Shown here piece by piece: positions 1 to 64,000 of a stretch of 64,000 nt of DNA (position 1 is its first letter; every line of letters begins with the position of its first letter). The stretch is taken from positions 31,938 through 95,937 of the forward strand of contig JAQGDQ010000787.1 of NCBI GenBank assembly GCA_030141605.1, in the 5' to 3' direction. Source of the stretch: Tubiluchus corallicola. Lineage: Eukaryota > Priapulida > Priapulimorpha > Priapulimorphida > Tubiluchidae. A program made the position numbers and the translations under genes. The notes beneath the pieces were generated by a model. That model saw nothing but the letters and a program-made list of their open reading frames with translations. It was not told the origin of the DNA and did not search any database.

Positions 1-219
1 TTGGGGTATAGATGGAAAGCCTGTTTTCAATCAATCCCACCACAAAAGAATCCATGCTATTTAGGTAGAGCCCCGTAGCTGCCTACGCTCAGCTATTGTC
101 TGTTTCTTTAGTGGGCAGTTGGTTAGTGCCCCTAGCTCGGCCAAGGAACTGATCGAACTTAGCAGCGACTACCATTAATTGGCCCCTATGGTCTGCCCCT
201 GTATGCACGGGCCATTACA
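1..219 (+). repeat. 5' LTR (3' part only)
   Basis: Matches 3812-4025 almost base for base. The shared part ends at GCACGGG; the 5' copy then reads CCATTACA before the primer-binding site while the 3' copy diverges, so either the LTR ends at GGG or the 3' LTR has lost its last bases. Confidence 0.8.
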
Positions 220-221
220 GA

Positions 222-240
222 TGGTGGCAGCGGTGGGATT
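222..240 (+). other. primer-binding site, complementary to tRNA-Leu 3' end
   Basis: TGGTGGCAGCGGTGGGATT is the reverse complement of a tRNA 3' end reading ..AATCCCACCGCTGCCA plus CCA. From memory this matches animal tRNA-Leu of the AAG/TAA type, whose acceptor strand ends CGCTGCC. It sits 2-10 bp after the LTR end, as expected for minus-strand priming. Confidence 0.75.
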
Positions 241-646
241 GATTTAATCAGGTTTTCTACTCTGTGCGTTTATTTCAAAAATTTAAGTTTAATACAAAGA
301 CCTTGGGAAGAAATTTAGCACTCGCACAAGAAAGTAGGTGCGAGAAACTAGGTCACTTTACACTTATATTTCAGTTCTATAACCTTGCGCGGAACGTATA
401 CCAGGTTTAGTTGTTATAACTTTGTGCAGTATTACGGTAATACGAAATTTTTGCTGCGCTTTAACGTACTTTGTTCTCGTGGCTTCCATAGCAAAATCTT
501 GTTGCAGTTATAGAAGCCAAGTTTTGTGCAGAATCCGCTGTCGCGAATTACACAATTTAAACAATTCGCACAGTTGACATTGCTTGGCAAAAGTCGAATA
601 ATAAATTTATTCACACTCACAGTATTATAATACTACATTAATAAAC

Positions 647-2974
647 ATGGAAGACGAAGACAATATTTATACAAGAGAACAGTTGGACACTTTGCCAATG
701 TCCAAGCTTCGAGAAATAGCTAGATCATTGGATATGATCTCTTTGTCCAATAGGCGGGTAGTTCTTATTGACACAATATTAGAAATTCAGGCCCAGCGCC
801 CAGTACCATCTGAATCCCAACAAGGAATGGTTTCGCCCGTCACTTCACTACTGTCAGCAGTACAACAGACAGTCGAGAAAGCACAAGCTACGAAGTTAGC
901 GCCGCCCTCTCCCGACTTGAGTCCGCCGCAGCTTACCTTGCACCAAACACCAGCAAAACAGCTTAGCGACCCTAGCACACAAATAAGTACTAGTAATGAG
1001 ACAGGCATGTATGATTTAACCGGGTTGCCCCCAGATGATAAAATTAAATTAATTTTACAACTGGAGGAGTCCAGAGCGAGAGAGAGAGAGTTAGCGAGAG
1101 ACAGAGAATGGCAGGTGCGTGAATTAGAGATAAAGGAACGTCAACGGGAGCGTGAAGAGAGGAGGATGGAGAGAGAGTGGGAAGCAATGCAGGAAAGCAA
1201 AAGACATGACAGAGAGTTGCAAAGAGCACGTCTTTCATTAAATACATCAAACGCAAATGCAAACTCTACATCTACTGAATTCACACAGCATATTAAACTC
1301 AAAGTGCGACCTTTTAAGGAAGGTCAAGGTGAGTCGATCCTGGAGTACTTGACTTATTATGAGCGTTGTTGCCAAGTGAATGATATACCAAGGTCACAGT
1401 GGTGTTGTTCTCTTGCCCCTCATCTCTCGGGTAAGGCTAGTTATGCCTTCCAACTTATTGAAGGGGAGGATATTCGTTCTTATATCAAAGTCAAGGAAGC
1501 CATTCTTGCAGCTTATATGGTGACTCCTGAGAGTTACCGCATAGCGTTTAGGGACCTTTCTAAACGTAAAGATGAGACGTGTACGCAGACAGTGGTACGT
1601 CTCAGGCAGAGCCTACGGGACTGGGCAGATGCTATGTCGGTCACCAGTAAAGATCAGGCCCTAGATTTAATAGCCTATGAGCATTTCATGACAATAATCC
1701 CTGCAGAGGTCGCTTTGTGGCTGAAGAAAAATAGCATCTACAAACTTGACGAAGCTGCTCAAAAAGCTGACGCTTATATTTCAGCTCAGAATCCCAGAGC
1801 AACCTCTAGTAAATTCTCTCCATCACCAGCAAATCGTAAACCTGATGTAAAACCTGCAACACACAAGGGAGGAACTGCACCAGCCAGAGTGCAATGTTAC
1901 CATTGCGGCCAGCAGGGCCATTATTCTTCCTCTTGCCCAAGAAAGAAGGCCTCTCCCACTGAAAGGCCTAGATTAGCACCTAGCGTGAGAGACAAACCAT
2001 CGTACAAACAACTTTTGGTCCCTTGTGCTCCAGATATGGCGACTTTAGTCACTGCTGGAGCAGGAACCGAAGAGTGTGTGTCTGGTCAACCATGTTTTCG
2101 AGCCGTCTTGAATGGAAAAGACGTCACCGGGTTGCGAGACACTGGAGCCTCAAAGTCTGTTGTCCACCCAGACCATGTCCGCCCTGAACAATACGTGAAA
2201 GGTTTGTCCAACCAACTGTCTTGCATACATAACTGTGACAAATCTTGTCCCGTTGCTATTGTTGAAATAGAATCGCCTTACGCTACAGGCTATCTGACAG
2301 TCACCGTCGCAGTTGATTGTCCAGTTCCACTATTATTGGGGAATGACTTTGAAACTGAAATCTCTCCATTTTTGTCAAAGAAAGACAAATCTAGTGGGAC
2401 AAACAAGAAACAACCCAAGCAACCTGGGAAAGGTCTCACACTCAGACACCAACCATTAACTTCGGGTGAAGGTTGGGAGACACCCAAGCTGTACTCTCAG
2501 GTAGTTCAGTCTACTGAGCAAAAGAACGTGTCTGCCCCTCAACCCAGTTGGGAACCTCAGCCGGTAGCTGATGCAGAGGCTGCCAAATCTGTTGCATTCC
2601 CAATAGGAACTAGAGCTAAGGCAAGGGCTCTAAGTGAACAAGAAAAACATGATGCAGAAATACAGCACCAAGCTAGTTCTGATACACCCCTACCTGTCTT
2701 AAATGAGAAACAGGCTAGGAAACAACAGAACCTTGCAGAATTGGTGCAAAGAGAACACTTAATAAGTGAACAGAAAAATGATGTTACTTTGCGCAACTTA
2801 CTTGACCATGTGCAAGCAGAGGCTGAATGCAAAGCCCAAAAGGTTGGCTACTTCTTAAAGCAAGGAGTACTTCACACAGTGCGCCGTAATGCAAGAGGAG
2901 GCCACACTGACCTTCTAGTAGTACCCTCAGTCTGTACGTTTGTGCATTTAATCGGATTGAAGCCAAACGCATAG
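647..2974 (+). CDS. gag-pro: Gag-protease polyprotein with SCAN-like capsid region
   Basis: 775 aa. Residues 8-50 form a helical SAP/LEM-like head. Residues about 140-200 are a charged Arg/Glu coiled coil. Residues about 215-395 are the capsid, and 296-382 resemble the SCAN domain (an EHF..IIPAEV.LWL core). A CCHC zinc knuckle uses C417, C420, H425 and C430. An aspartic protease follows with DTG at 498-500 and LLLGND near 562. The last 60 residues (…YFLKQGVLHTV…LLVVPSV) look like the region just before the integrase HHCC finger, then the frame stops. Protease leading directly towards integrase with no RT between is the order of Gmr1-like Ty3/Gypsy elements. Gag would assemble particles in the cytoplasm; without pol the copy needs a helper. 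The ATG at 647 is the first in the frame after a long leader. Confidence 0.85.
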   Translation: MEDEDNIYTREQLDTLPMSKLREIARSLDMISLSNRRVVLIDTILEIQAQRPVPSESQQGMVSPVTSLLSAVQQTVEKAQATKLAPPSPDLSPPQLTLHQTPAKQLSDPSTQISTSNETGMYDLTGLPPDDKIKLILQLEESRARERELARDREWQVRELEIKERQREREERRMEREWEAMQESKRHDRELQRARLSLNTSNANANSTSTEFTQHIKLKVRPFKEGQGESILEYLTYYERCCQVNDIPRSQWCCSLAPHLSGKASYAFQLIEGEDIRSYIKVKEAILAAYMVTPESYRIAFRDLSKRKDETCTQTVVRLRQSLRDWADAMSVTSKDQALDLIAYEHFMTIIPAEVALWLKKNSIYKLDEAAQKADAYISAQNPRATSSKFSPSPANRKPDVKPATHKGGTAPARVQCYHCGQQGHYSSSCPRKKASPTERPRLAPSVRDKPSYKQLLVPCAPDMATLVTAGAGTEECVSGQPCFRAVLNGKDVTGLRDTGASKSVVHPDHVRPEQYVKGLSNQLSCIHNCDKSCPVAIVEIESPYATGYLTVTVAVDCPVPLLLGNDFETEISPFLSKKDKSSGTNKKQPKQPGKGLTLRHQPLTSGEGWETPKLYSQVVQSTEQKNVSAPQPSWEPQPVADAEAAKSVAFPIGTRAKARALSEQEKHDAEIQHQASSDTPLPVLNEKQARKQQNLAELVQREHLISEQKNDVTLRNLLDHVQAEAECKAQKVGYFLKQGVLHTVRRNARGGHTDLLVVPSVCTFVHLIGLKPNA

Positions 2975-3811
2975 ATTTCTGTACGTTCATGACACAGATT
3001 TCACGGACAGGATATGCAACTTGAGTTTGGTTGGTGAAACTGCGTTTTTACGTTTTACCTGATTGTCTATTAGCTGACGTTTGAAAGCTAATGATCTATT
3101 TGTGGTGGTGGAAGATGTCCACTCATTGGTTTACATGGCTTTGCTGATCTTACCATGCTGGGAAGATGTCGTCTCGGATCATGTGAGAGCACCGTCGTGC
3201 AGTTGGAAAGGTGCCCAGCTCGATAGTCCATCGCATGGGACGGAGAAGTCGTCACTGCCCGGGTAGGAACTTTATGCCAATAAACCGGGAAGCAAAGGTA
3301 CCTGTTTACTTACGTTATCGTTAATTGGCGCAGAGGGAGAACTTGTTTTGATGCGAATTTCCGAGCGCATGTATGCCTAGAGCTCCGTTCACACGTCACC
3401 CTTTTGTTAGACTTACGTTGAAACATTTAGCTACGTTTCTCTCAGACTTTTGCGTCATCACTGTGGGAGTCGTGAACCCGTTACATGAAGTCAGAACCAT
3501 ACTTCAGTCGTTCTAAAGGACTCTGACCACAAACTACACTTGTCTGGTGAAGATATTATGCTAGCGTACGCATTTTGGGGTGGCTGGTAGAGTAAGTAGG
3601 AACCCTTTAAATAGTTAGGAAAACTGTATGATTTTTGTATGTTTTGTCATTGCATTTATTTCATGCCATGCTGTTTAGTAGCGTTTTCAGATTAGCTTTT
3701 GCTTATTACTAATTTCCATTGTTCACAAAAAGCTCAATTATACAACTGTTTTTGTTTGTGTCATTAAACTTAATATTATGTCATTTATTCGACTGGTTAC
3801 AGTTTGGCTTT
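2975..3811 (+). other. 3' non-coding part of LTR element
   Basis: No RT, RNase H or integrase motif was seen in any frame, and short ORFs such as 3081-3266 look like chance. The upstream part of the 3' LTR must lie in the last few hundred bases. AG-rich sequence around 3585-3600 could be a polypurine tract but is not diagnostic. Confidence 0.5.
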
Positions 3812-4025
3812 TAGGGTATAGATGGAAAGCCTGTTTTTGATCAATCCCACCACAAAAGAATCCATGCTATTTAGGTAGAGCCCCCGTAGAGTCTGCCTAC
3901 GCTCAGCTATTGTCTGTTTCTTTAGTGGGCAGTCGGTTAGTGCCCCTAGCTCGGCCAAGGAACTGATCGAACTTAGCAGCGACTACCATTAATTGGCCCC
4001 TATGGTCTGCCCCTGTATGCACGGG
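3812..4025 (+). repeat. 3' LTR (portion alignable to window start)
   Basis: Copy of 1-210 with two adjacent substitutions near the start, one further substitution, a C insertion and a 3-nt insertion. The true LTR start is further upstream. Confidence 0.8.
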
Positions 4026-4547
4026 TATCTGTATGAATAACATGAACTATAGAAATGTAAAAATTGACATAGCCAGCAACACAATTTTTACTTTTACTGC
4101 GAGTCTACTAATTTCTTCTAATTGAACCACTTATATAACTTAACTGTACATGTGTGTCCGAAAAGAAACTATGTTAATAATAATAATAGCAAATCCTGTG
4201 CACTTTATTTAAAAAAAATAAGTCAAGAACTAGGAGAAGATGAACTCTAAAATTTCGCATAAATCCGCTCATCACAAATACTGAAGTATTTTTGAAAAAT
4301 TTTTCAAGCAAATCTTAGAAGGTCACCTGGGAAGTTCTTAAAAATGTAGGTGAATTGACATGGGCTAACCCTAGTGCAAGCCATAAGGAAATTTTGAAAC
4401 TACAAATTAAGTTTCAGAAGTTCGTGAAGCGTACCGCTTAAACTTTTTCGATGAAATCACTTTAAATCAAGGTAGCGAATTTTTTGAGGTTAAGCTGTAT
4501 TACAGTTTAGAATCCCTTGAAGAAAAGACTTTATTACTACATGATAT
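4026..4547. other. intergenic, nothing recognised
   Basis: AT-rich with a short AAT run near 4178; no gene or repeat ends seen. Confidence 0.5.
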
Positions 4548-5041
4548 TTAACCCTTTCACTACAGAAGGTGCCTATGTTTTTCATGCAAGGGACGGAACA
4601 CAGTAGACTGTTGTTTAAGATCAGCACTAAGCGCAGTCACTCAGGTCTGTTTATTTCAGTGCTACGGCCATGCAAAATATTGCAGAAAAGTTAGACAGCC
4701 ATGGGATTGTAGTTGCAACCAGTAAAGCTAACCAGCCAATCAGCGTCTGAAGCCAGGTGCATTTCGCAGTACTTTACTGTATGGTATTTTGGGTCTCACT
4801 TGCCTTCAACTGACCCCTCCCACAATGTGTGTGTGTGTGCGCATGTGTGTGCGTGCATGTATATGTGTGCATGTGTAAAAATAAAACTAATATTTAATAT
4901 TAGTACTCAGTAACGAACAACTATTTGTTTATTTATAAGGTTCTGTTTTACTAACACACCACAAGTAGTTACTGTCAAATGTGTAAATGTCAAATGTGGC
5001 CCAGTTATAAAGCAAAAGCAATAACGTAGTGAAAGAGTTAA
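4548..5041. mobile_element. TTAA-flanked non-autonomous DNA element (piggyBac-like)
   Basis: TTAA at 4548-4551 and 5038-5041 flank ends CCCTTTCACTAC and GTAGTGAAAGAG, an imperfect 12-bp terminal inverted repeat. TTAA target duplication with CCC/GGG-type ends is characteristic of piggyBac. No transposase is encoded; a TG-rich run lies at 4824-4876. The ends resemble those of the 13214, 19855 and 62127 elements but the interior differs. Confidence 0.65.
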
Positions 5042-5317
5042 ATATATACCTTTTTTTGTGGGAACATCTTTACTCCGCTGAGTGCGGAACAGTCGCAGGT
5101 GTTGCTTGATGAAGGAACATCTCGTTCGCCATTGGAGAAAATTTCTCTTGCAGCATCCATAACTGCTAACTTTGGTAGAAAATAATTTGCCACTAGGTCT
5201 TAATTGAAATCTGAAAAATTTAAATGATGTTACTGTTAAATAAGTGTATTGGAAACTAGTGTTGGAAATCGACAGTTTCCAATTCATAACGACAAAATAA
5301 AATAGACACATGTAAGC

Positions 5318-5640
5318 CAGAAGAGGTTAAAGATATATTGAAAATAAGACTGAATATGATTAAAGTTAAAGGGAGCTACAAGAATGAGTTTAAGGATCAG
5401 TTATTATGCCCAGTGTGTGGGGAAGATGATGATACTACTGAACATATGCTTAGATGTGACGGATATAGAGAATGGAAAAAAAATTTGAACTCAGATATAT
5501 TAATGAACAGTAAGAAGGAAGGATTGCTAGAAATCAGAAATCTAGTGAACGAATGCATAGAATACAGGATAAAGACAAATAAAGACATTAAACTTGGAAA
5601 AGACAACTAAAAGATCAGCGTTATAGAAGAATAGACTTTG
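5318..5640 (+). pseudogene. LINE reverse-transcriptase C-terminal fragment (zinc-knuckle tail)
   Basis: The frame 5338-5610 carries CPVCGEDDDTTEHMLRC, the CxxC..TEH..xxC motif found at the C-terminus of many non-LTR retrotransposon RT proteins. The peptide begins abruptly (LKIRLNMIK...) with no RT core upstream, so this is a 5'-truncated copy. Confidence 0.65.
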
Positions 5641-6138
5641 CACCCTAATAAAGCAGTTAATGAAAAAGCCATGCATGTCTATAAAAACAGTTCATGAATC
5701 CGGAAAATGGCACACAGCGAGGGAAACAGGGAGAAGTTATCTAGGCTACATTTTACTGTTCAATCATTGAAAAATTTGGCTAAAAACATTAAAAATCGGT
5801 GCAAAATATTAATCGTCATATCGAATTACAAGACAAAGGTCATAGTTGAAATAGAAAATTTCAAAATTGCCCATCACTAGGCCTATTGTATCCATTACAT
5901 TCTGAAATTGAGATGTTATTCATAGTCTTTCCAAAGAGTTTCTAAATATATATATATATATAGGCCTGTACTAACTCCCTAGTTAATTAAGGACTTTATT
6001 AATTTACGAAATTAATGCTGATGGCAATGACTTTTAATTGTAACGCATGATTTTTAGACATAGGGTCTAAAATGTAGAACGAACTTAGAGAAAAAGACTG
6101 TTTCTAAGCAGGTATGCTTATCGTTAGTTAGTCTAATG
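5641..6138. other. intergenic, nothing recognised
   Basis: AT-rich; a short TA dinucleotide run lies at 5946-5963. Confidence 0.5.
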
Positions 6139-6698
6139 TGTAGCTGTTTTGGTTGTATTTTCCAAGTCTTTCTATGTCATGGAAGGTAGCAAGTTAGGAT
6201 CTACGTAATCGTTCATATTCACGTTGCAGTATTGTTTTAATTTATTTTGAAGCGTTTGCCCTGTAAGACAGTTCTCAGTCCAGTTGTTAACGCTACTTGG
6301 ATGGCTTCCAGTCTAAACCCGTTCTGTTTGTTCCCCTATGCAAATGATGTGGAAGTTGTAATTGTACATTTTAGGTGCTGCCATCTATGAACTAATCCTT
6401 TTACATTTTACTAGCTAAACTCACCCCCAGTATAATTGTACGGCCCAGTGAATGCATATTCACTGGATCTCTCCCTATTTTACAGTAATGGTTTTGTGAA
6501 GCCAAGTCTGCATAGGTTACCTATACCTATATATATTGACTGGATTTACTTTCTAGTCACTGTCTAACTCTCAGTGATCAGTGCAGGACACTCTCGTTCT
6601 CAGTGTTCAGTGCAGCAGTCATTCTACTCATGTGTCTGTAGTTTAATAAACACTTTTCTGTGCAAATATGCAGTATAGTTTTTTATTCTTGTTCTACA
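6139..6698 (+). repeat. possible solo LTR
   Basis: Begins TGTAG and ends CTACA, as many LTRs do, and near its end has a serine/valine-like CAGTG-rich stretch followed by AATAAA at about 6644. A near-palindrome lies at 6445-6466. No target duplication was seen and there is no second copy in the window, so the ends are tentative. Confidence 0.25.
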
Positions 6699-7184
6699 AA
6701 GTGAGTGATCTACAACTTTAAACATGACTTTCACAAATGAGTTGCAATGCAAACGTCACATCAATTTGGTAAAATGTCAGTTTGTAACACTTGACAATTG
6801 TAACATAGACTTGAACTTTTTGAGGAGCACGATAACCTTTGATTAACGTAGAGTAGACATGTGCAGCATCACAACTGCAGATCACACTTTGATTTTCAAA
6901 AAAAATGATTGAGCTGTCCACCAATAAGCTCTAGCATGAAACAGAGAATGTTATTACATTTGAATTATTTTATTTTATGAGAGCTGCAAAGAAGAAACAC
7001 AAAAAAGCAATTAGTTCAACCAGTATTTTGATCCTCTCTTTTATACTATGAATATTCGAATACGTTTGCTAACTGATTCAGTCAGTTAAATGAATGAAAC
7101 ACACGGCTTCAATTAAATTAAGCGGCGCCTAGCAGCCTACACATACTAAGAATTTTAAAAATAACTGATATCTATAACCTAGAA
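6699..7184. other. intergenic, nothing recognised
   Basis: No coding similarity or repeat ends seen; the antisense ORF at 6718-6924 looks like chance. Confidence 0.45.
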
Positions 7185-8168
7185 ATGGCTAAAATTGTTT
7201 TCAAATTCAAGAATCATAAGCTACCCAAACTATTTAATGGATACTTGAGCGAACCTTCAGCTTTGCATAACTACCAAACGCGCTTTGCATCAAGTAACAT
7301 CTACAGTGTCAAAAGATGCAATACAACCAAAGCTCATTGTTCGCTCAAGTACCAAGGTCCACGAATTTAGAACTCTATTCCTCAGAAGTTCAAAAACAAA
7401 TCTCTTAATTACCTTGTGTCAAACTACAAAAACATGCTTATTTCTCTTTATACCTAGTCTTGGAATTGTTTACATAACTAAAACTTAAACTACTATTTTC
7501 CACTCAAGTTGAACTAATCAAAGCGTATATACATATGAACGGTAAAAACTCACTTACAGTGATACTAACCATGAATTTTGCTTTAGAAATAGTAATAATG
7601 CCATCTTTACATATATTATTGCACTGCTACTTCTGAAATTGTACTTTATGTTATAAGTCTATACCCCATTCGCTCGTTAGTCTTAATAACTTTGGGTTTT
7701 TTTCTGCTAGGTATTCATAGTTATGTGTATATGTGTGTGTATGTGTATGTGTGTATGTATATGCATATCAGCATTATATGTATTTATTATGTCTTCATGT
7801 CCTTGATATTTATGTTCAAATTTAAACCTAAATCTCGTATTATCTTAATACACTCACCATTCCTTTACTTACTTAAGCAACTTGGTATGCTCCAAATGTA
7901 AACTTTATGCTCCATTTATCATACCTTTTTGGGAAATTTTCGTCAAGGTTATTGTGCATATCACTAATAACAACATTACTTACAGGGTGGTTGACTTTGG
8001 TAACTTTTAGTTTTTCGCCACCCTTTCACCAATCACTTGAATATCATTAACTCAGATAATTTATTCATTTAATAATCTTGTCACTTTGCATCATACTATC
8101 ATATTATCGTTTCATGCTCTGTGTTTTTCTTGTAAAAAGGCGATAAATAAAGATACTTACTTACTTAC
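7185..8168 (+). pseudogene. 5'-truncated LINE, 3' end (CR1/L2- or Jockey-like)
   Basis: Translation from 7185 gives a LINE ORF2 C-terminus (…HNYQTRFASSN…KYQGPRI). An in-frame TAG at 7368 stands where the family has tryptophan, and the frame resumes NSIPQKFKNKSLNY… to a stop near 7449. The 3' UTR ends in an ACTTACTTACTTAC tail near 8150-8168. The 3' end reappears in reverse at about 55892-56100, including the 'CACCCTTTCACC' neighbourhood. The copy is dead by truncation and nonsense. Confidence 0.7.
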
Positions 8169-9057
8169 ATTGTACAACTACTAGCAGTTAGCACTATAAA
8201 TAAGGTTATAATACTTAATATAGTATAGTTTATTTATTCCAAGAGCCAAGTACAATTTAACAATATGTTACACAAAAATGCAAAATATAAAAATCACATG
8301 AGAAAGATATAGCCAAACGATTAATGCAGCGCAGACGATTACCGGCTCAAATCGGATAGTGAACTTAACCATTCAAACTATATGCGTATTTTAATAAACA
8401 ACTCCATGCATTATCTTACTTATTAAGTAATGATGTCCGTATATGTGTTTGAGAAATCCGTAAAAGACAAACTTTGCACAAGGCCGCCATCATGTAACTA
8501 CTTCAGATCAGCAAAATGGAAACGCACAAGAGACATAACATGCGTTCTTGGGCATTCTTCGTGACCACCACTATAGTAGCGATGGTTTGTTTTCAATAAA
8601 ATTAATGACAATCGGGAATAGGGAAAAGAGAAAATGCTAAATATTGAAGAAAAATATGCAAAGAATCAATATAAATCAGCAAACGACTAGGTCGTGCAGT
8701 GAAACAACCGTAGAGAACCTTGATCACGGATTTACATGAACTAAGGTAATAAAAGGGCATCTAGCTGTAAGAGAAGTTTTGTCAACTTTGGCAATAATAC
8801 TGCAAATAAAGAGTAAATTGTCTGAATACCCGAAAAATGTCCCACTACAAATTGAGGTATTATTGGACATGGCTCTTTCTTTTCTCTAATTTGGGTGATT
8901 GTATTATTTGTACATGTAGTAGGTCCATGCCACCAATCGGTAATTGGATCTTGTAACCTTTCGACACACATCCGTATAGCTTCCCAGTTGCAACCTTTTC
9001 AGCAAGCAATCTTTCGATGTAAAGCTGACTAAGATTCCTTTTGCTCCTTTTGACGAT
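8169..9057. other. intergenic; possible antisense LINE 3' end at 8228-8345
   Basis: TTTATTTATTCCAAGAGCCA at 8228 looks like the reverse complement of a LINE tail (…GGAATAAATAAA). Antisense ORFs at 8741-9087 match nothing I recognise. Confidence 0.3.
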
Positions 9058-9437
9058 TAAGGGTGAGCATCGAACGTTCCAATTCAATATAAACGAGTTT
9101 TTTTTAGTTAGAATTCGAATTATTCAGATCTTCAACCACATAAGTGCTTTATCAATAAAACGCTTGAAACGTTATGCAATTAGCGTAATTTAGCTGTGAT
9201 TTCTGTACACAATTTTAAAATAAATTATTAATATTTTTACTGCAGAAAAAAGTCTCTAATATGCATGATCTTTGTAAGTCGAATTTTTATTGGTGGTTCC
9301 AAAACTTGTTCGAAAATTTTTCATCCTCAATTCGAATTCGATTGGAATTTGAAATACTGAACTTCGGTTCGATTCAAATTCGAAAGTCACAAATTTGATT
9401 CGATTCGAATTAGCTTACTGGTAGAGAACGCTCACTA
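9058..9437 (-). mobile_element. hAT-type MITE, TTCGAA-rich family, copy 1
   Basis: Starts TAAGGGTGAGCATCG and ends GAACGCTCACTA, degenerate forms of the family TIR TAGGGGTGAGC. The body carries the same segments as 13965-14420 in reverse order: TTCGAATTCGAA-rich ends, a CTTTGTAAG / GATCATGC segment and a TCTGTACACAAT segment. No transposase. The termini have decayed and no 8-bp duplication is visible. Confidence 0.7.
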
Positions 9438-10029
9438 ATATTGTTGATGTGACCCTGGCATCATTTCACTTGACACTTCTCAGCTGCAGTTAATTTGTCA
9501 ATGGTTCATAAGGGTTTCGATCATACCATATTGCGTACATTTCAGCTATAGTCAAAGTCCCAAACTTAATAATTAATTGCATACTCAGTAATATGCTGCT
9601 GTTATTGTTCAGGGAAACCATTTTTTGAATCTGTTAAAGAAGCACTATGACATAAAAGAGTAATGTTGCTTAGCTTGCAATATTAGGCATAAATGCAAAA
9701 AAATCACAGATTCAGTTCAAGAGTTCAATAATTTTCCAAAAAATTATTAGACGCTAGAGACTTCTGGCTCATTTCTAATACAGCCTTCGATCAATTGTTG
9801 CAAATCTAGTATTCCTATATTTTTGCTCAGTGGATGCAGAATCAATGTTTTGGTGAAAATTCTAACAGCAATAACGATGTAAAGGCAGCTTTTATATTAC
9901 CACCCCTATATTCTTTAATTAAGTATTCAATATCTTATATTTGCATCGCACCTTATATAAAAGTTACTTTCATGATTGCATCATCACATTTATAGACTGG
10001 TTTATAGTGTACTTCTGTTCATAAACGTA
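9438..10029. other. intergenic, nothing recognised
   Basis: No gene or repeat ends seen. Confidence 0.45.
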
Positions 10030-10775
10030 TTATTTATTTTATTTATGTATTTTATTCACACCCAATAGTAAAATGCAGTCTACAATAAAAACAGTATAAT
10101 ATAAAACACTTTGGCAAAAACATACAAATAAAATATTTACAAGAGTGCGGTAAAGAAACAAATAGATTAACTGCTTATATGTGTCTATTGTGTACAAAGA
10201 ATTTATGCAAGTTAACTTTATATAAGCGGCTTTTAAATAAGTTAATGTTTTGTGCAGTTATGAGGGGTGCACCATCAACATATGCAGCCAGTGAGTTCCA
10301 AATCGGTACAACTCGATTTGAGAGAAATTGACCAAATGATACTTTAGCTGTTCGACACATGAAAAGCTTTAGAGAGTGATTTTGCCTTGTTCTACTTGGG
10401 TAAAAAATTTGTCAAAGTCAACATCAACTTCTCTATGAATAATTTGGTAGCATAAAGTTAAGTCTTTATGAATGCGTTTCTCCTCTAAAGACTTTAGATG
10501 TAGAATATCAAGACGCTTAGGATATAGCATATACATTAAATTACATCTATAAAACAGGCGTCGAGTAAAGTATCGCTGTACACTTTCTATACGGTCAACA
10601 TTACCTAATAAAGCAGGATTCCAGACTGGCGAGCAATACTCTGCAATAAGTCTTGTGTATTTTTTCATATTTTTGCGATGTCCTAATAACAATCTCATAT
10701 TCATTCTCATCCACGTCATTTCACTAACCTAATTCTACTAATTCCCATCTGCTTCACTCTCCAATATCGTTCCAT
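10030..10775 (-). pseudogene. LINE fragment (Jockey/CR1-like RT C-terminus), copy 1
   Basis: The antisense frame 10719-10369 encodes an RT tail (EYCSPVWNPALLGNVDRIES, then LYPKRLDILHLKSLEEKR and LCYQIIHREVDVDFDKFF). The frame breaks and continues at 10360-10175 (FLSNRVVPIWNSLAAYVDGA). The 3' tail on the left reads TTTATTCACACCCAATA. A near-identical copy is at 63240-63960, so the homology extends to about 10775. 5'-truncated and frameshifted. Confidence 0.75.
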
Positions 10776-11122
10776 CACTTTTTATCACCCCAACACCGGC
10801 ACCATTAATTGCATTACAGACAAACAAGTAATGCTTCTGACCATAATGCAAGCAACAATTTATATAGATATCACGAATTACACCTCTTGGCTTAACCTGG
10901 ACAATGACCTATGCTGGCAAAACTATATTCAGCATCTCCGTCATCGGCACAAGTTTTTGGTCTTCTTGGAAATTATATTGGCTTCAATTATCCATTCATA
11001 TAAAAACATCGCTGAGAAACCATGTCAGTGATCAGTGTAGTCTTCGAAGCGAAACTAGATGAACATTTGTTGCGATTCACGGACAATAACAATTTCTTGC
11101 CGATGTACGGCTTCTGCATGAC
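10776..11122. other. intergenic, nothing recognised
   Basis: Short ORFs only; no family resemblance. Confidence 0.45.
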
Positions 11123-11385
11123 TAGGGGCGTATTAACCAATAAGCTAACTAGGCTGCAGCCTAGGGCGCCGAAGTTTGAGGGGCGTCACATTTTAGAAAG
11201 AATCTGATTCTCCCCGGAAAATGTGTATACTTTTATATTTATGTAAAGCGCGCATTTTATAACACACCACAGGCAGTTACTGAGCAAAGCTTCTATATAA
11301 AGCCATATAACGAACAGGGGCGAAGTATTACACACAAGAAGCAGTTGCGCGGCGTGCTTGTATATAACCGCTATGCAAATATATG

Positions 11386-12688
11386 CAGGGCACTTTATTT
11401 ATGACTTTTCTTGCAAAATAGTCATAAATAGTCATAAATAAGATTTCAAATTTGTCATAAATAACGAAAGAAAAATAATCACTTCCCGAAGAATGGAACA
11501 AAAAATTCAGTACAGAAAACTGTTTCCACCGTCTCTCTCTCTCTCCCACACACACAGGCAGTCCATAAGAAGCTTGCGCGTGACTGTTTGGTGGACTAAC
11601 ACAGTAACTGAGACTGTCTAACTGATGCGTTTATCTGTCATTAACTCGTCTAGAAGCAACCTAAATAATAAAAAGTAAATGAGCGCGTTACCGCGAAAAA
11701 ATAAATAGGCACCGACAGAATTCTCCATCGAAAATTTGAATTAAAGACAGCTTACCTATTTTAATGTCCTAAAGTTCTACCGCCTCAAACCTACGCTCTG
11801 CACAATAACAGAAATCTACACTTCTAATTCTTTTCTTTGCACGTTCATTTCAGTGCCTTTCTCATCCTAACGGCGTTAGGGGTGAGCATTCTCTACCAGA
11901 AAGCGAATTCGAATCGAACCGAATTTGTGACTTTCGAATTCGAATCGAACCGAACTTCGATGCTCACCCCTAAGCGGCGTAAGTCAATGGCTTGGGTGTA
12001 GGTTTTAGCTCGAGTTTGCCGCAAGCGTTTCCCGTGCCTTACTGCCTCATCCTCAAGAAATAAGAATAATGCCGTCTGCTAGAATTTGAGCATATTTTAT
12101 CTTTGGGAGAATTTGCTGCTTCATTGTCATTAAAATTTAACTGTTTTTCTTGTTTAGTTATTTTGCTTAATGCAATTTTAATTAGAAAACATACGTGACG
12201 GTTCCCTAGAAAGATGTAATAGCCAATAGTATTTTCCAACATTAAATTTAAAATCGATATTTAAAAAAATACATTATTTACTTGTACTAATTGTGGCTAC
12301 GAATTGTGACTGTACGAATTAATTAATAGATTGATTTTTATGAGCAGTAATTTTATAGGTCATCCTAAACAAATTAAAACCGATACTATAATTATTATAA
12401 ACACGATCACGGATTTCAGTCTGGAGGGATGCCTGCATGCAAAACAATACGAGAAACTTCAGGCCTTGGAATGATGAAAGTAGACATTTTTATTACATTT
12501 TAATGTAATGAAGAACGAAGAAAGGCAAAATACAAGATTCTGATTAAAAATATGTATTTCTTTTAGCTCAGGATGGCATTTTTGGTCAAAATTTGACACG
12601 TCATAAATAGTCATAAATAAAATCTGAAATTAGTATTAAATAAGCTATTTATGCAATTTATGACTAAAGTCATAAATAAAGTGCCCTG
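11386..12688. mobile_element. hAT-like element with long TIR and subterminal TCATAAATA repeats
   Basis: Ends CAGGGCACTTTATTTATGAC (11386) and GTCATAAATAAAGTGCCCTG (12669-12688) are perfect inverted repeats of 20 bp or more. Both subterminal zones repeat GTCATAAATA several times (11426-11462 and 12600-12680), as hAT transposase-binding regions do. Flanks ATATATG / TTATATG are a near-match target duplication. No intact transposase: the longest internal antisense ORF (12039-12242) is 67 aa and unrecognised. Confidence 0.75.
11869..11980. mobile_element. 96-bp hAT MITE with 8-bp target duplication (copy 2)
   Basis: The element proper is 11877-11972. TIRs TAGGGGTGAGCAT…TGCTCACCCCTA enclose only TTCGAATCGAA-rich sequence. 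Flanks AACGGCGT (11869-11876) and AGCGGCGT (11973-11980) match at 7 of 8 bases, the 8-bp duplication expected of hAT. It is a short deletion derivative of the 13789-14420 family, inserted into the 11386-12688 element. Confidence 0.8.
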
Positions 12689-12856
12689 TTATATGTAATT
12701 GATAATGGCCACATAAAAACTAGGTAAATAGTGTTTCTAATACACCACTAGTAATTGTTTCAACTGCTCATTACATAAGCAACCATAAATTCACAATAGA
12801 TTTGAGCGGGACAGAACTACCAGCCTAGGTCGCCATAATTTCTTGATACGCCCCTA

Positions 12857-13213
12857 TGTAGTCTTTCACTACTCTACTCGATGTGCTGTACTTAATCATT
12901 CACTTTATTAATTAAGGTTCAGTCAGCCAAGGTCTGATGAAGCTAGCAGATTAGAAATTCCTCAATGCGTCAGATTACCCAATGAGGAAATGGAAATTAA
13001 AAGCGACAAAAACGTACACTACATATAGACATGGATTAGCAAATATGTTAATATAAAAATATCATAAGCTAATATTACCTGTAAGTCAGAGAAAATTAAT
13101 AGACCTGCGTACACACAATTAACTATTGTATGTAAAACTAAAATCATAATATATTGTGCAAAAACCATTAGATATCAATTCAAAAGTCACTGCTTTATGT
13201 CCACATTAAATTT
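12857..13213. other. intergenic, nothing recognised
   Basis: AT-rich, no features seen. Confidence 0.45.
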
Positions 13214-13555
13214 TTAACCCTTTCATATCCGTTGTATCCCGTGGGATACGAGAATATTTTCTGCCTTTAAAATTAATAAAATTTTAAAACTGACAGTCAT
13301 TTGATCTGTTAATAGTTATTTTGATTTAAGCCAATAAAGGTAAACTAAAAATGGTGATAAAATGGCAAACTAGAAAGTCTTACATAGCATAAAAAACTGT
13401 GCAAGGTACAGTACTTTAGAGACGACTTTGTACAGATCAGCATAGCGTGCATACTGAATGTCTTAAATACTTTAAAAAATTATCAGCAGTTGCAAAATGA
13501 AGCACGTTTTATGCTTTTGTTGTGTTTTTAAAAAAGTCGGGACTGAAAGGGTTAA
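13214..13555 (-). mobile_element. piggyBac-type MITE, copy A
   Basis: TTAA-CCCTTTCA at 13214 and TGAAAGGG-TTAA ending at 13555. Near one end is a palindrome, GTATCCCGTGGGATAC. The same roughly 340-bp sequence recurs in opposite orientation at 19855-20340 and 62127-62467. TTAA duplication plus CCC..GGG ends identify a piggyBac-type non-autonomous family. No ORF. Confidence 0.8.
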
Positions 13556-13788
13556 TTAACTAAAAAGGCTACTTTATAGCGTCTTCGTTGTCAGAAGTCA
13601 AGCAAAGCTTAAAAACAAAATAGTCATTAATCGTTGCACGCTGATAGTTTGGACAGGACATGGAAACCAATTGAGTTTCGGTCCATAAGGTCAAAGGTTA
13701 AGTTTAATTTTAAAATTATGTGACGTCATGTGAGGGCGAGGGGAGGCCTCTCTCTTGTGTGTCCTGCAGAATATTAACCCATCGCTAC
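13556..13788. other. intergenic, nothing recognised
   Basis: No features seen. Confidence 0.4.
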
Positions 13789-14420
13789 TAGGGGTGAGTT
13801 TTTCCTACCAGACAGCGAATTCGAATCGAATTTGTGACTTTTGAATTTGAATCGAACTAAACTTCAGTATTTCGAATACGAATCGAATTCGAATTGAGAT
13901 CGAAAGATTTTAGAACAAGTTTTCGAACCACCAACAAAAATTAGTCTTACAAAGATCATGCTATTAGGGGTGAGTTCTTTCTACCAGACAGCGAATTCGA
14001 ATCGAATTTGCGACTTTTGAATTTGAATCGAACTAAAGTTCAGTAGTTCGAATACGAATCGAATTCGAATTGAGATCGAAAGATTTTAGAACAAGTTTTC
14101 GAACCACCAACAAAAATTAGTCTTACAAAGATCATGCACATTAAAAGACTTTCTTCTGGGGTAAAACTACTAATATTTTGTTTAAGAATTGTGCACAGAA
14201 ATCACAGCTAAATTAAACTAATTGCATGATGCATTAAGCGAATTAGCGATGATAAAAATTAACTTTAATGATAAACTTTAATGTGGTTTAACTTTTAAAA
14301 CTTTAAAAACATATGTGGTTGAAGTGCTGAATAATTTGAATCTATAATTTTATGTTCGAATCGTTTTCTAACTAAAAAAACTCGTTCAAATCGAACTTGA
14401 ACGTTCGATGCTCACCCCTA
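13789..14420 (+). mobile_element. hAT MITE with internal tandem duplication (copy 3)
   Basis: Starts TAGGGGTGAGT at 13789 and ends GATGCTCACCCCTA at 14420. The first 176 bp (13789-13964) are repeated in tandem at 13965-14138, including an internal copy of the left TIR. Flanks ATCGCTAC (13781-13788) and ATCGATTC (14421-14428) agree at 6 of 8 bases. That makes the whole 632 bp one insertion, with the duplication inside it. Rich in TTCGAA/AATTCGAATT palindromes. Confidence 0.75.
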
Positions 14421-14869
14421 ATCGATTCTAATAAGTCAAAATGAATGCAACGAAGTAAAGACAACTGCTGATCATGAGTGAATTCAAAGATCATCAACGG
14501 GTGCCATATGGAGACGAGGAGAGGAGGAGGAGCAGGAGGAGGAGGAGAGAACTATGGCTGAACAGAAGCAATGAGATGGTAAACTTTTTCTAACGAAATA
14601 TATAGAAAATTGCTACAAGATGTCGCAAAGTATCATTAACGCCCCAAGCATTTTGGTAACATAAATTGAATGTTTGTACAGGGATGGGGCCGGACACGTT
14701 ACGGTCTGTGACAAGGTCATTGAAGGCTGAAACACAGTTTCCGAGAAAAGAGATTTACATGCCTACAGCTGAGCTAATAACCATTGTATGTTAAACTTCT
14801 CGACAGTAAAATAATTCGTTGTATTGGTTGTGTGAAGCTGATTATTGGTGTTTTAGGGATGGCAAAGCT
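14421..14869. other. intergenic with short purine run
   Basis: A GAG/GGA purine-rich run lies at about 14510-14550; otherwise nothing recognised. Confidence 0.45.
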
Positions 14870-15350
14870 ATGAAGAGTCCGATTATAAAACTACACGTTT
14901 ATTGAACATCAAACAGAATAAATATAACAGACAGTAATGCCAAGCCTCCTGATCTAGTGTGCTTTCCTTCAGCTCCCAGACTCAATCCCCTGAGCTGGCC
15001 GCATCACAAGGCTTATATATCGTGCGTTGAGGTTCGACGCCTTGACGCCTACGCTTCGGTTCTGAATCACTTGCTCTCGTGACACCACTCCTTCACTGGC
15101 TTCATGCCAGCATTCATCAATATAATTATCTATCATAATCTAACGCTTTTAACATAGTTTAACAGGTCCTCTTTACTTCGACGCTTCACTGGAGAACCCC
15201 GAGTGAAAGAAGCAGCGAGCAAACTTCTTTAGTTTGTGCAACCCTGCCGGGAGATTACTGGGAAACTGTAGCAGAGAACCGCGTAGAGATTACGGAAGGA
15301 TATTACACCAGGGATTGCATTTATTAGCATCAAGGACTGGTTGACACTTA
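14870..15350 (-). repeat. possible antisense solo LTR
   Basis: Read on the minus strand it has a TATATAAG box (complement near 15014-15022), then about 140 bp downstream AATAAA (complement near 14900) and a short U5-like end at TCTTCA near 14870. That promoter plus poly(A) layout is LTR-like. The far end and target duplication were not found. Confidence 0.3.
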
Positions 15351-15675
15351 AGCCTATGATCAAATTAAACCTATACTGCATGTATGGCGCCATAACAGCC
15401 CATTTATTATAGGGGGTAGGGTGTGAAAAATGGGAGAAATAAAATTGTTGCTCTGTAATGTAATGCTAATGTCAGTGCAGTTTATAATGGTAACTTACAA
15501 AGTAAAACGTTATCCCTTCATCATAAATTGTAGCCTGCACATTATGATAAATACAACCATTTTAAACTGACTTAAAGCTTATGCTGCAAAAGGAATCGCT
15601 GAAATTTATTTCTGTAAAAATTACTGATGTACAAAAAATGGTCGCTACTTAGGCTGTTGTATTAGAGCTGGTAAA

Positions 15676-15930
15676 GAATTTTGTACTGACGTCATCAGAC
15701 TTGAAGGGAAAGAAAAGGAAATTTTCAAACATATCTCAGAAAACTTTCCATATAAAGTCATATTATATTACTTAGCATTACGCTTAACTGTTTCATAAGA
15801 CTTATGTTATTGGAAAGGAAAATTCTTAACAATTTCGTAATCAATAATAATTCGCACTAACAGGTAAAATGATACTGCATCGCAATCCCAGTATGCACCA
15901 CTGATTCACCGAAAAACACATTGATCTTAT
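15676..15930 (-). repeat. dispersed repeat R, copy 1
   Basis: Its reverse complement aligns with 37190-37425 along the whole length: GGTGAATCAGTGGTGCA, then TTAAGAATTTTCCTTTC, CTAAGTAATATAA and CCTTTTCTT.CCCTT. Neither copy codes for protein; ends undetermined. Confidence 0.6.
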
Positions 15931-16115
15931 TGACAATCTAAAGTAATTTAAAGGTTTGAAATACGAGATAGCTCTCCTGAGATTTGTCGTCGGTAACAGA
16001 GAAAAACGCAATGCACTTTATTCTCTCGAACATTATAATATTTATTCAGGAGCTTTTGCCCTAGCGGGCCTCATCGGCTGAAGAGAAACAGCTGGTGACC
16101 TGAGAGTGCTGGTAA

Positions 16116-16630
<515 letters not shown>

Positions 16631-17161
16631 TGTGTTGGTACAGTGTCTGGACTGATGCAATACAATAGCGTCATATTGTCAGTAAACTGTACACGACTAA
16701 AAACTTTATGATGCTGATGATCCGTACAAAAGGGTCAGCAACAATAATTAGGGATCTAATAATGTCAACGCGCGCGCACGCACGCGGCCTCATATTCTCT
16801 GAGCAATACTAGAAAAATAAACGCCTCTAATTGCTTGCACGTATGCGCTAATGATTGCTCGACTAAACAAGCATCAGCTCAGATCGATGAAACAAATTAC
16901 CGAGGGCGATATTCCCGGTATAGGCTAAGTACGATTTCGCTATCCAGTTCTAAGGAATGTGCGCTTTTAACCGGTTTAGAAAATTTACAAGTTTGGCCTT
17001 GGTATAGAGCGGGGATGCAGCTGCTTGTGTATGCCACTGTAGCTACCACACCTTATCAGTTTCACTGTCAGTACCAGCAGTAGACGGCAGGGAGGGATAA
17101 GTCACTAAATTTGCAATCTACGTGTGCAAATATAATCCATTTGGAATATTAATTTGGCAAC
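16631..17161. other. upstream region of Ly6 gene
   Basis: Unique-looking sequence; a short alternating CGCG/CACG tract at about 16768-16786. A promoter and 5' UTR are expected here but no TATA box or initiator can be assigned. Confidence 0.4.
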
Positions 17162-17210
17162 ATGAAGCTGCAGGTAGCGGGATTACTCCTGAGCGTGCTG
17201 TTCACAGTTG
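17162..17210 (+). CDS. Ly6 exon 1 (signal peptide)
   Basis: Encodes MKLQVAGLLLSVLFTV plus the first base of an Ala codon, then donor G|GTAAGT. A classical secretory signal split from the mature domain by a 2.4-kb intron. Confidence 0.8.
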
Positions 17211-20200
17211 GTAAGTTTATAGTTATCGATTTATGTCAAACATTTTGCGTAAGAGAAAACGAATCTCATATCGAGTGTTGAGAAGAGATTGATTGACACG
17301 AGCTGTCAGATTAACAACGTATTTGCATATAAATCGATGAACTTTATTAAGTTGTCATACTTGAAGGAATTATTTTTGTTCACTGTCTGACGAAATGTCG
17401 AATTTCTGCAAAATTGTGTTTTCTAGATTCTATCAGATTGAATTTCTGAAGTGGCGTTTATGTATAGCATGCGGTTGCGGGCGCGTTTTCTAATACAGAA
17501 CGGTTTGCGGGAAAAAATCAATAGGAAATAGTTGCAGAAAAAGAATAACGCATACGCAGGCTGCATAGACGGGTGCATTGAAAACAATATAAACCGATTT
17601 TGTTTGCTCCGTACCCCCAAAACTCATCCGCATCTATGCAAATGCCACTGAACGCCGCATTCTAACTAGCGAGTTTTCTCTCTGACAGCTAACTTGCAAA
17701 TTGAACTGCTTTGTGAGTTACTGTCGGTAAGTTATTGCAAACTCTCCCACAACTGCTGCGAGTTGATTTACATTTACTGCCTAGTGTGAACGCCACAGCG
17801 AGTTACTCTCGACACTTTTCTCAGTGAATAGAGAATTGAGTGTCAGCTCGCGCTTACTGTTGGAGAGTAACTCACAGCAAGTTTTGCTCTGTAGCGAGAA
17901 TTGAGTGTCAGCTCCTGCTTACTGTCGGAGAGTAACTTGCAACAGGTTATTCTCTCTAATCTGAACACGCGAGTTACTGGCTGTCAAAATAAAATAACAA
18001 TCCAATCTAATCTTACTTTTCGAGTTAATTTGACAAAAAGTCTTGTTAGCTTGAACACGCCGCAACTAAAGTTATGATTCTACGGGTTTACAGTAGTAAT
18101 GGACTTTATGTATGATTTTATAACACTGATTTTAATAAATAGAACTTCGCTGCTGTATATTTAACTTTCTGTTGTGAGATTAAAGAGGCGTCGGCTTGTA
18201 GCATTGACGCTTTCTTGCGCGGCATGGCTGCACTGATTATTTGCAATACGTAAAGTTTTTTTTAACATGTGTTATTCATCAAAATGATTATTATTTTTTG
18301 GCATGATGTAAGCTACACAGTGTAAGGACCGGCTGTAGAACGTATTTCTTAAGCAAGCACGTATCAAGACATTACGACGCCCCTTGACTGATTATGGTTA
18401 ATTTCATTTGCATACCTATTTTATCCAAGTAGGCTGCACAACTGCTTGTTTTGTACTACCTTTTATGAAATAATTGTACTGTTTTGTCATGTGCCCTTTA
18501 TATAGAAAGTGTACACAGTAATTGCTTGTGGTATTTTACAAAATACACACTTTATTTGAATATGAAAGGCATTTTCCGAGGAGAATAAGAGTTTTTTAAC
18601 ACTAGCCCCTAAAATCTGGCTCCCAATCACAATTTGGCACCGTATACTGTGGCGTACTTATCCTGTTGGTAAATATCACCTGTTGCTAAGATCATAGCAT
18701 CTGATAAGTTAATATAGGTTCCCAGCTCAAGCAAGATTACTTGAAGCAAGGTTAGGCGAAGGGCGTTGTTAGAAAATTTGCGTCTCGCTTGGTCTCCTTC
18801 GCGAGCGATTATGCTAATGACAAAGGGACCAATATAGCAATAACAATACAGCAGTACCAACAGTGCAATCACAATAACTGTAGCAGCAGCAGTAGTAGAG
18901 CAGTAACAATGGCTGTAGACATAGTAACAGCATTAGTGCGATGACAACAGCTGTAGCAACAGCAGCAGCAGTCGTGCAATAACAATAGCAGTAGCATCAT
19001 TAGTGCAATAACAATAGCAGTAGTGTTATCAGTGCAATAACAATAGCAATAGCTTTATTAGCGCAATAATATTAGCAATAGCATCATTAGTGCAATAACA
19101 ATAGCAGTAGCATCACTAGTGCAATGACACTAATAATAATAGTAGTAGTAGCAGCAGCAGCTGCAGTGCAATAACAATAGCAGTAGCATCATTACTGCTA
19201 TAACAGTAGCAGTAGCATCATTACTGCTATAACAGTAGCAGTAGCATCATTACTGCAATAACAATAGCAGCAGCAGCAGGAGCAGCACAGCAGTGGTAGT
19301 GTAATAACAATAGCAGTAGTGGTAAAAGTAGCAACAGCAGCAGCAGCAGCAGCACAGTAACAATAGCAGTAGTAGCAGCAGCAGCTACAGTGCAATAATA
19401 ATAGCAGCAGCAGTATAGTAACCATAGCAGCAGCATTATCAACAGCAGCAGCAGCATTACCACAACCAATGAAACCACTAACCATTAAAATGTTGAATAT
19501 TTCACCACTTTTATCTTACGTAAAAAATGTTTGAATGCTCCTGTTTCATTATTCTTATTCGTCAGTTTTTATAATGTAATTTTTTGCACTCTATTTATCA
19601 ACGATAAATTGTTATTTTAGCTGTGGCAAAGAAGTGCTATAACTGTCAATATACCAACTCGCCAGCTGGCGACAAGGTCTCTGAGCTTCTTACTACTATG
19701 TTTGGTAAGTAAATTTATTTATTTTATTACACAAATTCATACCGCCTGTTAATTGTTTTAAAACATATTTTTATTTATTATTTTCACATATAATGTGGCC
19801 TTTGGTTAACAGCAAAGCTGATGTAAAGACCTCAGGTAAAATAGAAAATAAATTTTAACCCTTTCAGTCCCAAATCGTTTTTTTAATAAGAAAAATTTTT
19901 TGGCTTGGTACTTTTGTTCAGTATCTCCATCTTGTTTACACATAATAATTATTTTTTTCTACTTTCATTCTACCTACCTACATACACAACATTCTTTGTC
20001 ATGTGCAAAAAGTCCGACTTTTTTAAAAACGCAACAAAAGCAAAAAATGTGCTTCATTTTGCAACTGCTGATAATTTTTCAAAGTATTTAACACATTTAG
20101 TATGCACGCTATGCTGATCTGTACAAAGTCGTCTCTAAAGTACTGTACCTTGCGCAGTTTTTTGTACTATGTAGATTTTCTAGTTTGCCATTTTATCACC

Positions 20201-23200
20201 ATTTTTGAGTCTATTGTTATTGGCTTAAATCAAAATAACTATTAACAGATCAAAAAACTGTCAGTTTTAAAATTTTATTAATTTTAAAGGCAGAAAATAT
20301 TCTCGTATCCCATGGGATACAACGTGTATGAAAGGGTTAAAAGATTCTGCTAGATGCAATCCATAATAAAATGTGGCTGCATGATCAAGAGATACAAGTC
20401 TTACTTTCCTTACTTTTAATCTACCAGTATTCTTGGTGAACTTCTGAACTACTTCAAAAAGTGCAATACTGTGGTCATAGTTTAACAAAGGACTGCCGTT
20501 TAAAAGAAGAAAAATTAAAGACTCGGTCTCTAAATTGAGCACATTGATTGATATTATGTTATTTTGAAATATGGTGGACAAGCTGTGCACAAGTTGCTCT
20601 ATACTTACATTATAATAAATGGAAATATATTATGTCAGAAGAGAATGTCCTTAGGACTGCAAAATATGCTTATAAGATTTTTAGAATGAGGCAAAGCAAG
20701 ATATATATTTAATACATGACTTGTCCATTCAGGTATATGTTAAAATTCCATATTATATATTTTCTTTTATTTGATATTCTATGTAAATGAACTGCACAGT
20801 TATTATGTGATAAATTTTCATGAAATTGACTTGTAAGCCCAAGTGGGCTGGAAACAGCTTTAATAACATTTTACAGTATTAATTAACACATGAATTATTA
20901 CATTGTTATTATCATATGTTTATGTCAATAAAGATATTCAATCATTCAATCAAAATAAAGAGGTCCCCAGAGTGGAGCCCGTTAATTACACTTAGTATTG
21001 TATGGTGCATAACATGATGATGTTCGTCCTTCGAATCAAAGACGACCATAGTAACAGGGATAAAAGGTCAGTTTGGGGGGTTGTCATTCCTTTGATGAGC
21101 TCGAAGGTGACTGACTAGGCCAATTCTGGCCTGGAAACTTCTTTGGCATTTGGCACAGGTGAGGCTGGGTATTTGGACCTGTTGTTGGGCAGTGTCACAT
21201 GCCTTGCATCTCCTGAGCTTCTCCTCTGCCTCCTCAATTCTTTTCGCCTCTGCTGTCTTAGCCCCTGTGGTGATGGCACTCCATCATGCTGAGCGATCTT
21301 GTGCAAGGGTTTCCATTGAGCAGATATCCATGCTGAGCTCCTTGAGTGAGGCCTTCTGGCTGTCTTTGAAGCATTTCTTTGGTCGTCCAACCTTTCTCTT
21401 TCCAGACTCAAGTTCTCCATAGAGCATCTTCTTTGGTATGCGGTTGTCTGGCATGCGAATCACATGTCCTGCCCCCCAAACTTGTGTTTTGAGGAGGAGT
21501 GTATGGATGCTGGGGAGGTCAGCTCTTTTAAGTACCTCTGTGTCTGGCACCTTGTCCTGCCACTTGATGTACAAGATTTTCCTCAGACAGCCCATGTGAG
21601 AGTGGTTAAGCTGTTTTACGTGTCTCCTATATAATGTCCAGGATTCAGAGGAGAGTGGTGATGACGACAGCTCTATACACCTTCAATTTTGTGGGGGTTC
21701 TAATGCCTCTCCTGTCCCATACGTTGGAGCGAAGTCTTCCAAATGAAGCGCTAGCCTTGGCAATTCTGTTGTTGATTTCTGTACCGATGTTGGCAGCTGT
21801 GGTAAGGGTGGTCCCTAGGTATGTGAAGTTGTCAACAGAGATAAGTTCTTGACCATTCACTAAAATCTTTGGCGTCTAACTGACATCGCTGTTATAATTC
21901 TCATCATTATCGGCATTATCACCATTATTATTGTCAACAGCGTTGCAATAATCTGTCATTGTCATCACTGTTGTCATAGTCATCATCATCATCATGATTA
22001 CTATATTTGTGGTCATCACCATGATCATAAGCATCATCATTATTCTTGTTACCATCATCACTATCACCGTCATAATCATCATTTTGTAGTAGTTGTTTGC
22101 ATAAATTAAACAGAAGTATGTTTTTTATGATAAATGTTACAAGCTGCTGTTTTCCACTGCAGAGGCTCTAGAAGCGGACCTTGATATAAACTCATTGCCA
22201 AAAAGTGATATGTGTGCAGACAGCGATGACGGTGAAGATGTTATGGGACTCAAGGGCAACAGATATCGAACAGACTGCAACGGGGCCTGTCACAAAATGA
22301 AGATCCTCAGAGGTTAGTAGATCATTACTGGACTTGATAGATGTGTTCTGCGAAGGCCTTTATTAAGGCGCGTTCAAGCTAGAGAATATCTGTTTTCTTT
22401 TTGACAGCAGACTTGCAAATGTGAACTGAATACCTTGGTGAGTTTCTCTCGACAGTTCTTGCAGTGACCAGAGAAGTGAATGTCAGCCTCGCAGCGAGCT
22501 AACTTGGTGTCATAACCCACTAGTCTGAACGTGCCTTTGATAGTAATTTGTACACACACGAGGATTAGAAAAAAGTGATACATTTTTCGCATAAGTTTGT
22601 TCACATATTAGCTGAAAAAATACTCACATACCTTATGATATACCTTATCCTATATCTCATGTTGCCAACCTTGCGTTGCCTCACCTAATATTTCACATGT
22701 GACACCTAACATTACTTTACATGACCTCACTTCACTTCTCTTTATCTAACACTTCAGCAACTCCTCTCGCCTCACCACGCCTCACTTCACATCACCTTTC
22801 TTGTTCTCACCATACCTCACTTCACATCACCTTGCTTGTTCTCACCATGCCTCACTTCACATCACCTTGCTTGTTCTCACCATGCTTCACTTCACATCAC
22901 CTTGCTTGTTCTCACCATGCCTCACTTCACATCACCTTGCTTGTTCTCACCACGCCTCACTTCACATCACCTTGCTTGTTCTCACCATGCCTCACTTCAC
23001 ATCACCTTGCTTGTTCTCACCGTACCTCACTTCACATCACCTTGCTTGTTCTCACCATGCCTCACTTCACATCACCCTGCTTGTTCTCACCATGCCTCAC
23101 TTCACATCACCTTGCTTGTTCTCACCATACGTCACTTCACCTCATATCATCTCTCTTCTAATAGCCTCACGTCGTATCTCCATACTTCTTGTTGTACCTA

Positions 23201-23799
23201 ACCTCACATCAACCTGCTCGCATGTCACTTCATATCGTCTCTCCAGCCACCTCACCTCACTTCACTTGGTTAATATTTCTCACTTTGATTCAGCACTTTT
23301 ATCACCTTACATCATCTCTCCTCACTTCACTTTAGTTCCTATGTCACCTTACCTCACTTCACCTCACCTTACATCACCTCACCTCACTTCACTTCATCTC
23401 CTATATCACCTTAGTTCTTTTCACCTCACCTTACCTCAATTCACCTTACCTCACCTCACCTCACTTCAGTTCAGTTCCCATACCACATTTCCTAACATCT
23501 TCCTTAGTCTCTGGCTTAAGTAGTGAGTAATTCTTGAGTAATTTTGAGTATTGAATAATTATTTTAGGCTCATACTCACGTCTTCTCTTTCTTTGTTTTT
23601 AGACGATATTGAATGGGTTGCACGTGGCTGTTTTAAGAATGTTCCAATCCAAGAAGATACTTGTGAAGAACAAGAGAATAGTGGCACAAAATCCTTCGTG
23701 TGCATGTGCAAGGGCAATCTCTGTAACGGGGCAGGAACAATCAGCATCTCTCTTTTTTCATTGATTTTAGTTTTTCTGGCTCTTTTTAATTCCATGTAA
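17162..23799 (+). CDS. Ly6/uPAR three-finger GPI-anchored surface protein (4 exons)
   Basis: Joining 17162-17210, 19621-19704, 22163-22312 and 23603-23799 gives 159 aa with GT..AG borders and three phase-1 introns, the usual pattern for Ly6/uPAR genes. Residues 1-19 are a signal peptide. Ten cysteines follow at 22, 25, 62, 83, 87, 104, 115, 128, 130 and 135, ending CMCKGNLCNGA, the CxC…LCN closing motif of the fold. Residues 140-159 are a hydrophobic tail with no basic anchor, a GPI-attachment signal. The product should be a disulphide-rich outer-leaflet protein; roles in the family run from ion-channel modulation to septate junctions, complement control and gamete recognition, and nothing here chooses between them. 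The middle exon adds an acidic insert between the second and third cysteines, longer than in CD59. Confidence 0.85.
17640..18066. repeat. repeat family S in Ly6 intron 1
   Basis: Two tandem units of about 68 bp (from 17829 and 17897) share GAGAATTGAGTGTCAGCTC and GGAGAGTAACT. Right-hand ends read CTGAACACGC (17974) and CTTGAACACGCC (18066), inverse to the AACGCCGC-like left end. Related sequence with TIR-like ends occurs at 22366-22543 in intron 3. Probably a non-autonomous DNA element, tandemly rearranged. Confidence 0.5.
18840..19470. repeat. AGC/ATT-rich degenerate minisatellite
   Basis: Repeats of roughly GCAATAACAATAGCAGTAGCATCATTA, plus AGCAGC runs. Poly-Leu and poly-Val ORFs on the minus strand are artefacts. 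Confidence 0.9.
19621..19704 (+). CDS. Ly6 exon 2
   Basis: Phase 1 in and out; encodes AVAKKCYNCQYTNS… with the opening CxxC of the three-finger fold, donor G|GTAAGT. Confidence 0.85.
19855..20340 (+). mobile_element. piggyBac-type MITE, copy B (long form)
   Basis: TTAA-CCCTTTCAG at 19855 and TGAAAGGG-TTAA ending at 20340. It has about 145 bp near its left end (about 19875-20020) that copies A and C lack, so it is closer to a parental form. Contains the near-terminal palindrome GTATCCCATGGGATAC. Confidence 0.8.
20600..20955 (+). repeat. LINE-like 3' end with ATTCA tail
   Basis: Ends CAATAAAGATATTCAATCATTCAATCA, the AATAAA plus short tandem tail seen at many LINE 3' ends. No confident RT homology upstream; the antisense ORF 20268-20590 runs into the neighbouring MITE and is not trusted. 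Confidence 0.35.
21010..21870 (-). pseudogene. RTE-type LINE, C-terminal half ('CFDP2-like' family)
   Basis: Antisense frames encode VDNFTYLGTTLTTAANIG…INNRIAKASASFGRLR (21860-21645), then CLRKILYIKWQDKVPDTEVL…GHVIRMPDNRIPKKMLYGEL (21595-21284). A frameshift follows, then a terminal C2H2-like finger (CAKCQRSFQARIGLVSHLRAH) near 21175-21100. The 3' end on the left has an ATCATC-type tail near 21015. This is the C-terminal region of RTE-class retrotransposons that databases often mislabel as craniofacial development protein 2. The ORF is broken and 5'-truncated; it sits antisense in an intron. Confidence 0.85.
21885..22085. repeat. ATC-rich array related to 29740-30210
   Basis: Shares 'GCTGTTATAATT.TCATCATTA' and 'CACCATTATTATTGTCAACA' blocks with the array at 29740-30210, so both derive from one complex unit rather than simple slippage alone. 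Confidence 0.75.
22163..22312 (+). CDS. Ly6 exon 3
   Basis: Phase-1 exon of 150 nt encoding the acidic middle segment (three cysteines; DMCADSDDGEDVMG, TDCNGACHKMK), acceptor CTGCAG, donor G|GTTAGT. Confidence 0.8.
22366..22543. repeat. repeat family S in Ly6 intron 3 (MITE-like)
   Basis: Begins AAGGCGCGTTCAAGCTAG and ends CTAGTCTGAACGTGCCTT, an imperfect inverted repeat of about 17 bp. The interior (GTGAGTTTCTCTCGACAG, GAAGTGAATGTCAGC) resembles 17780-17850 in intron 1 of the same gene. Confidence 0.55.
22765..23150. repeat. 35-bp CTCAC-rich minisatellite
   Basis: About ten near-identical 35-bp units containing TTGTTCTCACCATGCCTCAC and TTCACATCACC, followed to about 23500 by degenerate TCACCTCAC sequence. 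The unit has no stop in any forward frame and 35 is not a multiple of 3, so the same repeat is read in three frames. The 240-, 146- and 121-aa ORFs here are artefacts. Confidence 0.9.
23603..23799 (+). CDS. Ly6 exon 4 (C-terminal Cys motif and GPI signal)
   Basis: Starts at the acceptor TTTTTAG; supplies RGC, DTC, CMCKGNLCNGA and the hydrophobic tail ending SLILVFLALFNSM, stop TAA at 23797. Confidence 0.9.
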
Positions 23800-23839
23800 A
23801 ATTTTTCTAGGCATTTTAGTAAGCTAGGTGCTGCCATGG

Positions 23840-24144
23840 TCATAACCTAAAAAAGTCAAAATTCCCATTAAGTCTTAAAAAAAATTATTTTTCTTTGAAG
23901 CTTTTCACCCTCATGGACTTCATCAGCAGAAATCAACTTGATATAGCCAAGATCTTCAAAGGTCTTATCTGTATCTTGAAAGAGATCTATTTGTATGAAG
24001 GCATTTGTAAGATTATTGAAGATCTCGGCTGTATCAAGTGAATTTCTGCTGATGAACTCCTTGAGGGAGAAAAGTTTCTCAGAAAAATAATGAATTTTTT
24101 TTGAGACTTAATGGGAATTTTGACTTTTTTTACAGTTATAGGCA
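23840..24144. repeat. fold-back inverted repeat, likely in the Ly6 3' UTR
   Basis: AAAAGTCAAAATTCCCATTAA at about 23851 is mirrored by TTAATGGGAATTTTGACTTTT near 24108. Pairing continues inward (CATCAGCAGAAATC / GATTTCTGCTGATG-like, AAGATCTTCAA / TTGAAGATCT) so nearly the whole 300 bp folds back on itself. It starts about 40 bp after the Ly6 stop codon. MITE-like; no ORF. Confidence 0.8.
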
Positions 24145-24420
24145 AGCTAGTTTGATGTATGTAGTTATATTAATCAGCTTTACTAGCCTCACTGATTTAA
24201 GTTTTAAATTTTCATATTCATGTTAATGTTGATTAGTTTTTATAGATTTATAATTTACCTCATATAGCTCAGTTGTATGTAACCTACCTATGGCAATTTA
24301 GAATTTTAGAAAGAATTTGATTAGTTTTTATGAGAGCTATTTTAAGTTATATAATATGTTATTATGTGCATGCCGCTAAGAGTTTGTTTTCAAATTTGAT
24401 GTCATGCAGGAAATTTTTTG
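24145..24420. other. Ly6 3' flank, nothing recognised
   Basis: AT-rich; no clear AATAAA. Confidence 0.4.
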
Positions 24421-24427
24421 TTTGAGA

Positions 24428-24617
24428 TCACATTTGAAATTTGTACGGCGTCATGTTTGAGGTTTGTATGACGTCATGTTTGAAATTTGTATGTCGTCAT
24501 GTTCGAAGCTTGTATGTCGTCATGTTCAAAATGTGTATGACGTCATGTTCGAAATTTGTATGTCGTCATACTTAAAATGTGTATGACGTCATGTTCGAAA
24601 TGTTTGTATGACGTGTG
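24428..24617. repeat. 23-24 bp tandem array carrying CRE palindromes
   Basis: About eight units of TGTATGWCGTCATGTTCGAAAT. Three contain a perfect TGACGTCA (24469-24476, 24538-24545, 24584-24591); the others read TGTCGTCA or CGGCGTCA. Most units also carry TTCGAA. Confidence 0.8.
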
Positions 24618-25440
24618 CTGGAAGGCAGGGGCATCACAAGGCCAAGGGGTTGCTAATGTAAACTAATAGATATTTATTAACTGACTCTTAACACTGGAGT
24701 CTCTAGATTTACTTTTAAAAGTAAAATTAAAGTTACTTTACCACAGACGTTTGAGCGGCAATTGTCATCGTATTGTAGTGACCTTTATTTCGTAAGATTT
24801 GTTGTGTGGATCCATTTTTCACAATGTTCAAGTATACATTTGAGTTATCGATAATTGTGTAAACTAAATCTTTTATTTTCTTCATAAAATATAACAAATA
24901 CATAAAACTGGTAAACTCGGGCATTATTTTTGTTTGTATCTCGTTAGTGAATCTTCTTTTTTAAAGGCTGTACGCATAGCGTACGGAACGTACAGAATAT
25001 AAATATACTGTATATATATATTTTTTTTAATATATACGTACAGAACGTGTGGGGCTACTGTTCAGAAAGAACAACTACTGTAGTATCATATTGTATGATG
25101 CAGTCAATAATGCAGGTTTTGCAAAATGCTGATTATCGTATTGAGGGGGGGGGGGTTTAAATATGATCGTATTTTCTACACTACATCGTGATTTTGCCCT
25201 AATTCCAAAATTATTACGATATTGCAAGCAAATTAATATTATTTTATAGATGTACTTAATATAAGTAACTATAATGACAGAAGGTGGAATTGTGTAAAAT
25301 AAAATTTATCAAAACACAACAAATGGTCGTTGTGTAGACTCAAGCCTTATTTTCGTCATCTTGAGGATTGTTTTTTCAAAATTACTCACCTTCTTCATGG
25401 AACTATGACCAGCATGCTTCAGACTACAGTGAAATCAACG
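24618..25440. other. intergenic, no gene
   Basis: A TA-rich palindromic stretch at 24960-25060 and a G run at 25145-25155 are the only notable features. Confidence 0.45.
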
Positions 25441-25449
25441 TTCATTTAC

Positions 25450-25730
25450 TTTTTTTAGTTTATTATTATCACATTCAGTACAATATAATGACATTAAGCA
25501 CACAGTGACATCAAAATTATTACATCTACTGTATTAAGTTATTATGTTTCGTACACTAACGTTATCATAAAAGAATAATTGTACTGCAGTGGGCTAGAGA
25601 AGCAACAGACACAGTGACATCATAATTATTACATCATACTGTATTAAATTATTATGTTTCGTACACTATCGTTATCATAAAAGAATAATTGTACTGCAGT
25701 GGGCTAGAGAAGCAAAGGCTTGTATAAGCC
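25450..25730 (-). repeat. LINE-like 3' end, internally duplicated
   Basis: TTTATTATTATCACATTCAG at about 25459 looks like an antisense LINE tail. A block of about 110 bp (CACAGTGACATC…GGGCTAGAGAAGCAA) is present twice in tandem (from about 25500 and 25610). A third copy lies at 27345-27485. Confidence 0.6.
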
Positions 25731-27334
25731 CACTGTCATGTGAACCCGATAAAAAATGATGGATGAGTGAACAAAAAAAGAACTGGGAGAAAGGTTAGAT
25801 CACACAGGAAGGGTAGAAGCATGTGTTAGTGGAAATGGTAGGAAGAAAGATAATAGATTGCGCTATGTTGACATCAGCTCTAAAGATTTATCAATCATGA
25901 ACACTTCCTAAGAGTTACCAGGTTGGATTTTATTTCGTATCTAAATTATTGTAAAATTACCGACTACCGTATAGTCTGGTTTTGTACGGTATGAAGGTTC
26001 GAATTAGCGTATTTTCCGATGATTGTCCTATAAACGTTAACCCTAGATGCACTTCAATCGCATCACGCAACTTCTGGGAATCACAGTTCAATCTCATGAC
26101 GTCACGTAACTTCCGGAAATGTTGACTGACGAAAAATGATCACGGGCCTATCTATTTAATGTCTAATTTTGGTGTCCACTGGTCTAGAATCATTTTCGCT
26201 GCTTGATTTTGCTGTGCAAAATCCTTTTAAGATTCTTATGACAATTGATGCTTGGTTAGTTAGTGAGTTAGTCATAGAATTAATAATTCAATTTGGCAGT
26301 CAGTTAATTAAAAAGTCTCAGTGAGTGGGTCAGTCAGTCAGTCAGTCAACAGCTCGCCAAGTACTCATCTATGTTACATGTTATATAACCAGCCGTGACG
26401 GTCAGTCAGTTAATCGGGGAATCATTTAATGTGCAAACAATGTCAGTTAATCAGCTTTGCGACTAGCGAGTTACTCAACCGTGACGAATAAATTCTAAGT
26501 GAATTGAATGGCATACAGCTAGTGAGCGTACATTAGGTGAGAATTCATATTATATTGCTGTTCCTAATGTCATTTAAGCCGTGTTTACCTGGCATCCGGA
26601 TTGCGTTACTATGTATCCAGCTGCGTACAAAAAAAAACTAATGGGGATAGCTGCAGAAGAAGAAGCTGTGGGCAAGGAAATAGGGGGGAGAGCTGTTACC
26701 GAATTAAGTTTGCTCATAATTATTAAGCCTGTTAGCTTTTACAATCAAAGAATCAAACAACACAATCTTTAATAAGTCACGAGGAATTATATTATAATAA
26801 CTATACTAGCAGGTACAATCACAGAGTCAGACAACGTAATTATTATCAATACTAAAATACCACTATACTAAAACACAGCGGAACAATTAGCCTAGCTAGC
26901 CCACAGGTCTAAATGTTCAAGGTAGACCTGTCTTACACAGCTTAAACACAGAAAACTAGAACATTATTAATGTAAAAGGTCATTCAGAAGCAAATAAGTA
27001 CAGTAAGATTAGAGGGAAATTTAAGCTATTTCAATGTTATAACAAGCCTAAAAAGGAGGGAATGAGATGAAAAAAATTATGAAAAAGAGATGAGCAAGAA
27101 GACAAACAATGTAATATTCACAAGTCAAGTTAATCAAACGCAAAGTAATTATGAGACGAACTTCGCGACAGGAGACGTAGGTCTGCTAACAGGTTCGTTG
27201 AAAACAATACCAAGCGATTTTTACCCAATAACGCATTTTGATTATCAGGTAAAAACCGCTTAAATCAACCAACCAGCGAATTACTTTGCTAACTCATGCC
27301 TCTCTTAATTAAACAATCAGTCAGCACATATATA
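25731..27334. other. intergenic, no gene
   Basis: Short CAGT/GTCA runs at 26325-26350; the 63-aa ORF at 26581 matches nothing I recognise. Confidence 0.45.
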
Positions 27335-27487
27335 CATTTATTTTTTATTTATTTTTTATTATTATCACATTCAGTACAATATAATGAATGATTATTAAGC
27401 ACACAGTGACATCAAAATTATTACATCTACTGTATTAAATTCTTATGTTTCATACACTATCGTTATCATAAAAGAATAATTGTACAT
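27335..27487 (-). repeat. second locus of the 25450 repeat
   Basis: TTATTATTATCACATTCAGT…AAAGAATAATTGTAC matches 25460-25575, ending in a TA run at 27488-27503. Confidence 0.65.
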
Positions 27488-28890
27488 ACATATATATATA
27501 TATACCCACATTCAGGGAAAGTTCTTGAAAATAGAAGCTATACAGCCTATACTGGAAAGTCATTATCAAAATAATTTATATTAAATATTGTACAGATGAA
27601 CTAACTTAAGATTGCAATTGTGTAAAATGTAATATTTACCGTTTTGCGAAGGGTACCTTGCCCTAATACATTTATTATTGTATTAATTATTTATATATCA
27701 CTTTGTTAATATTCATTAAGTAACTGACGCAACAATTTTGTTAAGCAAAATGTTCTGTCTTAAAGTCAAATTATAATCGTTTTTACAGAATAACAATTAT
27801 ATTAACAATTGCCCAATGTGATGTTTGTTTGGTTCATTTTTGTTTATTTTTGATAAATCTGTAAGAAGAAATCAAAACTATTTAATACATAAAACAATGG
27901 AAAAGGATAATTTGATAAAAAGTCATGGAAATGATGATTTGATAAAAAATCAGGAAAAATGATGAAAGCGTGGTAAAAAATCGGGGAAGTTGGAAATTGT
28001 TGCAAAAATCACCGGGAATTGATATTTTCCAAACATATTTTTCAGCAATTCGTGTTCAAATGAAATTTTGCTATGGCAGGCTCCTAGTTTCGATTTCTGT
28101 TTCAAAAATAATGATTGGATTAAGAAAGTTTATTTAATGTGATTAGTGTAATTTCTTTAGCACTACTGCAACTGTGTCGACACATTATATATCAGTATAT
28201 GTATGAATGTCCATACACAGAAATGTTTGAATATGTATACTGATAATGCAATTTCTGCTTATCTTGGTCATGGAAAATCAATATTTGGTCAGGGAAAAGT
28301 CATGGAAAGGCAGGGAAAATTATTTTAAAATTCTATGGGAACCTTGTATATACTTTATTGGCTATAAAATAGATTAGAATAAAGTCACAGTCCTCAGTGT
28401 TAAAAATATTTTTAACACTAAAACACTGATAAAGGCAAATGCATATGGAGCAAAACTATAAATGTAAATTACTCAGCGCATAACAATTAAAACTAAAAGC
28501 AATTACATACATAGATACAATACATAGATACAATACATAGATACATAGGCACCGTACGATTAGTAAAGGCGATTACAATATTTCCCCTTGATGTATAGCT
28601 ATAATACAAAAAGTAATATACGTAATAAATGCAAGACAAAATTTTCTTCCATTATCACAGTACAACAAATATTACTTGTACTGATTGCCGTTTAATTTAC
28701 TAATTATGAATTGCGAAATTATAATTATTCACTTTCGGTTATTGGGGACGTGGATATACAAAATTTGAATAAAGAAGTTAACGTCATTTACATGAGTTGG
28801 TATTTGAAATCTACTTAGTTGGTATTGTTTTAATTTCTTTTTAATTGTAGTTAATGATTCTGATTGTTTGATAATAGACTGGCAGCAGAC
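27488..28890. other. intergenic; GTCATGGAAA-rich segment at 27890-28355
   Basis: GTCATGGAAA / TCAGGGAAAA motifs recur at 27895-28000 and 28265-28320, bracketing unrelated sequence, as in some hAT-like MITEs. Short ACATAGATACA repeats at 28510-28545. No gene. Confidence 0.35.
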
Positions 28891-29167
28891 ATTAATAATA
28901 ATAATAATATAACAATAATAATAATAATATTTATTTAAAGTCGGCTTTTGGGTGAACAATTAACATTAGCTCAAAGAGCTATTATCGCCGACTGTAGATA
29001 ACAACCTACAACTACATAACACAGATTATTATAACCCCACTTTTACCCTAAATACCACGCATCAGGCAGGGCTAAGCAGGTACCATTTTTAAAGTCACGA
29101 GTGGTTCGAACTCACGACCTCCCAGACGGAAAGCAGACGCATTACCACTAGACTAAACCGTCTGGTC
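28891..29167 (-). repeat. tRNA-derived SINE with ATT tail
   Basis: On the minus strand the head (from 29167) contains an A box (TTTAGTCTAGTGG, complement 29145-29157) and a B box (GAGTTCGAACC, complement 29103-29113) at normal pol III spacing. A conserved body and a hairpin-like tail GTCGGC…GCCGAC (28942-28994) follow, ending in an ATT/AAT microsatellite. A 5'-truncated second copy is at 35188-35335. The tRNA of origin is not identifiable by eye. Confidence 0.85.
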
Positions 29168-29700
29168 TAATTAAGTCAACCGGTCAGCTAATCGCGTCCA
29201 TCATTCTGCTCAAATACAAAGTCAATCGATGAGTTGGAAAGTGAAGAAAACTGGTAATGAGTCAATCAGTCATTCAATCAGTTTATGAGTTACGTGCTTT
29301 TCAGATTCAACGTATAGTCAAGATTATTTATTATACGGTCCCCAATTATAATACCAGCCTCGCCAAATGCAAGCCTCTTCTGAATTTCCGTCTAGCTTTA
29401 ATTACTTAAGAGTGCAGTTGGGTAATCTGCTGTCTCAAATTTCCATTACTGCATTACAGACAGAGAGGCAAACTGAATAATCGAGTAGTCACAGCGTGTG
29501 TCTAACTGAATTAAAACCGGTCCTACATCGTGGAATTTTACTGTTTTTATGAGCAAAGCCCTGAGGCATTTTTATGGATGTGAAGGCTAATAAATTAACA
29601 TCATGTTATAGTATAAAGATGACTCAGGACAATAGATTATTGTTGAAGCCTTATGATTGCCTACCTCTGCTAATGCCGTTGTCATTATTGCCATATTCGC
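29168..29700. other. intergenic, nothing recognised
   Basis: No gene or repeat ends seen. Confidence 0.4.
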
Positions 29701-29734
29701 TATCGCTGCTGTCGCCATGTCATTATCATAAACA

Positions 29735-29904
29735 TGGACTCCGTTATCATCATCATCATCATCATCGTCGTCGTCGTCGTCGTCGTCGTCATCAACGCTG
29801 TTATAATTGTCATCATTACCGTCATTATCACCATTATTACTGTAAACATCATTGCCGTAATCCGTCATTGTCATCATTGTCGTCATTATTGTCATCATCA
29901 TCAT

Positions 29905-29939
<35 letters not shown>

Positions 29940-30215
29940 TCATAATTATGCTCATCCTCATCATCCATCATCATCGCTGCTATAATTGTCATCATCAGTG
30001 TCATTATCACAGTTATTATCCATTATTATTGTCAACATCATTACTATAATCCGTCATTGTCATCATTGTCGTCATTATTGTCATCATCATCATCGTCGTC
30101 ATCATAATTACGATCATCATCATCATCACCATCCATCATCATCACTGTTATAATGGCCATCATTGTCATTATCACCATTATTATTGTCAACATCATTACA
30201 ATAAGCCGTCATTGT
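29735..30215. repeat. ATC/GTC array with ~165-bp higher-order unit
   Basis: Within the CAT/GTC microsatellite a unit (GCTGTTATAATTGTCATCAT…CACCATTATTA…CCGTCATTGTCATCATTGTC) recurs about three times, and again at 21885-22085. All ORFs (poly-Asp, poly-His, poly-Met) are artefacts. Confidence 0.85.
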
Positions 30216-30439
30216 CAACTTATGAGAAGTCACGAAGTCCACCAGTTACGTCATAATTTTCAAGCGAATTGCTGCTTTCATCGTACTTTAAATTTCCATA
30301 CAGTTGTAGTTTATATTAATTTTATGCCTTGTAGGCAGTTTTTTTCCAAATTTTAACAGCAAATAAACACAACACGCTGTATGCCATGTCCTATTAAAAT
30401 GTCGTCCGCAGCGAGACTGCAGCAAAGAAAAGATTCAGA

Positions 30440-30790
30440 TGGGCCTCAATGTTTGGGCTTCTGATATATGGGCCACATGTTTGGCTCCCGAATATTGGGC
30501 CCCAGACATTTGGACTCTAAATAATTGGAGCCAAGATGTTTAAGCTCGAATATTTTGGGCCTCAGATATTTAGATCTTAGATATTAATTCGGGCCCAGAT
30601 ATTTGAGCCCCAAATAATTTATACCCTGGACATTTGGGTCTTCAGGTATTCTGGGCCAAATTGTTTGGAGCCGAATGCCCCGGTGCCCAATTGTCGATCC
30701 CAAATATCACAGGTCTAAATATCTATAGAGCCCAAATAACTAAACGTGGTGCCCAACCACCAGATGCCCAAACACTAGGGCCCGAGAGTA
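30440..30790. repeat. degenerate 15-19 bp array with strand-flipped motif
   Basis: Reads GGGCC.CAGATATTTG-like phrases to about 30650, then the complement style (CCCAAATAT, GCCCAAATAAC) to 30790. Very diverged; no ORF. Confidence 0.65.
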
Positions 30791-31606
30791 CTAAAATCAT
30801 TTGAATCTTTTATTTCCTACGCTGTCGTTGCGAAAGCAAATTTTATATGCAGCTCGTGTTACAGCGGGTTTGACTTTTTTATAATATTCATTTCTCTTTT
30901 ATTTGTTTATTAATTTATTTATTCAAGTCAGTGTAGTTTAAGCCGAATTCTTTGGTTTCAGCTAACTGTGTAAATGTTATTGAGCTTTCTAGCCTGCGAT
31001 TGTAAAATGCCTGCAGTAATTTGATAATTGTTAGTCTGCTGCGCTGGAAACAGCTACAAAACTCACAAAAACGAACGCCAAACAAGATAAAAAAAAGATA
31101 GGCGTTAACAGCCATCACTGCTTGCTTACACAGTTCAAGGCCAAAGGGAAATCGATGAAACTATCAGTAGCGGCTTCATAACTGGTTCTGGCAGCCAGTA
31201 AAGACGGCCTGGATTTTTTATTCTCACTTGCTGAGCAACCTATAAAGAGGATCTGCTGCACAGTTATCCCTTCTTGTTGCTGTTCTTCTATTCGCGGTAT
31301 CGTGAGCTCGTTGGTTATCGTTTCCTTGAAGGAAATTTGACCGTTTTCGTCGATGAAAACCCATCTTACTTGCAAAATTCCTTTGAAAATACTTCTCATT
31401 AATGCTCCAGCAACAAAAGAATGCCACTAATAATTATTATTATAATTTTTATTATAATATCTTCGGCAAACATTTTGCATTTATAGCAAGGCGACACAAC
31501 AGACCAAAATCTGTTTGCATCATTAATACAATCGTAATGATTATAGCAATATTTTTAAGGCTTAATTACCTATCATGTTGTCTAGCTGAAGCCTAGAGAC
31601 CCTGCG
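30791..31606. other. intergenic with two unassigned antisense ORFs
   Basis: Minus-strand ORFs 31399-31115 (94 aa) and 31118-30915 (67 aa) abut but match no family I recognise and lack good splice sites; treated as unsupported. Confidence 0.35.
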
Positions 31607-32146
31607 TTAAAGAAAAACCGGATGATTGTGTAAACATCAGCCCAGAATAAAGAATGCTCTCAAATATTGAAAACTACAATTATTATTTTTACAATAATAA
31701 TCAAAGATTAGATTAAATAATAATTACCTCAGATACTCAAATTTCGTTCAGTGGATCTACTAAGATTGGCAGCGGCGCCTTCTTGTCACATTCGCGTGGC
31801 CGACAAATAGAAGGCGGTACCGTGATAAGCATGATCATGAACTGCAGTGTTGGTTTCTGACGTTATATGATGTAGAGCCCATTTTTCGTGACATCATGCG
31901 TTTAAACAGTACTGTAACACTTATGCAAACGTGCTCGACGCGCAAGCGAAGACGCCTGCCATTGCACAAACTGTGGTTAGTTTCTGACGTAAGCAATAGC
32001 TGCGTTCGGTTGCCGTTAATTAACTTTCTAAGCTAATTATTCAAATATAAGGAACAATTGTTAACTTTAACAGGCAAGAAAATGTATATTTTGGTCAGTA
32101 AATTAAAATGAGATTGAGTCTAAACAATCGTCCGGTCTTCCTTTAA
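31607..32146 (+). mobile_element. TTAA-flanked MITE family T, copy 1
   Basis: TTAA-AGAAAAACCGG at 31607 and CGGTCTTCCT-TTAA ending 32146. About 90% of the sequence reappears at 33315-33845 and the ends at 59644-60269. No ORF. Confidence 0.8.
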
Positions 32147-33314
32147 GACATTACTTCTGGGTCAGAAGCCCAGGGCTTGATCTCTGCCCGCTGGAGAGCC
32201 TCAAAAGATGAGGTGGAAAGTTTCCTCATTGTATCTAGAAAAACGCTTGCAGAGTATCAATTGCTTTAAAGGAAACCAAATCCCCATTTTGAGGTGCGAT
32301 AAAGGTGCCTTCGTAAACCGATAACGCGTTTCCGAAATGCAGACGCTGGTGCCCATCTAACTGTCGAGTGCCGAAATGCATGTAACAGAAAGAGAGCTAG
32401 CCATGCCATGCCAACGCTTCTGTGATAATCTCTCTAATTTCTCGCATAACTCATTCTTGAAAAGTAGTACATTCCCTTTCAATATTTTAAAGAATAAGTT
32501 TTTTAGAAAACTAGCTTAAAATAAGCCTTTTCACAGTTCCATCGATTGATAATGATCATGAAAAGGTTAAGGCTAAGTCTATCAGACAACGCGTTTGTGT
32601 ACACTTTACAACGCCTCGCAGTCCATGCTATGGTAATAGTAGCAGTTTTTACAGGTAGCTAGAACCTTACCGAGTTTATTTTTTCTTGTTCGTAAACAAG
32701 ATACTGCTAGTAAATCACTCTAGACACAGACTAATCCATAATTAATTAAAGTTCACGTTAAACAACTCACGTTACTGAACTGACAGGGCAAACGGCTTTG
32801 TTTTATACGCATGTTACGTGACGGTTGTAGTTAAGATGCGTTGCTGTGGTGCACTTAACCGTTGACCTACAGAAACTGCGTCCGTGCACAACGAAACTAA
32901 GAAAAGACTTATTAGGTGGGTTTTTTAAAGTTTTTTTTTTGTTGACAGTAACAGTAGTATTCCTCAGTGGCTACATCTCGAGGGCCTGTAAAATCTGCCC
33001 ACAAAGATCAGAAATAAAAAGATTATCTTTCAGTTATAGTAACTAAGTGCTTCCTTCCTGTTGTGTAATTGATTACTGTCTCTTCTAATAAAATGATTAG
33101 AAATAAAAAAAATCACTTTATATTTTTATGGATAATAAAAGCGCTCCGAAATAATTACCAGTAATCGTGGTGAACAATTATGGTGAGACTTGGAAATTGT
33201 GTTTTTCTGAAAATTTCTACACATTAAATTAATTGAAATTGCTAAAACGTCTGAGTAATAAAGGGGATTAAATTGCGTGTGATGAATGAATGCTTATGAA
33301 AAGGAATCTATACA
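32147..33314. other. intergenic, nothing firm
   Basis: A lone CTTTAAAGGAAACCAAATCC at about 32265 resembles a family T end without a partner. Confidence 0.4.
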
Positions 33315-33845
33315 TTAAAGGAAAACCAAATGATTGTGCAAACATGAGCTCAGAATAAAAAATGTTCTAAAATATTGAAAATTACAATAGCTTATTTTAA
33401 ATCAAAGTTTAGATTAAATAATGATTACCTCAGGTACTCAAATTTCGTTCAGTGAATCTACTAAGATTGGCAGTGGCGCCTTTTTGTCACATTCGCGTAG
33501 CCGACAAATAGAAGACGGTACCGTGAAAACATGATCATGAACTGCAGTGTTAGTTTCCGACGTCATATGATGTAGAGCCCACTTTTCGTAACATCATGCG
33601 TTTAAACAGTACTGTAACACTTGTGCAAATGTGCTTGTTGCGCAAGGGAAGACGCCTGCCATTGCACAAACTGTGATTAGCTTCTGACGTATGCAATACC
33701 TGTGTTCGGCTGCCACTAATTAACTTTCTAAACTAATTATTCAAATATAAGAGCAACTGTTACCTTTTATAGACAAGAAAATCTATATTTTGGACAGTAA
33801 ATTAAAATAAGATTGAGTCTAAGCGATCGTTCGGTCTTCCTTTAA
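33315..33845 (+). mobile_element. TTAA-flanked MITE family T, copy 2
   Basis: TTAA-AGGAAAACCAAATG at 33315 and TTCGGTCTTCCT-TTAA ending 33845. Same orientation as copy 1 about 1.7 kb upstream, sharing GGCAGYGGCGCC, GATGTAGAGCCCA and GAAGACGCCTGCCATT. Confidence 0.8.
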
Positions 33846-35187
33846 GAATAAATTTACTAACAAATTAAAATAGAGGTAAACATACGGACTATAAATTATC
33901 GCCGTTAGCTTCACTGGTGGCTTGTAGTTAAAATTACTGGGAGCGCTGCTTCAGAAAATTTTTAACCATTGTTTAAATACTGTGTAAAGTGAAACAAACA
34001 TATGTAATTTAAATATTGTAATTTGTACTTGTAATTTTAAACAAACAAACATGCGAAAGTTTATACATTAACTTGATAAAATTCTAAACAAATAGCCTAA
34101 ATTGTCACAGTTCAATCTTGATCCATTTTCGGTAAGCACGTGACAACTAACAATAAACTGTGTGCGTGACAGTACTTTTTCTACTTGGGTTCAGACACGT
34201 GTGCGCAACAGCCAAACACCCCGCTGCTGGAGAACACTGTGCTAGGCTGTGAAGCAAACAGTACCACCCTCACGTGCTCTGGGTCGGTACATGTATAAAA
34301 AACGAACTAAAGAAAAAGGTCTTATTATAATGAACATTTTCGATAATATTGGGTGAAAATAGGGGGTGCTGCAGTTCCACGGTATCTATACACGAGCCGT
34401 CACTTATAAGAATAAGAAAACGAACATTTTTGTTTAATGCGTAATGTAAGACAGATTACATCTCAAAGAGCGTTTACAATGTGACCAATAAGCAGAGTTA
34501 TCATGTATTACTTGTGAAAGATATCGTAAATGCAAACGAGCGTAAACAGTTCGAATCCTCGAACAAGAATGAAATTAACCTGTTACTAGATTAGATACGT
34601 CAAAATCAACTTACGTAATGTATTTTTACTGTACTCTCCTTGACTACTTACTGTTTTATTTATTTTCCTTTTTTGTTGAAATTATTAAAATGTGTAAATA
34701 TTCTCTTTTTTCTGTGCTACTAACAAATTGAAATTGTGCTGCACTTTTGAAATAAATAGAATAGTTATTGTAGTAACTGTAATTATTGTTATTAGTAGTT
34801 ATGGTAGACTATTAACTGAAGTGCGGATGATGTTGAATTAAGTCGCATATCGTATCTTGTAAATTACTATTTATAATATTGCTGTTAAAGTAATTTTGTA
34901 ACTGTAGAAAATTAATTTTATATGTATTATAATTTTATTACCTCAGAATCGTCTCTAATCAAAAGAAAAATTTAACGATCCGGTTTGTATTTCGTTCTTA
35001 GGCAAAGACTGAGTATTATTCCTGCATATCAAGAGTAATAGGCATATCACTTGTCGGATTCGCTGACAAGCAATCTGGGTGTCTCGACCAGCTACGTACG
35101 CCAATAGACACGGTTTAATTATTTTATGTACATAAATTATAATCTTTATTTGCAGTTAAAATACATTACCTATAGTCCATCAGTAAC
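33846..35187. other. intergenic, nothing recognised
   Basis: No gene or repeat ends seen. Confidence 0.4.
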
Positions 35188-35335
35188 CTTTCTGCTTTCC
35201 GTCTGGGAGATCGTGAGTTCAATATTACGGCCAGGTCACACGAAAGTCTTTAAAAATGGTGCCTGCTGTTGTCCTGCCTGGTGTATGGTATTTGGGGTGA
35301 AAGTGGGTAATAAAATGAGGTAATAATAATATTTG
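35188..35335 (+). repeat. tRNA-derived SINE, 5'-truncated copy
   Basis: CTGCTTTCCGTCTGGGAG, CGTGAGTTC, TTTAAAAATGGTGCCTGCT, GTCCTGCCTGGTG and GGTATTTGGGGTGAAAGTGG align with the SINE at 28891-29167. It lacks the A box and its B box is disrupted, so it should be silent. Confidence 0.75.
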
Positions 35336-35431
35336 TTGTGTATGATTAGATTGTTATTTACAGTGGGCAATAAAAACTTCATGGCAAACTTGTGTTGTCT
35401 GTTGAATTTAAATTAACCCAACTTTACACAA

Positions 35432-35433
35432 TG

Positions 35434-35526
<93 letters not shown>

Positions 35527-35570
35527 GTCGTCATCATCATCATCAACTATCATTATCGTCATCATCATTA
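35432..35570. repeat. (ATT)n(ATC)n microsatellite
   Basis: Pure ATT from 35432 to about 35490 then ATC/GTC to 35570. Confidence 0.95.
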
Positions 35571-35973
35571 TTAATCACTGAAAAAAAGACTTTACAGAGA
35601 TGATCAATCAATTTTCAGTAGTAAACTCGGTTGCTCATTTTCACGATCGACGATAAGAAAGTGTACTGGTAATTTTTAATGATACAACAGTTGTTAAGAA
35701 GAGACCTGTGAAAATGTGACAGTCGGTGGAATTCTTGATTCTTGTTTGTGCTCTACCTGACGGCGTTTATCGTTTGGTATGATGATAACGATGAAGTTGC
35801 TTGGTAACGCCGCGTAAATTTCAAAACTTGTGGCGTGAAGCTTACTGATTTTCCTTGATTCCGGGTTAAAGTAGTAATTATTATTACTGATACTTTCCTG
35901 ATAACATTTTAGTCCACGGTATGTTATTAAACTTCCAATTGCTTGCATCTTGTCCTTGATTTTAACACCGTTA

Positions 35974-36507
35974 ACGGTTAATATAGGCATACACAAAGTG
36001 ATAGCTAAACTTGAAATATTTTGTTATATTGGAAGCTGAAGTGATAATAATTAAGCAGTTCTGTATTTAAGCCCAATATACGTTTACAGTAGTTTTGTTT
36101 CACGGTTAATATAGGGATACATAAAGTGATAGCTAAACTTGAAATATTTTGTTATATATATATTGGAAGCTGACGTGATAATAATTAAGCAGTACTATAT
36201 TTAAGCCCAATATACGTTTACAGTAGTTTTGTTTCACGGTTAATATAATTATAGGGATACATAAAGTGATAGCTAAACTTGAAATATTTTGTTATATATA
36301 TTGGAAGCTGAAGTGATAATAATTAAGCAGTACTATATTTAAGCCCAATATACGTTTACAGTACTCAGTAGTTTTGTTTCACGGTTAATATAGGCATACA
36401 TAAAGTGATAGCTAAACTTGAAATATTTTGTTATATATATATATATATATATATTGGAAGCTGAAGTGATAATAATTAAGCAGTACTGTATGTAAGCCCA
36501 ATATACA
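35974..36507 (+). repeat. four tandem units of about 130 bp
   Basis: Units begin ACGGTTAATATA at 35974, 36102, 36236 and 36381. Each continues AAAGTGATAGCTAAACTTG, TTGGAAGCTGA, GATAATAATTAAGCAGT and AAGCCCAATATACG. Length differences come from the TA run (longest 36433-36452) and small insertions. The array ends about 1 kb before the DNAH6 ATG. Confidence 0.9.
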
Positions 36508-36865
36508 ATTGATTTTGGTGCCTTAAATTGCAGCTAAACCTTTTTTTGAAGTAAAGTCATGTTTAGATTATATCTGTTGTGACTCTCAAATCTGCATGTC
36601 ATTCTTGCACGTCACGCATGTCCGACGAGTGTTGTGTACCTGTTTAGACTTTCGGATATTTCCGACGGAAAACAAAGCCGGCTGCCGGGGATCGAAGCGT
36701 GTCGCTCAAGAATTGTGCAAGTTGAATTTCTTTTTTGGCATCACGCAAAGCTGTTAATGTTGTTCACGCAGGTTTATTCATTGTTATAAAATGTCTGCGG
36801 GAGTTTCAACTTACACGTTTTATGCAGTGTTGTGGCCAAGGCAAGCCATGCATACGAAAAGGTAA

Positions 36866-37008
36866 TATGTAAGTGGTATAAAATTTCTAGACGAATTTTT
36901 TAAGCTGGATGTAAGTGAAGGGCTTTCTTGTGCTTTAAAGCACAAGAAACTACTCTTCATAAATGAAGCTTGAAGAATTCGGCTTGAAATTTTATATCAC
37001 TTCCATGC
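36866..37008. repeat. long palindrome upstream of DNAH6
   Basis: A perfect 26-bp palindrome with no spacer (36924-36949, centre TTTAAA) lies inside arms of about 55 bp. GTGGTATAAAATTTC.AGACGAATT on the left mirrors GAATTCGGCTTGAAATTTTATATCAC on the right. Confidence 0.85.
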
Positions 37009-37189
37009 GGTCTTATTGCACACAGAATTTGCATTAGCAATAATGCTGTATAAAACTTGTAAACTTAGATCATCATGTGCAGCCATTTTAACTGTAGGTC
37101 CTTTGAATCAAGTATTGCGTAAAGTTTCAAAAAATAATCAGAGCATTCGTAGTGCACTCTTTGCAGCCAAAACCAAAATTAATTTATAA

Positions 37190-37425
37190 TGTCAGTAAGA
37201 TTATTAATGAGTATTTAGGTGAATCAGTGGTGCACACTGAGTAGGCAATGCAGTGCCATTTTACCACATGGCGCGAACATTGTAAATTATTAAGAATTTT
37301 CCTTTCTGGTTACATAAGTATTTCAAACAGGTAAACGTAAATCTAAGTAATATAACTTTGCATGGAAACTTCTTTGTATAAATACTTTAAAGTTGCCTTT
37401 TCTTCCCTTTTAGAGTACTTTCAAT
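37190..37425 (+). repeat. dispersed repeat R, copy 2
   Basis: Matches the reverse complement of 15676-15930. Ends about 85 bp before the DNAH6 start codon, so part of the promoter or leader region is repeat-derived. Confidence 0.6.
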
Positions 37426-37476
37426 TCGTTATGTAGTTAATTAACATCGGTTGATCAGATCATATAAAATTATCAT

Positions 37477-37500
37477 GTTTACTGGATTTTAAAATTTCAG
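37477..37500 (+). other. possible 3' splice site just before the DNAH6 ATG
   Basis: GGATTTTAAAATTTCAG ends at 37500, 10 bp before the ATG. It could be the acceptor for a spliced 5' leader or spliced-leader addition. The pyrimidine tract is weak. Confidence 0.35.
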
Positions 37501-37510
37501 AGTAACGGAA

Positions 37511-40500
37511 ATGTCTACCAATTTTGAGAAAAAGCAGATAAAAGCAAGGAAGTTTTCTGCCGTTAGCGGTACAAGCCAGAATATTAGTCCGCAGAGATGG
37601 CAGCCGTTGCCGGCTCTTACCAGATATCAGACAAAAAAGGAGCAGCTAACTATTAAAACCGAGTTACGTGAAGAAGTCGACGAAACCAAAACAAAAGAAA
37701 AGGCAGCAAAACTAGTTAAGGATGTTTATGCAGAAAAACTAAGTGATAAACTTCAAGAACAGACACCTATTAGAGATGAAAAACTTTCGTTGCCAAAATT
37801 ACACAAGTCATTTCTGGAGCAGCAGAAAAAAATGTCATTTTCACGCAGGACTGTTTCGCGAACATTAAGTCCCATTTGTCCTGCTGTTTCGAAAGCTCAG
37901 CTGGCACCTGGCGTGGATCTAAACGTTCTAATGTCTATAACTGATCTTCTCACAATTGTGGAAATACTAAAGCAAAATCCTGATCTTGGGTTTTTGTATT
38001 TAACTTCTGCGGTGCCTAAATCGTCTGTGCATTATCATCCTTACAATCTAAAAGTTGTGAGGTACAGCGAGCGTGATAAATGTAGTTATTACACTTTTAG
38101 TCCCTATGGGGTGATGCATATTACTGACGAGGGACACACTTTTACCGACCTTGACAGGTGGACTCACGAGTACCGCTATTACCAAGAACTGATAAAAATT
38201 CCGATATTTAAACTGGCGAAAACACGAAAGGCTTTTACGTTTTGGAGGAAAACAGTGCGACGTACAAAGTATCGAAAAAGCCGAGAAAAAATCAAGGAAA
38301 ATCTTTTCATAACTAACCACTGCTTGAGACCGGCTCTGTTGAATGTCAGAGAAATGACGTGTGCGATAAGTCATATGAGCATGTGCGATATTAAAGAAGG
38401 TCGCACTTACACTCTTGAGGGTTTTGTGAAGGAGCAGTTAACCCAGTTACAAGATGTAGCTGCTCGGTTAAGAGAATTCCGAGATCTAGTGGCTGAAGTT
38501 GTGAGAAACGCTTGTAAAGTGACTTTGGTTACTGACGGATTCACCCCAGACAATTATAACGCTGATGACAGCACTGATATACCTATTGATAACAAAATCG
38601 TAGTTTGGGGTGATGCGCCCGAAAAAATGACATACACAGAGCAAGCGACGAAGCGCAGCAAGTGTCTCCGATTAACATGCTTTGTGCGACTAGCAGATTA
38701 CCTTGTTCTGAATGCGCTGCACGTGTTAACTGTGAACTCTATAGAGTTTTTGTTAAATAAGTTTCAGACTCTAGTTGACAAAACAGGCAATTTGCCAAAC
38801 AATTGTACAAAGGATGTCGACGAGAGAAAGTCGACACATTTATCGAGACCCTCTCTTGCAGTCAAATCTAGCACCGCTGTCGATGCTGGAAGTACACTTG
38901 ATACCATTCGTTTGGATGTCCCACTTTTTGTGACGCAAATGCAATTGCCAAAGAAAGTGTTGACATTTCGACCCTCACGGTATTATTTCCAAGTTGACAT
39001 TGAGAAAGTTATTGATGCCTTTAAGACAACAGCATTTGCCTTAGAAACACTTACACCAGATGCTACTTTTGATCCCTTTATTTGCCCGTACATCAACAGG
39101 AAAAAAGAAAGCAGGACCTGTGGCAATGGCCCTCGTCTTGAAGAGATAGTTGCAGATGATGGCAGAATAAAGCAAATTATTGCTGAGGTAAAAGCGCATA
39201 TAAGCAAAGCTTTTGCATACTGCGAGGAGTTTAGCAAAATCTTTGATCCTGTGCGCTCATTTTATTTGGAAAATGAAGCACTGGACAAAAAGTTGCTCAT
39301 AAAAGAAACATGCGACCTTGACTTCTTTCAAAGTGCGTTAGAGACATATTCCAGACAAAGTGTACAAGCATCTACTTTGCTGGACCAGACACCCATTGGA
39401 CTACTTCTGGTTGACACATTAGCACTAAAAGAACAGATAATTCCTTCACCTAGGCGCTGCCTTGATGTAATATATGATATCATGCCTACCCTTGCAAAAA
39501 CTAAAACTGATGAACTTATCACTGAGACCGAAGATGGAGTACACAGGCTACAAGCTAAACCTGAGACGACAATGGATTACGTAAACAAACTTTCATTTTT
39601 GGATTCCGTTCAGATGAGAATTGACATTCTTGAACAAGATGTCGATATTGTGCAGGATATGTATGACTTAATTGAGAAGTATGCTGTGCCTGTCCCGCCT
39701 GAAGACCTTGCTGTTTTTAGTACTTTGAGTGGATGTGCTTATTCTCTGCGTAGCGCTATTGATAGAGGAGTGTCTGAAAGGGACGCACTTATAGACAAAT
39801 TGGCTGTCATTTTAAGTAAGGATATGGCTTCCCTGAACAAAAGCGTGAAAGCTGTCTTTACAGATATACAGAATCCAGTTTTATTAGATCCAGATGTAAA
39901 TCAAGAAGAGATATGGTCACTGTTGAATTGCTTGCAGGAAAGCATGGATGAGTTACAGGCTCAGGCTTCAGAGTTTATAGGATATCAAAAGATGTTTAAT
40001 GTTGAAGTAGTGCCATTTGAAGGTGCAGAAGCGCAAAATGACTTGAAGTTGAGACAGACGCTGTGGAAATCTGTAAAAGAGTGGTCTGATGTTGTAAACG
40101 GATGGTACACATGTGAGTTTGAAAAAATAGAGCCTGAACAGTTGACGGTTGAAATTACCAAGTATGTGAGACTTGTTCAGCAACTAGAGAAAGGACTGCC
40201 GATGAACAAAATACTGCCAGAGCTAAAGGAAGAAGTTGAGGAAATGAGACACAAACTACCTGTCATTTCCAATTTGAGAAATCCTGCTCTTAAAAGTCGC
40301 CACTGGGAAGCAATTGAAAATGTGCTTGATAGATCCATTATGCCAGATGAGGTCATCACTCTTTTTCTGCTCGAACAAATTAATGCATTTGGTAGAAGCG
40401 AAGAAATTCAAAATATATCTGGTGAAGCTAGTGCTGAAGCTAGCTTGGAAACTATTCTGAAAAAGGTTGAAGATGCATGGAAGACTGCTGAGTTTATTGT

Positions 40501-43500
40501 TCTGCCCCACAAAGATTCTAAAGATGTGTTTATACTTGGTGGCACTGATGATATACAACAGTTGTTTGAGGACAGCAGTATAAACATTGGCACAATAGCA
40601 AACTCCCGTCACGTGGGGCCAATCAAACCGAGAGTTGATGAATGGGTAAAAAATCTTCAGCTGTTTGGCCAAACACTAGATCAGTGGCTGGAGTGTCAGC
40701 GCAACTGGTTGTATCTTGAAAACGTATTTTGTGCACCAGATATCCAGAGACAATTACCTGTTGAAGCAAAAATGTTTTCACAGGTAGATAAGTCGTGGAA
40801 GGACATTATGAGGAAGGTTAACAAAATACCTTTAGCAATCAGGGCGGCTACACAGCCTGGTTTACTAGAAACGCTGCAGACAAATAATGCTCTCCTGGAG
40901 CAAGTTCAAAAATGCTTGGAAGACTATTTGGAATCAAAGAGAGTTATTTTTCCGCGATTCTATTTCCTGTCTAATGATGAGTTGTTGGAAATTTTGTCCC
41001 AAACTCGAAATCCTCAGGCCGTGCAGCCTCATCTCAGAAAATGCTTCGATGCTATTGCATATCTTCAGTTTGGAACACAAGACGATAAACCTACGAATGA
41101 AATTCTTGCAATGAATTCACCTGAAGGTGAACATGTGGTGCTGCAGAAAGGACTTAAAGCCAGAGGCAATGTCGAAGAATGGCTTGGAAAGGTTGAAGAG
41201 GCTATGGTGTCAACTTTGCATAAAGCAACAAAGTTGGCCATTGCAGAGTTTTCTGAGGAGTCACGTACAAACTGGGTAATCAGTCATCCATCACAGGTTG
41301 TTCTTACTGCTTCACAAATAATTTGGTGTAGAACTCTAGAACAATGTTTAAATGCCGATGATGATAGATATGGGCTACTTGAAATGTTTCTAGAAAAATG
41401 TTTTTGTGATCTAAATGAGCTAGCTAGTTTAGTGCGTGGCGATCTGAGCAAACTCGAGCGCAGTACTATTTGTGCCCTTATTACTGTTGATGTTCATTCA
41501 AGAGATATTGTAACAGGAATGATTGAGGCAGAAGTAGATGAAATACATCATTTTGAGTGGCAAAAACAGTTGAGATATTATTGGAATCTGGAAATAGACA
41601 ATTGCTTAGTTTGTATGTCAAACTCTTCTTATGTTTACGGTTATGAGTACCTTGGTGCTTCTTCTAGACTGGTAATCACACCACTGACCGATCGTTGTTA
41701 TTTATGCTTAATGGGAGCCTTGCAGTTGAAGCTTGGTGGAGCACCAGCAGGTCCAGCAGGTACAGGAAAAACAGAGACTGTCAAAGATTTAGCCAAATCA
41801 CTTGCAAAACAGTGTGTTGTTTTCAACTGCTCAGAAGGACTGGATTATAAAATAATGGCTCGGTTTTTTGCGGGTTTGGCTCAGAGTGGTGCGTGGTTTT
41901 GTTTTGATGAATTTAACAGGATTGATATTGAAGTGTTGTCAGTTATTGCACAACAGCTTCTCACAATTCGTAATGCTAAAGTTGCCAACCTTAAAACGTT
42001 TGCATTTGAAGGTAGAGACATCAAACTTGTTCCATCGTGCGCTGCTTTTATAACAATGAATCCTGGATATGCAGGTCGAACAGAGTTACCTGATAATTTG
42101 AAGTCTCTGTTCAGACCTCAAGCAATGATGGTGCCAGATTACAGCTTGATTGCCGAAGTAATTTTGTATTCTGAAGGTTTTGAGTCTTCCAAATCCCTCG
42201 CAAAGAAGATGACTCAGATGTATAAACTTTGTAGTGAGCAACTTTCCCAGCAGGATCATTATGATTTTGGCATGAGAGCAGTAAAATCTGTTTTGGTCAT
42301 GGCGGGATCTTTAAAGCGAGAAAATCCGGACAAAAGTGAAGACGTGGTTTTGATAAGAGCTTTGAGAGATAGTAACCTCCCAAAGTTTCTTTCTCACGAT
42401 GTGGAATTATTTCAAGCCATATTGCAAGATCTGTTTCCTGGTGTTGTACTGCCAGAACATGATTATGGAAGTTTTGAGAAGTTTATTATTGAATCAATGA
42501 TAAGGCATGATTTGAAGGCTGTGCCAACGAGTGTGAAAAAGATAATTCAATTATTTGAAACAATGCAAGTTCGACATGGAGTCATGCTGGTGGGACCGAC
42601 TTGTGGTGGTAAGACTACTTGTTATGAAATACTAAAGGACACACTCACTGATCTTTACGAAGCAAAAATCGAACACCCTGACTACCGACCTGTCTCAACC
42701 TATGTACTTAATCCTAAATCTGTAACGCTGGGAGAATTATATGGTGAAGTTAATAAACTGACGCTCGAGTGGAGGGATGGTATACTTGCCCAGATTGTAA
42801 GAGCTGCTTGTCAAGATCTTAAGGATGAACATAAGTGGGTAGTGTGTGATGGACCAGTAGATGCATTGTGGATTGAGAACATGAATACTGTGCTTGATGA
42901 TAATAAGATGCTTTGCCTAGCAAATAGTGAAAGAATAAAGCTTCCACCTAATATTCATATGCTATTTGAAGTACAAGATTTAGCAGTTGCGTCTCCAGCT
43001 ACTGTTAGTAGATGTGGCATGGTTTATGTGGACCCAGAAGAACTGGGATGGAAGCCTTATGTGGAAACATGGATACCCCGTCTTGATGCTAAGGGAATTA
43101 GACCTGAATTGACCGATTATATTTTGGAGCTTTTTCATAGATATGTAGACGACGGACTAAGATTTGTTAAGAAAAAATGTGTGCAGGCAATGGAGCAGGT
43201 TGATTTAGGTAAAGTGGCTACTCTTTGCTACCTTCTAGAATCTTTGCTAACGGCTGAAGATGGTCCTAATTTGGACATGGCTGGAATTCAGTTGAATGGT
43301 CTTATATATATGACTTTTGTCTTTTGCTACTTCTGGGCTATTGGTGGTAACTTGAGCGAGTGTTCCGGTGAAGAATTTAATGCGTTTGTTCATGAACAGT
43401 TTGAGGATAAAGACGCCAGAATCCCTTCAGGTGAGGAATTATGGAAATATTACGTTGATTATGAGACTCAGCAATTTGAATTATGGGATCGCGTTGTACC

Positions 43501-46500
43501 TCGCTTTAATTATAGCAAAACTTTGCCATTTTTCGATATGCTTGTTCCTACTGTATATTCCGTTAAGTTTAGCTTTCTTATGGAAAAATTAGTCACTGTG
43601 CATAAGCCTGTTTTATTTACTGGGACAACAGGTGTTGGAAAATCCGTGATTGCAAGCAGTTTGTTGAATAAAGCAACTAAAAGAGGAAAATACCTGTCGA
43701 TGTTTATAAACTTTTCAGCTCAAACCAGCAGTAATCGCATGCAAAGCATGATCGAAGGAAAGCTGGAGAAGCACAAGAAAAATGTTTTAGGTCCACCATC
43801 TGACAAGCGAATGGTTATATTTGTCGATGATTTAAATATGCCCAAATTAGATACATATGGCTGCCAGCCACCAATAGAACTGCTGAGACAATATCTAGGT
43901 TTTGGAGGATTCTATGACAGAGACCAGTTATTTTGGAAGGAAATTCACAATGTGACCCTCTGTGCAGCTTGCGCACCTCCCGGGGGTGGTCGTAATCCAG
44001 TTACTCTAAGATTGATTCGCTTCTTCAGCATGTTTTGTATTCCGTCACCTGATGAAAGTAGTCTCAAGCATATATTTTCTTGTATTATCACAGGCTTCCT
44101 AGCAGATTACAACCATGCTGTGAAGCAGAGTGCAGAATATGTAGTAAAGTCAGCAGTTGAGATATACAATCGCATGTCAACTGATCTCTTACCCACGCCA
44201 GCAAAGTCACACTACGTTTTCAACTTGCGAGATCTTTCTAAGTGCATACAGGGCATGCTACAGGTTTCACCAATAGTTGTTAAATCTCAGCAACAACTTT
44301 TAAGGTTATTTCACCATGAAGCATTAAGAGTCTTTCATGACAGACTTATAAATCAAGAGGACAAATTATATTTCCATAATATTTTAGCTGAGGTTTCTTA
44401 CCGGCAGTTTCATGAACATATTGACCCAGTAAGCTTCACTGCATCACCAATTATATTTGGAGACTTTGTTAAAACAGAGGTAGAGAAAGCTGACAGACTC
44501 TACGAAGACTTATTAGATATGGATAAAGTGAAAAAGGCTCTTGACAAGTACCTTGATGACTATAACATGGAGTCTTCCAAGGAGCTGAAACTGGTTTTCT
44601 TCTTAGATGCAGTAGAACATATTTCTCGTATAGCAAGAGTGATTCGACAAGAAAGAGGTAATGCCCTTTTAGTGGGAGTTGGTGGCACTGGAAAACAATC
44701 TGTAACTAAACTGGCAAGTCACTTTTGTGGGTGCGACTGCTTCCAAATTGAACTGTGTCGTGGGTATGACTACACTGCATTTCGTGAGGATTTGAAAGCT
44801 CTTTATTTTGCTGCAGGGTTAGAAAACAAGAGCACAGTGTTTCTCTTCAGTGACACCCAAATTGTGGTCGAAGAGTTTCTAGAAGACATAAATAACATGC
44901 TGAATTCAGGTGAAGTTCCAAATTTATTTGAACCTGAAGATTATGAGCAGATAATGATTAAATGCCGTGATCCTGCAGAAGCAGCAGGTGTTGTTGATAA
45001 TGACAGAGATGGGATTTTCCAGTTTTTCATTAACCGAGTAAGAAATAATCTTCATATTGTTCTTTGTATGTCACCAGTTGGAAATAGCTTCAGAAATCGA
45101 TGTCGCATGTTTCCTTCACTCATTAATTGCTGCACAATTGATTGGTTTACTGAATGGCCACAAGACGCCTTGCTGTCAGTGTCTGAAGCCTTGTTCGAAC
45201 AGGTAGATTTAGGTGACGACACTGTCAAAAACAAAATTTCGGCAATGTGTAGTGAAATCCACTTGTCGGTTACAGAATTGACAGAGAAGTTTTATGCTGA
45301 ATTGAGACGTCGTTATTATACAACACCTACGAGCTACTTAGAATTAATAAATTTGTACATCTGTATGTACAAAAAAAAGAAGGAGGAAATAATCTCTGCA
45401 CGTGACCGAGTAAAAAATGGATTGTCAAAATTGCTTGAAACAAATGAGCTTATTGGTAAAATGGAAGTCGAATTAGTAGCCCTTGAACCCGTATTAAAGA
45501 GAAAGTCGGAAGAAGTTACGAAGCTGATGAAAGAGCTGTCCGTTGATAAGCAAAAGGCAGATAAAGTCAGAAAAGTTGTCATGGTAGATGAAGCTAAAGC
45601 AACAATGAAAGCTGATGAAACAGCTGCAATTGCGGCTGATGCGCAAAGAGACCTTGATGAAGCCCTTCCTGCATTGGAAGCCTCAGTAAAAGCTTTAGAT
45701 GCATTAGACAAAAATGACATTTCTGAAGTAAAAGTTTTCAGTAAACCTCCTGAAATGGTGTTAACCGTAATGGAGGCTGTTTGCATTCTTTTAGGTGCAA
45801 AACCAGATTGGGAAATGTCAAAAAAACTTCTGAGTGATGCAGGTTTTTTAAAGAGGCTTGTTGATTACGATAAAGATAGTATTCCCGATTCTACTTTGAA
45901 AAAACTGAAAAAATATATTGAGAATCCTAAGTTTGTTCCTGAAGTTGTAGAAAAAACTTCAAAAGCTTGCAAGTCACTTTGCATGTGGATAATTGCTATT
46001 GACCTTTACGCAAAAGTTGTAAAAGTAGTGGAACCAAAAAGAAAAAAGTTAGCAATAGCGCAAAAAGAGCTTGATGCAACAAATGCAGTTCTTAAAGAAC
46101 AGCAAGATAAACTTCATAAGGTTGAAGATAATATAAAATCACTCCAACAAAAGTATGAAGATACTGTGCGAGAGAAAAGTGAACTACAAGGAAACATTCA
46201 ACAAACTTCCAACAGACTTAAGAGAGCGTCCGTTTTGACAACAGCGTTAGCAGATGAGGAAGAAAGGTGGAAAATCTCTGCCTTATCATTTGAAGATGAT
46301 TTAAATAATATAGTTGGTAATGTTTTTGTTGCAGCTGCTTGTGTTGCTTATTATGGTGCCTTTACGAGTCAGTATAGAGACCAATTGGTAGGTCCTTGGG
46401 TAGCCAAGTGTAAACAACTACAGATTCCAATTTCTAGTGATTTCAATTTGATAAAAATTTTGGGTGATCCTTATAAAATACGACAATGGAACATTGATGG

Positions 46501-49500
46501 GTTACCTAGAGATGATTTTTCGACAGAGAATGCTTTATTGGCAACAAATAGTAATCGCTGGCCCCTTTTGATCGATCCTCAGGATCAAGCAAATCACTGG
46601 ATTATGCAAATGGAGGCAAAGAACAACCTACAGATAGTTAAACAAACAGACAGCAATTTCATGCGAACTGTAGAAAATTGCATTCGAATTGGTATGCCAA
46701 TTCTGATCGAAGAAGTGCAAGAGTCTCTGGATCCAGCTTTGAAACCAGTGCTGTTGAAGCAAACATTCATAGAAGGTGGAAGGCCTGTCATCCGGCTTGG
46801 TGAAAGTGTTGTTGATTATGACCCGAACTTTCGTTTGTATTTGACCACAAAGCTAGCAAATCCACATTATTTGCCTGAGATATGCATAAAAGTAACAATT
46901 ATCAATTTCACCGTGACTCTGTCTGGACTTGAAGACCAACTACTAAGCGATGTTGTTAGTTTAGAAAGACCAGATTTAGAAACAGAGCGAAATAAGTTAA
47001 TTGTTGAAATTAATAACAACAAAAATCAGCTTAAAAACATTGAAGACAAAATTTTGCACATGCTATATAATTCAGAAGGAAATGTGCTGGATGATGAGGA
47101 ATTAGTGAATGCTCTTAATGATTCCAAAGTTACTTCAGGAGTTATTGCGAGAGAACTGAAAAATGCTGTAACTACTGAGGAGAAAATAACCAAAGCTCGT
47201 GAAAAGTATCGATCAGTTGCTGCCCGAGGAAGTGTCCTGTATTTTGTTATAGTCGACCTAGCTGAAATTGATCCAATGTACCAGTATTCTCTGAAGTATT
47301 TTAAGCAGCTATTCAGCATGTGCATAGAAAACAGTGAGAAGAGCGAAAATCTGCAAACACGGTTGCAGACACTTCTGGATCAGTCACTTCTTACTGTATA
47401 TACAAATGTTTCCAGGGGTCTTTTTGAAAGACATAAATTATTGTTCTCCTTTATGTTGTGTACTTCAATTATGAGACAAGATGATGTCATAAAGCAGTCA
47501 GAGTGGAATTTCTTTGTCCGAGGTCCGGCTGGCATTGATAAGGAGCGAAGAGAGAAAGAAGATTTACCATGGTTGTCTCAGGCAATGTGGAATATGTGTT
47601 GTGATCTAGCAGACACCATACCAGCTTTTGCCAGTTTAACCGATGTTGTCACTAAATGTAATTGTTATGTCACAATTGGTGAAACAAAGGTGTCCATAAA
47701 TCCAACCGAATGGCCAACCTACAAACCTGATCTGTCGAAAAATTGTGATGATGGTTACTGGAATGGCAGGCTTAGTGACTTTCAAAAACTTATGTTTGTC
47801 AAAGCATTCCGAGAAGAGAAGGTTCTTTTTGCTGTTACAGATTTTGTACGAAGAAATCTTAGTCAAACATTTGTTGAAAGCCCTCCCGTGGAGCTTCAGC
47901 TTTTGTATGAGGATATTAGTTACAAAATTCCTTTGGTCTTTATTCTTAGCACCGGCTCAGATCCAATGGGAGCATTTATGCGATTTGCCAGAGAAAAAAA
48001 TTATGCCGACAAGGTGCAAACTATCTCCCTTGGCCAAGGCCAAGGACCTGTTGCCGAAAAGCTAATAGCAAGTGCCTTGGAAACAGGAGAGTGGGTGTTT
48101 TTGCAAAATTGTCATCTAGCAGCATCGTGGATGCTGACTATGGAAACATTAATAAAGTCATTTTCAACAAAAGATGCAGAGATTAACAAAAACTTTCGTC
48201 TTTTTCTCAGCTCGATGCCAGTTAAATCATTTCCTGTGAGTGTTTTGCAGAACAGCGTTAAGGTAACCAATGAACCACCTAAAGGACTTCGTGCAAACAT
48301 CAGAAGAGCATTTGGTGAATTAACACCAGAAGCCTTTGAGGAGCATCATCTGGGAATGGACTGGAAAAAAATCATTTTTGGTATCTGCTTTTTTCATGCT
48401 ATTGTACAAGAAAGGAAAAAATTTGGACCGCTTGGCTGGAATATTCAGTACGACTTCAGCGACAGTGACCGAGAATGTGCTATAGAAAATTTGAAAATCT
48501 TCTGTGCTGAAAGTGCAATACCATGGGAAGCATTAATTTATATAACAGGGCAGATCACGTACGGTGGCCGTGTAACGGATTATTGGGATGAGAGATGCTT
48601 ACGGACAGTTTTAAAGCGCTTTTTTGCACCTGAAACCTTGGAAACAGATTACAAATATTCTGAGTCAGGCATGTATTATGCACCAGAATACATGTCATTG
48701 CAGGAATACAGAGATTACATAAATGATCTGCCAATTGCGGATGATCCTGAAATCTTTGGTATGAATTACAATGCAAATATTTCCTACCAAATAGAAGAAA
48801 CAAACAAACTGATTACTACACTGATGAACGTACAGCCAAGGTTGGTGGGTGGTGGAACAGGGGAATCAAATGATGACACAGTTCACGACCTTTCTGTTAA
48901 CATTCTAGATAAGCTAACAGAAAAGCTTGACATAGAAGAAGCACCCGAAGCTTTATTTGAACTTGATGCCAATGGTAGAATAAATTCACTCACTACTGTC
49001 CTCTCTCAGGAAGTAGATAGGTTTAATAACCTTTTAAGAATAATAAAAGACTCCCTCCAAACTCTTCAAAAAGCAATAAAGGGATTTGTTGTAATGAGTG
49101 AAGAACTGGAAAATGTTTATAATGCATTTTTAAACAACCGAGTGCCAGAACTTTGGGAAAGTGCTGCTTATCCATCTTTAAAACCGCTCGGAAGCTGGGT
49201 GACTGATTTGGTTATGCGGACTGCGTTTATTGATGATTGGATACACCATGGCCACCCATTTTCATATTGGATGTCAGGTTTGTTCTTTCCACAAGGCTTT
49301 CTCACCGGTACATTACAAAATCATGCTAGGAAATACGGGCTTCCAATAGATCAGTTAAGTTTTGAGTTTCATGTTCTTCCTTTGTACAGACATCAAGCAG
49401 AATACTTTGCTGTCAGGGACAAGATGAGATTTGGCAGAAAGCTGGCTATAGATGAAGAACTACCATGCATCGAAGATGGCGTCATTGTGCATGGCATCTT

Positions 49501-49786
49501 CATGGATGCCTTCAGGTGGAACATGGAAGACATGGTTGTTGAAGATTCCCTCTTTGGGGAGATGACGTCTCCGCTGCCAGCTATGCACATGGAGCCAAAA
49601 ATGAATTACGAACTTGGAGAGAATCTGTACACCGCTCCCTTATACAAAACTGGTGCCAGAGCAGGCGTATTGTCCACAACTGGTCATTCCACGAACTTTG
49701 TTGTGCCTGTTCATCTGCCCAGCATGCAGCCACAGGATTATTGGATATCAAAGGGAGCAGCCTTGCTTTGTCAGCTCAATGATTGA
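37511..49786 (+). CDS. DNAH6: axonemal dynein heavy chain 6, intronless (4,091 aa)
   Basis: Single-headed inner-arm dynein heavy chain, a microtubule motor in the ciliary or flagellar axoneme. Residues 1 to about 1330 form the tail and linker. AAA1 has Walker A GPAGTGKT at 1414-1421 and Walker B FCFDEFNR at 1463-1470. AAA2 has GPTCGGKT at 1695-1702. AAA3 has GTTGVGKS at 2038-2045 and FVDD near 2104. AAA4 has GVGGTGKQS at 2389-2397. The coiled-coil stalk spans about 2630-2915 with the microtubule-binding tip around 2735-2830. AAA5 begins near 3010, and AAA6 and the C-terminal domain run to the end (GARAGVLSTTGHSTNFVV; YWISKGAALLCQLND). Sequence throughout resembles vertebrate DNAH6 (about 4,150 aa) more than DNAH3, 7 or 12. 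An in-frame stop at 37490 precedes the ATG. All four P-loops are intact. Unusually, 12.3 kb has no intron or stop, whereas vertebrate orthologues have dozens of exons. Confidence 0.95.
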   Translation: MSTNFEKKQIKARKFSAVSGTSQNISPQRWQPLPALTRYQTKKEQLTIKTELREEVDETKTKEKAAKLVKDVYAEKLSDKLQEQTPIRDEKLSLPKLHKSFLEQQKKMSFSRRTVSRTLSPICPAVSKAQLAPGVDLNVLMSITDLLTIVEILKQNPDLGFLYLTSAVPKSSVHYHPYNLKVVRYSERDKCSYYTFSPYGVMHITDEGHTFTDLDRWTHEYRYYQELIKIPIFKLAKTRKAFTFWRKTVRRTKYRKSREKIKENLFITNHCLRPALLNVREMTCAISHMSMCDIKEGRTYTLEGFVKEQLTQLQDVAARLREFRDLVAEVVRNACKVTLVTDGFTPDNYNADDSTDIPIDNKIVVWGDAPEKMTYTEQATKRSKCLRLTCFVRLADYLVLNALHVLTVNSIEFLLNKFQTLVDKTGNLPNNCTKDVDERKSTHLSRPSLAVKSSTAVDAGSTLDTIRLDVPLFVTQMQLPKKVLTFRPSRYYFQVDIEKVIDAFKTTAFALETLTPDATFDPFICPYINRKKESRTCGNGPRLEEIVADDGRIKQIIAEVKAHISKAFAYCEEFSKIFDPVRSFYLENEALDKKLLIKETCDLDFFQSALETYSRQSVQASTLLDQTPIGLLLVDTLALKEQIIPSPRRCLDVIYDIMPTLAKTKTDELITETEDGVHRLQAKPETTMDYVNKLSFLDSVQMRIDILEQDVDIVQDMYDLIEKYAVPVPPEDLAVFSTLSGCAYSLRSAIDRGVSERDALIDKLAVILSKDMASLNKSVKAVFTDIQNPVLLDPDVNQEEIWSLLNCLQESMDELQAQASEFIGYQKMFNVEVVPFEGAEAQNDLKLRQTLWKSVKEWSDVVNGWYTCEFEKIEPEQLTVEITKYVRLVQQLEKGLPMNKILPELKEEVEEMRHKLPVISNLRNPALKSRHWEAIENVLDRSIMPDEVITLFLLEQINAFGRSEEIQNISGEASAEASLETILKKVEDAWKTAEFIVLPHKDSKDVFILGGTDDIQQLFEDSSINIGTIANSRHVGPIKPRVDEWVKNLQLFGQTLDQWLECQRNWLYLENVFCAPDIQRQLPVEAKMFSQVDKSWKDIMRKVNKIPLAIRAATQPGLLETLQTNNALLEQVQKCLEDYLESKRVIFPRFYFLSNDELLEILSQTRNPQAVQPHLRKCFDAIAYLQFGTQDDKPTNEILAMNSPEGEHVVLQKGLKARGNVEEWLGKVEEAMVSTLHKATKLAIAEFSEESRTNWVISHPSQVVLTASQIIWCRTLEQCLNADDDRYGLLEMFLEKCFCDLNELASLVRGDLSKLERSTICALITVDVHSRDIVTGMIEAEVDEIHHFEWQKQLRYYWNLEIDNCLVCMSNSSYVYGYEYLGASSRLVITPLTDRCYLCLMGALQLKLGGAPAGPAGTGKTETVKDLAKSLAKQCVVFNCSEGLDYKIMARFFAGLAQSGAWFCFDEFNRIDIEVLSVIAQQLLTIRNAKVANLKTFAFEGRDIKLVPSCAAFITMNPGYAGRTELPDNLKSLFRPQAMMVPDYSLIAEVILYSEGFESSKSLAKKMTQMYKLCSEQLSQQDHYDFGMRAVKSVLVMAGSLKRENPDKSEDVVLIRALRDSNLPKFLSHDVELFQAILQDLFPGVVLPEHDYGSFEKFIIESMIRHDLKAVPTSVKKIIQLFETMQVRHGVMLVGPTCGGKTTCYEILKDTLTDLYEAKIEHPDYRPVSTYVLNPKSVTLGELYGEVNKLTLEWRDGILAQIVRAACQDLKDEHKWVVCDGPVDALWIENMNTVLDDNKMLCLANSERIKLPPNIHMLFEVQDLAVASPATVSRCGMVYVDPEELGWKPYVETWIPRLDAKGIRPELTDYILELFHRYVDDGLRFVKKKCVQAMEQVDLGKVATLCYLLESLLTAEDGPNLDMAGIQLNGLIYMTFVFCYFWAIGGNLSECSGEEFNAFVHEQFEDKDARIPSGEELWKYYVDYETQQFELWDRVVPRFNYSKTLPFFDMLVPTVYSVKFSFLMEKLVTVHKPVLFTGTTGVGKSVIASSLLNKATKRGKYLSMFINFSAQTSSNRMQSMIEGKLEKHKKNVLGPPSDKRMVIFVDDLNMPKLDTYGCQPPIELLRQYLGFGGFYDRDQLFWKEIHNVTLCAACAPPGGGRNPVTLRLIRFFSMFCIPSPDESSLKHIFSCIITGFLADYNHAVKQSAEYVVKSAVEIYNRMSTDLLPTPAKSHYVFNLRDLSKCIQGMLQVSPIVVKSQQQLLRLFHHEALRVFHDRLINQEDKLYFHNILAEVSYRQFHEHIDPVSFTASPIIFGDFVKTEVEKADRLYEDLLDMDKVKKALDKYLDDYNMESSKELKLVFFLDAVEHISRIARVIRQERGNALLVGVGGTGKQSVTKLASHFCGCDCFQIELCRGYDYTAFREDLKALYFAAGLENKSTVFLFSDTQIVVEEFLEDINNMLNSGEVPNLFEPEDYEQIMIKCRDPAEAAGVVDNDRDGIFQFFINRVRNNLHIVLCMSPVGNSFRNRCRMFPSLINCCTIDWFTEWPQDALLSVSEALFEQVDLGDDTVKNKISAMCSEIHLSVTELTEKFYAELRRRYYTTPTSYLELINLYICMYKKKKEEIISARDRVKNGLSKLLETNELIGKMEVELVALEPVLKRKSEEVTKLMKELSVDKQKADKVRKVVMVDEAKATMKADETAAIAADAQRDLDEALPALEASVKALDALDKNDISEVKVFSKPPEMVLTVMEAVCILLGAKPDWEMSKKLLSDAGFLKRLVDYDKDSIPDSTLKKLKKYIENPKFVPEVVEKTSKACKSLCMWIIAIDLYAKVVKVVEPKRKKLAIAQKELDATNAVLKEQQDKLHKVEDNIKSLQQKYEDTVREKSELQGNIQQTSNRLKRASVLTTALADEEERWKISALSFEDDLNNIVGNVFVAAACVAYYGAFTSQYRDQLVGPWVAKCKQLQIPISSDFNLIKILGDPYKIRQWNIDGLPRDDFSTENALLATNSNRWPLLIDPQDQANHWIMQMEAKNNLQIVKQTDSNFMRTVENCIRIGMPILIEEVQESLDPALKPVLLKQTFIEGGRPVIRLGESVVDYDPNFRLYLTTKLANPHYLPEICIKVTIINFTVTLSGLEDQLLSDVVSLERPDLETERNKLIVEINNNKNQLKNIEDKILHMLYNSEGNVLDDEELVNALNDSKVTSGVIARELKNAVTTEEKITKAREKYRSVAARGSVLYFVIVDLAEIDPMYQYSLKYFKQLFSMCIENSEKSENLQTRLQTLLDQSLLTVYTNVSRGLFERHKLLFSFMLCTSIMRQDDVIKQSEWNFFVRGPAGIDKERREKEDLPWLSQAMWNMCCDLADTIPAFASLTDVVTKCNCYVTIGETKVSINPTEWPTYKPDLSKNCDDGYWNGRLSDFQKLMFVKAFREEKVLFAVTDFVRRNLSQTFVESPPVELQLLYEDISYKIPLVFILSTGSDPMGAFMRFAREKNYADKVQTISLGQGQGPVAEKLIASALETGEWVFLQNCHLAASWMLTMETLIKSFSTKDAEINKNFRLFLSSMPVKSFPVSVLQNSVKVTNEPPKGLRANIRRAFGELTPEAFEEHHLGMDWKKIIFGICFFHAIVQERKKFGPLGWNIQYDFSDSDRECAIENLKIFCAESAIPWEALIYITGQITYGGRVTDYWDERCLRTVLKRFFAPETLETDYKYSESGMYYAPEYMSLQEYRDYINDLPIADDPEIFGMNYNANISYQIEETNKLITTLMNVQPRLVGGGTGESNDDTVHDLSVNILDKLTEKLDIEEAPEALFELDANGRINSLTTVLSQEVDRFNNLLRIIKDSLQTLQKAIKGFVVMSEELENVYNAFLNNRVPELWESAAYPSLKPLGSWVTDLVMRTAFIDDWIHHGHPFSYWMSGLFFPQGFLTGTLQNHARKYGLPIDQLSFEFHVLPLYRHQAEYFAVRDKMRFGRKLAIDEELPCIEDGVIVHGIFMDAFRWNMEDMVVEDSLFGEMTSPLPAMHMEPKMNYELGENLYTAPLYKTGARAGVLSTTGHSTNFVVPVHLPSMQPQDYWISKGAALLCQLND

Positions 49787-50646
49787 TGGTGCTTATAATA
49801 TTTTCTTACTTAACTTATTCAGTTTTTGTATTATAATTGTTAAGTATTTATAATAGAGGTATATTCAATTTGCCTCACTTTTTGTGACTCAAACTTTGCA
49901 CAGCTGCTAAGTTCATTGTGCTATCTTTACAGTCTTCCAGTTAATGTCTGGTATTGTGTGATATTCCGTACACATTTGTTACTATAACTACCTGAAAATT
50001 GTAGTGAGATCAGAGATATACACAATTGACGGGTGTTTTATAATTGTTGTCTGACATATACTATAATTCGTATAAAATTATATAGTCCTTCTTATCTGAA
50101 AGATGAAAGCTATAGTATATTATAGCTATAAACCATAGATTTTTTGAAGTACATTACAGAAATCCAACTATGCACATACAGTCAAATGTCTTTATACTGC
50201 CTACTTTGGGACTGTAAGGTTTGGCACTGTAACAAGGTGCATTAATTCATGCATATCTATGGAAATATAGGCATTTGTTTTGTTGAAAATTTGGGCATTA
50301 GGCATTATAATGACGTTTAACTGTATACTAATAAGTTTTATCTACGATTTACCACTGATTTACATCAAATTAACTCTTAGGTGTTAATACTATAATAACT
50401 TCTACGTATGCTGTAATTTGTGATACATTTTACTTTTTTACGATATTCAGTATTTTGTGCTCGTCCTTGTGGGCATGTCTATGTTCACATTATGTAAGTG
50501 CAAATCATTAACTATTTTTAAACATAAATTAACCCTCGCAGTAATAATATGTCTGCTTCCAAGAATAAAAAAATTACATTTAAGAGTGATATCTTAAAAA
50601 TCGCATTGATTTTTTTTTTGAAGTTCAAAGCATGTTTGTGTATAAC
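49787..50646 (+). other. DNAH6 3' UTR and flank
   Basis: No gene. AATAAA at about 50564 (AAGAATAAAAAAATTAC) is the first strong poly(A) signal after the stop, which would give a 3' UTR of about 0.8 kb. Confidence 0.45.
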
Positions 50647-51036
50647 CAGGCCCTATTTCAGGGGGGGGGGGATATGGGGACTCACCCTCCAGAGGGGGCT
50701 TCGTGCAGAGGTAACATTTTTTTGCTTTATGCGAACATACTGCCTCCTCTCTCCCCCTCTCTCTCTTGAGAGTGAGAGTATGGTATTACATATTGCAAAG
50801 ATGTTGTTTTTGATTTGACGATTTGATAAGTATTGACTGGTCTTGAGAATAAAGCAGTTTTTCTTTCAATTGTTCTTTCCTTTAACAACTGTATAACTCC
50901 ATATTTTCTCTTCGAAAATGCTTCTCTGGCGTTCTAGCAGTTCAAAAATTTTCTGGGCGCCAACCGTGGTGGCGACCCCGAGGGGGCCTCACACGCCCCA
51001 CTTCCCCGGGCCTCGCTTAGGCTGAAATAGGCCCTG
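50647..51036. mobile_element. TIR element (MITE), CAGGSCCTATTTCAG ends
   Basis: CAGGCCCTATTTCAG at 50647 and CTGAAATAGGCCCTG ending 51036 form a 15-bp inverted repeat with one base pair shifted. TAAC on both sides (50643-50646, 51037-51040) may be the target duplication. G-run, (CT)n and GC-rich interior; no transposase. Confidence 0.7.
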
Positions 51037-51149
51037 TAACCTGTTTTCGTATTAGACCTACAATTTTACTCTTTATAATACTATCATGTGTTGTTTGTGT
51101 GACTGAGTGTCTGTCTTGAGTCTTGCTATTTCACAGAAGTCCACAAAAT

Positions 51150-53000
51150 TGCTCCATACAGTCTCAAAGTTTGTTTCAGACTACGCGTTCAGTTACAAAG
51201 TTTGCTTAAGACTAGAAGCTTTCAGTCAGTCTCAAAGTTATGTCAAACTAGAACCTTTCAGTTAGTCTCAAAGTTTATTTAAGACTAGAAGCTTTTGCTC
51301 AGTGTCAGAGTTTGTTTCAGACTAGAAGCTTTTGGTCATGCTCAAAGTCTATTTTAGACTAGAAGCTTTTGGTCAGTGTCAATTTTTTTTCAAATTATAA
51401 AATTTCGCTTTTAAGGTGACACACTTTCTAGCTGACGAAGGTTGAAATCAAAAGCTTCTAGTCTGAAATAAACTTTGAAACTGACCAAAAGTTTCTAGTT
51501 TTGAAATAAACTTCGAGACTGACCGAAAGCTTCTACCCTGCAATAAACTTTGAGACTGACCAATGGTTTCTACCCTGTAATAAACTTTGAGACTGAACAA
51601 AAGTTTATAGTCTGTAATAAACTTTGAAACTGACCAAAGGTTCCTAGTTCTGAAATAAACTTTGAGACTGACCAAAAGCTTCTAGCCTTTTATAAACGTT
51701 GAGACTGACTGAAAGCTTCTAGTCTGACATAAACTTTGAGACTGAGCAAAAGCTTCTAGTCTGACATAAACATTGAGACTGAGCAAAAGCTTCTAGTCTG
51801 ACATAAACTTTGAGACTGACTGAAAGCTTCTAGTCTGACATAAACTTTAAGACTGAGCAAAAGCTTCTAGTCTGACATAAACATTGAGACTGAGCAAAAG
51901 CTTCTAGTCTGACATAAACTTTGAGACTGACTGAAAGCTTCTAGTCTGACATAAACTTTGAGACTGATTGAAAGCTTCTAGCCTGACATAAACTTTGAGA
52001 CTGACCAAAAGTTTCTAGTTCTGAAATAAACCTTGAGACTGACTGAAAGCTTCTAGTCTGACATAAACTTTGAGACTGATTGAAAGCTTCTAGCCTGACA
52101 TAAACTTTAAGACTGAGCAAAAGCTTCTAGTCTGACATAAACATTGAGACTGACTGAAAACTTCTAGTCTGACATAAACTTTAAGACTGAGCAAAAGCTT
52201 CTAGTCTGACATAAACATTGAGACTGAGCAAAAGCTTCTAGTCTGACATAAACTTTGAGACTGACTGAAAGCTTCTAGTTTGACATAAGCTTTGAGACTG
52301 ACTGAAAGCTTCTAGCCTGACATAAACTTTGAGACTGATTGAAAGCTTCTAGCCTGACATAAACTTTAAGACTGAGCAAAAGCTTCTAGTCTGACATAAA
52401 CTTTGAGACTGACCAAAAGTTTTTAGTTCTGAAATAAACCTTGAGACTGACTGAAAGCTTCTAGTCTGACATAAACTTTGAGACTGACCAAAAGTTTTTA
52501 GTTCTGAAATAAACTTTGACACTGACTGAATGCTTCTAGCCTGACATAAACTTTGAGACTGCCCGAAAGCTTCTAGCCTGACATAAACTTTGAGACTGAT
52601 TGAAAGCTTCTAGTCTGACATAAACTTTGAGACTGACTGAAAGCTTCTAGTCTGACATAAACTTTGAGACTAACTGAAAGCTTCTAGCCTGACATAAATT
52701 TTGAGACTGACTGAAAGTTTCTAGCCTGACATAAACCTTGATACTGACTGAAAGCTTCTAGCCTGACATAAACTTTGACACTGACTGAATGCTTCTAGTC
52801 TGACATAAACTTTGAGACTGACTGAAAGCTTCTAGCCTGACATAAACTGTGAGACTGACTGAAAGCTTCTAGTCTGACAAACTTTGAGACTGACTGAAAG
52901 CTTCTAGCCTGACATAAACTTTAAGACTGACTGAAAGCTTCTAGTCTGACATAAACTTTGAGACTGACTGAAAGCTTCTAGTCTGACATAAACTTTCTTC
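51150..53000. repeat. 37-bp minisatellite with an internal orientation switch
   Basis: About 42 units of CTTCTAGTCTGACATAAAC + TTTGAGACTGACTGAAAG run 51446-53000. About six units of the same repeat lie in the opposite orientation at 51150-51398, separated by about 50 bp of unrelated sequence. Most units carry AAGCTT. Variants alternate in runs (CAAAAGCTTCT / GAAAGCTTCT; AACATTGAG / AACTTTGAG), which shows duplication of multi-unit blocks. Confidence 0.9.
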
Positions 53001-57245
<4,245 letters not shown>

Positions 57246-58279
57246 AAGGTGCCGCCATTTTTACTTTCACCTTCCAACATATTTGAGAAAATGCACAAAT
57301 CATGGTGAATTTCTGGTTAATTATGATTAGTTACATTATGCAAAATCAGGGTTATGCAAAACACTGCCTAATGAACCACTTGATATAGTTTTAAATGTAT
57401 GAGTTTTACCACCAAAACAAACTCACAATGTTGCAGACAACAGAAAACTTATCATGAAATCATGTAGTAATCTTGACCAGTGTGCACTCTCTCATGATCT
57501 GTGATATAATTTCTGCAGTTTGTCGATAACAGTAGTCGGTTAAATTGACACTATTTTGTTACAACGTTTGCGAATTTTGACCGCACATTCGGGACCAAGG
57601 TAGAATGATTGCGAACTGTAACTCTTGCGTTTTCAATTATTTTTAGTAAAATGTGCGAATCTGATTCACAGAAATGTCTATAGTGGGGTGTTATATGATC
57701 AAAAAATGTGTGCTGCAGTTATAACTACTTTAGCTGCAGTTTAAAATAACTGCTAGCATCCACTTAAGTAAATACATGACTGGCTGTTCATTTCAAAACA
57801 GTCAGTTGGAATACCTCAACAATTTGGACATGATTACTCAACTCTACTGTAGAATATATATATACAAAAATGTGTAAATTTATGAAAATTCATACCGAAA
57901 ATCCACAGTGCGAAAAGCAAATAAAACGATTTCTAAGTAGTTAACTTCGTTAGTACATTGCCAAAGAACTGTTAGTACTAATGCCTGTTTACAGTGTTGT
58001 TGTTCATGTTTGATGCAAAGGTTTCTCTTATTGCCACGAACAGGCATTAGTCAGCAATTGAATTAAGTTGGAGTAACAAAAGTTTATTTTTTCTGTCATT
58101 TCGCAATGTGCTACATGATTTTGTAAGTTTGCTATTTAAAATTGTTTTATTTGTTTTTCTCAACGTGGATTTTGTGACCTCGATATTAATTTTTGTACAT
58201 TATATTTTTATTAGGTAGAATTGCATGATCGTGACCATGTTATGGTTGAGACATTGTAAATGATGCTGTTGGAATAAAT
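57246..58279 (+). other. GMDS 3' UTR and flank
   Basis: AATAAA occurs at 57919 and 58273. The second lies within the target duplication of the next element. No ORF or repeat recognised. Confidence 0.55.
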
Positions 58280-59330
58280 CAGTGGTACCTAATCTTTTAC
58301 TAGCCAAGTCTTCTTCTTCTTCCCAGCTTTTCCCTATTCGTGGTCGCCATTTTGAATGAGTCTTCTCCACGCATTCCTGTTGTTGACCATCTCTTCATTT
58401 ATGTCTTCCCTTCCCACATGATCTTCGCCGACTCTTCTTTTCAGGTGTCCATACTATCGCAATCTTGCGAGGCTTCCACTACTTTTACTGTTCCTCTGAT
58501 ATTGTTATTTCTAATTTTATCTCTTCTTGTTATTCCCACCATCCATCTCAACATCCTCATCTCCACCACACCCATTTTCTTCTCTTCGGTCTTCTTTAGA
58601 GAAGCCGCTTCCAGCCCATAGGTTAGAGCGGGTCAGACCACTTCTTTGCACTCACGGACTCATTCATAGAATGTTTTGGCGCAGTTTTTACAGGCGGATG
58701 CCCTTCCTGACCCTAACCCTCCCTATTTATCCAGGCTTGGGACCGGCACTGAGTTGGGCTACCCTTTCGAAATTCAGCAATCTGCCACGTACCCCTTAAC
58801 ATTTTTTAGCAATGTGAGTTTCAAGAAGACATTTTTACTACCGTGATTTAACTATACAAGCGTGATTTAGTTATACAAGCAAAACCGATAAACAAAACAA
58901 CCAAATTCAAGAACAAAGTCCAAGAGGAGGGGCGATCAGATGTCAAATCAGAAAACGAACTTGCAGTCGAATTGTGAAGTAGCCTTAATGGCCGCCTCAT
59001 TGATGCAACCTCGCCTACCTCCATCCGCCGATGCATTGGCTGTGCCAAAAGTCTATTTTACTTAATAAATTTACCCAGTTGTAATACCAGGCAGTGTGCA
59101 GTGAATTACCCAAAAAATACTTTTTGTTTCAAAAACAATGACTTTTTAAAATACAAACAGTCATGATATTTAAGGATTTGAATCTTGTAGCACATTCTCC
59201 TCACACCTTTTGTGCCACGGGGCAGTTACTCCTATAAAATCCGCACTCTGTGCGTGTACGCTGTACAGTCAAAAAACAATACTCTGGTTTTGCTGTTTTG
59301 TACCCCAGGTTAGGAACCACTGGAATAAAT
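58272..59330. mobile_element. hAT element with perfect 8-bp duplication, LINE inside
   Basis: The element is 58280-59322. CAGTGGTACCTAATC and GGTTAGGAACCACTG are imperfect TIRs of the common hAT form. GAATAAAT flanks both sides (58272-58279 and 59323-59330), a perfect 8-bp target duplication. No transposase remains; much of the left half is an antisense LINE piece. Confidence 0.85.
58309..58645 (-). pseudogene. RTE-like LINE fragment inside the hAT element
   Basis: Minus strand reads YGLEAASLKKTEEKKMGVVE, RMLRWMVGITRRDKIRN and IRGTVKVVEAS, the C-terminal region of RTE-type RT, with stops. A CTTCTTCTTCTT tail lies at 58309-58320. Downstream, 58685-58770 (GGATGCCCTTCCTGACC … CAGGCTTGGGACCGGCAC) is a phrase I recognise from interspersed repeats of other animals but cannot name. 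Confidence 0.7.
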
Positions 59331-59643
59331 AGTCGTGTCTTTGCTTAATTGGGTGCTAGCATTTATTTTCCTCTTAAGAATTCAGTTTGCCCATTATTAA
59401 TCTGTAGAAGTTTTTTAAGTGTCTAGGCATTATTATTTGCAAAGAGCGCGCTGAATGCTAGGTTATAAAAGAAAATCATGTGACTATTCAGTGTGAATTC
59501 ATTGATGACATTTTAAAACTAAATGAAATTTGTTAGACAATTTTGTTTGGTTTTATCTTCACTAATATTAATTTAACATTAAGTGTTGGATTAAAATTAT
59601 TATGCTTTTGTATAATCTATAACATCCTGGGCTAAAAGTTTAC
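59331..59643. other. intergenic, nothing recognised
   Basis: No features seen. Confidence 0.4.
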
Positions 59644-60269
59644 TTAAAGCAAAACTGGACCTAATGTTAAAATGTAGGTCAAAAGAATCAATTCTTTAAA
59701 ATATTGAAAGGAAACATACCGTTTTTTCAAAAATGACTTACGTGAAAGAATTGTTACCACACAAGCGCAATTTCACGTTCGCGTCACTAGTTCTTCGCTG
59801 TTACATGCATTTTGCCATTCGCTAATTAGATGGGCACTAGCACCTGGATCTCAGAAACGTATTACACAAAAACAAGTGATGTACCTGTCAGTTCAGATGT
59901 GTTAGTTTCTGACACAGTACACACGTTCAACAGCTCGTGCGTGAGCACAGCGATAAATTTGAAATTTGAATTTCTATCTTAAAACTTGTGTAGTTTTAGT
60001 ACAACACACAGAATATCTTACAGTAGCACTGTACTTCAATTTTCGCTTTCGCAAACACGTGGAACACGCTCGTAGAATATTTTTGCTGTTGAAAGTTATG
60101 TTAGTTTGTGATGTCATGAATAGTTGGGCTTGCCCGCCGTTAATAAAATTTTTAATCTGTTATTTTATTATCAGAAACGCTTTTGCAGTATTAATAGTGC
60201 TAAAACATATACTCTTTATCGGACTTGAAAAGGGGGTAGTATATGAAAAATCATCCTGTCTTCCTTTAA
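59644..60269 (+). mobile_element. TTAA-flanked MITE family T, copy 3 (diverged)
   Basis: TTAA-AGCAAAACTGGACC at 59644 and ATCCTGTCTTCCT-TTAA ending 60269. It shares the ends and scattered internal phrases (GTTAGTTTCTGAC, TTAGTTTGTGATGTCATG) with copies at 31607 and 33315. The 129-aa ORF inside is not conserved in the other copies. Confidence 0.6.
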
Positions 60270-60813
60270 AAACCACAACAGCAGCGGGAGTTTACTTCAA
60301 TTTCGTTTTTTTATTGCAGCTTTTCAGGCTATGTGTATTGTATATGTTACTGTGATGTTTTTACAGCATTCCCAATTGAAAACCCGCGTGAGCGTTATAC
60401 GATCAAAATGTTCTTTTGCCGTTATTCAATCAGATCACTTAGCGCACAAGACCTTGTTGCCGTTGCCAAAATGTAGCCGTTAGTTTTGCTGAATCATTTT
60501 TTCCGTTACCGTTACCGTCGAAGGATAGAGGTTAAGCATAAATAGCTTATGGACCTCTCCACTCTTCCTTGTTTACTTTATTAATATAAAAAATGAACAA
60601 AATAGGTGGCCACACTGCGATCATGAAGCGTAGCACAAGGTTTCTTGTTGCATTGTGGCAACCTGGGGTCTATATAGTTTTCAAGATTGCATTTCCAATG
60701 TCTATCGAGACGAGACTTAAACTGGGTATTGTATGTGTTTAATTTGTTAAATTTAAGTAACCGTATGACTTGTAAAGCGATTCATGCAATTTTTTCCAAT
60801 TTCTGGTTCGATT
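60270..60813. other. intergenic, nothing recognised
   Basis: No features seen. Confidence 0.4.
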
Positions 60814-61316
60814 TACAGTCAACCTCGGATATAACGGACACCTCCGGACCGGAAAAAATCGTCCCTTATATCCGATGTCCCTTATAGCCGATGTTGAGTC
60901 AGACCGAGGGTGTATCTAGACCTGTACTTTTCTGTACTTTTACCCATATTTTTATGGATTATTGCTACACATTCAGTGCAAACGGTATGTAGGAAGCTCC
61001 TTCAGTGATGCGAGATGTATGTGACTGCGGAAACCGAGCTGTTCGAAGACCGAGTTTGCGAAAAATTGAAGTTAAAAATCGATCATTTTCGCTTTGATCA
61101 TAGGGTCCCTTATATGCGAGGTAATTTCCCTGGGTTTTTGTTACGCGGGACCTGAAGATATCGTCCCTTAGAACCGAAAGTCGTTTACATCCGAGTACCT
61201 TATATACGAAGATTTTTATAACAAAAAACGTTACGAAAAATCGGGACCGGTGTTGGTGGTCCGTTATAAGCGAATGTCCCTTATAAACGAGTACCTTGTA
61301 CCCGAGGTTGACTGTA
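60814..61316. mobile_element. pogo/Tc1-like MITE, TA target duplication
   Basis: TA-CAGTCAACCTCGGATAT at 60814 and CCGAGGTTGACTG-TA ending 61316, a perfect 13-bp TIR with TA on each side. Subterminal zones repeat TCCCTTATA.CCGA phrases, typical of pogo/Tigger relatives. No transposase. Confidence 0.8.
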
Positions 61317-62126
61317 TTTTAAATGGCTCATTTGAAAAAGTTAAAGGAAAAGACAAGTTACTTTTCATGCTGGGTTTGTTTGTTTTACTTAAACTCTCTT
61401 GGAGTTTAGACTGGCTTTTTGCAAATTTCTTTGTCATCTTTTTCTGCCTCTAAAGCATAAAGTTCATTTATAATGGCACAGTGGTAGCTACCGTTCACTT
61501 GAAAATTATGACGTAACTGGTGGATTTTGTGACGTTTTTATAAGCGCATGCTTAAACACGCACTGCTTAAGCTAATTTGAACTTCTCCAGCTTACATAAT
61601 GTTCATACAATAATATCAAAACTAGCTACATAATTTTTTGTAAAAAAGGTATTATACTTTTGATGGAAATCGAGGGTGCGCTACTTTTCGTTAGCCGATG
61701 AATGATGTCATTGATGGAAAAAGGGGGGTTTAAAATTGCAACGTCCAAGCTGAAAATGCCTGCAACATTAAAGTGATTTTACTAATTATCACACTTTTGT
61801 TACTAAATGCTAAAATTTTCCGCAAATATTGAAATACGCCCAACTTCCCAGAAAGCTTGACTTTTCCTTTAAAGCCATTCTTTATGAGTAAAAGGTGAAC
61901 GTATAAATAATTCGTGCAGCAGGGTCATCATTATTCATAAACACTGTAGTTCATGGAAAGGAAGTTTTTTGACTTGTAGTTTGTAAAAACAGATTTTTGT
62001 TTGATGCACTTTCAAGCCATGCAGTGTTTAAGGTGTTGTTTTGTGAATAATTTAAATAAATATTTGTCGTCTGACAATTTTCGATATGTATTTTTCGTTG
62101 CAATTGTCAAACATATTCTTCGCAAC
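61317..62126. other. intergenic, nothing recognised
   Basis: A lone TTTTCCTTTAAAG at 61862 resembles a family T end; no gene. Confidence 0.4.
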
Positions 62127-62467
62127 TTAACCCTTTCAGTCCAGACTTTTTCAAAAACACAACAAAAGCAAAAAATGTGCTTCATTTTGCAACAGCTGAT
62201 AATTTTTTAAAGTATTTAAGACATTTAGTATGCATGCTATGCTGATCTGTACAAAGTCGTCTCTAAAGTACTGTACCTTGAGCAGTTTTTTATGCTATGT
62301 AGATTTTCTAGTTTGCCATTTTATCACCATTTTTAGTTTATTGTTATTGGCTTAAATCAAAATAATTATTAACAGATCAAATAATTGCCAGTTTTAGAAT
62401 TTTATTAATTTTAAAGGCAGAAAATGTTCTCGTATCCCACGGGATACAACGGGTATGAAAGGGTTAA
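62127..62467 (+). mobile_element. piggyBac-type MITE, copy C
   Basis: TTAA-CCCTTTCAG at 62127 and TATGAAAGGG-TTAA ending 62467; palindrome GTATCCCACGGGATAC near the right end. About 341 bp, matching copy A in inverse orientation and copy B minus its extra segment. Confidence 0.8.
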
Positions 62468-62689
62468 TAAGCATTTGAAAAAGTAGCTGTCAAAACTATT
62501 TCACATCTTTGTCTTATTCAGTAGTGAACATTCTTGTGTTTGGTGGTTTTCAAGAAAAGGAAAGCCGAGTTTTCAATATTATTTAATGCCTTAGCATAGT
62601 ACGTACACACACGACATAAATCCGCTTGTCTTTATTTTCTAAGGTGTTTTAACAGCTCTAATCTGCAAATTAAGCTAAGCGGATTTACA
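62468..62689. other. intergenic, nothing recognised
   Basis: No features seen. Confidence 0.4.
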
Positions 62690-62699
62690 TTAATTTCGT

Positions 62700-62754
62700 A
62701 CTTTTATTTACTTCATTTTATTCACACCCAATACAGTCTACAATAAAAACATCA
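62700..62754 (-). repeat. 3' terminal scrap of the 10030 LINE family
   Basis: CATTTTATTCACACCCAATA…CAGTCTACAATAAAAAC matches 10045-10092, cut off by the next LINE piece. Confidence 0.65.
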
Positions 62755-63125
62755 TCATCATCATCCAATGAATCACACGTCCAGTGAAATGATTCTGCTC
62801 ACCTCCCTATGCCAGGACTCCCTGCTCGCCGCAATGCCCCAAGTACATTTATTTCTAAGGATCAATGCTGAAGTGTTTAAATGTTTCTGTGCAAAATCTA
62901 AATATGTTAACATTTGTCCTCCTGCAAGTTTTTTAGCTGGTTTTATGGCTTATTGAAGAGCTATCTTCACTGGAATATCATCAGGTAGTCTAAGCATATG
63001 CCCAATCCATCTTAGACGACGTCTTTTTATTTTTCTTGTCCAAGGTTCTTCTTTTATTTTTTCATATAGATCTTTGTTTGAAATTTTCTTTCGCCATCTA
63101 ATACCCAAAATGTTTCTGTAATATA
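62755..63125 (-). pseudogene. RTE-type LINE C-terminal fragment
   Basis: Minus strand from 63120 reads RNILGIRWRKKISNKDLYEK, RRRLRWIGHMLRLPDDIPVK, then a stop, then a decayed tail (ESWHREVSR). The left end is an ATGATGATGATG tail (complement at 62755-62766). Inserted between pieces of the Jockey/CR1-like LINE. Confidence 0.75.
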
Positions 63126-63130
63126 TATGC

Positions 63131-63229
63131 CATATCCTAAGCGTCTGGAGATTCTACATCTAAGGTCTTTAGAGGAGAAACGCATTCAAAAAGAATTAGC
63201 TTTATGCTACCAAATTATTCGTAGAGAAT
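63131..63229 (+). pseudogene. sense scrap of the 10030 LINE family
   Basis: Encodes YPKRLEILHLRSLEEKRI and ELALCYQIIRRE, the same RT segment that lies antisense at 63240-63905; the two therefore form an inverted pair. Confidence 0.7.
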
Positions 63230-63239
63230 AATATATAAT

Positions 63240-63960
63240 AATAATAATAATATATATGTACAATAAAAACAATATAATATAAAACACTTTAGCAAAAAAC
63301 ATGCAAATGAGATGTTTACATGAGTGTGGTAAAGACACAAAGAGATGAACTGCTTACATGTGTCTATTGTGTACAAGGAATTTATGCAAGTTAAACTTTA
63401 TGTAAGCGGCTTTTAAATAACTTAATATTTTGTGCAGTTACGACGGGTGCACCATCAACATATACAGGAAATGAGTTCCAGATCGGTTCAACACGATTTG
63501 AGAAAAATTTACCAAATGATACTTTAGCTGTTCGACGCACAGAGCTTCAGAGAATGATTTTGCCTTGTTCTATTCGGGTAAAAAAATTTGTCAAAGTCGA
63601 CATCAACTTCTCTATGAATAATTTGGTAGCATAAAACTAAGTCTTTTTCGACGCGTTTCTCCTCTAAAGACTTTAGATGTAGACTCTCCAGACGCTTAGG
63701 ATATAGCATATACATTAAATTACATATATAAAACAGGCGTCGAGTAAAGTATCGCTGTACACTTTCTATACGGTCAACATTACCCAATAAAGCAGGATTC
63801 CAGACTGGCGAGCAATACTCTACAATAAGTCTTGTGTATTTTTTTATTATATTTTTGCGATGTCCTAATAACAATCTCATATTCATTCTCATCCACGTCA
63901 TTTCACTAATCTAATCCTACTAATTCCCATCTCCTTCACTCTCCACTATCATTCCGCTAT
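63240..63960 (-). pseudogene. LINE fragment (Jockey/CR1-like), copy 2
   Basis: The antisense frame 63901-63524 repeats the RT tail of the 10030-10775 copy (EYCSPVWNPALLGNVDRIES, HREVDVDFDKFF). It shifts frame at a different place (…YPNRTRQNHSLKLCASNS). An AATAATAAT run abuts its 3' end. 63966-64000 repeats 63446-63480, so a further copy starts at the window edge. Confidence 0.75.
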
Positions 63961-64000
63961 TACGAGAGATGCACAATCAACATATGCAGGCAATGAGTTC

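Follow-up and report, generated by a model that had tools for sequence, protein, structure and literature searches.

The priapulid Tubiluchus corallicola carries a gene, identified here as axonemal dynein heavy chain 6 (DNAH6), whose 4,091 codons lie in one coding exon. The gene encodes an intact motor and is strongly conserved, no second copy of it was found in the assembly, and its dynein paralogues in the same genome are dense in introns. We propose that this sole DNAH6 found probably descends from a near-full-length reverse transcript of a spliced mRNA whose parent gene was lost, which would make it an orphan retrogene, the product of retrogene replacement, encoding a working inner-arm dynein. 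Under this proposal the gene would have passed through an RNA step and relocated, its parent would have disappeared, and the present copy would be expressed and functional. The gene lies in what we call the window, the whole stretch of 64,000 nucleotides that was analysed (G000:C1957:31938-95937). All genome searches were run on the window's own assembly, which comprises 343.5 Mb in 2,344 contigs. Features with coordinates are collected in Table 1; positions refer to the window unless a contig is named.

Table 1. Features of the window and single-frame kinesin loci of the same assembly.
Feature	Position	Strand	Evidence or remark
DNAH6 single-exon coding sequence, 4,091 aa	37511..49786	+	ORF call, Pfam, structure and protein-database matches, P-loops
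Candidate upstream intron (prediction only)	36862..37413	+	donor 8.5, acceptor 7.6
Weaker candidate acceptor, 10 bp before ATG	37481..37500	+	score 3.5
First AATAAA past the stop codon (1,364 bases scanned)	50564..50569	+	next at 50848
GMDS N-terminal exon match	53471..53587	+	match limits converted from C1957, not exact splice sites
GMDS middle exon match	54386..54583	+	match limits, not exact splice sites
GMDS last exon	56472..57242	+	open frame of 257 codons
Kinesin, motor in one frame, KIF3A by tail	G000:C349:20006-22087 (L048)
Kinesin, motor in one frame	C1556 (L049)
Kinesin, motor in one frame, with FHA and PX domains	C530 (L050)
Kinesin, motor in one frame, with KIF2A-type N-terminus	C2263 (L051)
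Kinesin, motor in one frame	C1583 (L052)

The DNAH6 frame and its product

An earlier note on this DNA had described an uninterrupted 12.3-kb DNAH6 ORF, and a single open frame was indeed recovered there, running from ATG to TGA over 12,276 bp of the forward strand (37511-49786) with zero internal stops. The other two same-strand frames hold 299 and 391 stops over this interval, which excludes a chance origin of the frame. Vertebrate DNAH6, by comparison, is divided into dozens of exons. Pfam analysis assigned 20 families to the product and placed the dynein linker, the AAA1 to AAA6 regions, the stalk, the lids and the C-terminal domain in the correct order. A search with P-loop and Walker-B motif strings located GPAGTGKT (1414), GPTCGGKT (1695), GTTGVGKS (2038) and GVGGTGKQS (2389), as well as all four Walker-B-like motifs sought. 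The four P-loops, stalk and C-terminus claimed previously were thus all found, with AAA5, AAA6 and the lid in addition, and the ORF contains a complete motor, from the P-loops of AAA1-4 through the stalk, AAA5 and AAA6 to the C-terminal domain.

Among solved structures, the top three chains were all DNAH6 (5,464-5,501 bits; best 60 of 88 matches), and the DNAH6 matches span at least query residues 141-4090. Entry 8glv followed, with chains lacking an animal type name at 3,915 and 3,017 bits; putative protist-type chains reached 2,989 and 2,959 bits, and DNAH1, DNAH7, DNAH12, DNAH2 and DNAH3 scored 2,741-2,907 bits, with DNAH1 at 2,907. The nearest database proteins were echinoderm DNAH6, 60-62% identical across almost the full length. 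As judged from these matches, the ORF product is full-length axonemal dynein heavy chain 6. Set against echinoderm, vertebrate and mollusc DNAH6, it is a full-length orthologue, mostly with 59-62% identity over near-whole proteins (Anneissia, 64% over 84%), and it differs from them in its one coding exon and in an N-terminus that begins approximately 40-55 residues inside those of most other DNAH6 compared. Database searches for nearer DNAH6 relatives turned up none from a closely related species. In a DNAH6 tree without a priapulid relative, the ORF branched between those of Physella and Schistosoma, the support there being mixed (0.988, 0.300).

Conservation was assessed at the 2,089 positions that are invariant in the DNAH6 of Acanthaster, Antedon, Branchiostoma, Protopterus, Physella and Rhinolophus. 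The ORF keeps 1,825 of them (87.4%), compared with 1,702 (81.5%) in Schistosoma DNAH6, which argues that it is a conserved DNAH6 and not a decaying one; the protein appears constrained and looks like a divergent family member. When the six reference proteins were left out one at a time, they kept 93.4-97.6% of the invariant positions, above the value of the ORF, a difference that makes relaxation or fast evolution possible. Alignment with 12 DNAH6 proteins revealed 20 gaps unique to the ORF, a count that leaves out the four DNAH6-like alignment rows of Schistosoma, Siphonaria, Vombatus and Anneissia; 12 of these gaps fall in the first 470 residues. Past residue 838, the sole insertion unique to the ORF is one residue long, and no retained intron pieces were visible in the same alignment. 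The ORF is composed of 31.9% A and 28.6% T.

Copy number and introns of dyneins and kinesins in the assembly

Searching the assembly with the tail (residues 1-1376), for which 34 of 73 candidates were scored, yielded 34 matches. Two contigs matched at 100% identity and a further 32 hits lay at 29-63%; among these, residues 1-899 match nowhere beyond the two self-contigs. With the stalk region (residues 2601-3450), 53 of 168 candidates were scored and 53 matched, namely the same two contigs and 51 others at 27-64%. Some of the other matches lie on C173, C73, C1120 and C447, contigs without an AAA_6 match, with identities like those of the paralogue hits. At the DNA level, 37400-49900 returned 20 short matches of 54-120 bases at 71-84% identity, the best listed being 91 bases at 84% (20 of 22 candidates scored; the two self-copies are unlisted and are presumably the unscored two). 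Among the candidates scored in these tail, stalk and DNA searches, no second DNAH6 was found in the assembly, so that the intron-bearing copy which the earlier note had proposed to look for did not appear. That note had offered two readings, a long retrocopy that stayed functional or the loss of every coding intron in the lineage. Removal of introns from a functional gene, common to both, is supported, whereas a retrocopy beside its parent gives way to a sole copy found, which leaves either an orphan retrogene or conversion in place by cDNA.

The second self-contig, C2045, is 100% identical to the window's contig C1957 over 57,403 bases, a stretch that stops at the right-hand edge of C1957 and at the limit of the fetched C2045. 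We therefore rejected the existence of two DNAH6 copies and regard C2045 as a redundant contig that repeats this locus. Redundant contigs seem habitual in this assembly; one other dynein occurs with identical scores on C45, C2048, C2100, C2197 and C2212. COX1 was not found in the assembly. Given the redundant contigs, the lack of COX1 and the partly scored candidates, an intron-bearing parent may possibly have been missed. Redundancy of this kind also lends something to the idea that introns were dropped in assembly, or that the sequence comes from a contaminating intron-poor organism, but we consider such an artefact highly improbable. C2045 gives an identical DNAH6 sequence, an assembler would not be expected to excise introns exactly at frame-keeping joints, and the same contig bears an intron-bearing animal GMDS gene and long tandem repeats.

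The sister dyneins are organized quite differently from DNAH6. An AAA_6 domain search gave 100 matches, namely two intact self-copies and 98 fragments, of which 28 on four contigs scoring identically to C45 were taken as redundant; loci were grouped by contig. All 12 of the 12 other AAA_6-bearing dynein loci are split, into 70 pieces in total, with an average of 5.8 per 327 residues. Scaled to 4,091 residues, this density predicts ~60 introns for DNAH6, a rough extrapolation in which each piece is taken as an exon and which would be too low if small exons escaped detection. From 8 of 17 fetched stretches, on five contigs, we delimited 17 distinct dynein introns of 92-1,420 bp. These loci bear on a stepwise, lineage-wide loss of introns, by which DNAH6 would be intronless across the phylum as an old and ordinary state. 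Long exons are no rarity here, since the GMDS matches show only two coding introns and five kinesins have a single-frame motor, but the loss is not family-wide, and with introns retained at the 12 other AAA_6 dynein loci we regard the stepwise route as quite unlikely. A single RNA-mediated event is favoured because the traceless loss of ~60 introns one by one would be far harder.

A kinesin search returned 111 matches (122 of 132 candidates scored). Five loci have a whole or near-whole motor in one frame, within open frames of 698-1,335 codons (Table 1), and the remaining kinesin matches are partial pieces. Residues 471-682 of the C349 kinesin match KIF3A chain 9w9h (3.7e-81) and its best motor match is a KIF3B chain; by its tail, the gene is assigned to KIF3A. 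From sequence features, we take L049 to be presumably KIF3B-like, and L052 is presumably KIF26-like. The fetched stretches of two further long-frame kinesin loci, C2175 and C1314, contained no complete ORF reaching 200 or 300 aa. Large exons occur in some kinesins of other animals, and for this reason not all five are proven intron losses. As read from their frames, the five loci suggest that DNAH6 is less isolated than it would otherwise be, and that intron loss or retrogene replacement may have been recurrent in this genome. A broader, tentative and to us doubtful proposal is that in this lineage reverse transcription repeatedly replaced motor genes of the cytoskeleton and of cilia (DNAH6, KIF3A, the KIF3B-like kinesin and others) by full-length intronless copies, using an enzyme processive over more than 12 kb; DNAH6 would then rank among the longest functional orphan retrogenes.

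Flanking sequence and the origin of the single-exon gene

Using 12 DNAH6 N-termini as queries, we found no convincing upstream coding exon in window 25001-37700. A short extra 5' coding exon beyond the ORF may exist, and the shorter N-terminus could reflect a 5'-truncated reverse transcript, N-terminal divergence or a missed short exon. The best hit besides the ORF (28591-28671, forward strand, E 0.045) was obtained with one of the 12 queries, starfish DNAH6; at 9 kb upstream, it overlaps query sequence that the ORF already accounts for and is probably a chance match. Regarding the possible 3' splice site that had been placed 10 bp before the ATG, an AG ending at 37500 is present, but its score is unremarkable: it is reached by 11.7% of the 1,772 AGs in window 4000-36000, and the leave-one-out scores of 17 modelled acceptors range from -5.2 to 9.4. 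The predicted donor at 36862, paired with the acceptor at 37413, would make a better leader intron than the 37500 acceptor.

The flanks were also claimed to lack a poly(A) tract and flanking duplications, and this description holds. No poly(A) tract was found, the longest downstream A-run being 7, and no target-site duplication was found: the longest word common to the 1.1 kb upstream and the 1.4 kb downstream is 12 bp, and 46 of 188 randomly paired stretches taken as non-coding likewise had words of at least 12 bp in common. A recent processed retrocopy was rejected, as its flanks show neither mark. The absence of both counts against a retrogene, yet an old event would have lost them. A length of 12.3 kb is long for a retrocopy.

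The flanks also fit the main rival to retrogene replacement, in which recombination between a DNAH6 cDNA and the native locus removed the introns in place, with no move and no lost parent. In-place loss agrees with the lack of a second copy, a poly(A) tail and flanking duplications, and would leave the native promoter in place, together with any leader intron; scale apart, it accounts for the same data. Scale is where it becomes demanding, as it requires conversion across the whole gene, with probably about 60 introns. At least one dynein paralogue may be very long: hits on C64 extend over 625555-734733 of a single strand and may represent a single gene of about 109 kb, compared with 12.3 kb for DNAH6. 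We consider in-place loss unlikely, though a more serious contender than stepwise loss.

For the orphan retrogene that we favour, the following sequence of events is envisaged. The reverse transcriptase of a retroelement would have copied spliced DNAH6 mRNA in germline cells, and the cDNA would have integrated into the genome. The integrated copy would then have gained a promoter, perhaps together with a non-coding leader exon, and only afterwards would the parent with its many introns have disappeared.

Retrogene replacement, in which a single-exon retrocopy supplants a multi-exon gene and becomes an orphan retrogene, is an established process. In amphioxus, the ~3,200 bp of SYCP1 coding sequence form a single exon, the parent is gone and the 5' untranslated region is new and split into several exons; the authors consider the same origin 'highly likely' for Ciona SYCP1, which is single-exon at another locus (PMC5803294). 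In Volvox and Chlamydomonas, 129 of 141 retrogene candidates were without a parent (PMC4972966), a screen of the kelp Saccharina japonica identified 16 orphan retrogenes (PMC5463336), and a review names parent loss as one of the main origins of intronless tunicate genes (PMC5408686). Tubiluchus DNAH6 resembles amphioxus SYCP1, whose counterparts in most animals have multiple exons, in being the sole copy found and in having a single coding exon (PMC5803294). It differs in size, its 12,276 bp being nearly four times the length of the amphioxus exon, and in that amphioxus SYCP1 is intronless in three species with expression shown, whereas DNAH6 is known here from one genome's sequence (PMC5803294). 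Like the algal (PMC4972966) and kelp (PMC5463336) orphan retrogenes, it is intronless and its genome yielded no intron-rich parent; those genes were defined via intron-bearing homologues in relatives, whereas DNAH6 is defined here via same-genome paralogues.

DNAH6 fits a known kind, and its size and the absence of probably ~60 introns stand out. Among the open-licence papers listed, none was seen to describe an intronless DNAH6, as judged from titles and the beginnings of abstracts. The match to the 'out of the testis' pattern of germline-expressed genes is suggestive only (PMC5803294). If the proposed origin is confirmed, a gene of probably ~60 introns would have lost all of them and would still serve as the only copy, these introns would be dispensable for expressing a very long coding sequence, and DNAH6 would provide a length benchmark for retrogene replacement. 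In human cells, HUSH is described as repressing intronless transgenes, increasingly with length and sense-strand A content, with introns being protective (PMC8770142); DNAH6, if confirmed, would offer a natural test of such silencing of long intronless transcripts.

GMDS and other features of the contig

GMDS lies 3.7 kb downstream of DNAH6 on the same strand and has at least three coding exons. The contig is animal host DNA in which splicing occurs, since it carries this intron-bearing gene. Two other host genes with introns had been claimed for the window; the claim is borne out for GMDS, one of the two only. Among the matches listed, the best full-length relative of GMDS is that of Priapulus caudatus (81% identity), and the top-listed match is a partial Toxocara protein, with 74% identity across 66% of the query. 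In a tree built from 29 sequences and 256 residues, for which 28 relatives were hand-chosen among 120 matches listed of 7,996, the window and Priapulus separated from the 27 others with a bootstrap of 94, a weak pointer to a priapulid or another scalidophoran.

Between DNAH6 and GMDS, a 37-bp tandem repeat extends over 51451-52996 in 41.7 copies, preceded at 51189-51382 by 5.3 copies of the same repeat in apparently opposite orientation. A 35-bp tandem repeat with 10.7 copies occupies 22771-23144, and C exceeds G on the forward strand there (GC skew -0.31 over 22001-24000). A 775-aa ORF at 647-2974 of the forward strand matches SCAN, zinc-knuckle and retroviral-type protease families and is apparently the gag/protease of an LTR retroelement. 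Two near-alike ORFs on the reverse strand (10372-10728 and 63527-63910) lie inside repeats matching at 91%; by eye they resemble the end of a non-LTR reverse transcriptase, and Pfam analysis of the 10372-10728 ORF gave no match. On the same contig, to the left of the window, repeated exon-like ORFs that appear CUB-like by eye were observed in L017 (1003-1581 and 2717-3217) and L018 (2249-2896 and 4305-4967).
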